DNA of 64,000 bases. It comes from Muribaculaceae bacterium Isolate-104 (HZI). Lineage in GTDB: Bacteria; Bacteroidota; Bacteroidia; Bacteroidales; Muribaculaceae. Positions 1 to 64,000 of the stretch are shown in pieces; the stretch's first letter is position 1, and each line of letters opens with the position of its first letter. The stretch lies in the NCBI GenBank assembly GCA_003762715.1, contig RIBJ01000030.1, positions 1 to 64,000 on the forward strand, read 5' to 3'. Made by a program: the position numbers and the translations under genes. The notes under the pieces were generated by a model that was not told where the DNA came from, ran no database searches, and worked only from the letters and a program-made list of their open reading frames with translations.

Positions 1-63
1 TAATTTTCATGTGAAAAAGCGGCTAAACTTTTCCTTTAAATTACTAATTTTCAGGGACTTTTG

Positions 64-71
64 CAAATATA
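64..71 (-). promoter_or_regulatory. Putative Bacteroidetes -7 box facing left
   Basis: The minus strand reads TATATTTG, matching the Bacteroidetes TAnnTTTG -7 element, and points out of the window. It suggests that a leftward gene begins just outside the left edge. No clear TTG -33 element was seen at the expected spacing, so this is weak. Confidence 0.35.
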
Positions 72-152
72 ATCACCTAAAATTTAACTGTTTAACAGCA
101 TGATTTCAATTTTTGTCATGTACTAAATAACATTGTAATTCGAGCTTAATAT

Positions 153-530
153 ATGAGTAAGAAATCTCGCGAAATAGAAAAACAGAAACAAAGAATCTCA
201 AAAGCGGAGAAGGAAAAGCGGCTCAATATAGTAAACTCATGTTACAAGTGTACTATATGTGGAGCGTGGATAAAGTATCCTTCAAGAAAACGGCATTTGA
301 GAACGGAGCATAATTTATTTCCTGAAGACATTAAATCATATTTTCTTAACAGGAAGGCTGCAAGAGCAGAAGAAAGAGAAGAAAGGATAGCAAAAGTTAT
401 AAGAGAGGAATTTGAAAGGACTTCCGAGAAAACGGATGATGGATTCTATAAATGTGGAGAAAAGGTTGCAGGTGGCCCATTTGTCAGGATAATATACAAC
501 GCGGTCGGAACCAATAGACGCAAACATTAA
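153..530 (+). CDS. Small basic protein with a C2H2-like zinc-binding motif
   Basis: A 125-residue protein, lysine- and arginine-rich at the N-terminus. Residues of about 34-54 contain a Cys-x2-Cys pair followed by His-x4-His (CTICG...RHLRTEH), which looks like a single C2H2-type zinc knuckle; the rest is charged and probably helical. DNA or RNA binding is inferred from this composition only. It is the first gene of a plus-strand array and ends 18 bases before the next start. The 152 bases before it are AT-rich without a convincing promoter. I do not recognise a named family. Confidence 0.6.
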   Translation: MSKKSREIEKQKQRISKAEKEKRLNIVNSCYKCTICGAWIKYPSRKRHLRTEHNLFPEDIKSYFLNRKAARAEEREERIAKVIREEFERTSEKTDDGFYKCGEKVAGGPFVRIIYNAVGTNRRKH

Positions 531-548
531 GCTGAACTTATATACAAT

Positions 549-1982
549 ATGCTTGGAGCCATTATAGGTGATCTCGCAGCCTCTACTTATTTGCGAGACA
601 AGAATGAGTTTTATGCTCACTTGATTGGTAAAGATGCAATTGTTTCCGAGTTGAGCGTGGCTGTGCTGTGGACAATAACGGCAGTTCGTGAGTGGAATCA
701 TCTGAATGATGACTTACGATTAAAACAGTTTATTGCCCATTTATGGAGTGTTGAACATCAAGAGCATATTGAACTGTCAGAAGAAATAAGGGAATGGACT
801 GCTTGCCCTAATATGTGGAAACATCATGTCGGTGTTGGCATGTTCCTGATGCGTCAAGGTACATATAGCTATTGGTTTGACTGGGAATCAGGGAAACGCG
901 ACAGAATAGACTTTGGAATGGATAAAGAGGAGATGTATGCTTCAATGTTCCTTTCCAAGATGCTGACACTTCTAAGACTGGGCTGGACTAAGGAAGAGGT
1001 TTGGAGAGAACTGGGTAGCGTTTTTCAGGGTTGCTTTAAAGACTGGCAATGGAAAACTGAGACCGGAAAGTCCTTGAGTTATTTATTCAGAGCATGGGAT
1101 AGCTTTAATAAAGCCTTTGACTTCGGAAGTGCCATTCATAATGCTGTCAGGATGGTCGGTGATCTCCGGCTAAACTGCGCACTCACCGGAATGATTGCGG
1201 CTGCGATGTATGGGTGTGGACAATATTTCATAAAAGAGAGGTATGACCACAAACATCAGAGTCCGATTCAATTGAAAATTCCGGAATTTCTTTATGAAGT
1301 TTATAGTAATGAGCTTGAACGCATTAAGAAACAGTTAAATTGGGTCAATGTGTTCTGGGCAAAAAATGATTCTCGTACTAATATTGAAAGACATACCTAC
1401 ACACATATTGAAAGTAGATTCAACAATATAAGAGTGTGTGGTGAAATCCACCGCCGTATTTTGAAATCCTTTGCTCCTGATTGGGAACACAGATTTAGTT
1501 TCTATAAGGATAATGGCTGGGTATATCTGTGCCGTAGTGGATTTATACTCGGGCGATTTCGATTCCATTACAATAATGGGGATTTCATCATGAAAGACAT
1601 TCAAGGCAGTGGCTTCGATAAGAATATAGATGAACCTTTACATGACATCATTTCATCTATAAAGCAGGAATGGCCTTTGCTGACGGATCTTTTCAAATAC
1701 TATTCCTGTTATTCAACTGAGGATAAATGCCCGGATGCGTTCAAAGGAACTGTAAAAGAGAAGTTTTGGGAAGGAGAACGGAGTTTCTTTGAAACTCAGA
1801 TGGATAATCTTGGGAAATGGATAGATGAAGGACGGAAAGCTATTGATAGTTCTGACAATCCCAAACTGATTTCAATGGCAAAAAGACTCGGATCCGAAAG
1901 GTTTGGTGTTGTTTTCTATATCAATACCCTTTTTGCCAAATGGAACCCAGAGGATAGTATGGAATGGATATTTGAATATTAA
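549..1982 (+). CDS. ADP-ribosylglycohydrolase-like protein with degenerate metal sites
   Basis: A 477-residue protein. The N-terminus MLGAIIGDLAAS and the segment at about residues 191-222 (DFGSAIHNAVRMVGD...ALTGMIAAAMYG) match the start and the C-terminal core of ADP-ribosylglycohydrolases, Mg-dependent enzymes that remove ADP-ribose from proteins or small molecules. The family's metal ligands are not kept: the TDDT motif corresponds to GKDAI near residue 27, and GDxDT is GDLRL at residues 204-208. It is therefore probably not a standard hydrolase. About 250 residues after the core match nothing I know. A macrodomain gene lies about 3.2 kb downstream in the same array, which hints at ADP-ribose-related biology. 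Base composition is more AT-rich than in the next gene. Confidence 0.6.
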   Translation: MLGAIIGDLAASTYLRDKNEFYAHLIGKDAIVSELSVAVLWTITAVREWNHLNDDLRLKQFIAHLWSVEHQEHIELSEEIREWTACPNMWKHHVGVGMFLMRQGTYSYWFDWESGKRDRIDFGMDKEEMYASMFLSKMLTLLRLGWTKEEVWRELGSVFQGCFKDWQWKTETGKSLSYLFRAWDSFNKAFDFGSAIHNAVRMVGDLRLNCALTGMIAAAMYGCGQYFIKERYDHKHQSPIQLKIPEFLYEVYSNELERIKKQLNWVNVFWAKNDSRTNIERHTYTHIESRFNNIRVCGEIHRRILKSFAPDWEHRFSFYKDNGWVYLCRSGFILGRFRFHYNNGDFIMKDIQGSGFDKNIDEPLHDIISSIKQEWPLLTDLFKYYSCYSTEDKCPDAFKGTVKEKFWEGERSFFETQMDNLGKWIDEGRKAIDSSDNPKLISMAKRLGSERFGVVFYINTLFAKWNPEDSMEWIFEY

Positions 1983-1992
1983 TTGGGTGGAG

Positions 1993-4128
1993 ATGACGAA
2001 GCTGCGCGGAGTGGTTGAGCATATCACTTACCAGAATCCGGAGAATGGATGGTCGGTGATGAAAGTCAAGGTCAAGGATTATAAGGATCTCGTGACTTTG
2101 ACCGGATCGCTGTTGGATGTTCCAGTGGGGAGTGTGTTGCTTTGCGAGGGGCAGTGGAAGGTGGATGCCCGCTACGGCCAGCAGTTTGTCGTGGAGTCGT
2201 GGGAGGAGGTCATGCCAGCCACTATATACGGTATCGAGAAGTATCTTGGCAGCGGACTGGTCAAGGGTATCGGTCCGGCATACGCCCGCGCAATCGTGTC
2301 AAGATTCGGACTGGAGACTCTCGATGTCATCGAGAACGACATCGAGCGGTTGTTGGAAGTGCCGCGTCTCGGGCGCAAACGAATGGAGAAAATCCGCGAG
2401 AGCTGGGAGAAGCAGAAAGACATCAAGGAGGTAATGGTGTTCCTTCAGGGTTACGGTGTCAGCACCGCCTACGCCGCCAAAATTTACCGCCAGTATCAGA
2501 AGGACGCAATCAAGACTGTCAAGGAGAATCCTTATAAACTTGCCGATGACATCTGGGGAATTGGTTTCAAAACCGCCGACGGTATAGCGTCGAAGATGGG
2601 ATATGAGAACAATGACCCTCGCCGATGCCGGAGCGGTATCCTATACACCCTTAATCAGCTCGCCGAAGAGGGGCATGTTTTCGCGGAGCCGGAACAGTTG
2701 GTGACGGCGGCTAAGGAACTGCTACAGGCAGATGATGAACCTGTACGCAAGGTTATGGCTGAAATGATTGCTGCCAATGACCTGATAGCGGACAATGAGG
2801 TGGTCTATCTCCCTCCCTTTTATCATGCTGAGAACGGTTCGGCGAAACGACTTACAGCATTGCTTGCAAGTAATATCTCTGACAGTATTGCGGCTGAGCC
2901 GGAACTGGCATACGGCGCACAGCAATCTACAGGGATTGTCTATGATGAAGTGCAGCAGGCAGCAATCAATCAGGCACTCGATTCCAAGGTGATGGTACTG
3001 ACTGGTGGGCCTGGAACGGGAAAGACCACCACAACACAAGGCATTATCGCAGCTTTCAAGGCTAAAGGGAAACAGATTGTCCTTGCCGCACCTACCGGAC
3101 GTGCCGCCAAGCGCATGACCGAGGCTACAGGAATGGAAGCCAAGACAATCCACCGCCTGCTGGAGTATAACCCGATGGACGGATACAAGCGCAATGATGA
3201 GAACCCGCTGGAGGGTGATGTTCTGATTGTGGATGAGTGCTCGATGATCGACATCATGCTCTTCTACAATCTGATGAAAGCAATTCCGGAGACGATGCGC
3301 TTGATACTCGTGGGTGACATCGACCAGTTGCCGAGTGTCGGGGCCGGAAATGTGTTGCGCGACATCATTGACTCCCGACAGATTCCAGTGGTAAGGCTGA
3401 CACGGATATTCCGTCAGGCACAGTCGAGCCGTATCGTGATGAATGCCCATGCCATCAATGCCGGACAGTTCCCGAATATCAGCAACGGCAGGAACACCGA
3501 TTTCTTCTTCATCAAGGCTGAGGATGCGGAGACGATTCCGCAACTGATAGTCAGCCTTGTACGTGACCGACTGTCAAAGACCTACGGCTACAAGCCGAAA
3601 GAAATACAGGTGCTGACACCGATGCAGCGGGGCAATGTCGGTGCCGGAAATCTGAACACGGAGTTACAGTCCGCACTGAATCCATCCGAGCCAGCTCTGA
3701 CACGTGGCGGCTACACATTCCGTCAGGGTGACAAGGTTATGCAGATACGCAACAACTACGACAAGAACGTGTTCAATGGCGACATCGGATATGTCAACGC
3801 CGTGGATACCACGGAACGCACCCTGACCGTTATTTATGACGGGCGGCTCGTTGAATACGATGTGTCGGAACTCGATGAACTGACGCTGGCCTACGCCGTG
3901 ACAATCCACAAGAGCCAAGGCTCGGAATTTCCGGTGGTTGTAATACCCGTGACGATGAAACACTACGTCATGCTCCAGCGCAATCTCATCTACACCGGCA
4001 TAACCCGCGCCAAGAAAATATGCGTACTCGTAGGCACCACCAAAGCCCTCGCATACGCCATAAAACAAAATACCGTTTCCAAACGCAACACCAAGCTGAA
4101 AGAGCGGCTAAACGATAACTGTCTATGA
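1993..4128 (+). CDS. recD2: RecD2-type ATP-dependent DNA helicase
   Basis: A 711-residue superfamily 1B helicase of the RecD/TraA type, which unwinds DNA 5' to 3'. Order of elements: an N-terminal OB-like region (GVVEHITYQNPENGWSVM), helix-hairpin-helix repeats (GIGPAYARAIVSRFG), Walker A GGPGTGKTTTTQG, Walker B VLIVDECSMID, motif III GDIDQLPSVGAGN, and the C-terminal motif YAVTIHKSQGSEF. The ATG at 1993 is chosen over an upstream in-frame start at 1903, because it follows a good GGGTGGAG ribosome-binding site, avoids a 30-residue overlap with the previous gene, and starts directly with the conserved N-terminus. It overlaps the next gene by ATGA. RecD2 without RecBC is common in Bacteroidetes; a repair or replication-fork role is inferred. 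Confidence 0.9.
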   Translation: MTKLRGVVEHITYQNPENGWSVMKVKVKDYKDLVTLTGSLLDVPVGSVLLCEGQWKVDARYGQQFVVESWEEVMPATIYGIEKYLGSGLVKGIGPAYARAIVSRFGLETLDVIENDIERLLEVPRLGRKRMEKIRESWEKQKDIKEVMVFLQGYGVSTAYAAKIYRQYQKDAIKTVKENPYKLADDIWGIGFKTADGIASKMGYENNDPRRCRSGILYTLNQLAEEGHVFAEPEQLVTAAKELLQADDEPVRKVMAEMIAANDLIADNEVVYLPPFYHAENGSAKRLTALLASNISDSIAAEPELAYGAQQSTGIVYDEVQQAAINQALDSKVMVLTGGPGTGKTTTTQGIIAAFKAKGKQIVLAAPTGRAAKRMTEATGMEAKTIHRLLEYNPMDGYKRNDENPLEGDVLIVDECSMIDIMLFYNLMKAIPETMRLILVGDIDQLPSVGAGNVLRDIIDSRQIPVVRLTRIFRQAQSSRIVMNAHAINAGQFPNISNGRNTDFFFIKAEDAETIPQLIVSLVRDRLSKTYGYKPKEIQVLTPMQRGNVGAGNLNTELQSALNPSEPALTRGGYTFRQGDKVMQIRNNYDKNVFNGDIGYVNAVDTTERTLTVIYDGRLVEYDVSELDELTLAYAVTIHKSQGSEFPVVVIPVTMKHYVMLQRNLIYTGITRAKKICVLVGTTKALAYAIKQNTVSKRNTKLKERLNDNCL

Positions 4129-5198
4129 CTCATAAATCACACATTCTGATAAAACGGATAACTCTCAGTCTCGTAGCGTTTCTGCTACTGGTCATAATCT
4201 TTACAGTATTTGCCAATGTTAAAGTGGAGAGGGCTGCGGCAGGAAAAATCTACACTTCGGTAGATTCTGTACCACACAACAAGGTGGCACTTCTGCTTGG
4301 CACAAATCCACTCAACAAATGGGGTCGACCGAACTCATATTTTACAAACCGTATAAAGACAGCCTCTGAGCTGTATAAAGCCGGAAAGGTTGATTATATC
4401 ATAGCAAGCGGTGACAACCATACCAAGGATTATGACGAACCAACGGCTATGCGTGACTCACTTATGGCTCAAGGAGTTCCGGAGGACAGAATCATTCTCG
4501 ACTTCGCCGGATTTCGCACACTTGATTCTGTTGTTCGGGCGAAAGAGATTTTCGGATGCGATTCACTGACTATCATATCTCAGGCAGACCATAATGCAAG
4601 GGCGTTATATCTTGCCGAAGCCAATGGAATTGAATCTGTTGCCGTTTCAGCACCGTTGAGAGCCGGAAAATGGGTGCGCACTCGTCTTGCCATTCGTGAA
4701 TGGCTTGCCCGCGACAAGATGATGCTCGATATATGGTTTGGCAAGCAACCGCATTTTCTTGGAGAGAGAATAGAGATTCCGGATGTGATGCCGCAGAAGA
4801 GTTATGCCACTGCCGAGGGCATGAAAATGAGGATTGTCAGCTCTGACCCGGTCAAAATTCCGGTGGATTCTATGATAGTGGAATTTACAAACAGTCGTGA
4901 CGCAGATTTGACTACCGGAGAATGGTATCGAATAGACACCAAATCTGATGAAGGAAGCTGGATTCAGGCACCGTACTCAAAAAAGTATCTTGACCTCTTG
5001 GCAAAAGGAACTGAGGTATGCTTCAATGATATAGGATATTCATTGAAACCCGACGGCTCATTTAGAATGACAGTAAAGCCATGGCTTTATGATCTGAGTG
5101 ATAAGTCTGCCACTTACCGTCTTGTCAAGACACTCAGTTATCCGCCATATCCAATCCAGAAGAGCGATACGGCATACGTTGAATTTCAAATCAGATAA
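4125..5198 (+). CDS. SanA/DUF218-family envelope protein with C-terminal extension
   Basis: A 357-residue protein. One N-terminal membrane segment (about residues 10-28) is followed by a DUF218 (SanA/YdcF) domain: VALLLGTNPL, YIIASGDNHTKDYDEPTAM, GVPEDRIILDFAGFRTLDSVVRA, IISQADHNARAL. SanA proteins act at the cell envelope and affect barrier function; their reaction is not settled. Residues of about 210-357 form an extra beta-rich domain (IPVDSMIVEFTNSRDADLTTGEWYRID), resembling bacterial Ig-like domains that occur in periplasmic proteins. The start overlaps the helicase stop (ATGA), implying translational coupling. The helicase and envelope pairing is unexplained. Confidence 0.8.
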   Translation: MTHKSHILIKRITLSLVAFLLLVIIFTVFANVKVERAAAGKIYTSVDSVPHNKVALLLGTNPLNKWGRPNSYFTNRIKTASELYKAGKVDYIIASGDNHTKDYDEPTAMRDSLMAQGVPEDRIILDFAGFRTLDSVVRAKEIFGCDSLTIISQADHNARALYLAEANGIESVAVSAPLRAGKWVRTRLAIREWLARDKMMLDIWFGKQPHFLGERIEIPDVMPQKSYATAEGMKMRIVSSDPVKIPVDSMIVEFTNSRDADLTTGEWYRIDTKSDEGSWIQAPYSKKYLDLLAKGTEVCFNDIGYSLKPDGSFRMTVKPWLYDLSDKSATYRLVKTLSYPPYPIQKSDTAYVEFQIR

Positions 5199-5204
5199 AC
5201 ATTT

Positions 5205-5660
5205 ATGATACATTACATTGAATACGGTGATATATTTAATATTCCCGGTGTGACGTGTTACGCCCACGGATGTAATTGTGCCGGAGCCATGGGCAAAGGA
5301 ATTGCATTACAGTTTAAAGCTAAATTCCCTGAAATGTATTTTGAATACAAGCGACTATGCGATAACGGAGAATTTAATCCCGGAAATGTCTATACCTATA
5401 ATTATGGTCTGGGATATGTGTTTAATCTTGGGACTCAAGCCACATGGCGAACTAAGGCTAAACTCGAATATATTGAGAATGCGATAGACAAAATGATGGA
5501 AATTGCGGAAAGTGTCGGTGTTGACAAGATTGCTCTTCCTGCGATAGGTGCCGGATTGGGTGGTCTTCTCTGGGTGGATGTTAAACAAACATTGGAAAAG
5601 GTCGCGGCACAACATATTTCTGTTGATTTATATGTTGTCGAGAATTATTGTAAGTCGTAG
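5205..5660 (+). CDS. Macrodomain protein (TARG1/DarG-like)
   Basis: A 151-residue single macrodomain, a fold that binds or hydrolyses ADP-ribose. Motifs seen: HGCNCAGAMGKGIALQFKAKFPEMY near the N-terminus and the phosphate-loop motif LPAIGAGLGGLLW near residues 118-130. The MGKGIALQFK signature is typical of the ALC1/TARG1/DarG subgroup, which can remove ADP-ribose from proteins or DNA. A DarT partner would normally lie immediately upstream in a DarTG toxin-antitoxin pair; none is present here. It starts seven bases after the preceding gene, inside the plus-strand array. Confidence 0.88.
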   Translation: MIHYIEYGDIFNIPGVTCYAHGCNCAGAMGKGIALQFKAKFPEMYFEYKRLCDNGEFNPGNVYTYNYGLGYVFNLGTQATWRTKAKLEYIENAIDKMMEIAESVGVDKIALPAIGAGLGGLLWVDVKQTLEKVAAQHISVDLYVVENYCKS

Positions 5661-5672
5661 CACTACCTCTAT

Positions 5673-6098
5673 ATGGGAAAGACTGTGTATCGTTCAAAAA
5701 TAGACTGGTGGGCATGGCTATGTTTGCTTGTTGTTCCGGTATTGATGTGGTTCACTGCTTTTGATATGCCATGGTGGTATGCCGTGTTTATATGTGGTGG
5801 TCTGACTGCATTATGTCTCATTGGCTTGTTTGGATGCTGGTATGAGATAGACGGTAAAAACCTTGTTGTGTATATGCTTTTCAGACCGACACGTCTGCCA
5901 ATCGACAAGATTAAGTCGGTGAAGAAAACAACCGGGATTCTTTCAACGGCTGCCATGTCAACCAAGCGGGTTTCCATAAGTTTCACAGACCGCTCCGTCT
6001 TGAAAAGTTTCGCTCCAGTTGAAATCTCGCCCAAAGATCGCGATGGCTTTATGGCCCAACTCAAATTAGTCAATCCCAATATCGAGGTTTTGTCATGA
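5673..6098 (+). CDS. Membrane protein with bacterial PH-like domain
   Basis: A 141-residue protein with two adjacent membrane helices (about residues 13-29 and 34-52), followed by a soluble beta-rich region (YEIDGKNLVVYMLFRPTRLPIDKIKSVKKTTG...FAPVEISPKDRDGFMAQL) that resembles YyaB-like bacterial PH domains. These usually sit at the inner face of the membrane; their ligands are mostly unknown. It overlaps the next gene by ATGA, so the two are probably co-translated. Confidence 0.75.
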   Translation: MGKTVYRSKIDWWAWLCLLVVPVLMWFTAFDMPWWYAVFICGGLTALCLIGLFGCWYEIDGKNLVVYMLFRPTRLPIDKIKSVKKTTGILSTAAMSTKRVSISFTDRSVLKSFAPVEISPKDRDGFMAQLKLVNPNIEVLS

Positions 6099-6451
6099 AT
6101 ATCGAGGAATTACGCGATTATTGCCTGTCGATGGAAGGGGTGATGGAGAAGACTCCCTTCGGGAAGTTTGCCCCGCGCTTCGATTCCACACTTGTATTCT
6201 ATGTCCTGGACCACATGTTCTGCATGGTTGATATGGATGACTTTACCTCTGTGTCGTTCCGTTCGGCAGATGAAGAGATCGCGAGGATAACTGAGCGATA
6301 TTCAGCTGTGACCACTCCGGTCAATAAGGCACTGAAATTCTGGCTGAGGGTGAATCTCAACGAAGATATGCCCGACAGTGTGATATATTCCTGCGTCAGC
6401 CGGGCCTACGAGATAATCAAAGAGAAATATTCAAAGAAGAATACCGAATAA
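6095..6451 (+). CDS. MmcQ/YjbR-family protein
   Basis: A 118-residue protein matching the whole MmcQ/YjbR (CyaY-like fold) family: LRDYCLSMEGVMEKTPFGKFAPRFDSTLVFYV, FTSVSFRS, and a C-terminal WLRVNLNEDMPDSVIYSCVSRAYEII. YjbR proteins bind double-stranded DNA in some reports, but their cellular role is unclear. The start overlaps the stop of the PH-domain gene. Family assignment is firm, function is not. Confidence 0.85.
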   Translation: MNIEELRDYCLSMEGVMEKTPFGKFAPRFDSTLVFYVLDHMFCMVDMDDFTSVSFRSADEEIARITERYSAVTTPVNKALKFWLRVNLNEDMPDSVIYSCVSRAYEIIKEKYSKKNTE

Positions 6452-6458
6452 ATTAACG

Positions 6459-6851
6459 ATGGCTAAAGGAGAAATCAGACATCGCAGATTGTATGCGTTT
6501 TACGAAAGCAAGGTGCTTAACGCCCTGATGATTACTGTTGTCACAAGTCTGCTTTTGGCGGCTTATACCCAATCAATGCTCATGCCGATAATCTGCGGAG
6601 CCACCGCTCTTACTTGCTTTATCGGCTATTCAATATGGCTTTGGGTCAAGAAGCCACAGAAGATAGTTATCAACAAATGGCTGTCTTATATGAACGGATG
6701 GTTCACGCTGTACTTTTTGATTATCACAGCTATGGATGCGCCCAACAAATGGTGGTATATCACACCTATCTGCTTTGCAGTCTGTATTCTGTGCATCAGC
6801 CTGATTCGTAATCAGGACGAAATGTTTGACATAAACGATATGCAAGCGTAG
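6459..6851 (+). CDS. Small integral membrane protein
   Basis: A 130-residue protein with four hydrophobic segments of membrane length (about residues 19-35, 38-58, 72-90 and 97-115) and a charged C-terminal tail. I recognise no family. It lies seven bases after the YjbR-like gene and 16 bases before the polymerase gene and is probably co-transcribed with both. Confidence 0.65.
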   Translation: MAKGEIRHRRLYAFYESKVLNALMITVVTSLLLAAYTQSMLMPIICGATALTCFIGYSIWLWVKKPQKIVINKWLSYMNGWFTLYFLIITAMDAPNKWWYITPICFAVCILCISLIRNQDEMFDINDMQA

Positions 6852-6867
6852 AAATAATATTTGCATC

Positions 6868-8352
6868 ATGCAGCCACGACAGTACATAGCCATTGACCTG
6901 AAGAGTTTTTACGCTTCAGTGGAATGTGTCGAGCGGGGACTTGATCCGCTTGACACATGCCTCGTCGTGGCTGATATGTCGCGCACAGAAAAGACGATAT
7001 GCCTTGCCGTATCTCCGGCATTGAAGGGATATGGCACAGGGGGCAGACCACGGCTGTTTGAGGTCGTGCAGAAAGTCCGGGAAGCAAACTATCGACGTGG
7101 ACGGCAAGGAAAGTCGTACTCGAAAGCGGTCTTGGATTCACACCCTGAGATTGCGGTAGATTATCTTGTGGCTCCTCCGAGGATGGCTCACTACATTGAG
7201 TACAGTAGCCGGATATATAATGTCTATCTCCGATATATCGCACCGGAGGATATTCACGTCTATTCCATCGATGAGGTGATAATGGATGTGACAGCATATC
7301 TCAAAACCTACGGCATGACGGCTCATGAGCTTGCTATGAAGATGATTCGGGAGGTATTGGCTGAGACAGGTATAACCGCAACGGCTGGTATCGGCACCAA
7401 TATGTATCTCTGCAAGATAGCCATGGATATAGTCGCCAAGAAGATGCCGCCTGACAAGGACGGCGTCCGTATCGCAGAACTTGATGAGATGTCATATCGC
7501 CGTCAGCTGTGGGAGCATACGCCACTCACGGATTTCTGGCGTGTAGGACGCGGTATTGCCAACCGTCTCACACCATACGGAATACTGACCATGGGCGACA
7601 TTGCCCGTTGCTCAGTCGAGCATGAGGATTTTCTGTATAAACTGTTCGGAGTGAACGCAGAGCTTCTGATTGACCATGCCTGGGGCTGGGAACCGGTCAC
7701 AATGGAATATGTGAAATCATATCGTCCGGAAGCGAAGAGTATCAGCAGCGGGCAGGTGTTGACCTGTGCATATACTTCTGCACAGGCGAGAAATGTGGTT
7801 CTCGAAATGGCTGACAGTGTATCGCTCGACCTTATTGACAAACGTCTTGTAACTGACCAGCTCGTTCTGACCGTTGGCTACGATATAGAGTCATTGACAA
7901 GACTGGAGATTAGGGCAAAGTATAACGGCAAGATCACGACCGACCATTACGGCAGACAGGTTCCGGTACATGCCCACGGCACAATTAACATCGAGCACCC
8001 GACATCATCCGTAAAGATACTGACTGAGAAAGTCGCTGAGTTATACGACAGGATAATCAATCCAGACCTGCTTGTGCGACGCTTAACCCTCTCAATCAAT
8101 CGCCTGATTCATGAGGAAGATGTGAAATCAAGGCCACAAGCCATGCAACTCGATCTGTTCACGGATTATGAGGAGTTGAAGCGACAGCAGGAAGCGGAGG
8201 AAGCTGAACTTGCCAAGGAGCGGCGCAGGCAGGAGGCAGTCCTGAAAATAAAAAAGATGTTTGGAAAGAACGCCATCCTCAAAGGACTTAACTATGCAGA
8301 CGGCGCGACACAGCGCGACCGGAATCAACAGATAGGAGGACACCATGAGTAG
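6868..8352 (+). CDS. Y-family DNA polymerase (ImpB/MucB/SamB, UmuC/DinB-like)
   Basis: A 494-residue translesion polymerase. The palm carries [14 protein letters not shown], with the first catalytic Asp, and [12 protein letters not shown], with the SxDE acidic pair. The fingers and thumb follow, including [22 protein letters not shown] and the helix-hairpin-helix region [17 protein letters not shown]. Residues of about 280-400 form the little-finger region, followed by a charged helical tail. Such polymerases copy past damaged bases. The gene overlaps the YolD-like gene by eight bases; UvrX/YqjW-type polymerases in Firmicutes are paired with YolD in the same way. This subtype is common on mobile elements. 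Confidence 0.92.
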
Positions 8353-8758
8353 GTATGACGATATAATCAATCTTCCGCATCATGTTAGCAAGACACGGAC
8401 ACCCATGTCGATGGAGAACCGTGCGGCCCAATTTGCACCGTTTGCCGCCTTGACTGGACATGACGCTGCCATAGCCGAAACCGCCAGACTCACGTCCGAG
8501 AAACCGGAACTATCAACAGAGGAACTTGACAAGTTATCCCGCCGACTTGTCTATGCGATAGAGAAAGACGCGACAATCAGGATAACCTATTTCCAGCCGG
8601 ATTCATTCAAGCATGGTGGAAGCTATTGTCAGACAGAAGGGAAAATAAAGAAGATAGATGAAATAGACGGTCTGATTATACTCTGTGACAAACAGTCCAT
8701 ACCACTCGACTGTGTGATGAGTATAGAGGGCAATCTGTTCAACGACATAGAATTATAA
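8345..8758 (+). CDS. YolD-like protein
   Basis: A 137-residue protein matching YolD-like proteins: the N-terminal [30 protein letters not shown] is the family signature, and the C-terminal half is a small beta-rich domain ([28 protein letters not shown]). YolD proteins are encoded next to Y-family polymerases and are thought to act as accessory subunits, in a role similar to UmuD. It overlaps the polymerase stop, supporting a functional pair. It is the last gene of the plus-strand array. Confidence 0.88.
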
Positions 8759-8829
8759 CCCACACATCGCGGCGTAAGTCAGCGAGATTTGGCAATACTT
8801 CGGTAGAGTCATGGCTCGCTTTTCACTTA

Positions 8830-9621
8830 TTACTCTTTCTTGGAACTCCAATAGGACATATCACGTGGAATATATGTTTTCTCGCCTCCGCTTCCAAAAG
8901 GATAATCCGATACATCCTTGTTAAGATAAGGAGAGTCTGACTGTATGTCTCCTTCAAATATGTATCTTGGAGGATTATATATCTCTCCGTTCTCTCCAAT
9001 AGAAGTTTTAATACAAGTATTGACCTTAATCACAATTCGTACAATACCTCTGTATATACCCAATACATATTGAACCTGATGAGCTTTTGCGTCACTCAAT
9101 TTCCAATATTTCCTTGCACTCTCATAATCATCAGTCCTACGATAAATTCCCTTAGCTTTTGATTGTTTATATGTTTTGTTAAGGCTCACCAAGAGAAGTT
9201 TATCACCGGGAATTGGCTCTATCTTCTTACAGTCATAAAGTATATTGATTTCTTCCTCAGTTTTAATACCCTCGTTCCACTGATGATGACCTTTGACTAC
9301 ATTTGTGAGTATATTTTCCCGATTAAAAGCCTCATATGTCAGCAAATCAATAATAGTTGATTCGACAAGATAAGCTTCATGTTCTGAAAGATTATGCCGA
9401 ATAATATAGTATTCCACCTCCAAGTTAGCTGAGTGGATATCTCTTATCGTTGAAAGTTTCAGACTCTCATCATTATCGTTAAGAGAATCCTCTGCGTGTT
9501 GGAATACGCGGTCTCCAGAGCCTTTCCCGACATAGAATATCTTTTTGTCTCGCGGATCAACGAGTGCATAGACATAGAAGTTAAGAGCCTCTTTTACACT
9601 CTGCTTGAAGAATTTTTCCAT
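8830..9621 (-). CDS. GIY-YIG domain protein (LEM-3-like)
   Basis: A 263-residue protein with an N-terminal GIY-YIG-type nuclease domain: NFYVYALVDPRDKKIFYVGKGSGDRVFQHAED (Y-V-Y and Y-V-G-K-G), then HSANLEVEYYIIRHNLSEHEAYLVESTIIDLL with the conserved Glu. This arrangement matches the LEM-3-like group, predicted metal-dependent endonucleases. The C-terminal half (LLLVSLNKTY...YWKLSDAKAHQVQYVLGIYRGIVRIVIKV) is a separate beta-rich domain. It begins one base after the stop of the ParA-partner gene, so it is probably in the parA operon. Its substrate is unknown. Confidence 0.8.
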   Translation of the reverse strand: MEKFFKQSVKEALNFYVYALVDPRDKKIFYVGKGSGDRVFQHAEDSLNDNDESLKLSTIRDIHSANLEVEYYIIRHNLSEHEAYLVESTIIDLLTYEAFNRENILTNVVKGHHQWNEGIKTEEEINILYDCKKIEPIPGDKLLLVSLNKTYKQSKAKGIYRRTDDYESARKYWKLSDAKAHQVQYVLGIYRGIVRIVIKVNTCIKTSIGENGEIYNPPRYIFEGDIQSDSPYLNKDVSDYPFGSGGEKTYIPRDMSYWSSKKE

Positions 9622-9622
9622 A

Positions 9623-9988
9623 TCATTTCTTCTTCGGTAAGCGGATTTTACCGTTTTCGGATTCCCATGCCTCGATGTAGGAGGTCAGAGCTTCGTAGAT
9701 AACATCTTTCAGGAGAGAGCTTTCGACAAGGGAGATATACTTGACCTTGCGGATCAGTTCGGGGTCAACGATGAATGTAGCCCGGACTTCATTTGTCTTG
9801 GAGCCGGACTCGCCCTTGCGCGGACGACCTACATTCCGGCGGCGGTTAGCCTCCAGATTGGCTTTCATTTCCTCGGTCACTTCGGCTGCTGTTGAATCGG
9901 GCTGTCCGATAGCCGTAACCTCCAGTTCTGACGGTTTTGTATCGCCCATTATGCCATTCATCAGCGATGCTAAGTTCTTCTTTGCCAT
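9623..9988 (-). CDS. ParA-partner-like DNA-binding protein
   Basis: A 121-residue protein encoded directly downstream of parA. The N-terminus (MAKKNLASLMNGIMGD) and the basic middle (RRRNVGRPRKGESGSK) are followed by a C-terminal region, TNEVRATFIVDPELIRKVKYISLVESSLLKDVIYEALTSYIEAWE, that fits a ribbon-helix-helix fold (beta strand plus two helices). Proteins of this shape act as the centromere-binding partner of ParA in partition modules. It probably binds repeated sites around parA (10041-10092). The role is inferred from context. Confidence 0.65.
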   Translation of the reverse strand: MAKKNLASLMNGIMGDTKPSELEVTAIGQPDSTAAEVTEEMKANLEANRRRNVGRPRKGESGSKTNEVRATFIVDPELIRKVKYISLVESSLLKDVIYEALTSYIEAWESENGKIRLPKKK

Positions 9989-10032
9989 GGTGTCTGTCTT
10001 TATGATTTATCTACTTGACAACTTATATCAAA

Positions 10033-10064
10033 GTAGGCAAGTAGTCTTGTAGTCTTGTAGCCTT
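10033..10064. repeat. Four tandem GTAG-N4 octamers between parA and its partner gene
   Basis: Four consecutive octamers read GTAGGCAA, GTAGTCTT, GTAGTCTT, GTAGCCTT. An inverted pair CTACTTG/CAAGTAG spans the same area. The position between parA and the putative DNA-binding partner suggests an operator or centromere-like site. Confidence 0.5.
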
Positions 10065-10065
10065 T

Positions 10066-10092
10066 GTTATTGATAATATAGTTTACCTATTT
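10066..10092. repeat. AT-rich 27-bp motif, copy 1, overlapping the parA stop
   Basis: The sequence from GTTATT to CTATTT recurs almost unchanged at 33810-33836 (three differences) and in part at 10903-10925. Two of the three copies flank parA. It could be a partition or regulator binding site; no function is proven. Confidence 0.4.
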
Positions 10093-10842
10093 CTCTTCTC
10101 TTGCGATTATCTCCTCGGTCAGAGCCATGTAGTCGACCGCTCCGTTGCTCTTGGGGTCGTACTCAAAGATAGACTGACCGGAAAGAGGCATTTCGGCAAG
10201 AGTGATGTTCTCACGGATTTTGGTCTTGAACACTTTGTCGGCATACCGGCTTTCAATCATTTTCACCACCTCCTTATTGAGATTGCGGTTGTTGAACCGG
10301 GTGAAGAATACTCCACCTAATTCAAGAGTCGGATTGACACGTCTGCGCACTTCGCTCACCACATCGTCAAGCATGGCGAGACCTTTCATCGGAAGAGCCT
10401 CGGCAGTCAGCGGTATATAGAGCCTGTCGGAAGCCACAAGCGCATTGGTTGTGACAATGCCGAGCGACGGCGGACAGTCTATGATGATGTAGTCGTATTT
10501 GTCGATATGGTCGGCAAGCAGGGATTTGAGGATACCCTCCCTCGCTATTTTGGTAGCCATGTCGATTTCGGCTCTTGCCAATTCAAGGGAAGCCGGAACA
10601 ATGTCAAGGTTCTTCCTTACATTGACGATTGGAAGCGGAGCGTCCTTCACAAGAGAGTCATAGACACTGGTCTCCGGCTCTTCGTTCTGCGTAAGCGTGA
10701 ACGTGAGGTTCTGCTGCGCGTCAAGGTCGATCAGCAGAACCCGCTTCCCGAGGATGGCGAGTGCGTCACCGATAGACGCCGTGGATGTTGTTTTTCCTAC
10801 GCCTCCCTTGTGGTTGGCAATGGTAATTATCTTGGTATTCAT
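10087..10842 (-). CDS. parA: ParA-family ATPase
   Basis: A 251-residue Walker-type partition ATPase. It carries the deviant Walker A motif NHKGGVGKTTSTASIG at residues of about 9-24, VLLIDLDAQQN (A' motif), YIIIDCPPSLGIVTTNALVASD (Walker B region) and a C-terminal ENITLAEMPLSGQSIFEYDPKSNGAVDY typical of Soj/ParA. It would move or anchor DNA together with a site-specific partner, here probably the next gene. On an ICE, ParA can help keep the excised circle. A second ParA-like protein (TraA) is encoded at 54904-55746; the two are clearly different. Confidence 0.92.
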   Translation of the reverse strand: MNTKIITIANHKGGVGKTTSTASIGDALAILGKRVLLIDLDAQQNLTFTLTQNEEPETSVYDSLVKDAPLPIVNVRKNLDIVPASLELARAEIDMATKIAREGILKSLLADHIDKYDYIIIDCPPSLGIVTTNALVASDRLYIPLTAEALPMKGLAMLDDVVSEVRRRVNPTLELGGVFFTRFNNRNLNKEVVKMIESRYADKVFKTKIRENITLAEMPLSGQSIFEYDPKSNGAVDYMALTEEIIAREEK

Positions 10843-10862
10843 ATACTTCTCGTTTTGTATTA

Positions 10863-10870
10863 CAAAGTTA
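10863..10870 (-). promoter_or_regulatory. Putative parA -7 box
   Basis: The minus strand reads TAACTTTG, a match to TAnnTTTG, 21 bases upstream of the parA start codon. A clear -33 TTG was not seen. Confidence 0.45.
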
Positions 10871-10934
10871 ATAAATTCTTTTGATACTTAGTTACTATAG
10901 TATAATATTTTTAGTTTACCTATTTATTCCGAAT

Positions 10935-10969
10935 AAATCCGCCCCTGCCTCACGGCAGAAGACGGATTT
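10935..10969 (-). terminator. Probable terminator after the pcfJ-like gene
   Basis: Nested inverted repeats AAATCCG/CGGATTT and CTGCC/GGCAG lie 19 bases past the stop of the PcfJ-like gene. On the minus strand the stem is followed by the T-rich stretch ATTTATT. Confidence 0.55.
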
Positions 10970-10987
10970 GGAATTTATAAGGAACTA

Positions 10988-12262
10988 TTATGCTGAAGCC
11001 CTCGCCTTGATGAAGCGGTGGGCGTTGGCGTTAACAAGTTTCACAATGCGGTCATGCAGTTCGGTATTGGTATTGCAAACCCCACGGCTCTGAATGACCT
11101 TGTTCTCCGTAAGTGAAAACTCGACGGTCTCGATGCGATTGCCGTCCTTGTCATGAGCCGACAGAATGATTGAGTCCTCACGGCTGTAATAACTGCACTT
11201 GAACACGCAATGGTGCATAGCCTCTCCCTCGTTCTGATAAGCCTCTATGCTGTCAAGTACGGAAACCTCTATGTCCTTGTCCTTGATGACAATGCCGAAG
11301 AAACATGATTTGGTCTGATAAAACCTCTTTTCCTCTTTTTTAGCCTTGGCAAGTTCCTCGGATTTCCTGCGCTTCTCATCTGTGGAAGTCACCTTGTCGA
11401 GCCAAAGGTCATGTGCCACCTTTAGATTTATGGGGCAGATATATTTGGCGTTGCGTGTGTCCTTTCCTGCCTTGTCAAGTAGCTTGATAAGGTCGCACCA
11501 CAATCCGTAATCCTTAATCTGATAGCCGTTGCGTATGGCAATCTTATGTGAGTTCCAGCACTTGTCAAGCATTGACTTGTTGGAAAGAAAATATCTGACC
11601 GCCTTGTGATTTCCGGCTTTCATCAGTGTCTCAATCCTTGTGTCGGTCAGAAGAGCCTTCATCAGTTCAAAGGGGTGGCAGTCGGGCAAAGTGCCTTTCA
11701 TGCCGTTGCGCCTCAGTTCCGGAATAGCCTTGTATCTTGGATAGTGCCACGTGTTGGCTATGATATGATGAACGTCCGACATATTCCGGAGTTCTATCTC
11801 CGAACCCCAGTTGAAGCAATCACGATAATATCCGATTGTCCTTGCCTTTGATGTCAGTGCGGTCTGCCCCTTGGCATTGAGCCATAGACGGCATACCTCA
11901 ACATTATAGGAGTTCAACGGCTGACTTTTCTTAAACTCCACGGTCAGAATAAACACACGTTCCACCTGCAAGCCGTCGATAGTGTCAAGGACAGCAAAGT
12001 ATGTACTTTCCTTATGGGTGCGGTTTAGGGTGTCTTTTATCATCAGTCTGTGTCCGCAGTGAGGGCATACGACATACTTGCCCTTTCCCTCATGTCGGAA
12101 CTTATGACCGCAGTCTCCACAAGTAGTAAGACCGCTCGGCACTCTGAAAGCCGGATGGTTGAACAGATTTTTCATTCCCCACTCTGTAACCTTGGGGTCA
12201 ATGGCGGTCAGCCTCACATTTGAGGCTGCCACCTGCTTCTCGAATGATGTACGTGCTTTCAT
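10988..12262 (-). CDS. PcfJ-like protein
   Basis: A 424-residue protein with an N-terminal zinc ribbon (CGDCGHKF...CPHCGHRL at residues of about 47-76), a middle region with the motif DTIDGLQVERVFIL, and a C-terminal PcfJ-type domain (GEAMHHCVFKCSYYSREDSIILSAHDKDGNRIETVEFSL). PcfJ was named from the plasmid pCF10 transfer region; its biochemical role is not established. It follows the PcfK-like gene by three bases, forming a two-gene unit. A shorter paralogue of the N-terminal two thirds is encoded at 17979-18635. Confidence 0.82.
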   Translation of the reverse strand: MKARTSFEKQVAASNVRLTAIDPKVTEWGMKNLFNHPAFRVPSGLTTCGDCGHKFRHEGKGKYVVCPHCGHRLMIKDTLNRTHKESTYFAVLDTIDGLQVERVFILTVEFKKSQPLNSYNVEVCRLWLNAKGQTALTSKARTIGYYRDCFNWGSEIELRNMSDVHHIIANTWHYPRYKAIPELRRNGMKGTLPDCHPFELMKALLTDTRIETLMKAGNHKAVRYFLSNKSMLDKCWNSHKIAIRNGYQIKDYGLWCDLIKLLDKAGKDTRNAKYICPINLKVAHDLWLDKVTSTDEKRRKSEELAKAKKEEKRFYQTKSCFFGIVIKDKDIEVSVLDSIEAYQNEGEAMHHCVFKCSYYSREDSIILSAHDKDGNRIETVEFSLTENKVIQSRGVCNTNTELHDRIVKLVNANAHRFIKARASA

Positions 12263-12265
12263 GGC

Positions 12266-12697
12266 TTAAAAGTCATCGCCAAAGAGTGATAATTCGGGTT
12301 GTTTGTTCTCCTGCGGTTTTACTGCCTTGGGCTTTGAGTTGCGTGACTGCAACTTTCGGAGTTCTTCATCTTGGAAGCGTTTGAGGGCAATGGCTTTTTG
12401 TTCTTCCTTTTCCTCCTCGGTCAGTTCAATGTGGTGGTTGACCACTACACCGCATGTCATCGGTTTGCCGATTTCAATGTCAGGCTCATCTATGCAATGT
12501 ACCGCCATTGAGAAAATCTCATCATCGGTAAAACCGCAACATCCCGATGCCTTGACCTCATTGAGAATGTAAGTCGCTATGTCCTCGATAGTGCGAGTGG
12601 TGGTTTCGTACTTGGCACGGAAGAGTTCATCGCTCTCCGCTCTCTTATCAAGATATGACTTGATAACCTGCTTGAAATGTTCTGTTCCTTTCATCAT
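12266..12697 (-). CDS. PcfK-like protein
   Basis: A 143-residue protein matching the PcfK-like family: HFKQVIKSYLDKRAESDELFRAKYETTTRTIEDIATYILNEVKASGCCGFTDDEIFSMAVHCIDE, then a charged tail ending LSLFGDDF. PcfK and PcfJ are found together in conjugative elements; the function is unknown. Two adjacent ATG codons exist (12697 and 12694). Its upstream region (12741-12945) is one of two copies of a structured element. Confidence 0.82.
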   Translation of the reverse strand: MMKGTEHFKQVIKSYLDKRAESDELFRAKYETTTRTIEDIATYILNEVKASGCCGFTDDEIFSMAVHCIDEPDIEIGKPMTCGVVVNHHIELTEEEKEEQKAIALKRFQDEELRKLQSRNSKPKAVKPQENKQPELSLFGDDF

Positions 12698-12733
12698 AGT
12701 TCCTTATGTTTGTGAGTTCGATTCTTTTCCCTT

Positions 12734-12945
12734 TTTGTTAGAAGCTCGTTTGAGCTTCATCGGTCGGGAGAACCGTTTTCGTGCAAGTGATTCAGCGGCC
12801 AATAGGGTGGATAAGGCAAGTGTGCAGTCAGAGGGCGCGGACGGAATACCCAATTTTTGGCAGAAAAATTGCGGAAGGCTGCCGTCAAGTCCTCCGACCG
12901 CAAGCGCAGCGGCACTTGACGTTCCTCCCGGACGATGTAACTTTG
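12734..12945. promoter_or_regulatory. Structured divergent regulatory element, copy 1
   Basis: Read on the plus strand the element contains a small hairpin (GAAGCTC/GAGCTTC), a long outer stem (12758-12773 with 12921-12937), the conserved word GACGGAATACCC, an inner hairpin (CAATTTTT/AAAAATTG), the conserved word GGAAGGCTGCCG, then CAAGCGCAGCGG and CACTTGACG. It ends at a TTG-n19-TAACTTTG plus-strand promoter. Copy 2 at 16934-17131 keeps the conserved words but has different, still pairing, stems. It lies directly upstream of the minus-strand pcfK-like gene. A 90-codon minus-strand frame across it (12704-12976) is judged not to be a gene. Confidence 0.6.
12916..12945 (+). promoter_or_regulatory. 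Bacteroidetes-type promoter at the edge of structured element copy 1
   Basis: TTG at 12916-12918, a spacer of 19, and TAACTTTG at 12938-12945 match the TTTG/TAnnTTTG consensus. It would transcribe rightward into the gene-free repeat region at 12950-13800. Confidence 0.6.
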
Positions 12946-13130
12946 CACAGAAAACGTCTCCGGCCGTGACGCTCAAAGCGTCTTAAAAAGCAGATTCCAA
13001 ATATTTTCGCAGTCACCCCAGGATAAAGGTTTTCACAAGACAGCAACCAATGGCATCGTCATATTATCTTCCAAAACAGCAACGATTCAGGCTCTTTGCC
13101 TCAGGTTATGAGTATGAGCCGTTGGCATAG

Positions 13131-13377
13131 TCTCCGTTTTAAGGCATGGTTTCAAAGACCGTCAGTAATGCGGATATGATTTTGAAGTGAAGCCAACGGC
13201 GTAACCTCAATGTCATATCGGCATGGCTGACGTAACGGTGCCAGCCGTCATTACCATCAATGACATCGACTGCACCGGCTCGGTGAGACTCACGGAGTCT
13301 GGCGGTCGGGAAGCCTTCAATGACAGGCCGTAATGCCCCGGCACCACGTGCAACATGGTCAGTCGGGAGCATCGGCC
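13131..13377. repeat. Long direct repeat, copy A
   Basis: About 247 bases from TCTCCGTTTT to ATCGGCC, recurring at 13545-13792 at roughly 90 percent identity by eye. Inside is a pair GCGGATATGA/TCATATCGGC that forms an imperfect hairpin (perfect in copy B). Open frames on the minus strand in both copies differ mainly by amino-acid-changing substitutions, so coding is unlikely. The flanks 12946-13130 and 13378-13544 show no gene. Confidence 0.8.
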
Positions 13378-13544
13378 GGCACTTCGTGGTCTTCGGCTTC
13401 ATAATATTTCAGCTCGATAAGTCGCAAGTGTCAACCTGCGACCGACAAGAGCTGTCGAAGTCTTCGCTTTCAGATAAATATCCCAGGATTTCGGCAAGCC
13501 ACATTCTTAAACGAAGTCTGAGAATGTCTGGATTGCCGTACTGG

Positions 13545-13792
13545 TCTCCGTTTTCAGACATGGTTTCAAAGACCGTCAAGTTATGCGGATATGATTTTGA
13601 AGTGAAGCCAACGGCGTAACCTCAATGTCATATCCGCATGGCTGACGTATCGGCACCAGCCGTCATTACCACCCATGACTTCGACAGCACTGGCTCGGTG
13701 AGCATCACGGAGTCGGGCGGTCGGGCAGTCTTCAAAGACAGGCCGTAATGCACCCGGCACTACGTGCAACATGGTCAGTCGGGAGCATTGGC
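13545..13792. repeat. Long direct repeat, copy B
   Basis: The second copy of the 247-base repeat. It contains a perfect 10-base inverted pair GCGGATATGA/TCATATCCGC separated by about 33 bases. The copies start 414 bases apart. No transposase or integrase is associated. Confidence 0.8.
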
Positions 13793-13869
13793 CATCGTAG
13801 TATTTTTCATGCTACGCAAATAGGCTGCGCACCAATTTGGTAATTTTGCTGCCGATTTCAGTATGGTAC

Positions 13870-13899
13870 TTGTCAGTACGCTGAAAACAATTAACTTTG
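13870..13899 (+). promoter_or_regulatory. Strong Bacteroidetes-type promoter
   Basis: TTG at 13870-13872, a 19-base spacer and TAACTTTG at 13892-13899. It precedes a short transcription unit closed by the terminator at 14105-14135. Confidence 0.65.
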
Positions 13900-13933
13900 C
13901 ATTCGCTTTCGGGCGAATATCAAATCAGAACAA

Positions 13934-14074
13934 ATGCAGATACCGCAACACAATATATCGAATATATGGCGTCGCCGTAGCTATCGTAGCTTCAGCGTAA
14001 GTTGCTATTGCTTTAGCTTTAGCAGCTTGCTTGAAAGATGGTTCCGGCGATATCGCTGTAGTATCTGCGTCTGA
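13934..14074 (+). other. Possible short ORF or small RNA between a promoter and a terminator
   Basis: The unit from about 13906 to 14135 has its own promoter and terminator. One frame, 13934-14074, encodes 46 residues rich in Arg, Ser and Cys (start MQIPQHNISNIWRRR). Another frame without ATG reads as an alanine-rich hydrophobic stretch with one internal stop (GVAVAIVASA, stop, VAIALALAACLKDGSGDIAV), which looks like a decayed small membrane peptide. It may equally be a non-coding RNA. The choice cannot be made from the sequence. Confidence 0.4.
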
Positions 14075-14104
14075 TTCCAATTAACTCAGACAATAAGGAG
14101 ACAG

Positions 14105-14135
14105 TCGGAAAGTCCTGAAAGCTTTCCGATTTTTT
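14105..14135 (+). terminator. Rho-independent terminator
   Basis: A perfect 8-base stem TCGGAAAG/CTTTCCGA with a nine-base loop is followed by six T residues. It closes the short transcription unit begun at 13870. Confidence 0.8.
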
Positions 14136-14221
14136 GTGCCCTGTCATGGCCACATGATCCTTATTGTCACGGCATGGCACCAAGTTAAATTTTCAAAACA
14201 TGATTGAATTTTACCGCTGCC

Positions 14222-14635
14222 ATGCCAGTAAACAAGAACGCTTTATTGAGATACAAGACTATCGACCGATGCTTGAGAAACAAGTACAGGCGGTGGACTC
14301 TGGATGACCTTGTGGAAGCCTGCTCGGAAGCCCTATATGAAATGGAGGGTATCACCAGAGGTGTTTCCGTAAGAACCGTGCAGGCTGACATCCAGATGAT
14401 GCGGTCTGACAAACTGGGCTACAATGCCCCGATAGAAGTATACGATACCAAATACTACAGATACGAGGATTCGGATTACTCGATAACCGACTCACCCTTG
14501 GAGGATGACACCTACGAATTGGTTGTCAAGGCCGTCAGAATGATAAGGCAGAAGCGTGAGTCATCAGTCGAGGATTTGGGTGATATTCTCGAAAAAATCG
14601 GCGAAAGGCTCAATGCCCTGCTGATACATCAATAG
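14222..14635 (+). CDS. Truncated WYL-type transcription regulator (HTH part only)
   Basis: A 137-residue protein starting MPVNKNALLRYKTIDRCLRNKYRRWTLDDLVEACSEALYEMEGI, followed by RGVSVRTVQADIQMMRSDKLGYNAPIEVYDTKYYRYEDSDYSI. This is the N-terminal winged-helix region of Bacteroidetes WYL-domain regulators, normally followed by a ligand-sensing WYL domain of about 180 residues. Here the protein stops about 45 residues after the HTH region, so the sensor is absent. The ATG at 14222 is preferred over an in-frame TTG at 14204, because family members begin at this methionine. It could be a natural short repressor or a remnant. Confidence 0.75.
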   Translation: MPVNKNALLRYKTIDRCLRNKYRRWTLDDLVEACSEALYEMEGITRGVSVRTVQADIQMMRSDKLGYNAPIEVYDTKYYRYEDSDYSITDSPLEDDTYELVVKAVRMIRQKRESSVEDLGDILEKIGERLNALLIHQ

Positions 14636-14637
14636 AA

Positions 14638-14679
14638 AAGGCTTCCGAGAAAATCATTCCTGGTTATCTCGGAAGCCTT
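14638..14679. terminator. Bidirectional terminator between the WYL-like gene and the tRNA array
   Basis: A perfect 13-base stem (14638-14650 with 14667-14679) has T-runs on both sides: TTTTT on the plus strand shortly after, and TTTT on the minus strand. It ends the plus-strand WYL-like gene and the minus-strand tRNA operon. Confidence 0.85.
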
Positions 14680-14687
14680 CATTTTTG

Positions 14688-14761
14688 AGTGAGAAGTCGG
14701 ATTTGAACCGACGAATACCGGTTTTGCAGACCGGCCCCTTAAACCACTCGGGCATTCTCAC
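14688..14761 (-). tRNA. tRNA-Cys (GCA)
   Basis: Folds as a full cloverleaf on the minus strand: acceptor GTGAGAA/TTCTCAC, anticodon stem CGGTC-TGCAAAA type loop with GCA, and discriminator U73 as expected for Cys. CCA is not encoded. It is the last gene of the seven-tRNA array. Confidence 0.9.
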
Positions 14762-14768
14762 ATCTCGG

Positions 14769-14840
14769 TTGCGGGGGATGGATTCGAACCACCGACCTCG
14801 AGCTTATGAGGCTCGTTAGCTGCCACTGCTATACCCCACA
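14769..14840 (-). tRNA. tRNA-Met (CAT)
   Basis: Acceptor TGTGGGG/CCCCGCA pairs throughout, the anticodon stem is CGAGC/GCTCG with loop CTCATAA, and the discriminator is A. Position 1 pairs with 72 and the anticodon stem lacks the three initiator GC pairs, so it is an elongator type. A tRNA-Ile with modified CAT cannot be excluded. Confidence 0.8.
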
Positions 14841-14847
14841 TATGTTG

Positions 14848-14921
14848 TACTTCCGGCAAGATTCGAACTTGCGATCCTCACGTTCGTAGCGTGACGCTCT
14901 GATCCACTGAGCTACGGAAGC
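14848..14921 (-). tRNA. tRNA-Arg (ACG)
   Basis: Acceptor GCTTCCG/CGGAAGT, D-arm with GCTCAGTGGATCAGAGC, anticodon stem TCACG/CGTGA with ACG in the loop, and T-arm GCAAG-TTCGAAT-CTTGC. ACG would be edited to ICG and read CGU/C/A. Confidence 0.9.
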
Positions 14922-14927
14922 ATATTG

Positions 14928-15009
14928 TTGGGGCGGTAGGACTCGAACCTACGATGTCCGAAGACAGGAGATTTACAGTCTCCTGCAATAGCCGCTATGC
15001 AACACCCCA
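14928..15009 (-). tRNA. tRNA-Tyr (GTA)
   Basis: Acceptor TGGGGTG/CGCCCCA, anticodon stem GGAGA/TCTCC with loop CTGTAAA (GTA), and a long variable arm TGTC-TTCG-GACA as expected for class II tRNA-Tyr. Confidence 0.9.
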
Positions 15010-15018
15010 GGATAATAG

Positions 15019-15091
15019 CACAGGCAGAAGGACTTGAACCCACGACTTTCGGTTTTGGAGACCGACGCTCTACCGACTGAGCTATACCTGC
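15019..15091 (-). tRNA. tRNA-Trp (CCA)
   Basis: Acceptor GCAGGTA/TGCCTGT with terminal G-U, anticodon stem TCGGT/ACCGA with loop CTCCAAA (CCA), and discriminator G73 as in bacterial tRNA-Trp. Confidence 0.9.
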
Positions 15092-15100
15092 ATTATGTCG

Positions 15101-15173
15101 TGGACACTCGTGGACTCGAACCACATTCTCAGGATTTTCAGTCCTGCGCATACACCATGTCTGCCAAGTGTCC
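15101..15173 (-). tRNA. tRNA-Phe (GAA), unusual D-arm
   Basis: Acceptor GGACACT/AGTGTCC, anticodon stem CAGGA/TCCTG with loop CTGAAAA (GAA), a T-arm with TTCGAGT, and discriminator A. The D-arm GCAGACATGGTGTATGC is weak and resembles that of leucine tRNAs, so the gene is divergent. Confidence 0.75.
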
Positions 15174-15181
15174 TTAGATAG

Positions 15182-15269
15182 CGGAAGCAGAAAGATTCGA
15201 ACTTTCGGAGCCTTTATGAGGCTCGGCCCATTAGCAGAGGGCTGGTTTCGACCGCTCACCCATGCTTCC
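15182..15269 (-). tRNA. tRNA-Ser (GCT)
   Basis: Acceptor GGAAGCA/TGCTTCC, anticodon loop CTGCTAA (GCT), a long variable arm GAGCC-TCATAAA-GGCTC and discriminator G73 as expected for Ser. The last anticodon-stem pair is T-T. It is the first gene of the array. Confidence 0.85.
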
Positions 15270-15284
15270 TTTGTTTTGACACTG

Positions 15285-15292
15285 CAAAGTTA
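15285..15292 (-). promoter_or_regulatory. -7 box of the tRNA array
   Basis: The minus strand reads TAACTTTG, 15 bases upstream of tRNA-Ser, which matches TAnnTTTG. It can drive the seven tRNA genes as one transcript down to the terminator at 14638-14679. The -33 element is unclear. Confidence 0.6.
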
Positions 15293-15467
15293 GACAGGCC
15301 GCATGAAGCCTATTTGCGTAGCAGAATTTTTTGATGAATTTTTTTTATTTTTCATGTGATTTCGGTGATTTAGACTCCCCATAGGGCGGTTTTGCGGAGC
15401 TTGCGGAGGAAAACCGCTCCGACCGGATGGATTTGGCTTCGGCCGGGGCTCGTTATCTGTGATTCGG

Positions 15468-16091
15468 TTAGTCGATGTCGGTGCCGATGAAGTGTTCGTT
15501 GTCGATGAGGGTGTAGTAGTAGCCGTTGCCACAGCCTCGATACTCCTTGCTGAACCCGGCGATGATGTCACCCTTTCGGGCATATTTTGTGTCCTCTGTC
15601 ACTACTTCAATCCATAGGGTGCCGTCATAGCCCCGGAAGTCGAATCGGCATGAGCGGTAGGTCTGCCGTTCACGGAGTGCCTTGCGGAACTGGTTGACCG
15701 CCCAATCATCATATCGAGCGATGGCTTGAAGGGAGATGATTTCTCCGTCTATGCGTGTGCCGGTGGTAAGTCCGTTGGCGTAGCAGTCTTTTTCGGGGTC
15801 GGCCTCAAGACACTTTCTGATAAACGGCGATGTGAAGTCTGCCTTGGCAGCATAGTGTTGGAACTTTCTGACGATGTTCGTTCTCTTCGGTTCTGCCGGA
15901 TTGAGTGCCGTCCAATGTTCAACAGTCTGACTTCCGATTGGATAACCCTTGGTTCGGGAGCGTGGTGCGAACTCGCACAAGCATCCATTCTGCGACATGA
16001 AGAGTCTTCGCTGATGGATGCCGTTTATAGTGGTTACGTCATATAAGCCGGATTTCTTTCCGACAATAGCGGTTGCTTCCTGATATTCCAT
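15468..16091 (-). CDS. Conserved hypothetical ICE protein
   Basis: A 207-residue soluble protein without signal peptide or membrane segments. Visible features are an N-terminal stretch MEYQEATAIVGKKSGLYDVTTINGIHQRRLFMSQNG and a C-terminal RKGDIIAGFSKEYRGCGNGYYYTLIDNEHFIGTDID. I recognise no family. It is the third gene of a minus-strand group of three (16890 to 15468) that starts next to structured element copy 2. The 178 bases between its stop and the tRNA promoter contain an 8-base inverted repeat GCGGTTTT/AAAACCGC but no gene. Confidence 0.65.
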   Translation of the reverse strand: MEYQEATAIVGKKSGLYDVTTINGIHQRRLFMSQNGCLCEFAPRSRTKGYPIGSQTVEHWTALNPAEPKRTNIVRKFQHYAAKADFTSPFIRKCLEADPEKDCYANGLTTGTRIDGEIISLQAIARYDDWAVNQFRKALRERQTYRSCRFDFRGYDGTLWIEVVTEDTKYARKGDIIAGFSKEYRGCGNGYYYTLIDNEHFIGTDID

Positions 16092-16153
16092 AGGTGTATT
16101 GGGTGTTGTGCCGCTCCGACCTGTGTTGTCGGAGCGACTGATTTACCTGCTGA

Positions 16154-16393
16154 TTACTTCATCATCATTACATTGCAGTCGATTACGTCTGAGCCAAGTC
16201 CAAAAGCTGGGAAATGGCTGAAATACGGATGGCTGCTCCCTTCCTCGTCCGTTGCCGGACTGACCGTCACGACATTGTTTTGCTCCCACCATTTGTCGAT
16301 GATGGCTTTGTCCTCGTCCGAAAGATTGTCGGTAGTGCCGTTTATGAGATAGCATACTGCCCAGACGGGTATTTTCTCGATTGTAAATTCCAT
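16154..16393 (-). CDS. Small conserved hypothetical protein
   Basis: A 79-residue protein: MEFTIEKIPVWAVCYLINGTTDNLSDEDKAIIDKWWEQN, then the motif PYFSHFPAFGLGSDVIDCNV near the C-terminus. The pattern LINGD/T..LSDED.. and YFS..PAFGLG..V.DC recurs in small proteins encoded near ICE and phage accessory genes of Bacteroidetes; their function is unknown. The start lies 11 bases after the preceding gene's stop. Confidence 0.65.
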   Translation of the reverse strand: MEFTIEKIPVWAVCYLINGTTDNLSDEDKAIIDKWWEQNNVVTVSPATDEEGSSHPYFSHFPAFGLGSDVIDCNVMMMK

Positions 16394-16404
16394 AGTGTCT
16401 GTCT

Positions 16405-16890
16405 TTAATTGTGATAGCCAAGCACCTCACCGATGTATAACTTTGCCCCTGCCTCGAGTCTGCCCACCATGAGCATGAGGTCGCGTGAACGCTCGGCAGT
16501 TCCATAGCTGTCCGATTCGGTTACATAATAGTCAACGCTGTCGAGAGGATTGACAATAGCCTTCTGCAACTGATAGGCGGGACCTATCCATTCCATGATG
16601 TTTTCCTCGTTGATTGCTTCCGTCCTTGTTCGGATAAGGTCGAGATACGACTTTCTCCACTCCGCGAAACCGCCTTGATACACAAGCGTCTCGTCGTCCG
16701 TGTCGATAGTGAACATACCTTTTGGCAGTGTGTGCTCGACAAGGTACTGTATCTGTTTTCTCCGTTCTTCCTCTGTCGTGTCATACAGATAGTCGAAGTC
16801 TGCCATGTCGCCCTCGGAGACCGTATCGACACCGATATAGTCGTCGCGGTCGATGGGAGAATCGCTGATTTGATAGATTATTCCGTGCAT
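16405..16890 (-). CDS. Conserved hypothetical ICE protein
   Basis: A 161-residue soluble protein, acidic at the N-terminus (MHGIIYQISDSPIDRDDYIGVDTVSEGDMADFDYLYD). No known domain is recognised. It is the first gene of the three-gene minus-strand group, and its upstream region is structured element copy 2, the same arrangement as for the PcfK-like gene, so the two groups may be co-regulated. Confidence 0.65.
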   Translation of the reverse strand: MHGIIYQISDSPIDRDDYIGVDTVSEGDMADFDYLYDTTEEERRKQIQYLVEHTLPKGMFTIDTDDETLVYQGGFAEWRKSYLDLIRTRTEAINEENIMEWIGPAYQLQKAIVNPLDSVDYYVTESDSYGTAERSRDLMLMVGRLEAGAKLYIGEVLGYHN

Positions 16891-16933
16891 AGTTCCTTTG
16901 TTTAGAAGTGTCTAATTTATTATCCCTTTGGTT

Positions 16934-17131
16934 CGAAGCCTGATGGCTTCTCGCGTTCGGGGAAATTTTTCGATGCAGGACAGACGGAGGGCTTAGGTGA
17001 CACGTAAGGTAAGTGTGGCAAGATGAAAATGACGGAATACCCAAATCTCTGATTTGTGGAAGGCTGCCGGCATTTTCATCGCAGACAAGCGCAGCGGTCA
17101 CTTGACGTCGTAACCGCCCTCCGTAACTTCG
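16934..17131. promoter_or_regulatory. Structured divergent regulatory element, copy 2
   Basis: Same architecture as 12734-12945: a first hairpin GAAGCC/GGCTTC, an outer stem ACGGAGGGC/GCCCTCCGT, a middle stem GATGAAAATG/CATTTTCATC, then GACGGAATACCC, inner hairpin CAAATC/GATTTG, GGAAGGCTGCCG, CAAGCGCAGCGG and CACTTGACG. The plus-strand end carries TTG-n19-TAACTTCG (17102-17131), a weaker promoter facing the TonB-like gene. It lies between the minus-strand gene at 16405-16890 and the plus-strand gene at 17191. Confidence 0.6.
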
Positions 17132-17190
17132 TAGCGAAAAATCCACGGATGCGTGAAGTATTCCGGCATAACAGGAAAAAAGACAATTAC

Positions 17191-17889
17191 ATGATACAAA
17201 ATGGTTTCCTCAAACGTTATGATTATATGAAAATGCTGGTTCTGATATTACTTGGATTTATGACTATGGCTTCCTGTAGTCATAGAGTTCATACATTGGT
17301 ATCAGATAGCTCATCAAACATCAGTTTGCATTCCTCCAAATTAGAAAACATAAATCTGATTAGGGGTCTGGATTCGGATAGTCTTCCTTATATATATGTG
17401 AATGGAGAATGGTATCCATGGTTTGGAGCAAGAAACCTTTCAGACTTTCCATATGACAGCATAAGAGATTTGACAGTTAGGAACGACAATTATGGGAACA
17501 GAGCTATATTCGTGGAATATCCCCAAAGTATTATCGACTCCATAAAGAACATTAAACTGGACTATTTCATAAATACTGACCCATCCGTCATATTCGATAA
17601 TGGCAAAGGTAATCCAGCCAAAATGATTGATTGGATTAAGGAGAATAAGCGACTTCCTAAGGGCTACACGGGTAAGACAACGGCGGTTGTAATGTACGAT
17701 GTAAATCCAGATGGAACTGTAGCAAACGTGAGATTGTTCAAAGAGTCAGATAATGGGGCAATCGATCAAGATGCTGTAAGGCTCGTGAATAGTTTCCCAC
17801 GCTTCAAAGTGATTTACTATACACCATGGAAAGAACCTATAAGGCAGGTCATACGTATAAGCTACAATAGTAGTGATGATATGAAATAG
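17191..17889 (+). CDS. Lipoprotein with TonB C-terminal-like domain
   Basis: A 232-residue protein. A lipoprotein-type signal is seen (MKMLVLILLGFMTMASCSH, lipobox MASC), followed by a spacer and a C-terminal region (ENKRLPKGYTGKTTAVVMYDVNPDGTVANVRLFKESDNGAIDQDAVRLVNSFPRFK) like the TonB C-terminal domain found in Bacteroidetes energy-transducer proteins. As a lipoprotein it lacks the usual cytoplasmic-membrane anchor, so it is not a standard TonB. The ATG at 17191 is used; 17227 would begin right at the signal peptide and is also plausible. Earlier in-frame starts run through the structured element and are rejected. Confidence 0.75.
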   Translation: MIQNGFLKRYDYMKMLVLILLGFMTMASCSHRVHTLVSDSSSNISLHSSKLENINLIRGLDSDSLPYIYVNGEWYPWFGARNLSDFPYDSIRDLTVRNDNYGNRAIFVEYPQSIIDSIKNIKLDYFINTDPSVIFDNGKGNPAKMIDWIKENKRLPKGYTGKTTAVVMYDVNPDGTVANVRLFKESDNGAIDQDAVRLVNSFPRFKVIYYTPWKEPIRQVIRISYNSSDDMK

Positions 17890-17913
17890 AAAACCCGATG
17901 CTCACGCACCGGG
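17890..17913 (-). terminator. Rho-independent terminator for the leftward group
   Basis: On the minus strand an 8-base stem CCCGGTGC/GCATCGGG (one G-U) with loop GTGA is followed by TTTT. It sits between the convergent TonB-like gene and the PcfJ-paralogue gene. Confidence 0.75.
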
Positions 17914-17978
17914 CATTCCTACATACAATGGCAAAAGAAAAATTCAGTGGATTTTGTTCTTGATAGCAATCTATTGTT

Positions 17979-18635
17979 CTATTGTGTGTTATTGGCAATA
18001 TCCAAAACTTTTTGCAAATTTGTCTGCCTGCCGTAGCCGAATCTGTCTTCAAGAGTTAGGGAGTGAGACAAGAGTGGTATAAGCTGATATTCAGGATAGA
18101 CTTCGGCATTGTCGGCGATGTAGTCATAAACCATCTGCGACGAGCCTCGCAGCTCGATCTTACCGTTGAAAGGGAATGAATCCATGAATTGACCCATAAG
18201 CCGGGGCAAGGCTGTTATTGCGATGGAACCGTCAGGCGAAAGCCAGTGACGGCAAAGCTCGCGGATGGAGTATTCGCGCTTACGGTCTTTCATAAAATAG
18301 CGGCACCGTATCTCAAAGGTGCGCTGCACCTGCAATCCGTCGATGACACCGAGTGTCGAAAACCATCCCTTTAGTGTTCCCTTGATGGATTTCCATGTAT
18401 CGGCTTCGATAACTTGAAGTGTCCGTTCACATTCCAGACACTTCACCTTTCGGGCATTTCCGGCATATACCATTGCATTGCCGCACATCGGGCAGACGGT
18501 GACATTGTTCTTACGTCTGACGGCAGGATGAGTTATGGCGCTTTCCTTGGCCCATTCGATAATATTTTCCGACAAGGCTTCAACAGACTTGTTGAGTTTG
18601 ACGATTCTTTTCTGATAAGTTGTCTTCGGCTTCAT
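17979..18635 (-). CDS. Short PcfJ paralogue (zinc-ribbon part only)
   Basis: A 218-residue protein that aligns with the N-terminal two thirds of the PcfJ-like protein at 10988-12262: ITHPAVRRKNNVTVCPMCGNAMVYA...CLECERTL (zinc ribbon), GVIDGLQVQRTFEIRCRYF, CRHWLSPDGSIAITALPR and KIELRGSSQMVYDYIADNAEVYPEYQLIPLL. It ends where the paralogue continues into its PcfJ catalytic-like domain. The start MKPKTTYQKR at 18635 is preferred over an upstream GTG/ATG extension at 18668. It is either a truncated duplicate or a stand-alone zinc-ribbon form. Confidence 0.7.
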   Translation of the reverse strand: MKPKTTYQKRIVKLNKSVEALSENIIEWAKESAITHPAVRRKNNVTVCPMCGNAMVYAGNARKVKCLECERTLQVIEADTWKSIKGTLKGWFSTLGVIDGLQVQRTFEIRCRYFMKDRKREYSIRELCRHWLSPDGSIAITALPRLMGQFMDSFPFNGKIELRGSSQMVYDYIADNAEVYPEYQLIPLLSHSLTLEDRFGYGRQTNLQKVLDIANNTQ

Positions 18636-18695
18636 GTGATAATGTTTGGGAAAGCCGCCCCGACACATAGATTAATGCCGGGGCAGCACAGGTAA

Positions 18696-18878
18696 TCAAT
18701 CTTTCTTCTCCGAAGCTTTCAGAGAGGCTTTGCGGAACTGCTTCAGGAGCGGCTCCAGTTCGAGTGATGTTCGGCGGGCGCGTAGTCCTGCCGCCTTGTT
18801 CCCTTTGTCAAGCTGGGAATTTGCGTCTTTCAAGAAGGCTTCCGACTTTGCGGAAATCTGTTCGATAAGGTCTTTCAT
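18696..18878 (-). CDS. Hc1-type histone H1-like protein
   Basis: A 60-residue lysine-rich protein (MKDLIEQISAKSEAFLKDANSQLDKGNKAAGLRARRTSLELEPLLKQFRKASLKASEKKD) matching the short Hc1/histone H1-like proteins of Bacteroidetes, with the typical KGNKAAGxRARxxSLxL motif. These are nucleoid-associated DNA-binding proteins. Presence on the ICE suggests packaging or silencing of incoming DNA; this is an inference. Confidence 0.8.
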   Translation of the reverse strand: MKDLIEQISAKSEAFLKDANSQLDKGNKAAGLRARRTSLELEPLLKQFRKASLKASEKKD

Positions 18879-18905
18879 TGTGATTGGTGTTTATATGGGT
18901 GAATG

Positions 18906-19448
18906 TTATAATAGCGGTATCTCAAAGGAGTTTACAACACAGGTTGCTTCCTTGTCAAGTATGAACCAGTATTCCGAATGATACGGAGAGCCATCCTCAT
19001 TCTTGGCTTCATACTCGATCTTGACTTTCCAACCGTTGAAGGGCTTCGGCGTCTTGTTGTCAGGGTCTTTGAAAGAGACGAGCGAACGGAGAGCGGAGAG
19101 CGACGACATCTGCCGCTCCATGAGGGCCGATGTGGAGCGGTCGTCAAAGTTGAAGTTCTCCATATTGTCGGTGGCTTCCATCACTTTCTCGTTGATTTTG
19201 AGCATGGCCATGGCGATGTTCATGCTCTCGTCAGTCGTGATATAGTCGCGTCCGAACACCGAGTCAGCCTTGCTGATCGCCTTGATGGAGACGGACTCCG
19301 GGAAATCGACACAGGCGTAAAGCGACTTCTCCGCCACGGCTCTTGCGCGTTCGCTCGGATCCTCACGCTGGCAGGCGAGGAAGAATATTCCTCCCCACAC
19401 GAGCAATCCCCCTATGAGTAGGATTGCGAGTTTCATTCCCGGCTTCAT
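18906..19448 (-). CDS. Membrane-anchored or lipid-anchored hypothetical protein
   Basis: A 180-residue protein with an N-terminal hydrophobic segment (LAILLIGGLLVWGGIFFLAC) that could be a lipoprotein signal (FLAC lipobox). The remainder is soluble and exported in either case. I do not recognise a domain. The start overlaps the stop of the preceding zinc-ribbon gene by four bases. Confidence 0.65.
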   Translation of the reverse strand: MKPGMKLAILLIGGLLVWGGIFFLACQREDPSERARAVAEKSLYACVDFPESVSIKAISKADSVFGRDYITTDESMNIAMAMLKINEKVMEATDNMENFNFDDRSTSALMERQMSSLSALRSLVSFKDPDNKTPKPFNGWKVKIEYEAKNEDGSPYHSEYWFILDKEATCVVNSFEIPLL

Positions 19449-19990
19449 ATCCTTATGACCTGGGATTTGTCGGGTGAGACACCGAGTTTCTTCTTAAACC
19501 GTGTTCCGTCCTCGCGGAACATCTCCACCGGCTCTACCGTTATGCCGTCAGCGCATATCTGACGTGCCTCGTCGAGCGTGATCAGATGACCGCCTATGTT
19601 CCGCCAGATGACAAAGTCGCAGGGCGTGGACGGGTGATTGTAGTTGGAGCAGTTGAACGCCTTGGAGCCGACACGTATGTCGCCGCCGCACTTTGGACAT
19701 TTTCCGATGACAGACTGCATATCCACAGACCCGTCGGCGTTAAGCACAAGCACGGTGGGGAAAGTCTTCCACTCCTTTGTGGCGAAGCCGTCGAGCATAA
19801 TCTCATGCTTCTCCAAGAGAGTGGCGATTTCTTCATCGGTCATCTTTCGGTTGCCGATGACACCGTTGATGAAGACCCCGCACTTGGGAGTCTCCCCGGT
19901 ATTGTTCTCGCAGCGATAGCCCTTGCAGGTCTTCACCACGTTGCCGCCGCACACTGGGCAGCGACCTATTATCTTCTTTTCGTTTTCCAT
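19445..19990 (-). CDS. Topoisomerase-type zinc-ribbon protein
   Basis: A 181-residue protein with two C4 zinc-ribbon units: CPVCGGNVVKTCKGYRCEN (about residues 10-28) and CPKCGGDIRVGSKAFNCSN (about residues 99-117). They resemble the C-terminal DNA-binding zinc modules of type IA topoisomerases, but there is no catalytic topoisomerase domain. It may bind single-stranded DNA during transfer. The start MENEKK at 19990 is chosen; an in-frame upstream start would overlap the preceding gene's end. Confidence 0.7.
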   Translation of the reverse strand: MENEKKIIGRCPVCGGNVVKTCKGYRCENNTGETPKCGVFINGVIGNRKMTDEEIATLLEKHEIMLDGFATKEWKTFPTVLVLNADGSVDMQSVIGKCPKCGGDIRVGSKAFNCSNYNHPSTPCDFVIWRNIGGHLITLDEARQICADGITVEPVEMFREDGTRFKKKLGVSPDKSQVIRI

Positions 19991-20018
19991 ATCTGAAATG
20001 GTTGCTTTGTTGATTGTT

Positions 20019-20756
20019 TCAGTAATTGATATATTTCCAGTCATTGACCAGACCGTTGACTATCGCCTTGCCTGACATGACCGAGGCCCAGCCCTCCGGG
20101 TCGAGGGAGAACCACAGGTCGTTCCATGAGAGCGTCCTAACCTGCCATGCGAGAATGAACAGGTCTGTATTGATTGCCTCTAATCTCGATACAACCTCGT
20201 TGGCGATATAGTACCGCTCGGCAGAGTTCAGCAGATTTACCTTATGCTTTTCCTTCTTCCCGTCATCCCCGGTCACGTTATATGTTCCCGAGGTGACAAG
20301 CTGCTGCATGAAGGGATAGAGTGCCGCCATCTGTGCGGCTGCATCGCTGATTTCGTCGGAGACAAGCAAGGCTATTGCCGTTTCCTTGAGATTACCCTTT
20401 ACAGAATTTTTCAGCAGAGCCGTGTTCTTTGGAATCTCCGTCAGCACCAGTTCTCCGGCCCGCTTTATCTGATAGAGATTCTGCATGGCTCCCTGGGCGT
20501 TCGATAGATACTCAAGCATCTTGTTCTCCACGGCATGAACACGGTCAAGAGCGACAGTCACGGCGGCTTCTGCCGCGATTATCTGCTCATGCGTCTTCTT
20601 CCGTTTCTTGTGGATGCTTTTCAGCTCCTCTGTCTGGAGGATGACAGTAGCAGTCAGCGTCGGGTCTGTCTGCTGGGCGCACAGTGGCAAGCCACTCGTC
20701 AAGCAGCTCAGAGATATGGCAAGGCCGACAGCACCTTTTTTCATACGGCATATCAT
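20019..20756 (-). CDS. Exported paralogue of the TraI/VirB5-position protein
   Basis: A 245-residue protein with a signal peptide (MKKGAVGLAISLSCLTSGLPLCAQQ) and long helices. Its end (WNDLWFSLDPEGWASVMSGKAIVNGLVNDWKYI) closely resembles that of the tra-operon protein at 38711-39505 (MNDLFFAIDPEGWANIVVMTNQVNGLVNDWNGL), so the two are paralogues. The family is unnamed to me; by position the tra copy is VirB5-like. The start at 20756 lies five bases after the primase stop; 20744 is equally possible. Confidence 0.7.
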   Translation of the reverse strand: MICRMKKGAVGLAISLSCLTSGLPLCAQQTDPTLTATVILQTEELKSIHKKRKKTHEQIIAAEAAVTVALDRVHAVENKMLEYLSNAQGAMQNLYQIKRAGELVLTEIPKNTALLKNSVKGNLKETAIALLVSDEISDAAAQMAALYPFMQQLVTSGTYNVTGDDGKKEKHKVNLLNSAERYYIANEVVSRLEAINTDLFILAWQVRTLSWNDLWFSLDPEGWASVMSGKAIVNGLVNDWKYINY

Positions 20757-20761
20757 TTTCT

Positions 20762-21946
20762 TTAGATTTTGAGTGATAATTTGCGTTGCTCCGCGAGGTT
20801 TATGTCGCGGTCGTTCTTGTCTGATGAAATCTCCGGCTTCATCGGCTTGTTCAGCAGACAGTCGTTCCAGTCCTTGAAAGCCTTGGGAGGTGGCCACTGG
20901 CCCATGCGGTAGCGGAGCGACAATGCCGAACTTACCTGCGGTATGATAGAGCGTCCTGTATCGACATCTATGGACTTACCCTTTGCCTCGACTTTCAGTC
21001 CGTCCTCGGTCTTGGTGACTTTAAGGGGAATATTCTCCAACAGAGCCATCATACGCAGACCGTAGACACGTCCGGCAAGGTCATTGTCGAAGCAGTCGAA
21101 CGCCCGGGCATTGGGAAATCTTTCCATTGTTTTAGTCACCTGCTTATCTGAAAATGTGCCACCAAGGGAGACCAGGGCGATGTTGTTGCCCAACTGGGCG
21201 CGGTTCATCTGGTAGAAAGCCATAGCGTCGAAAGCCGACTCAAAGAAAAAGACATTCCTGACAAGCCCGTTATTGCCGCCCGAAAGATCAGCAATCCATG
21301 CGGCTGACGATGAGTTCGTTCCGGCAGCCTTTGACTTGTAGCCACCCATGCCACGGATTTCATAGCCCTTTACCGAAGAGTCCAATCCCTCGGTATAAGG
21401 GAAGCCGATATTGTAGCCGTCAAAATTCTCGTTCCTCTTGTCCCTTATCAGTGCTATATGTTCAGAGAGGCTTCTGATCGTTTCATCAGCAATGCCTCTG
21501 AGGGAGAAGAGCCGTGGAATCCTGTTGGGGTCAACCGGCTTCACCTCATATCGCGTACTGTCAAAAGTATGGCTGACCGATGCCGACTTTACATATTCCC
21601 GGTCTTCCTTATACTCCGGTTCCGGCATATTGGCGAATCGGGCCATGACCTTGGCTATTTTTTGCCACTCGTCCTTACCGGTGACAAAGAAGGAGCCGAG
21701 ATTCTCTCGGATCAGTGTCACGACATCACCCTTGCTGCCATCACGACGGAAGAAGGTCTGAGCCGCCTTGTCGCGTGGATTGCTCACGATGATTGTGTCA
21801 CGGCGGTTGGCACCGTCACCCAACACCAGCTCGATGTACTTGCCGATGCCGGCCTTGCGGTCGAGACGGTAGCCGAGGGCGTAGGCGATGTCATCGACAC
21901 CGACACGGGATTTCAAGTTTTTGAAATTCACTTTGTATTCTCCCAT
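20762..21946 (-). CDS. Toprim-domain primase-like protein
   Basis: A 394-residue protein. An N-terminal region (VDDIAYALGYRLDRKAGIGKY...DTIIVSNPRDKAAQTFFRRDGSKGDVVTLI) resembles the DUF3991-type zinc-binding module, followed by a toprim domain with VFFFESAFDAMAFYQ (Glu) and FDCFDNDLAGRVYGLRM (DxD). The end carries KDWNDCL, typical of ICE and plasmid primases. It probably starts synthesis of the complementary strand after transfer. The downstream gene follows after five bases. Confidence 0.85.
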   Translation of the reverse strand: MGEYKVNFKNLKSRVGVDDIAYALGYRLDRKAGIGKYIELVLGDGANRRDTIIVSNPRDKAAQTFFRRDGSKGDVVTLIRENLGSFFVTGKDEWQKIAKVMARFANMPEPEYKEDREYVKSASVSHTFDSTRYEVKPVDPNRIPRLFSLRGIADETIRSLSEHIALIRDKRNENFDGYNIGFPYTEGLDSSVKGYEIRGMGGYKSKAAGTNSSSAAWIADLSGGNNGLVRNVFFFESAFDAMAFYQMNRAQLGNNIALVSLGGTFSDKQVTKTMERFPNARAFDCFDNDLAGRVYGLRMMALLENIPLKVTKTEDGLKVEAKGKSIDVDTGRSIIPQVSSALSLRYRMGQWPPPKAFKDWNDCLLNKPMKPEISSDKNDRDINLAEQRKLSLKI

Positions 21947-21959
21947 ACCCTTGTGGTCA

Positions 21960-23300
21960 TTAAATGCTTAGTGACGGCGATTTTTCCCGCGATTTTCCGA
22001 GATTGGCAATTTCCGGCTCATATTGCTTTCTCGCTGTCATTATGAGAAAAGCGTCCTTGTCTTTTATATCGGTGAGCTGGAAGTAGGTTGTCGCTGTCGA
22101 TTTCTTTATGGGCTTCAGACCGAGGTCAACACCGTCGTAGGTGGCTCTGATTGCATAGTCGCCGGAGCGTGTCTTGACAATGGCCGCGTTCTTGAACGGA
22201 ATCTCTTCATCAGACAGAGTGACGAAAGGGTCGTTCTTCGCCAGATAAGGCTGTTCCCCGAGAACAAGACGCTGGGCGTCAACACGGTCGAGAATCATAT
22301 CGGACGCCTTGTTGACATCAGCCATTACCGAAACGATGAATTTCGGCTCCTGCTTCAAGGTCGCTATCCATGAGTCGAGATATGCCGCCGAGTTGTCGGT
22401 AATTTTCGGGTCAAACCCCATAGAATGCGAAATCATTGCTGCAGTCAGCTCCGCCACAAGCTCCTCCTTGGCATACTTCGGGTCGCCGAACTTACCGCCC
22501 ATTTCCCGGTTGAGCCTCTCGGGGGTCATCGTCGAGTGGGTCATCTCATGAAGCATGGTGGAATAGAACTCCATGCCGTCGCGATAGACCTCCTCGGGTG
22601 TCGAGCCGGTGTTGAACTGGGCTTTCATCGGGAGCACCACTATATCCCGGGAGGGAGAGTAGTAGGCTCCGTTCTCGCGTTTGTCCGCCTGAATCGGGCA
22701 TAGCCACGACTGCTGCTGAATCATGCGGTCGAGTGCGGCATGGGCGTACATACCCTTTGTGTCGCGCAGCTCGGGCACCTTGAACCTGTCAAGAAGTTTC
22801 CGGACACGCTCAGGCTGAGCCTCACGCAGATTCGTCTGGTCGATGTTATAGACAGGGAATGCTTTCACAAACGGAATGACCTCCAGGTTCTTGCGCATAT
22901 CCTTGTCCATCGCGCGGTACTCGTCCGAGCTGATGCGCCTGCCGTCCTTGTCCTTTACCATCATGTCCCAGTAGACAACCGGGAATGCCTTCTCACCTTT
23001 GAGCACATGGGCCTTGAGATTATGAGCCTGCTTGAAAGTCAGATAGACAGGCATCTCATATCCTTTCTCGGCAGAATAGAGTTGAAGAAAGAAGGAGTTG
23101 GAGCCGGAGTAATTGCGTCCGCTGACATTCTGGGGAAGTCCGGCGTAGCCGTTGGCGCCACCGATCCAGCCCTGCTTCCAGTCGGATGCCTTCATCTGCT
23201 CCATACGCCCAATCATCATTTCGGCGAAACGGTCGAGCGCGGCCTGACCCGCACCCGCCGTCTGCTGCCCTGAGGACTTCGGCTTATAACCAGAGGCCAT
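21960..23300 (-). CDS. ArdC-type antirestriction protein with zincin domain
   Basis: A 446-residue protein. Residues of about 20-170 form the ArdC N-terminal domain (MIGRMEQM...GLPQNVSGRNYSGSNSFFLQL...YLTFKQAHNLKAHVLKGEKAFPVVYW), which binds single-stranded DNA. The middle has the zinc metallopeptidase signature MLHEMTHSTMTPERLNR followed by ELVAELTAAM. ArdC proteins protect incoming DNA from restriction early in conjugation. The start overlaps the end of the small gene at 23284-23511. Confidence 0.88.
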   Translation of the reverse strand: MASGYKPKSSGQQTAGAGQAALDRFAEMMIGRMEQMKASDWKQGWIGGANGYAGLPQNVSGRNYSGSNSFFLQLYSAEKGYEMPVYLTFKQAHNLKAHVLKGEKAFPVVYWDMMVKDKDGRRISSDEYRAMDKDMRKNLEVIPFVKAFPVYNIDQTNLREAQPERVRKLLDRFKVPELRDTKGMYAHAALDRMIQQQSWLCPIQADKRENGAYYSPSRDIVVLPMKAQFNTGSTPEEVYRDGMEFYSTMLHEMTHSTMTPERLNREMGGKFGDPKYAKEELVAELTAAMISHSMGFDPKITDNSAAYLDSWIATLKQEPKFIVSVMADVNKASDMILDRVDAQRLVLGEQPYLAKNDPFVTLSDEEIPFKNAAIVKTRSGDYAIRATYDGVDLGLKPIKKSTATTYFQLTDIKDKDAFLIMTARKQYEPEIANLGKSREKSPSLSI

Positions 23301-23511
23301 ATTCCTCGTCGTCGATGAGCTGACGTTCCATCGCGTCGATCTCGGTCTGCTCGATGAAGAACTCGGCTGAATCGTCGCTCGGGTCGGTGCCGTGGCTGCG
23401 GCACCAGTCGAGATAGTCCTGCGCGTTCTCGCCGTTCATCACAAACTGGAGGTGGCCGATGCGCCCCTCCTGAAGAAGCTCTACAAGCTCCTCATGTTTC
23501 ATTACTGACAT
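23284..23511 (-). CDS. Small acidic conserved protein
   Basis: A 75-residue acidic protein (MKHEELVELLQEGRIGHLQFVMNGENAQDYLDWCRSHGTDPSDDSAEFFIEQTE...EEYGLWL). Small proteins of this shape often precede ardC in Bacteroidetes ICEs, overlapping it as here by 17 bases. Function unknown. MKHEELV at 23499 is an alternative start. Confidence 0.7.
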   Translation of the reverse strand: MSVMKHEELVELLQEGRIGHLQFVMNGENAQDYLDWCRSHGTDPSDDSAEFFIEQTEIDAMERQLIDDEEYGLWL

Positions 23512-23557
23512 ATTCTGTTTTCTGATTTTTCGGATTAAAAATTTTGAAAAGACCGGA

Positions 23558-24793
23558 TTACATTTTCATTGACTGCGACCTCTCCATGTTCATGGCCGGG
23601 CCGTTGAGCATGGTTCTGATGTCCTCGCCGAGATACTTTGCGGCAATTTGTTCGCGTGTGGCGGTCTTGGTCTTGAACAGGGCGAAGCCGTCGTCGAAAG
23701 AGATTTCCTTCTTGTCGGTGCGCCCGTGCTCTCCGAGGTCGGCCGACACTTTCCACTTGTTGTCGGAACGGTCTTTGGCGATACGAACAGCCGAAGCCTC
23801 GACACCCTCAGGCAGCCGGAACTGCTGATAGTGGCTCGGCAGGTGCAGACGCTCTCCGAAATTCTTCTCGACGAGCTGCCCCGGAGTCTGCACACGGTCG
23901 AAATAGGCGTTAAGGTCCTGGCGCGAGGCGACGGTTGACATCTTCTGACCGTCCACCTCGGCATAAAACTTGTACCGCCCGAAGTCGGGGCGCTGCTCGT
24001 CCTTCTCCTTGTAGACGTTGAACTTATCGACTGAAAGAGGTCGCTGATCTGGTCCCGGCACCACGTTGGCTACTTGGAAAGCCACGTCAGGCGCACGCTG
24101 CATGAGCTTGGTGGGATAGTAGCGTTCCATAAGCTGCGGCACTGTCATCTCCTTCTTCTGATAGGCTGCGAGGTCAGCGGGATCCATTTTCTGCGGTTTG
24201 AGCTGCTCGCCGTTGATCTTTGCGGTGAAGTACCAGTCCTCGGGATTGGTCTTGCTCTGATAGGCGTGCCCGTGAGTCACTTTGTCACCGTTGACAGTCA
24301 CCATCTGCGGCTCGCGGGGCTTGCGCTCCGCCTTTGCCTCCTGACTTTCACCGGTCTTGACCTCGGTTTTCCTTTCTTCGGCAGGTTTGTCAGCCTTTAC
24401 TGACTTGACAGGCTCTTCCTGCGTGGCCTGTTCTTTCTTCTTTCTTGGCATGTCTGCTTCGTTAGTGTTTGATTGTGATTGTGATTTCTCTTTCTCAATT
24501 TTCTGCGGCTTTTCGAGCTGCTCGCATATCGCAACCCTCATTCCGGCCCGGACAAGTTTCGGCAGATAGGTGTCGAGGGCATGGTGCGGAAACTCCACAC
24601 TCCGGACCTCCTTCCCGTCTAACTTTTTATCCCTGGTCTCGATGTCAAGAATGGTCGAGGCCTTGACCGCATCCTGCTTGAACGACTGATATGTGTCGCC
24701 AATCCGGAACAGCAGCAGTGCGTCGGGATGCCTCTCCTTCATTTTTGCGAACTGCTCGAGAATGCCGTCGGTGTTTTCAGACTTTCGCTTCAT
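23558..24793 (-). CDS. MutS domain I-like protein with DUF3945-type repeats
   Basis: A 411-residue protein. Residues of about 10-98 (EQFAKMKERHPDALLLFRIGDTYQSFKQDAVKASTILDI...VEFPHHALDTYLPKLVRAGMRVAICEQLEKP) match MutS mismatch-recognition domain I, but the Phe-x-Glu wedge (FYE) is replaced by TYQ. A charged linker follows, then three imperfect repeats of about 55 residues with the pattern W/Y-x-F/V-x-A...DL/F-x-AY...T-x-x-Q (about residues 175-230, 275-330, 350-395). It ends SMKM. No MutS ATPase is present. It starts two bases after the DUF4099 gene. Confidence 0.75.
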   Translation of the reverse strand: MKRKSENTDGILEQFAKMKERHPDALLLFRIGDTYQSFKQDAVKASTILDIETRDKKLDGKEVRSVEFPHHALDTYLPKLVRAGMRVAICEQLEKPQKIEKEKSQSQSNTNEADMPRKKKEQATQEEPVKSVKADKPAEERKTEVKTGESQEAKAERKPREPQMVTVNGDKVTHGHAYQSKTNPEDWYFTAKINGEQLKPQKMDPADLAAYQKKEMTVPQLMERYYPTKLMQRAPDVAFQVANVVPGPDQRPLSVDKFNVYKEKDEQRPDFGRYKFYAEVDGQKMSTVASRQDLNAYFDRVQTPGQLVEKNFGERLHLPSHYQQFRLPEGVEASAVRIAKDRSDNKWKVSADLGEHGRTDKKEISFDDGFALFKTKTATREQIAAKYLGEDIRTMLNGPAMNMERSQSMKM

Positions 24794-24795
24794 GG

Positions 24796-25581
24796 CTACA
24801 TCTTCATTCCGGAATTTCGGTCACGCTTCCGGTCGGGATCGAGATTGATGGCGCGTTCGGATTCATGACGTTCGACCACTTTCTGGTATTCCCATCGGTT
24901 CTTGTCGGTCATGACTATTCCCACGTACTCGGGATGCAGCTCGTCGTAGCGGAGTTTCTGCTGTCGTTCCCATTCCTTCATGTCACCCTTGACAACCCGG
25001 AAGCCCTGCGGCTCTTTCAGGTCGATGCCTACGGTGACTTTCTCGCCTCCGACATTGAGTTCGGCCGGCTTGCCGTCGCGCACCTGCTGCTTCTGCTGGG
25101 TGCCAAGCTCGATGTCGTTGACCTTCTCCATATCCTTGATGCGCTGTTCGACCTTGATGTCGTTGACCTTGCGTTGGATTATGGACTTCGTTTCCGGATC
25201 AAGCTGGAGATAATGTTGGGTCTTCTCTCCGTTGATGTCGATGGCTTTCTGAAGCACATCACCCTTGCGGAGACGTTCGGTCTCGTTTGTGGTGAGTCTC
25301 AGCTCGCGCACCTTCTCCTCATCGAGGGCCTTTCTCACGGGATAGGCTATCAGGACTGCCTGACCCGCCTGGTCAAGCGCCATCTGCAATTTCAGCGGCA
25401 ACGTTATCACGTTCCCGTTTCGGGCAGTTATGGAGACCTGCATCAGAGGGGTCACTTCGCCGTCAACGAGCTTCTGGCGGAACTCCTGCGGCAATCTGTC
25501 CGCTTTCTCACGGTCGATGCCGAGGAGAGCCAGTTTCTCGTAAGGAAGCTGAGTCTGTTGATTTCTGTTGTCTATTTCCAT
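24796..25581 (-). CDS. DUF4099/DUF3945-type ICE protein
   Basis: A 261-residue protein: LPYEKLALLGIDREKADRLPQEFRQKLVDGEVTPLMQVSITARNGNVITLPLKLQMAL (DUF4099-like), then ALDEEKVRELRLTTNETERLRKGDVLQKAIDINGEKTQHYLQLDPETKSIIQRKV (DUF3945-like), and a charged tail ending SGMKM. Such proteins are widespread in Bacteroidetes ICEs between ardC and the hydrolase; their role is unknown. The end resembles those of the MutS-like protein and the relaxase. Confidence 0.78.
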   Translation of the reverse strand: MEIDNRNQQTQLPYEKLALLGIDREKADRLPQEFRQKLVDGEVTPLMQVSITARNGNVITLPLKLQMALDQAGQAVLIAYPVRKALDEEKVRELRLTTNETERLRKGDVLQKAIDINGEKTQHYLQLDPETKSIIQRKVNDIKVEQRIKDMEKVNDIELGTQQKQQVRDGKPAELNVGGEKVTVGIDLKEPQGFRVVKGDMKEWERQQKLRYDELHPEYVGIVMTDKNRWEYQKVVERHESERAINLDPDRKRDRNSGMKM

Positions 25582-25664
25582 TCGGTAGATTTTGGTGGAT
25601 TAAATTTGCGATGTGAACCGCTTGAACACCACAAAATTATTTTCACTTCAACCCGCAAAAAGAA

Positions 25665-26357
25665 ATGCACGACACTATTCTCGCCATATTCCTGCTGCTG
25701 ACCGTCACGGCCAACGCGCAGGCAAAGTTCAACACAATCAGGGCAAATGGCCATTTCGGACGCGAAATAGCCGTATCGTTCATGCAAACCACTAATAATA
25801 AGGAGTCAAAAGAAGAAAAAGAGACTTTGAAAGCTGATTATACCTCCGAATCCGACTCAATCACGGCTACAACACCGTCTGCGCCATCTGACCGAAAACG
25901 GAACGTGAACAAGTACGGTGCCAAGCCATCCACACATACTACCAGAAACACATTATATAATAGGTGTGAATCCAATAGGTATGAATCAGACTCCACGGCA
26001 AATCTGCCGGAGCTGACCCTTCCCAATCTCCTCGCGGAGATAAGGCGCAACGGCATCCGCCATCCGAAGATAGTGCTGGCACAGGCAATACTGGAGACAG
26101 GCTGGTTCCGTTCCTCCGTCTGCCGCAACAAGCACAATCTCTTCGGTCTGACCAACCCCCGCACCAAAACCTACTACGAGTTCAACCACTGGACCGAGAG
26201 CGTCCGCGCCTACTACACCAAAGTACAATACCGCTGGACTCGAAAGCACAGGGATACCAAAGCCGATGCAGACTATCTCCGTTGGCTCCGCGACATCGGC
26301 TATGCCGAAGACCCCGGCTACATTCGCGCCATTATAAAGGTGCTGAAGCAACTGTAA
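25665..26357 (+). CDS. Exported glucosaminidase-domain peptidoglycan hydrolase
   Basis: A 230-residue protein. A signal peptide (MHDTILAIFLLLTVTANAQA) and a low-complexity linker precede a C-terminal glucosaminidase/FlgJ-like domain: IRHPKIVLAQAILETGWFRSSVCRNKHNLFGLTNPRTKTYYEFNHWTESVRAYY (catalytic Glu in ILETG), then YLRWLRDIGYAEDPGYIRAIIKVL. It would open the cell wall locally for the transfer channel, the role of VirB1-type hydrolases. It is divergent from the DUF4099 gene with 83 bases between the starts. Confidence 0.85.
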   Translation: MHDTILAIFLLLTVTANAQAKFNTIRANGHFGREIAVSFMQTTNNKESKEEKETLKADYTSESDSITATTPSAPSDRKRNVNKYGAKPSTHTTRNTLYNRCESNRYESDSTANLPELTLPNLLAEIRRNGIRHPKIVLAQAILETGWFRSSVCRNKHNLFGLTNPRTKTYYEFNHWTESVRAYYTKVQYRWTRKHRDTKADADYLRWLRDIGYAEDPGYIRAIIKVLKQL

Positions 26358-26449
26358 AAAACATACCCAAAAGTGTAATTCTTAATATTTCAGACGTCCG
26401 GAAATGAAAAACTACCCTTTGGGGTGGTGACAAAGGTTTTTGTTGGATG

Positions 26450-26457
26450 TAATTTTG
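26450..26457 (+). promoter_or_regulatory. Putative -7 box for the gene at 26483
   Basis: TAATTTTG matches TAnnTTTG, 25 bases upstream of the ATG. No TTG lies at the usual -33 distance. Confidence 0.45.
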
Positions 26458-26482
26458 CATCGGAAATCAAAACTTATATCCA

Positions 26483-27067
26483 ATGACAGAAAAAGAAACG
26501 TGTGTGGAATCAGAGACTACAATGGTCTCCACCTATCATAGAATAGGCATATTTCAGAATCAATTCACAAAAGTTCTCCACGACGGCATATCGAGAATCG
26601 GACTGCCGGAAGTTAGGATTGTCACAACTCCGAAAGAAATAGAGAACTATCAGTGTGATATAGTCCTATTGGCCGACGATGACACTTCTATGTGGAAGGA
26701 GGTATATGAGATGTGCGAATATCTCAATATACCGGTAATGTTCATATTCAACTTCGGAATCGGAAGCTGCGTGACGATAAAGGAGCCTCGAGGGGGCAAG
26801 CCTGACTTTATATACAACAGTCGTGGCGACGAGCCTTGGAAATGGATGCTCGACTACACGAGAGGGCACAACGCATTCTTCAACGTGACAAACCATGGTT
26901 GGCTCAATTCCGCCGAAGAGTGGATGGAGAATGTAAGTGTCAAAAATTCAGTCGGAATATATGCCCAGACTATGGCGGCGATACATATGCTGACAGCGAT
27001 GGCACATGGAGTCGATGTAAATCGTTATCCGAGATTCTATCTGCTTTCGATGGTCAACCAGCATTGA
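26483..27067 (+). CDS. Hypothetical protein
   Basis: A 194-residue soluble protein with a Rossmann-like pattern (STYHRIGIFQNQFTKVLHDGISRIGLPEVRIVTTPKEI...CDIVLLADDDTSMWKEVYEMCEYLNIPVMFIFNFGIGSCV). The Gly-rich loop and alternating strands and helices suggest a nucleotide-binding or receiver-like fold, but no signature is complete. It precedes a fragment of traX, so it lies at the edge of the cargo block. Function unknown. Confidence 0.6.
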   Translation: MTEKETCVESETTMVSTYHRIGIFQNQFTKVLHDGISRIGLPEVRIVTTPKEIENYQCDIVLLADDDTSMWKEVYEMCEYLNIPVMFIFNFGIGSCVTIKEPRGGKPDFIYNSRGDEPWKWMLDYTRGHNAFFNVTNHGWLNSAEEWMENVSVKNSVGIYAQTMAAIHMLTAMAHGVDVNRYPRFYLLSMVNQH

Positions 27068-27119
27068 CTTATAGGCACAAAAAGAGAGGTCAGATAAGGA
27101 AGTAGATAAGCATTAAATG

Positions 27120-27216
27120 CAATGGATAAAGGTGTAGAAGCTGTATTTGGCTGCTGCGCCTTTTATGCAGCCTCGGGTGCCGTCGTAGAGGAATATGATG
27201 GCTGACGAGAGGATTG
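27120..27216 (-). pseudogene. Duplicated 3' fragment of traX
   Basis: About 95 bases are nearly identical (about seven differences, one of them an indel) to 29371-29466, the end of the intact traX gene. On the minus strand it would encode SSAIIFLYDGTRGCIKGAAAKYSFY, matching the TraX C-terminus. With the intact copy it brackets the LuxR/acetyltransferase/DUF1349 block. Confidence 0.8.
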
Positions 27217-27240
27217 TTCAATGCGATTTACAATAGCCAA

Positions 27241-27978
27241 TCAAATCAACTCCATTGACTTTGCCAGTCGGCAGGCTTCAATGGAGTTTTTCATTTGCAG
27301 TTTGGCGAGGATTTCCTGTCGATGGCGGCTGACAGTGTGGATACTGATATTTAGACGTTCTGCAATCTCTGCGCTTTTCATCCCTGAATCTATAAGTGCG
27401 AGCACCTGACGCTCCCTTTTCCCGAGAACGGAAGCGTTGGTGCCTACGGATAACTCTTCAGTGATACCGGTAATGGTATCGACAACCTGACACTTCCCGT
27501 TGAAATCAAATGACAGCGGCCCATAAAGACAGATGGCATACATCACATTCTCCAGTTCTGTGTCATACAGATAATACATTCTGTGGAGGACATCCTTCAT
27601 GCTCCCGTCAGGGAGTGTGAATCTGAGTTTTGCGAAAAGGCAATGATTGGCCCGTTTTGTTTTTGGCAGATGCCTGAGGTAATGGAAGAAGCGTAGTTCC
27701 GCAATAAATTTAGCCTCCCGCTCCTCTGCCGACATCATGTCAAGGATGCGTTTTTCCCAAATGGAGTTTTCACTGCTGTAACCCTCTATTCCGAGAACGG
27801 AGGCAAATCTTCCGTTGCATATATGGCTCACGCCATTCGACATGTCACTCACTACCGCCACAACATTCTCCACCTGAGCGAAGGCTTCCGCAAAGGCCAG
27901 CGCGTCTTTCAGCCGATTGTCGCAGCTACCTGTCTGCCGGTTTCTCAGCAGCTTGTCGAGTTCTCTTTGTCTGTCCAT
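27241..27978 (-). CDS. LuxR-type transcription regulator with PAS-like sensor region
   Basis: A 245-residue protein. The first 170 residues resemble a PAS-like sensor (FAQVENVVAVVSDMSNGVSHICNGRFASVLGI...REAKFIAELRFFHYLRHLPK). The C-terminus is a LuxR HTH: LGKRERQVLALIDSGMKSAEIAERLNISIHTVSRHRQEILAKLQM. The start MDRQRELDKLL at 27978 is chosen over a 14-residue extension, because it lies just downstream of the shared promoter at 28003-28064. It probably controls the divergent acetyltransferase gene and itself. Confidence 0.85.
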   Translation of the reverse strand: MDRQRELDKLLRNRQTGSCDNRLKDALAFAEAFAQVENVVAVVSDMSNGVSHICNGRFASVLGIEGYSSENSIWEKRILDMMSAEEREAKFIAELRFFHYLRHLPKTKRANHCLFAKLRFTLPDGSMKDVLHRMYYLYDTELENVMYAICLYGPLSFDFNGKCQVVDTITGITEELSVGTNASVLGKRERQVLALIDSGMKSAEIAERLNISIHTVSRHRQEILAKLQMKNSIEACRLAKSMELI

Positions 27979-28002
27979 GATAAAAATGGTTATTTTTAGC
28001 CA

Positions 28003-28064
28003 TTGCCCATCCTGCGACAATGCGTTAACTTTGCAAAGTTAAATATTTGAAGTGGTTATTTCAA
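28003..28064. promoter_or_regulatory. Palindromic two-way promoter
   Basis: A perfect 18-base palindrome TTAACTTTGCAAAGTTAA at 28025-28042 carries TAACTTTG on both strands. TTG on the plus strand (28003-28005) and on the minus strand (complement of 28062-28064) each lie 20 bases from their -7 box. One site can thus start transcription of the LuxR-type gene leftward and of the acetyltransferase gene rightward. Confidence 0.75.
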
Positions 28065-28068
28065 GACA

Positions 28069-28635
28069 ATGACAGAGAAAGAGAAGATGCTTCTGGGCAT
28101 GATATATGATGCCAACAACGACTCCGCGCTGATAGCCGAGCGCATGGCATGTAAGGAACTATGCCGTAACTATAATGATCTCCGTCCCAAAGATATGAAA
28201 GGACGGGAGTCGTTGCTACACAAAATATTCGGCAGTATAAAAGGAGGGATACTGATAGAGCAACCGTTTTATTGCGACTATGGCTATAACATCGTAGTGG
28301 GCAAAAACTTTTATGCAAACTTCAACCTGGTTATCCTTGATGAAGCTCCGGTGACTTTCGGCGACAATGTTTTCATTGCCCCCAATTGTGGATTCTACAC
28401 CGCCGGCCATCCGGTCGATGCCGTCGAGCGTCGCAAGGGTCTGGAATACGCCAAGCCTATAACAGTGGGCAATGACGTGTGGATTGGTGCGGGCGTCTCT
28501 GTGCTCCCCGGTGTGACAATTGGCGACAACTGCGTGATCGGAGCAGGAAGCGTTGTCTCAAAAGATATTCCGTCCAATTCGGTCGCTGTGGGCAATCCAT
28601 GTAAAGTAATCAAATCAATAACTCCTATACAGTGA
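28069..28635 (+). CDS. maa: Maltose O-acetyltransferase-like enzyme
   Basis: A 188-residue hexapeptide-repeat acetyltransferase of the Maa/LacA/NodL group: MTEKEKMLLGMIYDANNDSALIAERMACKELCRNYN, FYCDYGYNIVVGKNFYANFNLVILD, the catalytic-His region FYTAGHPVDAVERRKGLEYAKPITVGNDVWIGAGVSVLPGVTIGDNCVIGAGSVVSKDIPSNSVAVGNP. It transfers acetyl from acetyl-CoA to sugar hydroxyls. It overlaps the next gene by GTGA, so the two are coupled. Confidence 0.9.
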   Translation: MTEKEKMLLGMIYDANNDSALIAERMACKELCRNYNDLRPKDMKGRESLLHKIFGSIKGGILIEQPFYCDYGYNIVVGKNFYANFNLVILDEAPVTFGDNVFIAPNCGFYTAGHPVDAVERRKGLEYAKPITVGNDVWIGAGVSVLPGVTIGDNCVIGAGSVVSKDIPSNSVAVGNPCKVIKSITPIQ

Positions 28636-29282
28636 AAACAGCTTTCCTTGCTTTAATCATGCTTGTGTCCGGACTGTCGGTTTCGGCCCAGACACTTGAG
28701 AAGATGAACTGGTTCAATGAACCCGCCGACTGGAACATCAGCGGCAATAGTCTCACCATGTCCGTAACACCCAAGAGTGACTATTGGCGCATCTCGCACT
28801 ACGGTTTCACAGTTGATGACGCACCGTTCTATTACGCCGAATACGGCGGCGAGTTTGAGGCCAAAGTGAAAATCTCAGGCGATTACAAGGTGCGTTTCGA
28901 CCAGGCCGGCATGATGATACGGCTCGACCATGAAAACTATATCAAGACCGGAATAGAGTATGTTGACGGCAAGTATAACCTCAGCACCGTTGTGACACAC
29001 CGCACATCCGACTGGAGCGTGATAGCCTTCGACCGTCCGGTGGATTTCATCTGGATAAAGGCTGTGCGCCGACTTGATGCCGTGGAGATATTCTATTCGT
29101 TCGACGATAAGGAATACCATATGATGCGCAACGCCTGGATTGAGGCCAACCACCCGATAAAAATCGGCATGTTCGCAGCCTGTCCCGACGGTGATGGTTT
29201 CAATGTCACTTTCACCGACTTTAAGGTCACCCATCAGCCTGACAAGGTACGCACCGACTGGCTGAAAAACAACGCAGAGTAA
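28632..29282 (+). CDS. Exported DUF1349 (concanavalin-like) protein
   Basis: A 216-residue protein with a signal peptide (MKTAFLALIMLVSGLSVSAQT) and a DUF1349 domain: MNWFNEPADWNISGNSLTMSVTPKSDYWRISHYGF...FEAKVKISGDYKVRFDQAGMMIRLDHENYIKTGIEYVDGKYNLSTVVTHRTSDWSV. The fold resembles sugar-binding beta sandwiches. The start is GTG at 28632, overlapping the acetyltransferase stop. Together with the acetyltransferase it may modify or sense a carbohydrate; this is inferred. Confidence 0.85.
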   Translation: MKTAFLALIMLVSGLSVSAQTLEKMNWFNEPADWNISGNSLTMSVTPKSDYWRISHYGFTVDDAPFYYAEYGGEFEAKVKISGDYKVRFDQAGMMIRLDHENYIKTGIEYVDGKYNLSTVVTHRTSDWSVIAFDRPVDFIWIKAVRRLDAVEIFYSFDDKEYHMMRNAWIEANHPIKIGMFAACPDGDGFNVTFTDFKVTHQPDKVRTDWLKNNAE

Positions 29283-29338
29283 ATCCAGATAACATATTGT
29301 CAAATAGCGACGAAGGCATTTCCATCACCGCTCTTTTG

Positions 29339-30070
29339 CTATGTCAATAAATAAATTATATAGAGGTGTATTGGATAGAAGGCGTAGAAGCTATACTTGG
29401 CGGCTGCGCCTTTTATGCAGCCTTGGGTGCCGTCGTAGAGGAATATGATGGCTGACGAAAGGATTGCTCCGGTCAGTCCATAGGCTGCCATGATGGGGAA
29501 GGTGAAGATGACCTGACGGAGTGACTGGGCCGGAAAACTGACCCTGTTGCGGGGTTGCCACGGCTCGATGGTCTGACGGCGTAGTATGTATAATATGGTA
29601 ATCATAACCACTCCCTGCCATTCATAGTCAGTACCGGTCAGCCATGCCAATGATGCCACAAGCATTACTGCAACAAAGCATATCGGGCCGTGCTCGCACA
29701 GTCGGTCAAATACGGCGAGTGCCACGACACCAAAGGCGAGTGTGAACATGACGTTATGGGTGCCGTCCGCTCCATTAAGCAGATACCACGGCAGTTCGCT
29801 TATGACAGCGAAGCCAAGGATAGTCAGGAGATAACGTAGGCGGTTACGGGTATTCGCAAATCCTTCGGCTATAAGGAAAGCGAATAGCGGGAACGCCATT
29901 CTACCGAAGCATCGCATCATATCGTATGCCGGAGTACCATGCTCCATGAGATAGTAGGCGCAATGGTCAGCCAGCATCGAGAGGACGGCTATGACTTTCA
30001 GTGCGCTGCCGCTCAATCTGAGCGACAGCGGTACTGAAAATGGTATGGGGTTGGTGGTTATTGTTTTCAT
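29339..30070 (-). CDS. traX: TraX-family membrane protein
   Basis: A 243-residue polytopic protein with about seven membrane segments, beginning RLSGSALKVIAVLSMLADHCAYYLMEHGTPAYDMMRCFGRMAFPLFAFLIAEGFANTRNRLRYLLTILGFAVISELPWYLL, a clear TraX signature. F-plasmid TraX acetylates pilin. Its role in Bacteroidetes ICEs is not known. The last 32 codons are duplicated at 27120-27216. It lies between the cargo block and the coupling-protein gene. Confidence 0.88.
   Translation of the reverse strand: MKTITTNPIPFSVPLSLRLSGSALKVIAVLSMLADHCAYYLMEHGTPAYDMMRCFGRMAFPLFAFLIAEGFANTRNRLRYLLTILGFAVISELPWYLLNGADGTHNVMFTLAFGVVALAVFDRLCEHGPICFVAVMLVASLAWLTGTDYEWQGVVMITILYILRRQTIEPWQPRNRVSFPAQSLRQVIFTFPIMAAYGLTGAILSSAIIFLYDGTQGCIKGAAAKYSFYAFYPIHLYIIYLLT
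29371..29466. repeat. Direct repeat partner of the traX fragment
   Basis: The 3' end of the intact traX gene, about 92 percent identical to 27120-27216. The two copies lie about 2.25 kb apart in direct orientation around the cargo block. Confidence 0.8.
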
Positions 30071-30082
30071 GTTCCAGATGAA

Positions 30083-32392
30083 TTATCCTTTTCCTGCGAG
30101 GACACGGATTATCTCCTCGACCTCTTGATTGACACGCTTGAAGTTACGGTTGAGCATGATTTCCTTCTCGCGCTCGTCCTTGAACTCATATATTTTGGGC
30201 AGCTCCACATAATGCGCTTCCTCGTCATGAATTTGCTTCATGTCGAAGTTCGTCTTGCAGAAATACTTCGTGGTCTTGAACTCCTCCGATTGCTCGATGT
30301 CAAAGTGACTCATCATGCTCTTGTCGGTTGCGGTAAAGTCACGTGCCGCCTGACCCGCGAGCCAGCCTGTCGCCATGTCCGCAATCTTCGCCGCCGGAAC
30401 AAGGAAGTCGAGCCGTTCGGATATTTGTGTAGATACCTTTGAATCGTTGATGGTTATCGAGGTCGAGGTCTGCTTCGCTTTTCCGAAAACATCGTTCTGA
30501 GCCCATTCGAGCGTCTCCTTGTTTCGGGCGGCTCCCATGAAGATATTGCCGCAAGTAGTGATAATCTTCTGCATACCCACCTTGCCGTAATCGGCCTCCA
30601 ACTGGGGTAGTTCCTGAAAACCGAGGGTGACGGCAACCTTGTTGCTTCGGGCTGTTCCGATAAGTCGGTCTATCTTGTGGAAATAGAGCGTCGGCAGCTC
30701 ATCGACGATGATACTGACCGGAATGTTCCCCCTGGAGTTGACACGGGTAATCAGGCGGTTGAGCACAAGGGCGTTCAGAGAACCGATTACCTGCTCCTTT
30801 TCCGGGTCGTTGGCGATGATGAGATAGCTCGGATTCTCCGGGTCGGAGATTTTGAGGTCGAAATCATCACCGGTGAACACCCAATAGGCTTCCGGAGACA
30901 CGAGTCTGGCGGCATTGACACGGAGAGTACCCACCATACCTTCAAGCTGGTCGTTCGCCTTGTTCTCGAAGGCTGACTTGAAAGGTGCCATGAGAGAGGC
31001 TATCTTGTCATCCTGCATCAGAATATCGAAAATCTCCTTGTAGCCGTGGCCGAGGAATGAAAGGACGTGCGGCATATCGGAAAATTCACCGGTGATGGTG
31101 TCCGGCTCCACCTCGTTGCCGTGCTCGTCCTCATACCAGCAACGGTCGATTTTCACGGTCTCGCCGGTGCGCTTGGTATAGGAATAGCCGTTAAGGTCAA
31201 CGAACATCCCGTCCTCGTCAATCGAATGGTTGCGGCTCTGGTCATCTATGAAGTCAAGCACGACCTCGCCCTTGTCATCGATGGCGTTGTAGTCGAACCA
31301 GTTGCGAATAACAATCTCCAGTTTCTTTCCCTCGTAGCTTATGAAACGTCTGAGCTTCCTGCCGTCTTTGAAACCTGTCGGGTGCAGGTTTACAAAGAAG
31401 TATATGATTGCCGCGAGGAAGTTCTCGGCGGAATTGGTGAAGAACGCCTCCGAGCCGCCTTTCTTCTCACCGCCGCCCTTGTTCAGTGAGGCAAGGAGCG
31501 TCGCCGCAGTCTCCGAAGCAGCCGCAAGGTCAGGGATATACTTCCGCTGGATAGGATTGATGCGGTTGGAATACTCTACATCAGTGAAGTTCACGATACG
31601 GAAACCGCAGTTATTCGGCAACTTACCGTTCCTTTTGTTCTTGCAATACTGATAGAAAAGCGTCTTTGCCAATGTCGGAAACTTGTAGTCATAGACCATC
31701 ATCGCAAAACCTTTCGCAGAGTGCTGGCGGATGAACGGGTCTATGATGCCGAAAGACTTACCGGAACCCGGTGTGCCGAGAACGATAGTCGCGCGAAAAG
31801 GATTCGTGATATTTATGAACCCGTCGTGCATACGGCGTTTGTAGTAGTATATCATCGGGATATTCACCGAGTAGGGATTCTCAACTTTCTTTTCCGATTG
31901 CTGGAACGACTCGTTCTCGAAGTTGAAACGGTCCTCGCCGACCTTGTGGTTATAATACTTGGCTATTCCGTCAAGCCCCTGATGGACAAGCATCGTTCCG
32001 GCTATCGAGCAGAAGGCATATATTATGCGGTTTGCCGGAAAGCCCATCATCTCCATTCCGAGAGGAACGCCATGGAAAATGAAGCACAGCCCGACAAGTG
32101 TCAGGCCCGCGAGGACGGGATATATGACCATAGTCTTGACGTTGAACTTCAACGCCTTTTTCGCCTTGGTTCCGATGCAGACCACACAGATGCATACAAG
32201 CTCAATCATCTTGCAGCCTGTTACGGAGTTGAACACCTTGAAGCGTCCTAGCAGGTCAAGGATGAACTGCGTGATGCGGTTGTCCGCCGTAATCGGCAGA
32301 TTCATCACAATCTCTATTATGAGGAACACATAGATGCAACTACGGAAGTAGTTGTACATCTGCTGCTGTTCCCTGGTTTCTTCAAAAGCCAT
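30083..32392 (-). CDS. VirD4-type coupling ATPase (TraG/MobC family of Bacteroidetes)
   Basis: A 769-residue protein. Several N-terminal membrane segments lie within residues 1-140, then the ATPase with Walker A VLGTPGSGKSFG at about residue 205, NRINPIQRKYIPDLAAASETAATLL, and Walker B VSIIVDELPTLYF followed by ARSNKVAVTLGFQELPQLEADYG. It links the relaxosome to the transfer channel and drives DNA export. In the CTnDOT nomenclature this is MobC. The start at 32392 is preferred over an N-terminal extension of 36 residues that would overlap the TraO-like gene. Confidence 0.9.
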   Translation of the reverse strand: MAFEETREQQQMYNYFRSCIYVFLIIEIVMNLPITADNRITQFILDLLGRFKVFNSVTGCKMIELVCICVVCIGTKAKKALKFNVKTMVIYPVLAGLTLVGLCFIFHGVPLGMEMMGFPANRIIYAFCSIAGTMLVHQGLDGIAKYYNHKVGEDRFNFENESFQQSEKKVENPYSVNIPMIYYYKRRMHDGFINITNPFRATIVLGTPGSGKSFGIIDPFIRQHSAKGFAMMVYDYKFPTLAKTLFYQYCKNKRNGKLPNNCGFRIVNFTDVEYSNRINPIQRKYIPDLAAASETAATLLASLNKGGGEKKGGSEAFFTNSAENFLAAIIYFFVNLHPTGFKDGRKLRRFISYEGKKLEIVIRNWFDYNAIDDKGEVVLDFIDDQSRNHSIDEDGMFVDLNGYSYTKRTGETVKIDRCWYEDEHGNEVEPDTITGEFSDMPHVLSFLGHGYKEIFDILMQDDKIASLMAPFKSAFENKANDQLEGMVGTLRVNAARLVSPEAYWVFTGDDFDLKISDPENPSYLIIANDPEKEQVIGSLNALVLNRLITRVNSRGNIPVSIIVDELPTLYFHKIDRLIGTARSNKVAVTLGFQELPQLEADYGKVGMQKIITTCGNIFMGAARNKETLEWAQNDVFGKAKQTSTSITINDSKVSTQISERLDFLVPAAKIADMATGWLAGQAARDFTATDKSMMSHFDIEQSEEFKTTKYFCKTNFDMKQIHDEEAHYVELPKIYEFKDEREKEIMLNRNFKRVNQEVEEIIRVLAGKG

Positions 32393-32403
32393 AGTCTGTA
32401 TAG

Positions 32404-32871
32404 TTAGAAAGGAATCTTCAAACCTATGAGCAGACCGTTCCGGAACGTATCGCCGTGCAGGAAGTTGACGTTGTTCTTCTGGATCAGCGAGAACTCCCAA
32501 CCGTTTTGAAAGACGTAATTGTATTCAAACCCGGCTTCCGCGCCGAGGAAGCACTTTCGTTCGACGGCTCCGAACTGCGGCCCGAAACGAAAGCGTAACA
32601 TGCCGTTCTTATATCGGGCAAGACGATGCTTGTAGAGGATGCCGCCATCCCAGTAGTATCCTTTCCAGAACTCACCGGGGGACGTGCGCCAGTGGTTGCC
32701 GATTTCACCGAACACTTCCACCGCGTTGCCGTAGGAAAACGAGTGTTCATAGCCGATGGTAGCGTTGAGCGTTGAAGGGGAAAGGAATCCGGTATTGACG
32801 GTCAGTTTTCCCTGGGCGTATGCGCCAGCCGATACGACGGCGCATATGAGAGCGAGGATTATCTTCTTCAT
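32404..32871 (-). CDS. traO: TraO-like outer-membrane beta-barrel protein
   Basis: A 155-residue protein with a signal peptide (MKKIILALICAVVSAGAYAQG) and alternating beta strands ending in Phe (LLIGLKIPF), as in small outer-membrane barrels. Its position after TraN and its size match conjugative transposon TraO. It lies nine bases downstream of traN. Identification depends mainly on operon position and barrel-like pattern. Confidence 0.75.
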   Translation of the reverse strand: MKKIILALICAVVSAGAYAQGKLTVNTGFLSPSTLNATIGYEHSFSYGNAVEVFGEIGNHWRTSPGEFWKGYYWDGGILYKHRLARYKNGMLRFRFGPQFGAVERKCFLGAEAGFEYNYVFQNGWEFSLIQKNNVNFLHGDTFRNGLLIGLKIPF

Positions 32872-32880
32872 AGTGGCGGG

Positions 32881-33771
32881 TTATTTATAGATGTGGGGCT
32901 GATAGCCATAAGGAATCTTTTTGAGTATGTCGGAGTCAAAGCCGTCGGCATTGAGAATGTCCTCATACTCGATTGTAAGCGTGATGACGCGGCCGCTTAT
33001 CTGGTTCTCCGAAATTTCGAGGCGAAGCACCTTCTCGTCAGGGAAAGTCAGCTTCGGCAGGACGAGCACATTACGGTAATGCTTTTTGAAGCGTTTGGCG
33101 AGATTTAGCGAATAGGCCGGTGTCAGCTCGATAGTCTGTGAGTTGGTTGCCTTGACCTCCTTCTTGTCGGTCAGCTTGACACGCAGTTCCTCGATGTCGT
33201 AAGGAATCTTCGTCTTGTTCTGCAGCGAATAGTCGATGAAGAAGTAGTCGCCGATTGAGTAGATGTTGTTGATTACTGCCTTCATGCCATGCTTGGATGA
33301 CACCACCTGATTATATTTGCGACTGCTGCCATAGACAGCCCAGGCGTAACGCGCCATCTCCGATTCCGGCATCGACACCTCGGGGTTGATGTAGGACTGC
33401 ATATTGCGGTAAGGCACGTTGTGGATCGATGCGGCCCGGGAGGGGGACGAGACGAAAACCACATCATACTGTGCCATGTGTCGCTCCCCGATGAGTGTAA
33501 GCGTGGCAAGCAGCTCGTTCTCACGGAATGGCTGCGAATCCGCCTCCATGTCATCCGGGGAGAGCGGCTTGATGCGGACGATGTTGTCGGCGCACTGGTT
33601 GCCGACAATTTTAGTGGTCGAAATATCGACAAGCCTGATGTTCTCCGGCATGACGATATGTGTGGTCACGTCAGGATTGACGTAGATTTTCTCCTTGAAT
33701 GTGGTCTGGGCAGATACGCCTCCGACAATGCCGACGGCACAGAGGATGGCAGTGAGAATCTTCGATTTCAT
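32881..33771 (-). CDS. traN: TraN (DUF4138) conjugation protein
   Basis: A 296-residue exported protein (signal MKSKILTAILCAVGIVGGVSAQ) containing IYVNPDVTTHIVMPENIRLVDISTTKIVGNQCADNIVRIKP near the N-terminus, diagnostic of TraN/DUF4138. TraN is thought to play the VirB9 role in the transfer channel. The 71 bases between it and traM carry the 27-bp AT-rich motif copy (33810-33836). Confidence 0.88.
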   Translation of the reverse strand: MKSKILTAILCAVGIVGGVSAQTTFKEKIYVNPDVTTHIVMPENIRLVDISTTKIVGNQCADNIVRIKPLSPDDMEADSQPFRENELLATLTLIGERHMAQYDVVFVSSPSRAASIHNVPYRNMQSYINPEVSMPESEMARYAWAVYGSSRKYNQVVSSKHGMKAVINNIYSIGDYFFIDYSLQNKTKIPYDIEELRVKLTDKKEVKATNSQTIELTPAYSLNLAKRFKKHYRNVLVLPKLTFPDEKVLRLEISENQISGRVITLTIEYEDILNADGFDSDILKKIPYGYQPHIYK

Positions 33772-33809
33772 ATTGGGTGTGTTAAATGATTATACTAATT
33801 GTGTGTTCT

Positions 33810-33836
33810 GTTATTAGTAATATAGTTTATCTATTT
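33810..33836. repeat. AT-rich 27-bp motif, copy 3
   Basis: Matches 10066-10092 at all but three positions. It lies just past the traM stop, within the traM-traN gap. Confidence 0.4.
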
Positions 33837-33842
33837 ATGCGC

Positions 33843-35042
33843 TTATCTAGCTTCGTCAGAATTGATGAGATAAACGATTGTGTTATACTTGATTTTCGCC
33901 TTGTTCTTGCGGATGTTTGCCGATACGGCGGAAGTCGCGGAATTGTACATATTCTGCAAGGCTTGAAGCGCGATGGCCTCGCCGGATATGCCGGAACCAT
34001 AGCCGCTTTCCGACTCTAAGCTGATGTTCTGCTGGACGGTGTTGGCCCCGGCCTCTTTCATGAAGTCGCGGAAGGCTGATTCAGGTACGTAGAAACCCTC
34101 CATGCCGTCATTGTCGAATACCGAGAGGTTGACGCTGATGAATTTGCCGCCTATAAGGATGCTTGTGATAGTTGCTCGTACACGCTGCTGTCCGAAGCCT
34201 GTGACAGTACCGTAGAGATACGTTCCCTTCTTCAATCGGGTACCACTTACAGTCACGTCGTCAAGGAGTTTGAAACGGAGGCGAGTCCCCTCATGCGCCT
34301 TGGTGGTTTTGTCAATCATGGCACGTATGAGGGTGGCATCGGCTGATTCGGATTCAGAACCGACAGTGTTGAACTTCTCGGCATTTGTATCTTGTGACTT
34401 GATAACGAGCTTTGGGCGGTTGCGCTCCTTTTCCTCACGCTTTGCCTGAGCGATTGAATCGGCTCGCTGCTTTTTCAATTTCTCTTCCTCGTCATCCTGA
34501 CCGAAGCCGAGACCTGCCTCGATAGCCTTTTGGCGTTCAAAGCTCCGGCGTTGAATCTCCTCCAGCTCTGAGGCAAAATCATCTCTTGAAGAGCCATTGC
34601 CGCCATAGGAATTTGAATACGGGTCATCGTAGGCATAGGAGTTGATATGACGCCGGGATTCGGCGAGAGAACGTTCCAGCTCCTCCATCTCCCGTTGCTG
34701 ACGGATTCGCTCGGCTTCTGCGGCATCGAGACGGTTCAGCTCCTCCTCGGTATAGCCGTGGTCGAGCTTCTCGTTTTCCTCCTTATCCTCACCAATGCCG
34801 CCCACTGCGGTAAAGGCATCCTCGTCATCGAAGCGACGCGACATCTCGAACAGTTTGCTGCCGGCCTCCTCGGCCTTGGCTTCGGGGAGAGTGGTGTTGA
34901 TGCGGTCTGTCGCCACCTGCTCCTTCTCATCGTCACCACCGCCGGAGAAGGTCTGCATGACAAAGTATACCAGACAGCACAGCGGTATGAATATCACCAC
35001 CGGAAAGATATACTTGGGGTGTTTGAAATTGATTTTAGTCAT
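33843..35042 (-). CDS. traM: TraM conjugation protein (VirB10-like)
   Basis: A 399-residue protein. One membrane segment (about residues 13-30) is followed by an acidic and Gln-rich linker, then a C-terminal domain starting LVIKSQDTNAEKFNTVGS and containing IRAMIDKTTKAHEGTRLRFKLLDDVTVSGTRLKKGTYLYGTVTGFGQQRVRATITSILIGGKFISV. This is the TraM signature, a VirB10-like component spanning the periplasm. The start overlaps the stop of traL by eight bases. Confidence 0.9.
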   Translation of the reverse strand: MTKINFKHPKYIFPVVIFIPLCCLVYFVMQTFSGGGDDEKEQVATDRINTTLPEAKAEEAGSKLFEMSRRFDDEDAFTAVGGIGEDKEENEKLDHGYTEEELNRLDAAEAERIRQQREMEELERSLAESRRHINSYAYDDPYSNSYGGNGSSRDDFASELEEIQRRSFERQKAIEAGLGFGQDDEEEKLKKQRADSIAQAKREEKERNRPKLVIKSQDTNAEKFNTVGSESESADATLIRAMIDKTTKAHEGTRLRFKLLDDVTVSGTRLKKGTYLYGTVTGFGQQRVRATITSILIGGKFISVNLSVFDNDGMEGFYVPESAFRDFMKEAGANTVQQNISLESESGYGSGISGEAIALQALQNMYNSATSAVSANIRKNKAKIKYNTIVYLINSDEAR

Positions 35043-35526
35043 TGGTATCGTTCTGTTTAAGTGATTTGACGATGTTTTCGAGACTGTTGTATCTCTTGAT
35101 TATGCCGATGGAATCAGCGTGGGATTTGACCAGGATACGGATCATGGAGTCGAGTTCCTGCCTTATGCTCTGACCCTGCGAGGTTAGTTCGAGTATAGTC
35201 TTCCGGTGGGCCTCCTTGTTTGCCTGAATGGTACGGAAGCCGTTGAATATAGGCTCGACGTTGGCTATTCTCGCAAGTTCTGGATTGTTCATTTCAGCCC
35301 TTGCACCTGTGAATGCGACATCCACCAACAATACCATGAGCAATGTGCCGACCACATAGCCAAAAGTCTTTTTCGGGTTCTTCGTGGCCCATGAGTTTGC
35401 GAGACGGATTCGTGCCGCGATTCGCCATCGAGTTCCGACGGCATTCATTCTCGGCTTCAGCCAACCGCTGACAGCCTGATGCGTCTTAATGCGGTTGTCT
35501 TTGATTGTCTTATTTATTGATTTCAT
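35035..35526 (-). CDS. traL: TraL-position membrane protein
   Basis: A 163-residue protein with a basic cytoplasmic N-terminus, one membrane segment (about residues 54-71) and a helical C-terminal part. It sits between TraK and TraM exactly where TraL occurs; TraL homologues are usually shorter, so the name rests on position. The C-terminal half is likely periplasmic coiled coil. Confidence 0.65.
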   Translation of the reverse strand: MKSINKTIKDNRIKTHQAVSGWLKPRMNAVGTRWRIAARIRLANSWATKNPKKTFGYVVGTLLMVLLVDVAFTGARAEMNNPELARIANVEPIFNGFRTIQANKEAHRKTILELTSQGQSIRQELDSMIRILVKSHADSIGIIKRYNSLENIVKSLKQNDTND

Positions 35527-35536
35527 AGTGAAGTGG

Positions 35537-36133
35537 TTAGTAGCCCAAATCCTTATTTTCTATTGTCCTCCAGCCTGTAATCATCAGTCCATGGGGGTTG
35601 TTCTCCGTCCGTGGAACATTCTCGATATAGCCGGAAGTCACCATAGAACGTTTCAAATCGCGGGTGCGCCTCTTGATCAACTGAGTGCCGTAGTAGGTGA
35701 ACTTCCGCTCATGTTCGTCAAAGTTGATCGAATCGCAGATGATTGTGCAGACTGCCGATGAAGAGATTATATCCGAGTAGAATCCGTTCTCGTCCATAGC
35801 CTGTTTCTGCTTCAATGCCGTGCCATCTGCCATATACATAGCCTTTCCGACAGTCCACTTGATATAGTCGTTGTCTGGAGGGAGATTGAAAAAGTACTGG
35901 TGGAACAGTTGGATATGCGCGCGAGCTTCCATTGTGAAGTTCGCTTCGAGCTGGGCCCGCTGCGCGAGAAAAGGGATGTCGCCGTCAAGGACATATATCT
36001 GCTGGCGCTCCTCGGTGACGAGTGCGATGCAACGCCAAAGTGTGAAGCCGCATATCAGGACGCAGCCCCCGACAGCGGCAAGCACCGTGAGCAGTGCCAG
36101 TCGTGTCTTCTGTGCTAATGATTGTATGAGCAT
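35537..36133 (-). CDS. traK: TraK conjugation protein (VirB8-like)
   Basis: A 198-residue protein with one N-terminal membrane helix and a periplasmic domain containing RQQIYVLDGDIPFLAQRAQLEANFTMEARAHIQLFHQYFFNLPPDNDYIKWTVGKAMYMAD, typical of Bacteroidetes TraK, the VirB8-like assembly factor. It lies ten bases before traL. Confidence 0.9.
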   Translation of the reverse strand: MLIQSLAQKTRLALLTVLAAVGGCVLICGFTLWRCIALVTEERQQIYVLDGDIPFLAQRAQLEANFTMEARAHIQLFHQYFFNLPPDNDYIKWTVGKAMYMADGTALKQKQAMDENGFYSDIISSSAVCTIICDSINFDEHERKFTYYGTQLIKRRTRDLKRSMVTSGYIENVPRTENNPHGLMITGWRTIENKDLGY

Positions 36134-36145
36134 AGTCTGAGATTG

Positions 36146-37321
36146 TTATTGTTCCGGATTACCGAAATTCTTATGTTTTAGATTGTTTTCACCGATAGCT
36201 CCGAGTGTTCCTGCAACGCTGCCTGCACCACCTGCCACCATCGAGGTGGCTGTGACTGCGGCAGACCCGGCTGTCATAGCGGCACCCATCGCGAATGCGC
36301 CTGACGAACCTGCGACACCGCTGCTAACACCTCCGGGGATGAGCCATGAAGCGACTTCCGGAACATAGCGTATTATATATGCGCCGACTAGCATACCCAT
36401 AGCGTACATACAGTTGGAGCCTATGCCCTGAAGGCCCAATGCCCCGATCTGCGACCATGAGTTGACCGAGCCGTTGAGCAGATGCTCGTAGGCGATCATA
36501 TCCTGCTGGAGATTGTAGAGGAGAATGAAGTCGATGTAGTACAGGCACATATATGTGATGAACCCCCATAGGGTCAAAGAGAGATACTTCGACATCCACT
36601 GGCTCCATGCGGAGTTCCAAGGCGGAGCGAGCGACATGGCGAACATTATCGGACAGAATATAGCCATGATAGCGAGAAATATCCTCTGTGCCACCAATAT
36701 ACCGTAGTACGACATCTGGAAAATCAGTTCACCGACAAATCTGATCACGTCGTTAATCCACTCGCTGACCTTGGTCTCTGCGGCGACTGCGGCACGCTGG
36801 GCATAGTTGTTGATGGTATTGCCGAGATTCTCCACATTGTAGATGAGCTTGTCCCACCAGTTGGCATCCTCGCCAATGGCGGCCACCTGCTGCGCCGTGG
36901 CGATGGAGTCCTGCACGGCACGTAGCCTTTCGAGATACTGACCCTGCTTCTGCGCCACCTTCAACTCGAAAGCCGCCACCTCCTTGTTCTTGGACTTCGC
37001 CATAGCCTTTGTTGTAGCCTCCAGCCCCTTGCCCGGGGTCTGCAACGCGGAACAGATATATGAAGAGCATGAAATGCATATAGAGATACCGACAATGCGA
37101 AGCAGCTTCATCACGTCCATGCCACGTCTGCCGAGCATCATCATCCAACACTCGTATGAGCCGACACAAAGTGCCAGCAACAGTCCGATAATCCGTGCGA
37201 GGCTCACGGCATCGCCGAGAACCGCCACATTCGGGAACGTCTCCATAGCGACAAGAAGTTTGTCGAGGCTGTCATCGATGGAGGGAAGCCCCATGGTACA
37301 AAGAATAGAAAGTAAAGTCAT
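36146..37321 (-). CDS. traJ: TraJ conjugation protein (VirB6-like)
   Basis: A 391-residue polytopic inner-membrane protein. Several hydrophobic segments surround a periplasmic or cytoplasmic helical loop; the motif LVAQRIFLAIMAIFCPIMFAMSLAPPWNSAWSQWMSKYLSLTLWGF is characteristic of TraJ. The C-terminal 60 residues are Gly/Ala-rich. It is the VirB6-like channel component. Confidence 0.9.
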   Translation of the reverse strand: MTLLSILCTMGLPSIDDSLDKLLVAMETFPNVAVLGDAVSLARIIGLLLALCVGSYECWMMMLGRRGMDVMKLLRIVGISICISCSSYICSALQTPGKGLEATTKAMAKSKNKEVAAFELKVAQKQGQYLERLRAVQDSIATAQQVAAIGEDANWWDKLIYNVENLGNTINNYAQRAAVAAETKVSEWINDVIRFVGELIFQMSYYGILVAQRIFLAIMAIFCPIMFAMSLAPPWNSAWSQWMSKYLSLTLWGFITYMCLYYIDFILLYNLQQDMIAYEHLLNGSVNSWSQIGALGLQGIGSNCMYAMGMLVGAYIIRYVPEVASWLIPGGVSSGVAGSSGAFAMGAAMTAGSAAVTATSMVAGGAGSVAGTLGAIGENNLKHKNFGNPEQ

Positions 37322-37342
37322 ATATATATCCTGATAATAAGT

Positions 37343-38029
37343 TTAATAATGTGTGGCGGCTACGGCGCAAAGGTGTGCGGTACGGTTTACCAGCTCCTCC
37401 ATCTTTGTCTTGGCATTCTCGTAAGCCTGACGGCGTTTGGCGTTTTCAAGCTCGTAGCCCGGGCCGGTCTTATGGATATAAGCGATGTCTGCGCACAGCA
37501 CTTCATTCAGCCGGGAAATCTCGTTCACCTGATACTCCAGTGCACCGTTGCTTTTGTTCATGCAGTAGAGAAGCCCATCGGTGATGCAGTCCTGCATACG
37601 GTTGAACTCATCCTTGTAGGAAACGTATGTGACATCGACGATACGGTCGGCCTCTCTCGCAAGTTCCTCCTTGTAAAGTTCCTCGATCTGGGCACGTTCC
37701 TTCTCGACCTGACTGACCTTCTGCCGCTGTGTCTCTTCGGCGGTTATGCGCACAGGCATGATGCGCTTGACATTTGATTTCTCCTCCTTGAAGCGGACAC
37801 GGTAGCCGGACTTGAACCCCGCCCATTTCCAGTACATTTCAGTACCCGAATAATTCTTGTGCAGAAAGTAGTAGTACCAGTCGGGGGCGAAATCCCACGG
37901 GCCGTTCTCCATCGACCTCCATTGCTTGAACTTCTGGTCATCATGCACGACCCTTTGGGCTGAAAGAGCTTGAGGCATCCCCATGAGGGCTGTACAAAAC
38001 ATAATTGCGATAATTGTCTTAGTTCCCAT
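37343..38029 (-). CDS. Exported tra-operon protein (DUF5045-like)
   Basis: A 228-residue protein with a signal peptide (MGTKTIIAIMFCTALMGMPQALSAQ), a Trp/Tyr-rich segment (WDFAPDWYYYFLHKNYSGTEMYWKWAGFKSGYRVRFKEE), and a long helical C-terminal half. Similar exported proteins occur between TraI and TraJ in Bacteroidetes ICEs. The role is unknown; periplasmic location is inferred. The start overlaps the previous stop by 11 bases. Confidence 0.7.
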   Translation of the reverse strand: MGTKTIIAIMFCTALMGMPQALSAQRVVHDDQKFKQWRSMENGPWDFAPDWYYYFLHKNYSGTEMYWKWAGFKSGYRVRFKEEKSNVKRIMPVRITAEETQRQKVSQVEKERAQIEELYKEELAREADRIVDVTYVSYKDEFNRMQDCITDGLLYCMNKSNGALEYQVNEISRLNEVLCADIAYIHKTGPGYELENAKRRQAYENAKTKMEELVNRTAHLCAVAATHY

Positions 38030-38723
38030 ATCCTTTGTTCCAGTTGTTGATTACGATGTTTACGATTTCATCCTTAACCTCCGAGGTAAGGATTTCCCAG
38101 ATGTAGTCAGGCTTCCAACCGCATTCGGTCACGAGATAGCAGTAGAGATTGGCGTTGTCGATGATGTACCGGGCGCGGTCGATGGATGTTTTGAGAGTCA
38201 TCACGAGGTCGAGTTTCTCGTCCATCGAGGCCTTCATCAGATTGATTCCGGAGGCCGCCACCGCCGCATAGAGGTTGTAGCAGTGCTTGACCTCGCGTGA
38301 TATGGCGACGTTTGCCTCGGTATAATACCATGCCACGAACGGTTTTTTGCTGACATATTTGAAAGTATTGGAGGTGAACGAACTGTACTCGTTGACAAGC
38401 TGATATAGCGACGAAGCGGTGGCGGATATTGCTCCGGCCAGCACAACGTAAGAATAGGCGTTGTTGAGCTTAGTGTCGAGCGTAGTCCGGACATCGTTGA
38501 ACTTCCTCGCGCCCTTGGTCACAATCGACTGCTCGCCGAAACTGGTTGCGACACGAGTAAGTGCAGCGTCCTCGTCCTTCTTCACGCACTTGTGAAGTGC
38601 CATCAGAGCCTCGAATGTAGGCAGGTCTCGCGGCCAGTCAAACGCTGACGCACTAAAGGGCAATGATACAGCGAGGAATACCGGCATTATTTTCCTAAAT
38701 ACCTGTCCCATCAGAATCCCCAT
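38019..38723 (-). CDS. Exported tra-operon protein, helical
   Basis: A 234-residue protein with a signal peptide (MPVFLAVSLPFSASAF) and mostly helical remainder (KFNDVRTTLDTKLNNAYSYVVLAGAISATASSLYQLVNEY). I do not recognise a named family. It is in the TraI-TraJ interval and overlaps both neighbours, so it is a tight part of the operon. An alternative start lies at 38711. Confidence 0.65.
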   Translation of the reverse strand: MGILMGQVFRKIMPVFLAVSLPFSASAFDWPRDLPTFEALMALHKCVKKDEDAALTRVATSFGEQSIVTKGARKFNDVRTTLDTKLNNAYSYVVLAGAISATASSLYQLVNEYSSFTSNTFKYVSKKPFVAWYYTEANVAISREVKHCYNLYAAVAASGINLMKASMDEKLDLVMTLKTSIDRARYIIDNANLYCYLVTECGWKPDYIWEILTSEVKDEIVNIVINNWNKGYGN

Positions 38724-39505
38724 TTGAACTGATTGATAATGTCGATTTTGTCATAGTCAATCTGGAGCTTGTCGATTTTATGTAGACCGTTCCAGTCATT
38801 AACAAGGCCGTTGACCTGATTTGTCATCACCACAATGTTCGCCCAGCCCTCCGGGTCAATGGCGAAGAACAGGTCGTTCATGGTGGCATACTGTGCCATA
38901 GCCATCATACCCTGAACCTTGTAGCGGATATTCATCAGGTCGGAGTAGATGCGGTTTGCGAGAGTAAGACGCTCGTATCGGTCAAGGAGATTGTAGCCGT
39001 CGCTCTTTGTCTCGGCGGTAGCCTGACCTTTCAGCGGATTCCTGACCTTGGCGTTGTTAACGATATTCACGAAGTCAGCTACAAGCTGCTGGGTCTCGGT
39101 GACGATGTTGCCGAGTTCGTTAAGGCACAGCAACTTGTTTGTGAACTTGGCGCCATTGACCACCTTGATGAGTTCGGGCACGTCAAGGATTATGTCGAGG
39201 GCGCAGCGTCCTATCTCGACATAATATTTGCTCTCAGTGCCGAAGCCGGATACATTCTCCATAGTCAGCTTGTACACCTCCTTGATGGTAGCCATGCTGA
39301 TGGTGTACTGTTCCAGCTTCCTCTGCTTCGAGGCGATGGTGTCGAGACGTTTGTTGTGTTCGTCCTCTATTGCCTTCTGCGAAGCCATGTTGATGCCGAC
39401 CTGCTCGATTGTCTTCGGGTCAATTACAATCTTCCACTGGGCATAGCCGCTCTCAGCCATGAGAGTGACTGCAATGATTGGGAGTATGTATCTTAATCCT
39501 ACCAT
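38711..39505 (-). CDS. traI: TraI-position exported protein (VirB5-like)
   Basis: A 264-residue protein with a signal peptide ending GYAQW and long helices (KAIEDEHNKRLDTIASKQRKLEQYTISMATIKEVYKLTMENVS...), followed by NDLFFAIDPEGWANIVVMTNQVNGLVNDW. Position after TraG and helical structure match TraI, the VirB5-like protein. A paralogue lies outside the tra operon at 20019-20756. It overlaps the end of traG by seven bases. Confidence 0.7.
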   Translation of the reverse strand: MVGLRYILPIIAVTLMAESGYAQWKIVIDPKTIEQVGINMASQKAIEDEHNKRLDTIASKQRKLEQYTISMATIKEVYKLTMENVSGFGTESKYYVEIGRCALDIILDVPELIKVVNGAKFTNKLLCLNELGNIVTETQQLVADFVNIVNNAKVRNPLKGQATAETKSDGYNLLDRYERLTLANRIYSDLMNIRYKVQGMMAMAQYATMNDLFFAIDPEGWANIVVMTNQVNGLVNDWNGLHKIDKLQIDYDKIDIINQFKWGF

Positions 39506-41037
39506 AATGACATTACTTTCTGACGATTGTTGACTTGTCTCGCGAAGTCGAGATATTTGCTGCTTCCGGCTTTCTTGCGGTCAATCTCTATATGGGTGAT
39601 TGCCTCCTGCATGGTGCCGTAGTGACGGAGATAGATTTTCAACGCCTCCTTCTCGGCCCGTTCGGTGGTGTATGCCCAGTAACATTCAGGCGGTTCCTCG
39701 ACACCGTACACATCCGAGTTCTGACCACGGCATATCCATACCTCCTTGAAGTAATTGCGGTTGTCATGGTTGTTCAGGGCATTGATGGTGAAGATCTGCT
39801 GACGCTGAATCGGGGTCAGACCGAGAATTGCGGCGATGTCCTCATACCTGTCCTTGAACTTTGTCTGGTCGAGAAGTATCTTCACGTCCGAGTTGTTGAT
39901 GATTGCCTCCTTGACAATCGGGGAGTCAATCACGTCGTTAAGTTCTTGAGTGACAACACCTGCAATGCCGTGAAACTTGCGGACCGTCTTGTAAAGATAC
40001 TTTATATACTCTGCCATGGTGGGCGAGGCAATCGCTTTCCATGCCTCCTCGATTATCAAGGCTTTGCGGCCTTTCTTGATACGCATTTTCTGTAGGAACA
40101 CGTCCATGATGATCAGCACGACGATAGGGAAAAGAACCGGATCATCCTTAATCTTGTCAATCTCGAACACGATAAACCTCTCGTCGAAGAGATTTACATC
40201 GAGGTCGGAATTGAGCGTCATTTCCAGCTCGCCGCCACGGTAGAACTGTTTTAGAATGGCGGCAAAATCCCGGATGTCGAACTTGATTTTCTCCAGAGAG
40301 GTAATCTGCGGTATGCGTTCGAGAGCAAACTCATAATAGCTGTTGAATGACAGCTCCTTGACCTTAAGACGGCGTTTCTGCTCCTCCATGTGGTCAATCT
40401 GTTTGTCAATCTTCATCAACATTGAGTTCTCGTATAGCTCCTTTTTGTAGAGTTCAAGTTTGGCTGCCGCTTTCTGCTTCTCGGATTCGGTGGTTGCCTT
40501 GTCTGTCAGCATGGCACGGAACGCCCGGCACTGACGGAGTATGCGGTTACGCCTTTCCTCGGCAGGGATGACAAGTGCGTGGCTCTCGATTTTAGGAACC
40601 TCACGTTTAATCTGCTCCTCGATGTCCTCCATCTCATGCGCGAACTTCTCATAGTCATTCTCCATCTTGGCTGCGACAAGCAATTTCTGACGGAGACCGT
40701 CACGCTCTTCATCGGTGAATCTGTCGAACGGATGAAAGTATGCATCGTAGTATTCCACGATAGTCTGGTTGACAAGCATATCCTCGATTTTGGAAGGTAG
40801 CTCGTTGCCTTTGAAAATCAGGAATATCAGGGATTTAAGAAAGTTCTTCTTCTCACCGAAGTTAAGGTCATATTCCTCGCGTGTGACCTTAAACGGATTC
40901 ATGGAGATAGGCTTCTCCTTGGAATAGCTGATATAGGTGCCTCCAAAGTAGCTGCATATGCCCTCGTAAGAGTCTCCGGTATCGACCATAACCACATCAG
41001 TATTCTGTTCAAGAAGCTGACGCACAACACTGTTCAT
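39499..41037 (-). pseudogene. traG: traG (VirB4 ATPase), 3' part split off by the inserted element
   Basis: The open frame of 512 codons begins at the insertion site (FH-M-NSVVRQLL). It contains VMVDTGDSYEGICSYFGG, Walker B KALIIEEAWKAIASPTMAEYI, and GIAGVVTQELNDVID, all from the C-terminal half of a VirB4-type ATPase. The Walker A part is in 51125-52417. Its first ATG is the codon of the target repeat itself and has no ribosome-binding site of its own, so whether it is translated separately is unknown. Confidence 0.9.
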
Positions 41038-41045
41038 GTGGAAGC
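41035..41045. other. Left 11-bp target repeat of the inserted element
   Basis: CATGTGGAAGC occurs here and at 51125-51135. It is codons FH-M of traG (minus strand CTTCCACATG) and is the likely core or crossover site of the integrase at 48867-49973. Confidence 0.85.
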
Positions 41046-41455
41046 AGTTAAATTGTTATGTATCTGTGTTTAATAACATTAAACGGTACGTCCGAGAACC
41101 AAAAATCCTATGTGTGGGCTAAAAATGGCGTACCGTAACCGAAGAAAGTGTGTTTCAGTGCATTAGGTGGTGTAAATACAATATTACGGAAACTTTGTCA
41201 AAGAGTGGTGTTTCTTAATTATTTTATATTTTACTTTACAATCTTTAACTGTGTATTTGGGGCTGTTTTTTGCTATTGGTACTTCCAAAATGGCTGTCCG
41301 CACTTGTCGGCGTATCAAAATCGGGTCGAGGGGTTTCCCCTTGCAAGGGTGTTTTGCGGAGGGCGAATGTCCGACAAAAACACATCTTGCAGAGGCTATC
41401 GAACACCAACTTTGCCAATGTCGGATTTAATCACACTGAAAAGTAGGCTAATACG
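41046..41455. other. Left end of the inserted element, gene-free
   Basis: No gene was identified. It contains the inverted repeat ACGGTACG/CGTACCGT (about 41081-41089 and 41130-41138), possibly recombinase or excisionase binding, and the oriT-like hairpin at 41343-41390. Confidence 0.5.
41343..41390. promoter_or_regulatory. oriT-like hairpin in the inserted element
   Basis: Outer arms GCAAG...TGTTTT pair with AAAACACA...CTTGC around GGAGGGCGAATGTCCG. The same plan, with different arm sequences, is seen at 58315-58376 beside the ICE mobA gene. It may be the transfer origin. Confidence 0.5.
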
Positions 41456-41485
41456 TTGATATGTCTGATTTTTGATGTATCTTTG
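41456..41485 (+). promoter_or_regulatory. Promoter of the KilA-N gene
   Basis: TTG at 41456-41458, a spacer of 19 bases and TATCTTTG at 41478-41485 match the Bacteroidetes consensus. The start codon lies 27 bases downstream. Confidence 0.7.
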
Positions 41486-41512
41486 CATTTGAAATCAAAC
41501 GCTTATCCCCAA

Positions 41513-42316
41513 ATGGCAAAAATCACAGTTCAAAATACTCCAATTACCGTAATCGGAGTTGACGGTGATGATTATATTTCGCTGACAGATATGGCTAAAA
41601 GCCAACTGCAAGAACATATAATATTCCGTTGGCTCAGTCTCAAAGGCACGATTGAATACCTCGGCGAATGGGAGATGCTATATAATCCGGATTTTAATTG
41701 TACCGAATTCGGTGCAATTAAAAATGCAGCCGGGAGCAATAATTTTGTCCTTTCCACAAAGGCATGGATTGAGCGTACAAACGCTAAAGGCATAATTGCC
41801 AAGGCAGGACGCTATGGCGGTACTTACGCGCACAGGGATATTGCGTATCACTTTGGTATGTGGTTAAGCCCAAAATTCCAACTTCTCCTTGTAAAAGAAT
41901 ACCAACGACTTAAAGCCGAGGAACAGCGGCTAATTGGATGGTCGGCGAAGCGTGAGTTGTCGAAGATCAACTACCGCATACACACCGATGCCATCAAGCA
42001 GAACCTTATTCCGGCAGAGGTCACTAAAGCACAAGCGAGCATAATCTATGCCAATGAAGCCGATGTGTTGAACGTAGCAATGTTCGGTTTGACAGCGAAA
42101 CAGTGGCGTGAGGCTAACTCCGATTTGAAAGGTAATATCCGCGACTATGCCTCGGTCAACGAACTAATCTGCCTATCCAATATGGAAAGTCTCAATGCTG
42201 TGTTCATAGAGCAAGGGCTGCCACAGTCAGAGAGACTTATCAAACTCAATCAAATTGCCATCCATCAGATGAGCGTGTTGGAGAGTGGTGATAATGACCG
42301 TAAACTTTTGAAATAA
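41513..42316 (+). CDS. KilA-N domain protein
   Basis: A 267-residue protein beginning MAKITVQNTPITVIGVDGDDYISLTDMAKSQ, followed by IIFRWLSLKGTIEYLGEWEMLYNPDFNCTEF and AGRYGGTYAHRDIAYHFGMWLSPKFQLLLVKEYQRLK, a full KilA-N DNA-binding domain as in phage antirepressors. The remainder (KINYRIHTDAIKQNLIP...EQGLPQSERLIKLNQIAIHQM) is typical of Bacteroidetes KilA-N proteins. The ATG at 41513 is chosen over an in-frame ATG at 41456, which would lie in the promoter. Confidence 0.88.
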   Translation: MAKITVQNTPITVIGVDGDDYISLTDMAKSQLQEHIIFRWLSLKGTIEYLGEWEMLYNPDFNCTEFGAIKNAAGSNNFVLSTKAWIERTNAKGIIAKAGRYGGTYAHRDIAYHFGMWLSPKFQLLLVKEYQRLKAEEQRLIGWSAKRELSKINYRIHTDAIKQNLIPAEVTKAQASIIYANEADVLNVAMFGLTAKQWREANSDLKGNIRDYASVNELICLSNMESLNAVFIEQGLPQSERLIKLNQIAIHQMSVLESGDNDRKLLK

Positions 42317-42335
42317 AACGTATAAAGCGATTGAA

Positions 42336-44009
42336 ATGAAACATATTATGAGATTGTTGGTTTTTTTGATAGATGCGACTGGTTCATTTTTCATTTATTT
42401 GATTGTCGCTTTCATTATTTCATATACTAAGTTTCTCCCCTTTTTCAGAGGCTTCTTTTTTATATGGGTAATTTACTATATAGTTTGTTATCTAATATGG
42501 AGAAGGACTTTAGGTCAAACCATTACCAATCACAGCATTTCAGATTCTGGTGGCAGTCGTAGCTATGCTATACGTATTATTCTTAGAGAAGTCCTTACAA
42601 GTGTTCCGGGTGTGGTTATTTTGACATTGGGATGGGGAAATCTCTCAATTATACGAACTCTATCGTTGTCGTTGATTTGTTGCATCATAGTAATTCTCCG
42701 GAAAAAGCTATTCAAGATTTCTATAATTAAAAAGAGAACTCTACCATTAGTCTATAAAAGAGCTGTCTCAACATATTTTATTCTGCTTATAGTAGCTTTC
42801 TTCGCAAGAGCCTTAAATGCCGAACTTACTTATAATCATTCAAGTAAAGAGTCTTTTTTGTATGCGAGACCGAGACCATCTGCCAATTCCGTTAAAGTTT
42901 ATGCTGATTTCTTGAAAAATAATAGGCAAGATATCAATGATTATATCCTCGGACTATTCGAGCAATATGACCATGTGATACTGTGTGAGCGTGCCCATCG
43001 TGAGATGACCCAATATGATATGATTTACAATCTTGTGACAGACCCACGATTTGTAGATGAAGTCGGCAACGTATTTACTGAGATTGGGAATGTAGAGTCA
43101 AGAGATGCCTATAAAGCATTTGTTGGCACAAATTATGCTAATGAATCAGCTGTTGACAGTTGCCTTAGCTCCTTTATGGTTGATAACCAAAGTGTGCATT
43201 TATTATGGCCAAATACAAATTGGTTTGAGTTCCTTAAAAAGATGTACTATTTCAATAACAATCATGATAAAAAGGTAGAGATACTTTTCTCAGACAGAAA
43301 TTGGATTGAAAGGAAAGAGCTCAATTTCAGAGACAGTATAATGGCTGACAATATTATCAATACCATAAAATCAGACAGTATCAATAAGTCTCTGATTATT
43401 ATGAATTACCGACACGCATATCTTACACCGGGAAATTGCGGATATTTTGTGAGTAGAAGTTTTCCTGGAAAGGTTGCAAATGTTCTGATAAACACATGTA
43501 AAGCATATTTACCAGCTATTATTATGGGAAAGGAAATGATGGTTCCTATTCAAGACGGGAAGTGGGATGTGGCGTTTGAACAGATACCAGATTCCTGTTA
43601 CGCGTTTGATCTTAAATCTTCTCCGTTCGGGAACGACCGATTTGACCATTTCGTACTCCCATGGGACCCGGTTTCATCCCTAAAATATGAGGATGTGTTT
43701 ACCGGTTTTATATTTTATAAAAGTTTGGATAACCACATTATGAGTATCGGTTATCCTAACATTTTTGATTCTGACAATTTAGTCAAATTGCGCGTTAGAG
43801 AAAAAGCAATGGAAGTATATTCATTGGGCTATTGGATTGAAAGCCTGAAGGATGGAGTACAGACTCAAAAAGGAATAGATTTTTATAATGAATTAAATTT
43901 GATTGAAAATAAAGTTCTATTAACCGTATTTATTCTTGGCGTATTCTTATTCGTTGTGTCTTTGTTATTGTACGGTCACAACTCAAAGTCAGTTGGAGTC
44001 AGGGATTGA
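42336..44009 (+). CDS. RDD-domain membrane protein fused to an erythromycin-esterase-like domain
   Basis: A 557-residue protein. Residues of about 1-165 have four to five membrane segments and the RDD pattern (IDATGSFFIYLI...RRTLGQTITN...R-I-ILREVLT). A C-terminal half faces the outside or the periplasm and carries the pattern of the EreA/ChaN-like superfamily: HVILCERAHREMTQYDM, FRDSIMADNIINTIK (RDxxMAxN) and IMNYRHAYLTP. A final membrane helix lies at about residues 533-551. Known Ere enzymes hydrolyse macrolide lactones, but this protein has no proven substrate. The gene is AT-rich relative to its neighbours. Confidence 0.65.
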   Translation: MKHIMRLLVFLIDATGSFFIYLIVAFIISYTKFLPFFRGFFFIWVIYYIVCYLIWRRTLGQTITNHSISDSGGSRSYAIRIILREVLTSVPGVVILTLGWGNLSIIRTLSLSLICCIIVILRKKLFKISIIKKRTLPLVYKRAVSTYFILLIVAFFARALNAELTYNHSSKESFLYARPRPSANSVKVYADFLKNNRQDINDYILGLFEQYDHVILCERAHREMTQYDMIYNLVTDPRFVDEVGNVFTEIGNVESRDAYKAFVGTNYANESAVDSCLSSFMVDNQSVHLLWPNTNWFEFLKKMYYFNNNHDKKVEILFSDRNWIERKELNFRDSIMADNIINTIKSDSINKSLIIMNYRHAYLTPGNCGYFVSRSFPGKVANVLINTCKAYLPAIIMGKEMMVPIQDGKWDVAFEQIPDSCYAFDLKSSPFGNDRFDHFVLPWDPVSSLKYEDVFTGFIFYKSLDNHIMSIGYPNIFDSDNLVKLRVREKAMEVYSLGYWIESLKDGVQTQKGIDFYNELNLIENKVLLTVFILGVFLFVVSLLLYGHNSKSVGVRD

Positions 44010-44181
44010 TAAACATATAATCAAAATAATTGGATTCCAAGTATTTTCAAGCCATAAAATGAGGCTGTTACAGCCTTATGGTACAAAAGGGAGACAAATA
44101 AGGTGATTTTACATATCGGAGGTATAACCGAACTATCAGCCCTTAACATCCGTTTAGATAATATTACAAAAATACTCGGAT

Positions 44182-46491
44182 ATGAGAACAATCACCTGCG
44201 CCTTATGCATAGTCATGTCAGCAGCACTCTCTATGTCAGCAAAAAATGTTACCGGAACGGTAATAGATGAGACACAGCAACCTGTTTCATTTGTCAACGT
44301 CGTGCTTATTGCTGACTCTACTTTCATAGACGGGAAAGTCACTGATGATGCCGGGCGTTTTCTATTTGAAAATGCAGACAGCACTGCCAACAAAGTCAAA
44401 ATATCAATGATTGGTTACGAGGACTTGGTATTGCCTATCCCTGCTGACGGTAATTTCAATACTCTTTCCCTGACACCATCGTCTGTGATGTTGGGTGAAG
44501 TGGTTGTCAAGGCAAATTTACCCTCTACCCGAATAAAGGGCAATGCGATAGTCACCAACGTGGAGAACAGTGTGTTGGCCACCACTGGCTCGGCTAATGA
44601 TGTGCTTAAAAATGTACCGATGCTGACAGGCAGCAACGGTAATTTCAGCGTGTTTGGCCGTGGCGATGCAATAATCTATATCAACGGTCGCCTCGTGAGA
44701 AATTCAAGCGAGGTGGGGCAACTTGCTTCCTCGGACATCAAGGAGGTACAGGTTATCAATAATCCCGGTGCGCAGTATGGAGCAGACGTGAACGCCGTGA
44801 TAAAGATTGTCACCAAAAAGCCGGTTGGCGAAGGGTTCAGTCTTTCCGCATATACTGATAATATTTACAACAAATGGTTCACCACAACTGAACAGCTTGA
44901 TTTGAAGTACCGTACAGGCGGACTTGAAATATTTGCCACTGGCAATTTCAGTCATGGCAAGAACTATGACGATGAATACATTTTGAGTACCACAAATGGC
45001 AAATCGGTACTATCTATGGTATCGCAAGAGTCCGTCAGCACAACGAAGACCGCAATATCCGGCAAAATCGGATTTAACTATCAATTCAACGATAACCATA
45101 GTATCGGTGCCTATTACCAAAATGATTATAACCGAGGACACCACTTCGGACATTATCTTAACGATATTTCCGAAAACGGCACACTGTCGGAGTCGAGTAC
45201 ATCTGATCTTAAAGGTTGGTTCAAGGCCCTCCCTTGCAACAGCGCTAATATATATTATAACGGCACCGTCGGAAAATTCAGTTTTGATGTGAACGGTGAC
45301 TATATGCAGACAAAGGATAATGACCGCACATATCAGTACGAGCAAAACCAATTTTCCGACAACCGTAATGTAACGACATTCAACACCTCCCGAAACCGCC
45401 TTTTCGCTGAAAAGGCCACGGTGTCATATCAGCTGCCGAAAGGGAGCGTACTCATCGGAGAAGAATATACCAACTCTCGCAGCCGTAACGATTTTCAAAA
45501 TCCGGAAGCGATATTGAACAGCGAGGAAACCGATGTGCGAGAAAGCAATATCGGTGTGTTCGCGGAAGTCAGCCAGACTTTCGGAGATTTCAGCGCATCG
45601 GCCGGAGTTAGATACGAACACGTTAAATCCGACTATTATATCAACAATCGGCTCGCAGACGGGCAGAGCAAGACCTATGACAATTTCTTCCCGTCGGCCA
45701 ACATAACTTATTCTCCCGGTGATTTCAGGTTTTCTTTATCATACAGCAACCGGACCGTGCGACCGACATATCAAAATCTTAACGGCAACTACTTCTATGT
45801 AAATTCCATTTTATATACCCGTGGCAACCCATATCTCGTGCCCTCTAAACGGCAAGACTTTACCGCACAGGCATCTTGGAAATACATAACACTTTCAGCT
45901 CAGTATTCCTACACAAAAGATGCTATCGTGCAGGTCTATGAACCGTATGAGGGCAACGACCGTATCAACGTGTTTACCGTCACCAATATGCCGAGCCATA
46001 AGTTGTTTTCAGTATTTGTGAACGCCTCTCCTCAATTCGGCATATACCACCCATCGCTCTCCTTGGGCGTGCAGGAGCAGTGGTTTGATGTCGAATATCT
46101 TGGGCAGCATAAGAAAATGAACAGCCCCATATTCACCATTCAGATGAATAATACCCTGACACTTCCGCACGATTGGTTTATCGAGGCTTCACTATGGTGG
46201 CGCAGTCACGGTGATTGGAAGAACTGGGCCTATACCCATACTCTTTCAACCGTCAATCTCCGGGTCTATAAAATGTTCCTTGACAAAAGCCTTACCGTTT
46301 ATCTTGGCGTGAATGACATATTCAACGGTCAGATATACAAGGCAAATATATACAGCGGCAATGTGATGATGCAGTCAAATGTCAACAATCACGGTCGAAA
46401 TGTGGAGTTGACAATCCGCTACAATTTCAACACCTCAAAGAGCCGCTACAAAGGAACAGGAGCCGGACAGACAGAGAAAAATAGATTTTAA
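44182..46491 (+). CDS. Outer-membrane TonB-dependent receptor-like barrel
   Basis: A 769-residue protein. A signal peptide (MRTITCALCIVMSAALSMSAK), a carboxypeptidase-like regulatory domain (GTVIDETQQPVSFVNVVLIADSTFIDGKVTDDAGRFLFEN), a plug (ATTGSANDVLKNVPMLTGSNGNFSVFGRGDAIIYINGRLV...SDIKEVQVINNPGAQYGADVNAVIKIVTKKP) and a long barrel. No SusD partner follows. Barrels of the OMP_b-brl_3 type take up or sense unknown substrates. Upstream, 172 bases hold a GGCTG/CAGCC hairpin but no evident promoter. Confidence 0.9.
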   Translation: MRTITCALCIVMSAALSMSAKNVTGTVIDETQQPVSFVNVVLIADSTFIDGKVTDDAGRFLFENADSTANKVKISMIGYEDLVLPIPADGNFNTLSLTPSSVMLGEVVVKANLPSTRIKGNAIVTNVENSVLATTGSANDVLKNVPMLTGSNGNFSVFGRGDAIIYINGRLVRNSSEVGQLASSDIKEVQVINNPGAQYGADVNAVIKIVTKKPVGEGFSLSAYTDNIYNKWFTTTEQLDLKYRTGGLEIFATGNFSHGKNYDDEYILSTTNGKSVLSMVSQESVSTTKTAISGKIGFNYQFNDNHSIGAYYQNDYNRGHHFGHYLNDISENGTLSESSTSDLKGWFKALPCNSANIYYNGTVGKFSFDVNGDYMQTKDNDRTYQYEQNQFSDNRNVTTFNTSRNRLFAEKATVSYQLPKGSVLIGEEYTNSRSRNDFQNPEAILNSEETDVRESNIGVFAEVSQTFGDFSASAGVRYEHVKSDYYINNRLADGQSKTYDNFFPSANITYSPGDFRFSLSYSNRTVRPTYQNLNGNYFYVNSILYTRGNPYLVPSKRQDFTAQASWKYITLSAQYSYTKDAIVQVYEPYEGNDRINVFTVTNMPSHKLFSVFVNASPQFGIYHPSLSLGVQEQWFDVEYLGQHKKMNSPIFTIQMNNTLTLPHDWFIEASLWWRSHGDWKNWAYTHTLSTVNLRVYKMFLDKSLTVYLGVNDIFNGQIYKANIYSGNVMMQSNVNNHGRNVELTIRYNFNTSKSRYKGTGAGQTEKNRF

Positions 46492-46546
46492 TTAGCGACT
46501 AAGGAATTGATTATCTTATTCTAAACTACTATATCTTGGCTATTTT

Positions 46547-48007
46547 TCATCGTCTCATACCTCTGCGTTGTGGCTGTTCAAGATCCTCCATGACAGCAGG
46601 GAAAGATGAAGTGAGGCGGTCGAGTTCCTTGCTGCCTTTGTCAAATTCTTTGTCGGTCAGAAACGGTCGGGCGAACACCTTGACAAAATGGGCGTTTGAT
46701 TTCGGATCGTCTCGATCGAGTGCGAGCCATGACACAATCGCCTCCTTATGCTCGCGTGTGAAAGTCTTGTATGCCAACACCCTTGCGAACTGAATGAGGG
46801 CGCGGACAGCCTTTTCAAGTTTCTCGCCGAGCAACCGCAACATCGCCTCCATCTGAGCAAGTAGCGTGTCTTTCTCACGCTTCAGATTGTCTATGATATG
46901 GCGGTTGTTGCTCTCCAGCTCGCGGTATCGGGTGGAGAGCTGCCGCAACTTGACTTCAAGGGAAGATAATTCACGGCTGTGCGATGCGTTCAGCTCCCGG
47001 ATTTCGGTCAGATGTTCCTCGGTCTTTTCCTCGATGGTCTGACGTACCTGCCTCTGCACCATCATCGGGATTTTAGCCACCTGTGCCTCCATCTTAGCCA
47101 CGGCAAACTGCATATCCTTGTTCTCGGCTGTTAGCCGTGCGTTCTCTTTCTCAATCTCCGCATATTTACCTTTGCCGAAAAGATTTGCCACACCGCTCAT
47201 GAGTGCGCTGCCGCTCTCCTCGTCAAGTGCCTTTTTCTTCTCCTTGCGCTGTTGTTCAAGTTCTTCAATGGACTTCTCAGCAGTCATCGCTTGCAATTCA
47301 AGTTGCTCGTTCCGGCTTTCAAGCACAGCGTTCTCAGCCGTGAGCCTTTGGGTGTTCTCACGCGCTTTCCGCTCCTTGTACTCTATGGCACTCAGCCCCT
47401 CTATGCCGGAGTCCTCTTTGGGAGTGCCGCGTTCCATGCCGAGGCTTTCGGCAAGCGCTGTCTGCATTTCCTTACAGTCGTTGGCATCGAGTTTGACGCT
47501 CTTTCCTGTATCGTGGTTCATCCAATCGACAATGATGTGGGCGTGATGGTTCGGCAGCAGATCATCGGTCAGAGGGTCGGCATGACCCTCGTCATGGTGG
47601 AGGTCGATGCTTATAACGGAGATACCCTTGTCGGCGAGCCATTTCACGAACAGGTCAAAATCCTCTATGCGCGTGTCCGGCTTGATGGGAGGGCAACCCT
47701 CGCGGATAGCCGAACTGCCCGACCGCTTCCGCTTCTTTCCTGTCTTGCGGTCAGTATATTCCACATCCTTGCACTGCATGGCGCGTCCGGTCTTTTGCTT
47801 GACAAGCACCTTGAGGTCTTCAAGCAGCTCCTGCAGAGGCTTTGTGTAGGACGGACTGCGCCACGTCACATTGAGGTGGCGGTGTTCGTCCCAGAAGTAT
47901 GTCTGCCCGAACTTTCGGGCAACAGCCTCGCAGTAGGCTCTGTCGCGGCGATTGTGCGCCTCGGCAGTGCCTACATTGCAGGGCTTGAATTTAATTCCGG
48001 TTTTCAT
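46547..48007 (-). CDS. MobV-type relaxase
   Basis: A 486-residue relaxase. The N-terminal domain has MKTGIKFKPCNVGTAEAHNRRDRAYC, ISIDLHHDEGHADPLTDDLLPNHHAHIIVDWMNHDTGKSVKLDANDCKEMQTALAESLGMERG, the histidine motifs of Mob_Pre/MobV enzymes. The C-terminal half (residues of about 230-450) is a long coiled coil. It would nick the element's transfer origin. The start at 48007 is chosen because the earlier in-frame start adds a non-conserved leader. The upstream 284 bases carry a hairpin array. Confidence 0.88.
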   Translation of the reverse strand: MKTGIKFKPCNVGTAEAHNRRDRAYCEAVARKFGQTYFWDEHRHLNVTWRSPSYTKPLQELLEDLKVLVKQKTGRAMQCKDVEYTDRKTGKKRKRSGSSAIREGCPPIKPDTRIEDFDLFVKWLADKGISVISIDLHHDEGHADPLTDDLLPNHHAHIIVDWMNHDTGKSVKLDANDCKEMQTALAESLGMERGTPKEDSGIEGLSAIEYKERKARENTQRLTAENAVLESRNEQLELQAMTAEKSIEELEQQRKEKKKALDEESGSALMSGVANLFGKGKYAEIEKENARLTAENKDMQFAVAKMEAQVAKIPMMVQRQVRQTIEEKTEEHLTEIRELNASHSRELSSLEVKLRQLSTRYRELESNNRHIIDNLKREKDTLLAQMEAMLRLLGEKLEKAVRALIQFARVLAYKTFTREHKEAIVSWLALDRDDPKSNAHFVKVFARPFLTDKEFDKGSKELDRLTSSFPAVMEDLEQPQRRGMRR

Positions 48008-48039
48008 AATCCGTAAGGGAAAAGAGTGTTTCAATATCG

Positions 48040-48315
48040 CGGGTTCTCAGACGAAGGGTCTGAGCGAGAGGTGGCGGAGAGGGGTCATCTCTGCCGATGG
48101 GTTCTTAGGGGTGAACGCCCTAAGCGGAGGGTGCAGGGAGAGGGTCACTCCCTGCTTGGGGTTCGCAGGGGCAACGCGCCCTGTGCGGGTCAAGGGCAGA
48201 GCCATTGCGGGTTCTTAGGGCAGAGCCATAAGCCCCTCGGGAGAGCCCACAACTACGGGAGCGAAGCGGAGTAGTTATAGTGGGCTATAACAAGGGCAAG
48301 CCCTGTCAGTCTCCA
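48040..48315. promoter_or_regulatory. Hairpin array upstream of the MobV gene
   Basis: At least five successive inverted repeats: CTCAGAC/GTCTGAG, CTTAGGG/CCCTAAG, GCAGGGAG/CTCCCTGC, CGCAGGG/CCCTGTGCG and, largest, AGCCCAC+AACTAC/GTAGTT+GTGGGCT at 48244-48286. Several units begin with GGGTTC. No gene is seen. An origin of transfer or a regulatory leader is likely. Confidence 0.55.
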
Positions 48316-48318
48316 CCC

Positions 48319-48783
48319 TCAAAGACCGCCTCTCGGCTTGCGGCGTTTCGACTCTTTCAGCTTCAGCAGATGTCGGTCGTAGGCATCGCGGTTTTCATCT
48401 GAACGGAAGTCGATGTCGGCTTTGCCTCCGCTCTTAATCCATGCCAGAAGTTCATCCTTGAAGAAATAGAGTTTGTTGCCGCGCTTGCTGAACGGTATCG
48501 CCTTTTGGCTTGTCAGCGAATAGATAGTGCCGACACTCTTGCCGAGCAGTTCGCTCGCCTCCCTTATGTCAAGGACGGTGTGTTGGTCGGCTTCCTCCTG
48601 CGGTGCGCTTATGAGCCTGTCAAGTTTCTCCATGACGGTATCCACCTTACGCATGAGGCTTGCCACATAGTAAGGCAGACGGTCAAATGATGGCATCGTG
48701 TTATCGGATGATGTGTTGTCGTGAGCGACCGATACCGCGATACTGCAGTGTGTGTTGTCCTGTGTATTGCTTGAAGATTGCAT
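48319..48783 (-). CDS. Excisionase-like HTH protein
   Basis: A 154-residue protein with a C-terminal HTH of the MerR/excisionase type: HTVLDIREASELLGKSVGTIYSLTSQKAIPFSKRGNKLYFFKDELLAWIKSGG. Such proteins help a tyrosine recombinase to excise the element. It is encoded between the MobV gene and the integrase. Confidence 0.8.
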   Translation of the reverse strand: MQSSSNTQDNTHCSIAVSVAHDNTSSDNTMPSFDRLPYYVASLMRKVDTVMEKLDRLISAPQEEADQHTVLDIREASELLGKSVGTIYSLTSQKAIPFSKRGNKLYFFKDELLAWIKSGGKADIDFRSDENRDAYDRHLLKLKESKRRKPRGGL

Positions 48784-48866
48784 ATCTTTATCTCTATATG
48801 ATTGTATTTCTTGATGTCTTTATCTGATTATATCTCCATGCCATGAAGCGATGATGATTGTATCAC

Positions 48867-49973
48867 TTACTCCAATGTTATCTTGTTAGCAGCTTCGCGT
48901 TTGAGTTCACTTACAACATCGGCATAAACCTGTGTCGTGGTCACATTGGTATGCGTGAGCATCTTCGACACGGTGTAGATGTCAGTGCCGGAGGCTATCT
49001 GCAAGGTAGCGAAAGTGTGCCGGAAGCAGTGGAAAGTGATGTGCTTGGTGATACCTGCCGCCGCTATCCAGTCTTTCAGATACACATGGCAGAGGCTTTT
49101 CGCCATGCCTTTGAACACCTGCCCCGTGCCACGTTCTCCGCACAGCCTCAAAGCCTCGTCACTTAAAGGCAAGGTCGCTTCGGTCTTGGTCTTCTGCGTT
49201 GTCAGACGCAGACACCAGCCACCGTCGGGAGCCTCGCAGATGTTCTCCCAACGCAGGGCTATGATGTCGCTTATGCGTAGTCCTGTGAGGCAGGAGAAAA
49301 GCGATGCCGTCTTGAACACCTCATGCTTGCAGGGAGTGGCGGCGAGGCGTTTCAGTTCCTCGTGGGTCAGAAATTCTTTCTTGGTCTTTTCCTCCTTTGC
49401 AGGTTTCAGAAAAGGAATGATGTTGTCTTTGAGGCGTCCGGCTGCAACGGCACGGCGGATCACGGCTATCAGTTTGCCGAAATTGTTGTTGGCAGTCGAG
49501 GCTTTCATCGTTCCTCCCGATGGCGTTTTCAGTTTCAGCATATGGGTCAGAAAGCCTTGGCAGAACTCCACGGTAATGTCATCGAAGCAGCACTCACCTT
49601 TGGCATAGTTGCAGAAATGCTTGAAAGCATTTTCCCAATTACGGTAGTTGGTGCTCTCGTTCATCGCCTCGCGGAAGTATTCGATGAAGCTCTCGCGCCC
49701 TTTGGAGTGGTCGATGAAGCCGAAATCTTGGTTGATGATGGACTGTATGCGCTGACAGCGTATCAGCTCGGCATTTTGCAGCATACTCTTGTTGTACTGC
49801 ACCTCGAATTTCTCTTTCGGGTGAGCATAGATGTAAATGCCGAGATATTCACGGCGGCTCAGTTTCCCTGTCCTCGGATTTCGGATAGCCGGATAGAAGT
49901 CAAGATAGAGTGACAGCTGACCGTTCTTGATTGGTCGCTTCCTCACGGTGACTTTGGTACAAAGGTTTGTCAT
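48867..49973 (-). CDS. Tyrosine recombinase of the inserted element
   Basis: A 368-residue integrase with an N-terminal SAM-like core-binding region and a complete catalytic domain: Arg233 in LTGLRISDIIAL, His315 and Arg318 in HCFRHTFATLQ, His341 in LTHTNVTTTQVY, and nucleophile Tyr350. All active-site residues are kept. It is likely to act at CATGTGGAAGC, giving integration into and excision from traG. Confidence 0.92.
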   Translation of the reverse strand: MTNLCTKVTVRKRPIKNGQLSLYLDFYPAIRNPRTGKLSRREYLGIYIYAHPKEKFEVQYNKSMLQNAELIRCQRIQSIINQDFGFIDHSKGRESFIEYFREAMNESTNYRNWENAFKHFCNYAKGECCFDDITVEFCQGFLTHMLKLKTPSGGTMKASTANNNFGKLIAVIRRAVAAGRLKDNIIPFLKPAKEEKTKKEFLTHEELKRLAATPCKHEVFKTASLFSCLTGLRISDIIALRWENICEAPDGGWCLRLTTQKTKTEATLPLSDEALRLCGERGTGQVFKGMAKSLCHVYLKDWIAAAGITKHITFHCFRHTFATLQIASGTDIYTVSKMLTHTNVTTTQVYADVVSELKREAANKITLE

Positions 49974-50009
49974 ATTCTAATTTTTTTATTCGTTTCTGAT
50001 TTCGGCACA

Positions 50010-50834
50010 CTAACCGCGCCCTTTCTTGGTAGATGTGCTACCGTCCTCCGCTTTCTTCCTCGCCTCGTCCCAATCGGCTTTCAAATAGTACATACGGCGG
50101 TTATACATCTTCTTCATCCTCACGCCGTGGGTCATGGCGAAGCGGCGTACCTGCGTCTTGCCGATACCGTATTTCTTCATGAGGTCGAAGCATGAGTACC
50201 AATCTTCCGAGAGGTCTTTGCCGAGGCGTTCAACCTCCGAAGCCATAGCCTCCTCCACCGCCTTTCGGGGGAAGCACTTGTGACCGTCCATCTTCACGCA
50301 CGGTATGGAGTACCGCATACGCAGGTTGTAGAACCTGCCATAAGTGTAGCTGTATTTCTTGCAGATTTCCTCCATCGTATATACAGGCTCCGTCAGCTCC
50401 GTGCTGTCAATGAATGTGTCCTTGACCGATTGCTTGTAGTCGGTGGACGGTTTCAGCTCGGATTTCGGCTTGCTACGCGGGCGGCGCGGTTTGGGTGCTT
50501 CCTGCGCCGCCGCTTTTTTCACGGTCTTGGCAACCGGCAGGGAGAGAGGTTTATCTTCTTTTCCCTGCTGTCGGCTGCTCTCAGAGGTGCGGTTGTATTC
50601 GTTTATCTTGATCATGTTGCAAAAATCATCCTTAGGTATTATGGTAACCCGGCTTGTCACTTTGGTAGCCCGGAGTGTGCCTTGATAAATCAGATTATAG
50701 ACTGTCCTTTCGCTCACTCGCAGAAGAATTGCAACTTCCGCTATTGTCAGGAACTCGTGACGGAGTATCTCTTTCTCCGAAACTCTCTTTGTCGCTCTCG
50801 CTGTCGTTTGCCTTACGGCTGTCGCTGTCTGCAT
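50010..50834 (-). CDS. HTH DNA-binding protein of the inserted element
   Basis: A 274-residue protein with an N-terminal excisionase-like HTH (ILRHEFLTIAEVAILLRVSERTVYNLIYQGTLRATKVTSRVTIIPKDDF), a basic linker and a second HTH-like region (YTMEEICKKYSYTYGRFYNLRMRYSIPCVKMDGHKCFPRKAVEEAM). Proteins of this two-domain design flank integrases on Bacteroidetes mobilizable elements. It probably regulates or takes part in excision. Confidence 0.78.
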   Translation of the reverse strand: MQTATAVRQTTARATKRVSEKEILRHEFLTIAEVAILLRVSERTVYNLIYQGTLRATKVTSRVTIIPKDDFCNMIKINEYNRTSESSRQQGKEDKPLSLPVAKTVKKAAAQEAPKPRRPRSKPKSELKPSTDYKQSVKDTFIDSTELTEPVYTMEEICKKYSYTYGRFYNLRMRYSIPCVKMDGHKCFPRKAVEEAMASEVERLGKDLSEDWYSCFDLMKKYGIGKTQVRRFAMTHGVRMKKMYNRRMYYLKADWDEARKKAEDGSTSTKKGRG

Positions 50835-51124
50835 GATACGGCTCTTTTAAGGGTTTGTATTCTTGCTGTCGCAGAGCCTCGGAAAAGGGGTGAAAAAGGG
50901 GCAAAAACGGCTGATTTTATCTTGAACCATCTTGAACGACGCTGAAAGAAAGTCGAACCGTGTGTCCCTCCCTCCGAGACCCAAATGCGGTACAAAAATA
51001 CTCCGAAAGGGTCGAATTTGAAAGAGCGAAAATTTTGAATTGTTAAATATAGCTATCTAAATATGAGCGCATTACGCTCAATCCGTTTGAGCCTCTTATG
51101 CCTCCGTTTGGGGCATTTTTTCTC
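50835..51124. other. Right end of the inserted element
   Basis: There is no gene apart from the 23 extra codons that extend the truncated traG frame. Two hairpins are seen near the end: TGAGCG/CGCTCA and ATGCC/GGGCAT followed by a run of T, the latter facing traG. Confidence 0.5.
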
Positions 51125-52417
51125 CATGTGGAAGCTCTTGCCGCTGCCACTTGGCCCGATGCAGAAGAAGTTGGCGTTGTCGGTCATCTTGACCTTGCCC
51201 TCCTTGCCGGTGATGTCGATACATACCGGAAGCCCCTGACGGTCGGTATAGTAAGTTGTCAGCGGCGTATTTTCAGAACCTTTGAGATGTTCCTTGAAAA
51301 AGAAGCATAGGGCGGCGTCAGAGAGAGTGAGGAACAGGTCATAGTCCGGATTGAACGAATAGGCGTTGCCGGGGAACGAGTCGATGAAGAGTTCAAGCTG
51401 ATTGTAGGCTGTTCTTGACGGCATGATGCCGCACTCGTAGAGCTTGGTCTCCAGATATGATGTAACGGGAGTGACTTTGTCGGCAGGACAGCTCACAAGG
51501 ATACTGAAGTTGGTGTTGACCAACAGAGAGGTATCGACGGCGAGGCGGTTTAGCACTTCCTCGATGTCTGCCTTTGCAATCTTATTGCTCGGGTCAGGCA
51601 TGGAGCCGTGACGCTTCGCCTTGGCTTGAAGCTTTCTCAACAGCTTACGCTGGTTCGGTATCTGCACCACCTGATTGAATACCACACAGTCCGAGAATGG
51701 AACGGATGTGAGGAACGAGAGCAGATCGGTGGCTATACCGTAGCCGTTGACACTCATCTGGGTGTATGGCTTGATTACCGAAGGAAGATTGATTTCGTCG
51801 ATGTCGACAAGCGGATAAGAACGGATTACGCGGTCACCGATTTTCAGATACTCGTCCGATGCCTTGAAATTGGTCATCGAGAAGGGGCCGTGTCTGAACT
51901 GAAACGCCATGAACCGGTGACAGTATTCGTTGACCTCCGGTTTTGAAAGCTTGCGGTGGCGGATTCCTTTCTCTGTAAGGATGTCGTTTACCTTGGATAC
52001 CTTTGAATGGAAGTCGAGCCATTTCTTAGGGTCGTACTGCACGAACTGGCTTTTCTGTGCCTCCTGTGTGATAATCAGGTAGGTGCGAATCTCGGTAAAT
52101 TCTCTTCCCTCGAAGTATTTGAAGTAGCTTCGGATAAGAAACTCGGCATCCTCCGGCACATCGTGGCGGTAAGATTGCTTGCACAGGACATCCTGCTTCT
52201 GGAGGGCATAGCCCTCGCCGAGAGTCTGCACTATATTTGAAAGCACATCCTGAAACAGCATGTACTGCTCGGCATCGGTGCATAGCTGCTGCACCGGGTT
52301 GGTCATCTCGAAGATGACAGACGGCTCACCCTTGGCTGAGAAAAGGACAACATTGCCGTCCGTTTCCTCCAGCTGTGCGTAAAGCCCGTCGAATATTCGT
52401 TTTTTGGATTGTGCCAT
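51053..52417 (-). pseudogene. traG: traG (VirB4 ATPase), 5' part truncated by the inserted element
   Basis: The frame of 454 codons holds the N-terminal half of a TraG/VirB4-type ATPase: FDGLYAQLEETDGNVVLFSAKGEPSVIFEMTNP, then ANFFCIGPSGSGKSFHM with the Walker A motif. TraG-derived sequence ends at 51125; the last 23 codons (EKKCPKRRHKRL...) come from the inserted element. The protein would have Walker A but not Walker B. VirB4 ATPases power channel assembly. Confidence 0.9.
51125..51135. other. Right 11-bp target repeat of the inserted element
   Basis: CATGTGGAAGC, identical to 41035-41045. The distance between copies is 10090 bases. Confidence 0.85.
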
Positions 52418-52419
52418 TG

Positions 52420-52707
52420 TTATCGTTTAAGAATGTTACAGTAGATGAATACCCCTTTGTCGCGGCGCTTGTTGTGAAGCCCGCCACGCTGCTTGACGTA
52501 TATTGTCACAAGTCCTATCACCGCCATGACGAGCATGGCGATGAATCCGGAGAGCTTCCCGAGTACGATCGAGAACACGATGAATCCCACGAACGAGACT
52601 CCGATGGCGGCAGCCGCCAGAGTTAGAAAGCGTCCACGGATTCCCATGAACTCCAGAGGTTTCTGTAACCCTTTGAAAACAGGATAGCCATTTTGATTCA
52701 TTGCCAT
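52420..52707 (-). CDS. traF: TraF (DUF4133), VirB3-like
   Basis: A 95-residue protein beginning NGYPVFKGLQKPLEFMGIRGRFLTLAAAAIGVSFVGFIVFSIVLG, with two membrane helices, as in TraF/DUF4133. It corresponds to VirB3. It lies two bases before traG. Confidence 0.88.
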   Translation of the reverse strand: MAMNQNGYPVFKGLQKPLEFMGIRGRFLTLAAAAIGVSFVGFIVFSIVLGKLSGFIAMLVMAVIGLVTIYVKQRGGLHNKRRDKGVFIYCNILKR

Positions 52708-52731
52708 GTCAGTCTTGGTTTCAGCGGTTTC

Positions 52732-53088
52732 TTACTTGAAGAAAAGGGGCAGAGCCTCGCTCAGCGCGATGAAAGCGATACAGCCGCCGATGGTGAGCAT
52801 GATGGTCTTCTTCACGTCCTGGTCGCCGTTGCTCATTTTGAAATAAACATTAAAAGCGCCGACGAGCGCGATGACGGCTGCTATTGCCTTCATCAGATTG
52901 GAGACCGGTGTCTGGTAGGACGATATTTCGGTGGTGGCCTTGGTGAAACCTGCGGCACCCTTGCTTGATGCCATCATGTCGCCTACCGTGAGGGTGAGGG
53001 CGCCGAGCGCGAGCACACCCTTGCGGGCGAAGCCTGAGTTCTTGAAACGGGCTGCTGCACGGAGGCAGCGTTTTTTGATTTTCTGCAT
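52732..53088 (-). CDS. traE: TraE (DUF4134), VirB2-like
   Basis: A 118-residue protein with a basic N-terminal leader, then GAAGFTKATTEISSYQTPVSNLMKAIAAVIALVGAFNVYFKMSNGDQDVKKTIMLTIGGCIAFIALSEALPLFF, a DUF4134 signature with two membrane helices like pilin VirB2. The start MQKIKKR at 53088 is chosen, since the 11 extra residues upstream are not conserved in type. Confidence 0.88.
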   Translation of the reverse strand: MQKIKKRCLRAAARFKNSGFARKGVLALGALTLTVGDMMASSKGAAGFTKATTEISSYQTPVSNLMKAIAAVIALVGAFNVYFKMSNGDQDVKKTIMLTIGGCIAFIALSEALPLFFK

Positions 53089-53122
53089 ATTGAAGTTTGT
53101 TGGATGTTCATAAATGGGCATT

Positions 53123-53170
53123 CAAGGCAACGTCGTTCAATAAAGGCAGCGGTGTTCGATAAAGGCAACG
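53123..53170. repeat. Short tandem repeats upstream of traE
   Basis: Two full units and one partial unit of about 19 bases (GTTCAATAAAGGCAGCG, GTTCGATAAAGGCAACG, and CAAGGCAACG), 35-82 bases upstream of the traE start. They may affect traE translation or be slippage products. Confidence 0.5.
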
Positions 53171-53195
53171 GGAGGAGAGGGGGTAGAGTCGGTGT

Positions 53196-53840
53196 TCAAG
53201 CGGACTCACATTTGTATGCGAAATTCTGCAAGTCGGAAGGGATTCCATTGGATTGGGCCTCAATCAAGGAAACAAGGTCATCCGCAGGAATACCATTGGT
53301 CATTACCGGCCCACGAAGAGGCTTTTTCCTTTGATTCGATGGCTGTGGACCGGATGATGGAGAAGGCTCGGAATGCGGTACCTGTTCGTCCGCGGTTTCT
53401 GTATGTTCCTTGCGATGCTCGGCAATAACTTCATCGGGGATTTTGTATGATTCAGGGTCGAATGGGTCTGTCTTCGTCTCCGGCGTTTCATCTGCTTTAT
53501 CTTTTTCTTGCACAGGCTCATTGTCCTTAGGAGCTTCCGGTCTCTTTTCCTCATTCTTCGAGGGTGCATCGGTATTGGCTTTATCCTTATTCTTGTCTTC
53601 TGTCTCGTTCCTTGGGGATTCGGCCGATGCAGGTACGATAGGCTTCTTTGGATCGTCGCGCCTTATGCGGATAGGCTGGAAAGTGGCGGCTTCGTCAGAA
53701 ATGTCGATTTCCTCCTCGGTGTTTTTTTCCTTCTCGGCCTCTTTTTCGAGTCTGGCTTTGTATAAGTCCATCGCTATCATTGCCGCGTAGTACAGAATCA
53801 GCAGTACGAGCAGCAGGGGGAATATGTCTCCGAATTTCAT
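53196..53840 (-). CDS. Membrane-anchored acidic tra-region protein
   Basis: A 214-residue protein with one N-terminal membrane helix (IFPLLLVLLILYYAAMIAMDLY), followed by a long charged, low-complexity region rich in Glu, Lys, Pro, and a short conserved-looking end (RGPVMTNGIPADDLVSLIEAQSNGIPSDLQNF). By position it matches TraD or TraC-type genes of Bacteroidetes ICEs. I cannot name it from sequence. Confidence 0.65.
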   Translation of the reverse strand: MKFGDIFPLLLVLLILYYAAMIAMDLYKARLEKEAEKEKNTEEEIDISDEAATFQPIRIRRDDPKKPIVPASAESPRNETEDKNKDKANTDAPSKNEEKRPEAPKDNEPVQEKDKADETPETKTDPFDPESYKIPDEVIAEHRKEHTETADEQVPHSEPSPSSGPQPSNQRKKPLRGPVMTNGIPADDLVSLIEAQSNGIPSDLQNFAYKCESA

Positions 53841-53851
53841 GTTGTGTGGTG

Positions 53852-54436
53852 TTATATTGCGTTGACTAATGGTTCTTCCTCATACGGCCACGGGGCGAAA
53901 CGCAGACCGTGACGTGAGGCTATGTTCTCCTTGTTCAGATTGCGGCAGTCCTCGGATTTGAAATACAGGATGTTTGCCATCCTCTCCACGATATATCCCG
54001 CCGCTTTAAGCTCGGCACGAAGCCTGATTCTCCTGCGGTTGGTCACGACCTTTATGCGTGTAACCGGGTCAAAGCCGAATATGACACGCCGTTTCTCGCG
54101 CTTGACCATATCCTTGCGGACACGCGAACGGATGTGCCTGTTTTCCTTCCGGGTACGTCTAAGCCCCAGCTTCCCGGCAATTCTTGCCACTGTAGTTTTG
54201 GTAGCCCCGATCATGTCAGCGATTTCTGCGAATGAATGGCTGTCGAAGTTGTTACGTACTACCGTGGCCTTGTCGAGCCATTCCACGTTCATTCCCTTGA
54301 CAATACCGAATTTGCGGGCCTTGACCTTTATGGTTGTCCGGCTGAAACCGATAATCTCGGCTGTCCGCTCGATTGTCTCGACCGGATAAAGCTCAAGGAG
54401 CATTTCAGTATGGGCATATGTCCATTGTCTTTTCAT
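53852..54436 (-). CDS. HTH-rich DNA-binding protein of the tra region
   Basis: A 194-residue basic protein. Two tandem HTH-like segments, RQWTYAHTEMLLELYPVETIERTAEIIGFSRTTIKVKARKFGI and DSHSFAEIADMIGATKTTVARIAGKLGLRRTRK, are followed by a basic region. It resembles small regulatory HTH proteins encoded between TraB and TraE. It may act on tra expression. The start MKRQW at 54436 is selected; 14 upstream codons overlap the DUF3408 gene. Confidence 0.68.
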   Translation of the reverse strand: MKRQWTYAHTEMLLELYPVETIERTAEIIGFSRTTIKVKARKFGIVKGMNVEWLDKATVVRNNFDSHSFAEIADMIGATKTTVARIAGKLGLRRTRKENRHIRSRVRKDMVKREKRRVIFGFDPVTRIKVVTNRRRIRLRAELKAAGYIVERMANILYFKSEDCRNLNKENIASRHGLRFAPWPYEEEPLVNAI

Positions 54437-54446
54437 ATCACAGGTC

Positions 54447-54920
54447 TTATATAGTTTCAAAAAAGCTTTTCCTCGCACGGCGCAGTTGGAGCAGACGCTC
54501 CTTGTTGCGAAGAAGGAATCCGCGCATTACGGCGCTTACGATGTCGGGACGGCTCGAACCGTTGATGTCGAGTTCGTAAAGAGCGTCGGCTATATCGTTG
54601 TCGAGGCGGCAGTAAGTGCGGTTCTCACGACAGCCCCGTGATTCATAGTTACGGAGATTCTTCATGAAGGATTCCCATTCGTCTGTTTCCTCCATGTCTG
54701 GGCCGTGGGAGCTTTCTGCTGTCTCTGCTTCAGAGGCTGTCGGCTCCTCCCCGTTATTTGCGATTATATTACCGGCTTCCGTAAAATCACTGTCAGCCTC
54801 CTGTATCGGTTCCTTCTTTGTCTCGGGAACCGAGGATTCTGTCTTTGGTCTCAACACGGTCTTGCGTGTGAAGCCGGGAACGGGTGTCGTGGCCTGGGTA
54901 GTATTATTCTGGTTTTCCAT
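54447..54920 (-). CDS. traB: TraB-like DUF3408 protein
   Basis: A 157-residue protein with a disordered N-terminal half and a conserved C-terminal part WESFMKNLRNYESRGCRENRTYCRLDNDIADALYELDINGSSRPDIVSAVMRGFLLRNKERLLQLRR, a DUF3408 domain. It resembles ribbon-helix-helix proteins and is found next to TraA ParA-like proteins. Start at 54920 (MENQNN) overlaps the end of traA by 17 bases. Confidence 0.82.
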   Translation of the reverse strand: MENQNNTTQATTPVPGFTRKTVLRPKTESSVPETKKEPIQEADSDFTEAGNIIANNGEEPTASEAETAESSHGPDMEETDEWESFMKNLRNYESRGCRENRTYCRLDNDIADALYELDINGSSRPDIVSAVMRGFLLRNKERLLQLRRARKSFFETI

Positions 54921-55746
54921 CTGTGGTTGTATTATTGTCGGTTTCAAAATTCAGGTCGGAAGGTGCGTCCGTATCCGTAAGTTCGGGTATCATCTCTGTG
55001 ATGACCGGTTTCTCAGTGGTCTTCTGTTCTATGGTGGACTTCGGAGACATGCGGAATTGTTCGAGACTGCCGAAGATGTCAAGATACAGTTTGTCGAAGG
55101 CCGGAGTGACGAGTTTCAACTGCTGGTCGAGCGGCATCACGGTGCTTATTCTTTCCATCGAGGACACCCTTGAAATTTTTGGAGTGACGACACCGTATCT
55201 GCTGAAAATATCACGGGCTTCCTCCCACAGCATCAGCTCGCTTCTTGTCCCGATTCTTCCGTCATGGAGATTGGGTATGAGGTAGAGCCTCGCTCTCATT
55301 TCCTGACCAAGAGTGCGCTTCATCATGTCAAGGCACATGATGAATGTAGATGTGGAGGAGAGCGTCATCTTGTCATAGTGGAAAGGAGTTACAATCAGGT
55401 CGGAGTTTTGAAGAATAAGCTTGTTCGGTTCGTTCAGTACAAGACCAGGGGTATCAATGAGCGTGACTTCATAATCCTGATTCCCGAAAATTTTCTCCAC
55501 CATGTCATAGACTTCTTCGGCGTTGCTGACTCTTTCCGGATCAGCCGGGAACGGTACCGCTTCCTCTCCATAGCGGTCTATGTCGGCCTTGCGCCGTCTG
55601 ACAACCGACATCTGACGGTCACAGTCGAGTATACGGACCTTTACGCCCTTTGCCACAAGGTAATGGGCAAAGAGCACGCACAGGGTTGTCTTCCCGACGC
55701 CTCCTTTTTGGTTGGCGAATGTGACTATGACTGGAAACTGTATCAT
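54904..55746 (-). CDS. traA: TraA, ParA-family ATPase
   Basis: A 280-residue ParA-like ATPase: FANQKGGVGKTTLCVLFAHYLVAKGVKVRILDCDRQMSVVRRRKADIDRYGE, VTLIDTPGLVLNEPNKLILQNSDLIVTPFHYD and a Ser/Pro-rich tail. TraA of Bacteroidetes ICEs belongs to this family. The ATG at 55746 is chosen over a GTG at 55773, because a TAATTTTG -7 box begins at 55780 and would place the transcription start downstream of the GTG. Confidence 0.87.
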   Translation of the reverse strand: MIQFPVIVTFANQKGGVGKTTLCVLFAHYLVAKGVKVRILDCDRQMSVVRRRKADIDRYGEEAVPFPADPERVSNAEEVYDMVEKIFGNQDYEVTLIDTPGLVLNEPNKLILQNSDLIVTPFHYDKMTLSSTSTFIMCLDMMKRTLGQEMRARLYLIPNLHDGRIGTRSELMLWEEARDIFSRYGVVTPKISRVSSMERISTVMPLDQQLKLVTPAFDKLYLDIFGSLEQFRMSPKSTIEQKTTEKPVITEMIPELTDTDAPSDLNFETDNNTTTDGKPE

Positions 55747-55772
55747 ACAGGCGTGTTTATTTTTATTTTTCA

Positions 55773-55780
55773 CAAAATTA
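55773..55780 (-). promoter_or_regulatory. -7 box of the tra operon
   Basis: TAATTTTG on the minus strand matches TAnnTTTG and lies 27 bases upstream of the traA start. The -33 region is weak. It may start the whole leftward tra operon. Confidence 0.55.
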
Positions 55781-55927
55781 CCAAGGGCGGAAGGCGGGAA
55801 ACGAAATGCACAACATTAATCATGTATTTTAGAGACATCATTCATGAACTTAAGAGGCATAATTCTTAGAAACATATTACAACTGTCCGGAAATGTTACG
55901 TGAGAAAGTCCGCGACCTCCATAATCG

Positions 55928-57514
55928 CTACATCTTCAATGTGCGGCCATCGTCAATATCATCGTAGTCGGGCTTCTTGCCGACCTCCCATTCGCGGTTG
56001 GAATCCGAGGCACCGCCTCCGGCATCTTGCAAAGGACGGATGCCGGACTTCTTGGGCTGAGACTGATGTTCCTTTGGTTTCTGAACAGTTGGCTGCTCTT
56101 TCTTTTGAGGTTTGTAGTCGAGTCTTGTCAGGTCGAAGCCCTCGGCCCTGAGGTCAATGATGATATATTCGTTGAAGTTTACAGCAAGAATATCTCCGGA
56201 TTCAGTGCGATGGATCTGAAAATCGGATTCCCTGATTGCACTTTTCAAATCCTTGTAATCAAGTGTAGTATTATCGAAGATACCGCGAAGCTGATTCACA
56301 GCCCGGGCTGCACTCGGTTTTCTCTCGGACATGAGGGAAATGAGGTCTCTGCGCTCCACCTTATATATTTGGCATAGGCGGTTAAGTTCAGCTTCGATGA
56401 CCGCCCCGAAACTCTCGATTCTGCCGATTCTGTCATTCCGGAGAATTGTCTCAGCCAACAGTGGATTGAGATTCCGGCTCTCATCCCCATAATAGAGAAC
56501 ACCTCTTTTTATATAGGCGTGTGAGCGACGCAGCTTTTCGTTGATGTCGAAGGTCGTTGCCTTCGGATTAGCAGCAAGAACGCTGTCGATGAAAGCATCT
56601 ATGCGATCCAAACGTTCCTCCGCGGTGGCGAAGTCGAGCAACAGCTCCATTTTGAGAACATGCCCTCCATGTAGCACCTCCTTTCTATTATGGTCGATAA
56701 TGATATATCCATAAGGCTTGTCCTTTCGCCCGAAGAAAACAAGGTCGATGCCAAAGTTCTTCTTCAAGTCTGCCTGTAGTCCCTTTACATCGGTATTGAC
56801 GTTACGATACTTCAACAGCAGAGCCTTTATCTCTCGCTGTCGCTGACGGTTTCGTCTGCGCTCCGGGAAGGAATCTTCAATCTCAGAGACAGCAACCTTC
56901 ATCTGGACGGTTCCCTGCCTCTTTATATATAATGTGTCGTCCTTGACATAGCTCTCATACCCGAGGGAGGAAAGGAGAGCCTTGAACTGTGCCATCGAGG
57001 TGTAGCAGTAACCCTTGGCTTTTTCCAAATCCTTCTCTGTTTTCTTCCGTGCGTCCTGGCCGAGAATCCTGTCGATTGCCCTTTGAGAGCGTATCCGCTC
57101 CTGACTGTCGTTAATCTTGGTTCCGTCAGGTGCGACTCTTGATGTGACGATGTGAATGTGATTGTTTTCCGTATCGCGGTGGGCATATACGAGCAACGGC
57201 TGACCCTCCTGACCATACCCCATCTCTTTGAGATAGGCGTGGGCGAAGTCGAGCAACTCGTCTTCTGTCATTTCCTTCCCTTTGCAGGATATTGCAAGAT
57301 GAAATTGGGTCTGATGGATCCGCCCGTTCCGTTCTGAATAGGTCTGGAGATAAGAGCGCAGCTCTTCAGGAGCAGGCTTACCGAAGCTGTCTATGTCTTC
57401 GAGAATCCCGAAGTTCTTTATCTCGATAAGACGAGCCGTGCCTTTGGCTACCTTGCGCTCGTTGTAAAGAACGGCATGGAAGTTGGGACTGCCGGGAAGG
57501 ATTGTTGCAATCAT
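55928..57514 (-). CDS. mobB: MOBP-type relaxase
   Basis: A 528-residue relaxase/mobilization nuclease: MIATILPGSPNFHAVLYNERKVAKGTARLI, RNGRIHQTQFHLAISCKGKEMTEDELLDFAHAYLKEMGYGQEGQPLLVYAHRDTENNHIHIVTSRVAPDG (three-histidine motif HRDTENNHIHI). It nicks the ICE transfer origin and is carried into the recipient. The C-terminal half contains a second unnamed region and a disordered tail ending GRTLKM. With MobA upstream it forms the relaxosome. Confidence 0.9.
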   Translation of the reverse strand: MIATILPGSPNFHAVLYNERKVAKGTARLIEIKNFGILEDIDSFGKPAPEELRSYLQTYSERNGRIHQTQFHLAISCKGKEMTEDELLDFAHAYLKEMGYGQEGQPLLVYAHRDTENNHIHIVTSRVAPDGTKINDSQERIRSQRAIDRILGQDARKKTEKDLEKAKGYCYTSMAQFKALLSSLGYESYVKDDTLYIKRQGTVQMKVAVSEIEDSFPERRRNRQRQREIKALLLKYRNVNTDVKGLQADLKKNFGIDLVFFGRKDKPYGYIIIDHNRKEVLHGGHVLKMELLLDFATAEERLDRIDAFIDSVLAANPKATTFDINEKLRRSHAYIKRGVLYYGDESRNLNPLLAETILRNDRIGRIESFGAVIEAELNRLCQIYKVERRDLISLMSERKPSAARAVNQLRGIFDNTTLDYKDLKSAIRESDFQIHRTESGDILAVNFNEYIIIDLRAEGFDLTRLDYKPQKKEQPTVQKPKEHQSQPKKSGIRPLQDAGGGASDSNREWEVGKKPDYDDIDDGRTLKM

Positions 57515-57823
57515 GGTTCGTGAAATGTTGTACTTTGATTTATTACCCTTTGAATTATGGGGTATGAATCATATATTTCTTCATTACGACTGATGTGTTT
57601 TGGTTCCACGTCTTGTGGCGATATGGCTCTATGGGCTATAACTCATAAAATCATGTTGCACGATTTTTCAAGCATGAAGCCTGAATTTATAAATGAATAT
57701 CTCTTGTGCCATGAAGTTTATACCCTTGAATAATACTTCATGCAATGCAGCGACAAGAATCATATTTCACAAAATTCTACATCACGTCCCGGAACATCAT
57801 AATTTATGGACTATGGTGCGATA
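57515..57823. other. Gene-free spacer between mobA and the relaxase gene
   Basis: AT-rich, with recurring short words such as AATCATAT and CATGAAG. No reading frame of convincing composition and no strong promoter is seen. Confidence 0.5.
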
Positions 57824-58219
57824 TTATTTGCCCCGATGAAGTAATGTGGCTTGTTTCGTTACGTCAAGAAGTGCGCTTCTGATGGCTGAAACCGTGCCCT
57901 CGATACCGCGTACCGCAGGAATGACTGTTTTCTCCAGATACGACTTACTCAGCAGACCTGCAACGGCAAGTTCGTTGGCTCTCTTGACCACCTGATTGAG
58001 ATTGGCGGACAGATGGAACAGCTCGTTGTGATACTCGCGATATAGCTTGCCAAGCTCATTGATCAGCTCCAGCCGTCGTTTGGCATCTGTGTCTGAAAAC
58101 TCTGCTACGGCATCCCGTATATACTGACTGACAGAGCGGTAGCCCTTTGATTTCTCCCTGATAAACTGCGCCTCGGCTTCCGTAAGGCGTAGTTCGATTC
58201 TCTTGATTCTATGGTTCAT
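57824..58219 (-). CDS. mobA: MobA/MobC-type relaxosome accessory protein
   Basis: A 131-residue protein: RIELRLTEAEAQFIREKSKGYRSVSQYIRDAVAEFSD (ribbon-helix-helix), then a helical region NELGKLYREYHNELFHLSANLNQVVKRANELAV, the pattern of MobC-family relaxosome proteins. It binds oriT and aids strand opening. Its upstream region contains the oriT-like hairpins. Confidence 0.85.
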   Translation of the reverse strand: MNHRIKRIELRLTEAEAQFIREKSKGYRSVSQYIRDAVAEFSDTDAKRRLELINELGKLYREYHNELFHLSANLNQVVKRANELAVAGLLSKSYLEKTVIPAVRGIEGTVSAIRSALLDVTKQATLLHRGK

Positions 58220-58263
58220 TTTGACTGTGATTGCTGTTTACAGTGGGCCATATCCATCGGATT

Positions 58264-58376
58264 CTCGCCGGAGGCGAAACAGAGGCGGCAGCCTCCACCG
58301 CCGCGCAGCGGTCGGCAAGTGGCTTTTCAGAGGGCGAAATCCGGCAGGATTTTGTACGGCGAAAAGCACAACTTGC
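58264..58376. promoter_or_regulatory. Candidate oriT of the ICE, a row of hairpins
   Basis: Beside mobA lie TCGCC/GGCGA, GAGGC/GCCTC, ACCGC/GCGGT and a large hairpin (58315-58376), with arms GCAAGT...GCTTTT and AAAAGC...ACTTGC around AGAGGGCGAAATCCGG. The large hairpin shares its plan and central word with 41343-41390. Location next to mobA supports oriT. Confidence 0.6.
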
Positions 58377-58970
58377 TTCCCAAAAACTGTAAAAAACGGC
58401 ATATACCCACAAGGTTCCCAGGAGCAAATCTACCGATTCCGGACTGCTCCCATGGAATTGTACAACACTTTTCTCAAAAGACTGCGAGGCATGATTTATA
58501 CTTCATACATAATGCCTTGTCGCAATTTGAACATTCACATAATGTTTCAAGTGTCACCGGGATATAACCCAATACCACGAAACTTTATGCGATATGATAC
58601 GATGGACTTTGAATCATATCCCATAGGATAATACATCATTTTGCATATATCAAAATCTCACATATTATCGTATGGAATTTAGCGATGCGCAAAATCACGT
58701 TTCATGGAACATGAGTTAATGTGGTAATGTCGCATGAGCCTTGATTCGATGATTTATAACTTAAATGACGGGGATTTGAAAATCATAATCTTTAAAGCAT
58801 GGTGTTTTATGTATCAATTCATGGCATTTGTTTTGACGGTGCATAAGGGAATAAAAGAGCTTTCGTAAGCCTCTAAATTCACTCAATAGGATGCAATATC
58901 ATTGTTGAAACGAGAATGTCAGCGCCAATAAATTAATCACTTGATTTCGTGTGATTTATTGACTTGAAAA
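58377..58970. other. Gene-free AT-rich stretch
   Basis: No convincing gene. Many words such as GATATGAT, AATCATAT and TTATGCGATA recur, as in the spacer at 57515-57823. They may be binding sites or decayed sequence. Confidence 0.4.
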
Positions 58971-59002
58971 TTTGTTCAACTCGCTGATTTTTAGTATATT
59001 TG
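58971..59002 (+). promoter_or_regulatory. Promoter of the small membrane protein gene
   Basis: TTTG at 58971-58974, a 20-base spacer, and TATATTTG at 58995-59002 give a near-perfect Bacteroidetes promoter, 40 bases upstream of the ATG at 59043. Confidence 0.7.
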
Positions 59003-59042
59003 CATGAGGGATACTCCCTCGGAAACCATAAAGAATACGATT

Positions 59043-59279
59043 ATGCCCGAGCTTCTATTAGTCATATATCTCACTCTTTTCAACCTGCTGTTCAAGGGTG
59101 TCTGCTGGATAGTATTGACGCTGTTCCGCATTGCGCTCTTCATATTCCGTTGGACGATAGAAATTATAATCTATGCCATCCGCTTCCTTTATCGTCAGCT
59201 TTCCAAGGTGGCTGCATGGGGATGGAGAAAGGGATTTACGCACTATCGCACCCGGCATTCTCGGCAGTTGACACCGTAA
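59043..59279 (+). CDS. Small integral membrane protein
   Basis: A 78-residue protein starting MPELLLVIYLTLFNLLFKGVCWIVLTLFRIALFIFRWTIEIIIYAIRF, with two or three membrane helices and a basic C-terminus (WRKGFTHYRTRHSRQLTP). I know no family. It has its own strong promoter and is the only plus-strand gene at the right end of the ICE. Possibly an entry-exclusion or maintenance factor, which is speculative. The start at 59043 is placed after the promoter; an earlier start at 59004 would sit at the transcription start. Confidence 0.6.
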   Translation: MPELLLVIYLTLFNLLFKGVCWIVLTLFRIALFIFRWTIEIIIYAIRFLYRQLSKVAAWGWRKGFTHYRTRHSRQLTP

Positions 59280-59298
59280 GACTACGACTTTAGGGAAA

Positions 59299-59330
59299 TA
59301 AAAAAACCATGCCAGTCAATACGACCGGCA
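59299..59330 (-). terminator. Rho-independent terminator of the ICE integrase gene
   Basis: The minus strand reads TGCCGGTC-GTATT-GACTGGCA, an 8-base stem, followed by TGGTTTTTTT. It lies about 75 bases past the integrase stop. Confidence 0.8.
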
Positions 59331-59407
59331 CGGCAGGCAAGGAGATGTTTTGGGTCTGTTCCCTAATGTGGAGTTTTGAAGCTCGCTCTCACTCGGGCTT
59401 GGCAGGT

Positions 59408-60904
59408 TCAGAAGCCTTTTCCTTTGGTTCGCTCGTAAACCACCTCTTTCTGTGAATCGCAGTTGGTGATTCGGAACTGTACGGCGCAGCCTTCCGGAAT
59501 ATCGTCAGGGAACTGGGCTGCGAGAGCCTTGATTATTGAATCGACTGTGCCGAAGCCTATGTCTGTAAGTTCAGCGATGACTTTGCCTTTGAAGTAGGCA
59601 CGTCCATATATCATCATCTTCTTTGATATACGGAAGAGCTTGTCTTCTGTTTCCTCAAAGTCCTTGGCTTTTCCCTGCTTGCTCTTTTGGTCACTGAAGA
59701 AAACGAACTCGATGACCTTGGCGTTGAGCCGCCATGCAGGAGAATAGTCGAGTTTGACGTAGCCTCGGGTCACTCTGAAACCGTGGCTATGGTTCATGCC
59801 GAACGCTACCTCGAACAGATTCGCGTCACAGTCGTTCTGGGCTATGGTAGCCCATGTGTGACGGAACGTATAGCCGCTGTATTTCTTGTCCTTGTCGGTT
59901 ATGCCCATATCCGTACAAATCTTCTTTATTCCGGAATTGACGTTGGCATTGAAGCTGTCGGAGTCGCAGTATCGCTGATGGAAGATGAAGAGATATTCGT
60001 CATCTTCTCCGGCGAGATACTTGTCGAATATAGGCTGGATGAACGGTTCGACGCGCATTTCCATATAAGCTTCGTCGGAACGGCTGTGGCGGGTCTTGGC
60101 TCGCTTGTAGTGGAGGACGCCGTTGTAGTAGTCGGCCTTCTTCATATTGTACAGATCCACTGTGTTGATGCCTCCGAGACAGAGGATAAGTTTAGCCACG
60201 TCACGTCCGAACTCCGGCAGAGGGGAGAGCATTTTTGATTTTGGTAAGGGACGGTTGAAGAACTCTCGACACTCTTCGGCGCTGATTGCCTTTTGCTCTG
60301 CCTTGTCAGCCTTTGGGATGGAGACTTTCAGCCACGGATTGAACTTGATACGGATTATTCCTTTCTCCTCGTCGTTCAGTTCAAGGATAGCCGCCTTGAA
60401 TATTTGACGGATGCAGACGGGGTACATTTCCTTGCAACGCGCCTTGGTCATGAGCGACTTTATCCACTTCTGGAGTACTGTTGAAGAAAGGAACGAAAAC
60501 ATGATTTGGTTGGTGCCGAGGTATCGTTCCAGACTCTGCACAGCCATCTTGTAGTTCTTGGCGTTGCGCTCGTGACCTGAATTGATCATTCGGTTGATGT
60601 GGAGCTTCGCGTAATCTGTGAAACTCGCATCGCTCTCTTTCGTCTGTAGGAATGACACAACTTCCTGAACAGTCCAGATAGACGTATCCTGAAGATTGAG
60701 ACGACGTGTATAGTCGGAGATGAGCTGAGTACAGTAGCGTAGTACTTCGTTGTCGCGAATTTCCTTGGTCTTGGTCACCGAGGAGGGTGCGACTAGTTTG
60801 TCGGTTTTGATATACCCGGGTTTTCTATTTTGTATGACCCGGATGTAGACGGGATAGTACCCATCCGAGCGTTGCTTCTGAACGCATGGTCTTAGGGTTG
60901 CCAT
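59408..60904 (-). CDS. Tyrosine recombinase of the ICE, with altered catalytic residues
   Basis: A 498-residue recombinase with an arm-binding N-terminal domain (MATLRPCVQKQRSDGYYPVYIRV), a SAM-like region and a catalytic domain. The usual first Arg (GLRxSD) is Asn247 in LCLGGINTVDLYN; the box II His is Tyr345 in YTFRHTWAT while Arg348 is kept; His372 or so and nucleophile Tyr382 (RGYVK) are present. Replacement of Arg I is known in CTnDOT IntDOT (Ser), so the enzyme may still work. About 115 extra residues follow the active site. It most likely integrates the ICE beside ppdK. Confidence 0.85.
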   Translation of the reverse strand: MATLRPCVQKQRSDGYYPVYIRVIQNRKPGYIKTDKLVAPSSVTKTKEIRDNEVLRYCTQLISDYTRRLNLQDTSIWTVQEVVSFLQTKESDASFTDYAKLHINRMINSGHERNAKNYKMAVQSLERYLGTNQIMFSFLSSTVLQKWIKSLMTKARCKEMYPVCIRQIFKAAILELNDEEKGIIRIKFNPWLKVSIPKADKAEQKAISAEECREFFNRPLPKSKMLSPLPEFGRDVAKLILCLGGINTVDLYNMKKADYYNGVLHYKRAKTRHSRSDEAYMEMRVEPFIQPIFDKYLAGEDDEYLFIFHQRYCDSDSFNANVNSGIKKICTDMGITDKDKKYSGYTFRHTWATIAQNDCDANLFEVAFGMNHSHGFRVTRGYVKLDYSPAWRLNAKVIEFVFFSDQKSKQGKAKDFEETEDKLFRISKKMMIYGRAYFKGKVIAELTDIGFGTVDSIIKALAAQFPDDIPEGCAVQFRITNCDSQKEVVYERTKGKGF

Positions 60905-60985
60905 AACTCTCTTGTTTGATATATGATTAATATTTGATGCCTGTGGGCTTTTTTTTATTAATCAGAGATTTACGGCTGATTAAGC

Positions 60986-61102
60986 GCTCTAAACATCGCT
61001 CTAAACACGCTCTAAGCAGAGGGGGTAAAAAGTCTAAGCAATTTCTAAACATTTCCGTTCAAACTGCTCAGAAAGCGTGTCGGAATGAGCGGGAGGTCTA
61101 AG
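60986..61102. repeat. Short direct repeats, probable recombinase arm sites
   Basis: The word gCTCTAAAC or gTCTAAGC occurs at 60986, 60998, 61009, 61031, 61042 (partial) and 61096, the first three spaced 11-12 bases apart. The position between the recombinase gene and ppdK fits arm-type or regulatory sites near the ICE right end. Confidence 0.6.
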
Positions 61103-61106
61103 AGTA

Positions 61107-61150
61107 AATTAGGCCGTAACCCCTGCAAAGCAAGGTGTTACGACCTAATT
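61107..61150. terminator. Probable ppdK terminator
   Basis: A 14-base stem, 61107-61120 with 61137-61150 (one G-U), and an inner extension CCCTGC/GCAAGG form a long hairpin past the ppdK stop. On the minus strand it is followed by AATTTA. It may mark the host side of the junction. Confidence 0.6.
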
Positions 61151-61172
61151 GTCTGGTTTCAGGTACTAAGGA

Positions 61173-63887
61173 TTACTCTTCGATGGCAGCCTGCGCCGCT
61201 GATACGCGGGCGATGGGTACTCTGTACGGGGAGCAGCTTACATAGTTCATGCCGAGTTTGGCGCAGAATTTAACTGAGCTGGGCTCGCCGCCGTGTTCTC
61301 CACAGATGCCTACCTTGAGGTCGGGGTTTGTGGCGCGACCTTTCTTGACACCCATTTCAACGAGTTGTCCAACGCCTTCCTGGTCAAGTACTTCAAAGGG
61401 GTCGGTCTTGATGATGCCGTGTTCTTTGTAGAATTTGAGGAATTTGGGTGCGTCGTCACGGCTGAAGCCGAATGTCATCTGAGTGAGGTCGTTTGTGCCG
61501 AATGAGAAGAATTCAGCCACTTGCGCTATCTGGTCGGCAACGAGTGCGGCACGGGGTACCTCAATCATGGTTCCGACTTTGTAAAGAACTGTCTGTCCTT
61601 GTTCTTCAAATACTTTTGATGCAGTGAGGTGGATGATGTCTGCCTGGTTCTGGATTTCCTTGAGTGAGCCTACAAGGGGTATCATTATTTCGGGGTGAAC
61701 ATCAATGCCGCGAGCCTTGACCGCGAGTGCGGCTTCGATGATGGCGCGTGTCTGCATTTCGGTTATTTCGGGGTATGTGATGCCGAGGCGGCAGCCGCGG
61801 TGACCGAGCATGGGGTTGAATTCTTCAAGAGAGTCTACTTTTGCTTTGACTTCTTCAAGGGTAATGCCCATTTCTTCTGCCATCACTTTCTGGGTGGCTG
61901 TCTGATGAGGTACAAATTCGTGCAACGGGGGGTCGAGCAGACGTATTGTCACGCCAAAGCCGTCCATTGCTTCGAAGATTCCTTCAAAGTCTCCGCGCTG
62001 CATGGGCAGTAGTTTTGCGAGTGCTGCGCGGCGTCCTTCTTCGTCAGATGCGAGAATCATTTCACGCACTGCTTTGATGCGGTCGCCTTCAAAGAACATA
62101 TGTTCTGTGCGGCAGAGACCGATGCCTTGTGCGCCGAAGTTGCGTGCCTGTTTTGCGTCGCGCGGGGTGTCGGCGTTGGTGCGTACGAGTGTTTTGGTGT
62201 ATTTTGCCGCGAGGTTCATGATTGAGCCGAAGTCGCCGCCGAGTTCCGGTTCGGTGGTGGGCACCTGTCCGTTGTAAACTTCGCCTGTAGAGCCGTTTAG
62301 TGAAATCCAGTCGCCTTCCTTGTAGATTTTGCCGCCCATTTCAACGGTCTTTTCTTTGTAGTCGATGCGGATTTCGCCGGCGCCTGATACGCAGCATTTG
62401 CCCATGCCGCGAGCCACAACGGCTGCATGGCTGGTCATGCCGCCGCGCATTGTGAGGATGCCTTGTGCGACAGCCATGCCGCGAAGGTCTTCGGGAGATG
62501 TTTCGATGCGTACGAGCACTACTTTCTTTTTCTTTTCAGCCCATGCTTCTGCTTCTTCGGCTGAGAATACTATTTTGCCTGTAGCGGCTCCGGGAGATGC
62601 GGGGAGACCTTTTGCCACAACTTCGGCGCGTTTGAGGGCTGTTTTGTCGAACACAGGGTGGAGAAGCTCGTCGAGTTTCTGGGGTTCCATGCGGAGCAGG
62701 GCGGTTTTTTCGTCGATTGCGCCTGCGCGGAGGAGGTCCATGGCTATTTTGACCATAGCGGCGCCTGTGCGTTTGCCGTTACGGGTCTGGAGCATCCAGA
62801 GTTTGCCGTCCTGAATGGTGAACTCCATGTCCTGCATGTCTTTGTAGTAGTCTTCAAGGCGGTTTGCTATCGCTATGAGTTCTGCGGCGCAAACGGGCAT
62901 TGATTCTTCAAGCGAGGGGTATTTTTCAGCGCGTTCTTCTTCGCTGATGCCCTGAAGGGCAGCCCAGCGGCGTGAGCCTTCAACTGTTATCTGCTGGGGT
63001 GTGCGTATGCCGGCTACAACGTCTTCGCCCTGTGCGTTGATGAGGTATTCGCCGTTGAACATGTTTTCACCGGTGGCTGCGTCACGGCTGAACGCCACGC
63101 CTGTTGCGGAGTTGTTGCCCATATTGCCGTACACCATTGCCTGTACGTTTACAGCGGTTCCCCATTCTTCGGGAATCTGGTTCATGCGGCGGTAAAGGAT
63201 GGCACGTTCGTTCATCCAGCTGTCAAATACGGCGCAGATGCCGCCCCAGAGCTGTTCCCACGCGCTGTCGGGGAAGTCTTTGCCGGTATATTCCTTAACA
63301 GCGGCTTTGAAGAGTTTTACAAGCTGCTGGAGGTCTTCTACATCAAGTTCTGTATCGAGTTTGACACCCTTCTCCTCTTTAACTTTTTCCATGATTTCCT
63401 CGAAGGGGTCTATGTCGTTTTTGCTCTTGGGTTTCATGCCGAGCACAACGTCGCCGTACATCTGCACAAATCGGCGGTAGCTGTCCCATGCGAATCTGGG
63501 GTTGCCGCTTTTTTCAGCGAGCGATGCCACGGTAGCGTCGTTCATGCCGAGGTTGAGTACGGTGTCCATCATGCCGGGCATTGATGCGCGGGCACCCGAG
63601 CGTACAGAAACGAGCAGGGGATTGGAGGGGTCGTCAAATTTCTTTCCGGTGAGGCTTTCCACATGTGCTATGGCATCCTCTACCTCTTTATTTATGCGTT
63701 TTACAACTTCGTCCTTGCCATACTCGGTGTACTCTGTGCACACTTCGGTGGTGATAGTGAATCCGGGAGGCACTGGCATGCCGAGAAGGTTCATTTCGGC
63801 AAGGTTGGCACCTTTGCCACCAAGGAGATTGCGCATCGAGGCGTTGCCTTCGGCTTTGCCGTCTCCAAACGTGTAAACTCTTTTCAT
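61173..63887 (-). CDS. ppdK: Pyruvate, phosphate dikinase
   Basis: A 904-residue enzyme interconverting pyruvate, ATP and phosphate with phosphoenolpyruvate, AMP and pyrophosphate. It has the N-terminal ATP-grasp domain (KRVYTFGDGKAEGNASMRNLLGGKGANLAEMNLLGMPVPPGFTITTEVC, SVRSGARASMPGMMDTVLNLG), the phosphohistidine domain (MRGGMTSHAAVVARGMGKCCVSGAGEIRID, catalytic His in TSHA) and the PEP-binding barrel (RTEHMFF, GHRGCRLGITYPEI, FSFGTNDLTQMTFGFSRDD, GICGEHGG). Length is as usual for PPDK. It is a housekeeping gene and marks host chromosome next to the ICE. Confidence 0.98.
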   Translation of the reverse strand: MKRVYTFGDGKAEGNASMRNLLGGKGANLAEMNLLGMPVPPGFTITTEVCTEYTEYGKDEVVKRINKEVEDAIAHVESLTGKKFDDPSNPLLVSVRSGARASMPGMMDTVLNLGMNDATVASLAEKSGNPRFAWDSYRRFVQMYGDVVLGMKPKSKNDIDPFEEIMEKVKEEKGVKLDTELDVEDLQQLVKLFKAAVKEYTGKDFPDSAWEQLWGGICAVFDSWMNERAILYRRMNQIPEEWGTAVNVQAMVYGNMGNNSATGVAFSRDAATGENMFNGEYLINAQGEDVVAGIRTPQQITVEGSRRWAALQGISEEERAEKYPSLEESMPVCAAELIAIANRLEDYYKDMQDMEFTIQDGKLWMLQTRNGKRTGAAMVKIAMDLLRAGAIDEKTALLRMEPQKLDELLHPVFDKTALKRAEVVAKGLPASPGAATGKIVFSAEEAEAWAEKKKKVVLVRIETSPEDLRGMAVAQGILTMRGGMTSHAAVVARGMGKCCVSGAGEIRIDYKEKTVEMGGKIYKEGDWISLNGSTGEVYNGQVPTTEPELGGDFGSIMNLAAKYTKTLVRTNADTPRDAKQARNFGAQGIGLCRTEHMFFEGDRIKAVREMILASDEEGRRAALAKLLPMQRGDFEGIFEAMDGFGVTIRLLDPPLHEFVPHQTATQKVMAEEMGITLEEVKAKVDSLEEFNPMLGHRGCRLGITYPEITEMQTRAIIEAALAVKARGIDVHPEIMIPLVGSLKEIQNQADIIHLTASKVFEEQGQTVLYKVGTMIEVPRAALVADQIAQVAEFFSFGTNDLTQMTFGFSRDDAPKFLKFYKEHGIIKTDPFEVLDQEGVGQLVEMGVKKGRATNPDLKVGICGEHGGEPSSVKFCAKLGMNYVSCSPYRVPIARVSAAQAAIEE

Positions 63888-64000
63888 TTGTAGTTTTTTA
63901 TTATTAATAATAGTATTGAATTTTGATTTAAAGCTGTCTTTGTCCCTTCCCGACGCGACCGAGCCGGTCTGACGCGGCTATGGGCGGGGCTTTGCAAATG
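63888..64000. other. Upstream region of ppdK
   Basis: No gene is seen. The part nearest the start is AT-rich, but I could not place a TAnnTTTG box. The outer part is GC-rich. Confidence 0.4.

Follow-up and report, generated by a model that had tools for sequence, protein, structure and literature searches.

Integrative elements of Bacteroidales with a probable preference for the Walker A codons of a conjugative traG

In the window (the whole 64,000-nucleotide stretch of Muribaculaceae DNA that was analysed), the traG gene of a Bacteroidales ICE, encoding a VirB4-type ATPase, is cut at its Walker A motif (GKSFHM/NSVVRQ) by a 10.09-kb element. Very probably, this insert is one of a family of integrative elements, putatively mobilizable, that carry a tyrosine integrase with specificity for the P-loop codons of traG. 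The insertion is precise to one codon, ends and target are conserved, and close relatives carry empty sites. Moreover, separate insertions are found in identical and in very different traGs, and near-identical elements are found in different traGs. The target would be the codons Phe-His-Met-Asn (TTY CAY ATG AAY) in the VirB4-type traG of a group of Bacteroidales ICEs. The disrupted gene is laid out as follows.

39499..41037, minus strand: traG C part, beginning at the Met of GKSFHM (PF19044, E 1.5e-110)
41035..41045, minus strand: attachment site copy at the distal (cargo) end of the element; in reverse complement GCTTCCACATG then AAC
41046..51135, no strand: nested mobile element, 10,090 bp including one repeat copy
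51053..52417, minus strand: traG N part, through Walker A inclusive (TIGR03783, profile positions 24-456)
51125..51135, minus strand: attachment site copy at the integrase-proximal end, within the traG Walker A codons GKSFHM

The N part reads GPSGSGKSFHM and then enters the element, in which its frame continues for about 20 codons, and the C part starts with MNSVVRQ, its Met-Asn being given by the repeat at 41035..41045 together with the AAC that follows. Both parts match a single family, TIGR03783 (Bac_Flav_CT_G); the C part covers profile positions 552-825 with 334.2 bits (cut-off 261.55), and positions 451-555 were picked up separately. The initial annotation had proposed that a nested mobile element splits traG precisely and that a single frame exists without it. 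Our data agree on both points, as the halves fit one family and intact homologues read through GKSFHM-NSVVRQ. The uninterrupted traG that it suggested seeking in other genomes does exist: G131, of the same genus, and G265 each carry an unbroken traG, 93% identical, in a 957-aa frame. The window's own genome encodes five other intact, unbroken TraG proteins, which are only 24-26% identical in the N half and read GKSFFTNH in place of GKSFHM, without FHM; this low identity and the different motif indicate that they are not orthologous to the broken traG. What the annotation had set against its own reading (no intact homologue, a conserved second traG, or parts that do not align to one family) is thus not what we found, the genome holding no conserved second traG of the same type.

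The repeat CATGTGGAAGC occurs in exactly two copies genome-wide (2.84 Mb), at window positions 41035 and 51125. Since 1.3 matches to the 11-mer are expected in a shuffled window with one mismatch allowed, such a pair might arise by chance, and the evidence therefore lies in the position of the pair and not in the repeat alone. The 11-bp target repeat annotated initially is real as two exact copies, but across the family it comprises 9 bp (TTCCACATG) or fewer. The two extra bases are part of the host's codon for Ser, where relatives carry GT, CC or CG, and in the window they agree by luck. The crossover is placed inside CAYATG.

The split traG lies among other transfer genes, listed here with their profile scores.

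30083..32500, minus strand: MobC-type coupling protein, VirD4-like (NF041326, 493.7 bits, under its cut-off of 900)
33843..35042, minus strand: TraM (TIGR03779, 178.9 bits, above cut-off)
36146..37321, minus strand: TraJ-like protein (TIGR03782, 54 bits, under cut-off)
55928..57514, minus strand: MobB-like relaxase (NF041325, 103.8 bits, under cut-off)

The host is therefore a Bacteroidales conjugative transposon by its TIGR03783 TraG together with other Tra/Mob genes; the TraG C part and TraM exceed their cut-offs, whereas TraJ, MobB and MobC fall short. The element itself, with a GC content of 45.8% versus 50.5% and 48.5% in the flanks, carries the following genes.

41456..42316, plus strand: cargo, KilA-N domain protein (PF04383, E 1.1e-20)
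42336..44009, plus strand: cargo, 557-aa protein, membrane-like by eye, no family match
44182..46491, plus strand: cargo, outer-membrane beta-barrel protein OMP_b-brl_3, 769 aa (profile match)
46547..48034, minus strand: relaxase-like protein with an HxDE...HxH motif
48319..48783, minus strand: second HTH_17 / excisionase-type protein, 154 aa (profile matches)
48867..49973, minus strand: tyrosine integrase, 368 aa (PF00589, PF13102, PF17293)
50010..50834, minus strand: excisionase-like HTH protein, 274 aa, possible directionality factor (TIGR01764, 42.6 bits, cut-off 28.8)

The integrase has arm, SAM-like and catalytic domains, and its catalytic R, K, H, R, H, Y are kept in 34/34 rows of its clade, the window copy among them, so the tyrosine recombinase with an intact active site described initially is confirmed. 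Profile matches likewise support both of the excisionase-like proteins, and relatives of the 274-aa one adjoin the integrase at traG-inserted loci. The label MobV relaxase did not survive: profile scans of the window copy and its homologues reached no curated relaxase model, and a PDB search with the alignment returned weak matches, none of them a relaxase. A relaxase role is suggested by the motif, conserved in 8/8 homologues, and by a weak PF03432 match (best E 0.002) in five of the eight members, the window copy not being one of these. No T4SS genes were matched among the eight insert ORFs scanned. It has a site-specific integrase of its own and defined ends marked by direct repeats, and relatives show empty sites; on these features the element is a putative IME.

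Relatives of the integrase form one clade in the tree (34 rows, support 100/100). The insertion sites of 33 clade loci comprise 20 in traG, 12 elsewhere and one with its end off the contig; we counted the 12 outside traG against our explanation. Outside a relaxed rumen subclade, 19 of the 22 fetched loci lie at the same traG codon. At GKSFHM we read 20 left-end and 10 right-end junctions, with further ones in other samples. In one family sample (f1), for which at most five integrase candidates per genome were scored, 8/9 integrases of at least 60% identity among the matches listed were at a split traG; conversely, its 10 split traGs have an integrase behind them in eight cases and stop at a contig edge in two. 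Conceivably, members of the rumen subclade (L015-L024, L026) target FFT-type Walker A codons via a TTCTTCACC core; their insertions, however, are mostly outside traG, and the nearest relatives of the odd junction of L241, which does lie in traG, all read FHM. The sister integrase clade is located at the 3' end of mnmE (3/3 tested). The tree suggests a target shift between the traG codon and the harmless mnmE 3' end, the direction of which depends on its root. Other integrases were found on viral contigs (ten, among them eight complete or incomplete ones with 33-42% identity and a fragment with 59%; none was informative) and on plasmids (two, at 52%).

Two cores, CATATG and CACATG, lie exactly 11 bp apart in 12/18 attP sites inferred from two-ended relatives, and both orders of the two occur; in the element of the window a single core is seen. 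The core used agrees with the His codon that the host shows at the junction, and L008 and L009 used different cores, in a CAT host and a CAC host. On this sequence evidence we lean slightly towards the view that the integrase addresses a protein motif, and not one DNA sequence, via two alternative attP cores. Being one helical turn (11 bp) apart, these would let the element enter a traG with His as either CAT or CAC, and core use would match TTCCACATGAAC versus TTTCATATGAAC targets.

Across three family samples, split traGs made up 10/36, 5/11 and 11/71 of the traG matches, G1298 being left out of the split count as a contig end. The unsplit ones amounted to 26/36, 6/11 (two without the FHM motif) and 59/71 (one undecided), where L196 and L246, with differing motifs and long frames, were counted as intact. 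Six genomes share 900+600 nt of traG at 100%; three are empty and the other three hold two element types. The elements of L009 and L014 are different, in flanks 100% identical over 1,282 and 1,498 bp. The integrases of L030 and L013 differ by 34% with traGs 0.2% different, and those of L029 and L004 by 38% with traGs 0.9% different. Conversely, the L008 and L009 elements are 99.4% identical over 9,751 bp, while of their traG flanks 257 bp align on the N side, at 67%, and 614 bp on the C side, at 71%; G1220 carries one element type in two different traGs and a third traG intact. Element and traG distances were weakly correlated (Mantel r 0.19, p 0.017, 21 loci), the likeness of ICEs being judged over traG alone.

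A cycle may be proposed from these features. The integrase would recombine the element ends with a TTCCACATGAAC target, and the ATPase, split at Walker A, would disable the carrier T4SS in the inserted state. The xis-like proteins would drive excision, which, if precise, would restore traG; the element might then leave by the re-activated carrier T4SS or by another conjugative element in the cell. Such a target would suit the element, which would ride a mobile vehicle in a gene dispensable to the cell; as it encodes the ATP-binding loop, it changes little.

The insert had been interpreted initially as either a parasite or a reversible switch on transfer. Because most traGs are empty, element and traG share little history and different elements occupy identical traGs, we favor repeated invasion, by a parasite or hitchhiker, over a built-in switch. 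An ICE that retains the element as an on/off control of its own, excised for transfer, would fit the precisely restorable frame, the intact integrase residues, the two xis-like proteins and the traG halves, both of which have open frames in the window as in most relatives with two ends; in view of the three observations above, it is nevertheless improbable. One might also suppose that the ICE is permanently disabled, so that the element spreads only via other conjugative elements and its carriers are dead ends. Indeed, another intact TraG (at least 780 aa) is present in 15/25 split-traG genomes (the 25 being the window's own plus ten and fourteen others), and the C half of L003/G159 is broken once more near residue 109, a sign that certain carriers may be in decay. 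Yet none was found in the other 10/25, some of which are incomplete (e.g. G241, 70%), indicating that a helper TraG is not always present, and identical filled traG stretches across genera suggest recent ICE movement, maybe while empty; we consider this one-way outcome possible but rather unlikely.

Nor is it at all likely that the two halves of TraG join to form a working ATPase, making the insertion harmless. The C part does start with an in-frame ATG that the target provides, and in the window its frame stays open over 512 aa, but the cut falls right after the Walker A Lys-Ser, which in P-loop ATPases belongs to the nucleotide-binding fold. As for an assembly artefact or a chance repeat, several loci are metagenome bins and the 11-mer pair alone is not rare; against this, the split junction recurs in three family samples and is the same in genomes of named strains, among them Bacteroides gallinarum DSM 18171, Hallella multisaccharivorax DSM 17128 and Phocaeicola coprophilus An818, which leaves such an explanation a negligible probability.

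Invasion of traG by an integrative element has precedents. In Tn5252-family ICEs of Firmicutes, as covered in PMC5704250, IMEs such as Tn6104 and IME_Sco1050_traG are nested in traG (VirD4 coupling protein), Maff2-related or SNF2 genes. Like the present element, they are site-specific in conserved ICE genes with a presumed transfer block until excision, and excision upon induction has already been proposed for them (PMC5704250). In contrast, they have serine integrases and a VirD4 target, neither of which applies to the window element, with its tyrosine integrase and VirB4-type Walker A codons in Bacteroidales; 'TraG' denotes different proteins in the two systems. According to Table 1 of PMC5704250, IME_oriT of streptococci similarly aims a tyrosine integrase at an ICE function, but its target is oriT and not a protein-coding motif, and NBU1, NBU2, Tn4555 and Tn5520 share the Bacteroidales host and the tyrosine integrase, the first three being mobilised in trans. 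These Bacteroides IMEs, as that source presents them, target tRNA 3' ends, two preferred sites or AT-rich regions, and not ICE genes (PMC5704250). The mnmE sister-clade elements have a related integrase, about 49-55% identical to that of the window, accompanied by an upstream gene, but are placed after the last codons and leave the host gene whole. Our literature searches found no report of this traG target; the kind is already known in Firmicutes, whereas the Bacteroidales variant was not found in print.

If true, the two-core attP would allow a recombinase to cope with synonymous changes at its target site. Since the split share of traGs ranged by sample from about 9% (6/65) to 45% (5/11), ICE counts in genomes can overstate transfer capacity. 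According to section 3.5 of PMC5704250, transfer of ICEs carrying IMEs in traG had yet to be tested. Identical traGs, empty and filled, provide a natural experiment on whether nested elements are parasites, hitchhikers or switches.

Both parts of the interrupted traG lie on the reverse strand:

51053-52417, reverse strand, traG N part, reaching GPSGSGKSFHM
39499-41037, reverse strand, traG C part, starting MNSVVRQ

They match consecutive regions of the TIGR03783 profile, in line with the single split gene proposed by the initial annotation, and are separated by 10.09 kb flanked by copies of CATGTGGAAGC, which has no further occurrence in the 2.84-Mb genome (whole-genome search). Starting next to the N part, the genes of the insert code for an HTH protein resembling excisionases, a tyrosine integrase, a further HTH protein and a relaxase-like protein; next, on the opposite strand, come genes for an outer-membrane protein of the beta-barrel type, a 557-aa product assigned to no family and a protein with a KilA-N domain. 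The insert has a GC content of 45.8%, lower than the 50.5% and 48.5% of its flanks. No resistance gene matched over the cut-off in the subset of window ORFs scanned. Seven tRNA genes are clustered at 14687-15269.

Interruption of traG at this codon is recurrent. Among 397 genomes sampled from the window's family, 36 N-part matches were found at E 1e-60 or better; ten have a frame of at most 480 aa, each with its junction to an element at this one codon, and the other 26 are continuous across the site, with GKSFHM-NS in 25 and GKSFHI-NS in locus L119. Without the window itself, 9 of 35 are split. A second family sample of 123 genomes, centred on G682, a genome chosen for having the integrase, gave 5 split traGs of 11 (4 of 10 when G682 is left out); among the unsplit six, four carry FHM and two (L196, L197) another motif. 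A third sample (399 genomes centred on G906) gave 71 traG matches, 12 of them with a frame of at most 505 aa: one contig end (G1298) and 11 split, including one with an atypical junction (G1258). Leaving out six matches of five previously known genomes, the count of split traGs is 6 of 65, in which the contig end is treated as undecided. Junctions were read here for the 11 short and 27 of the 59 long traGs (24 FHM, two FHT, one FFM), the remaining long ones being called by frame length.

A scan with the integrase found 423 relatives. The best 80 of them were taken on, and the tree holds 79 of these plus the window copy, L069 being too short. All its traG insertions fall within one clade of 34 rows (support 100/100), whose 33 fetched loci lie in traG (20), elsewhere (12) or with an end off the contig (L019). 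Nine of the 12 non-traG loci belong to a rumen subclade of 11 rows, together with L019 and one traG insertion (L023); of the 22 loci outside it, 19 are in traG, the three exceptions being L005, L007 and L028. In the sister clade (46 rows), the upstream gene ends F[CS][IV]G[KR] in 37, the other nine being without assignment, and MnmE scored over the cut-off in all three upstream genes tested. Some handles denote the same genome, as judged from the length of the contigs and the positions on them (e.g. G159/L003, G043/L004, G167/L044, G829/L014).

Two loci of related integrases encode a KilA-N protein with 75% (L023:20578-21105) and 68% (L024:14804-15616) identity to the cargo protein of the window. 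The cargo of L011 includes an MFS transporter (PF07690, PF05977) at 14555-15772, and in L031 and L034, which belong to the L029 type, the place of the relaxase-like gene is taken by different putative mobilisation genes (131 and 421 aa), identified by eye. The two halves of traG are separated by about 24.5 kb in G130 (L203/L204) and, judging from their positions, by about 33 kb in G909 (genome of L027) and perhaps 43 kb in G912 (genome of L033); thus, some inserts are far larger. In L003/L175 (G159:C54, about 15848-16279), the traG C half stops near residue 109 and a later part is on contig C53, possibly owing to a second insertion. L005 and L006 are Bacteroidales-type element contigs in bins named Roseburia and Clostridiales, and are likely mis-binned.

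Comparisons across loci, which cover traG among the ICE genes, point to separate and recent insertions. The L008 and L009 elements are 99.4% identical over 9,751 bp, and their traG flanks can be aligned across 257 bp on the N side (67% identity) and 614 bp on the C side (71%). The flanks of L009 and L014 are 100% identical over 1,282 and 1,498 bp, and their elements (9.75 vs 6.8 kb) 84.5% identical where aligned. In L013/L030, traG differs by 0.2% and the integrases by 34% (0.9% and 38% in L004/L029). A set of six genomes is 100% identical over 900+600 nt of traG; the site is empty in L229, L230 and L231, filled by one element type in L034 and L238 and by another in L200. In a second traG lineage (N part 94-96% alike), L099, L221 and L243 are empty and L004, L029, L097 and L179 filled; L204, the C half that follows L097, has only 86.5-88% identity to the others. 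In genome G1220, elements of one type occupy two different traGs and match each other at 96.3% over 2,223 bp, a stretch that takes in the final 0.3 kb of traG N; a third traG there is intact. Across 21 loci, distances between elements correlate weakly with those between traGs (r 0.19, p 0.017).

Left ends retain the host Ser and Phe codons and right ends the host Asn codon and downstream sequence, which places the crossover within CAYATG, the His-Met codons; two bases of the window's 11-bp repeat match owing to AGC being the Ser codon there. An attP was inferred by joining the outer ends of each of 18 two-ended elements, the window not included. In 12 of them, CATATG and CACATG end exactly 11 bp apart, with CATATG first in eight and second in four; L176/L205, one of the 12, has CGCATG as the right-end copy of its used core. 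A single core was found in L003, L004, L177, L200, L201, L203/L204 and the window. CATATG is the core used by each of the four CAT-host insertions (L006, L008, L044, L103), and CACATG the one used by the 17 two-ended insertions in CAC hosts and by the window's; this agreement is partly circular because the junction itself is the source of the host codon, and it is supported by the TTT Phe codon, host sequence, that adjoins CAT. Where only the left end of a CAT case is known, CACATG follows 11 bp on in L006 and L103 and is absent in L044. The two-core idea is post hoc, with two-core elements from few lineages, and L008 vs L009 is its best single case. Unsplit traGs without CAYATG (L211, L216, L119) read GKSFHT at two loci and GKSFHI at one, and G914 has a split FHM traG alongside an unsplit FHT traG; such traGs could be escape alleles.

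Passages of PMC5704250 describe serine-integrase IMEs located in traG, there the VirD4 gene, and in further genes of Tn5252-type ICEs, propose their excision upon induction, and state that transfer of ICEs carrying IMEs in traG was not tested. Those of PMC6907783 report IMEs and an ICE within CTnDOT-like ICEs; VirB4 targeting is absent from these and from the passages of PMC11389934. Our literature search, which covered a minority of subscription papers and no bioRxiv preprints, found no published report of traG (VirB4) as a target.

The integrase likely joins attP to the traG site. An ICE with the insertion, and without a whole VirB4-type ATPase, should not transfer, and excision, aided by the xis-like proteins, would restore traG. 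Another TraG of at least 780 aa is present in 15 of 25 split-traG genomes, including the window's, whose five other TraGs all read GKSFFTNH and lack the insertion site. None was found in the other ten; thus, either some cells would need exit via the carrier's own restored T4SS, or those copies are stuck. One-way killing by the element is the main rival. The initial annotation had left open a parasite or a reversible switch; since some cells show no other TraG, we consider a damaging hitchhiker more likely than a switch on transfer.
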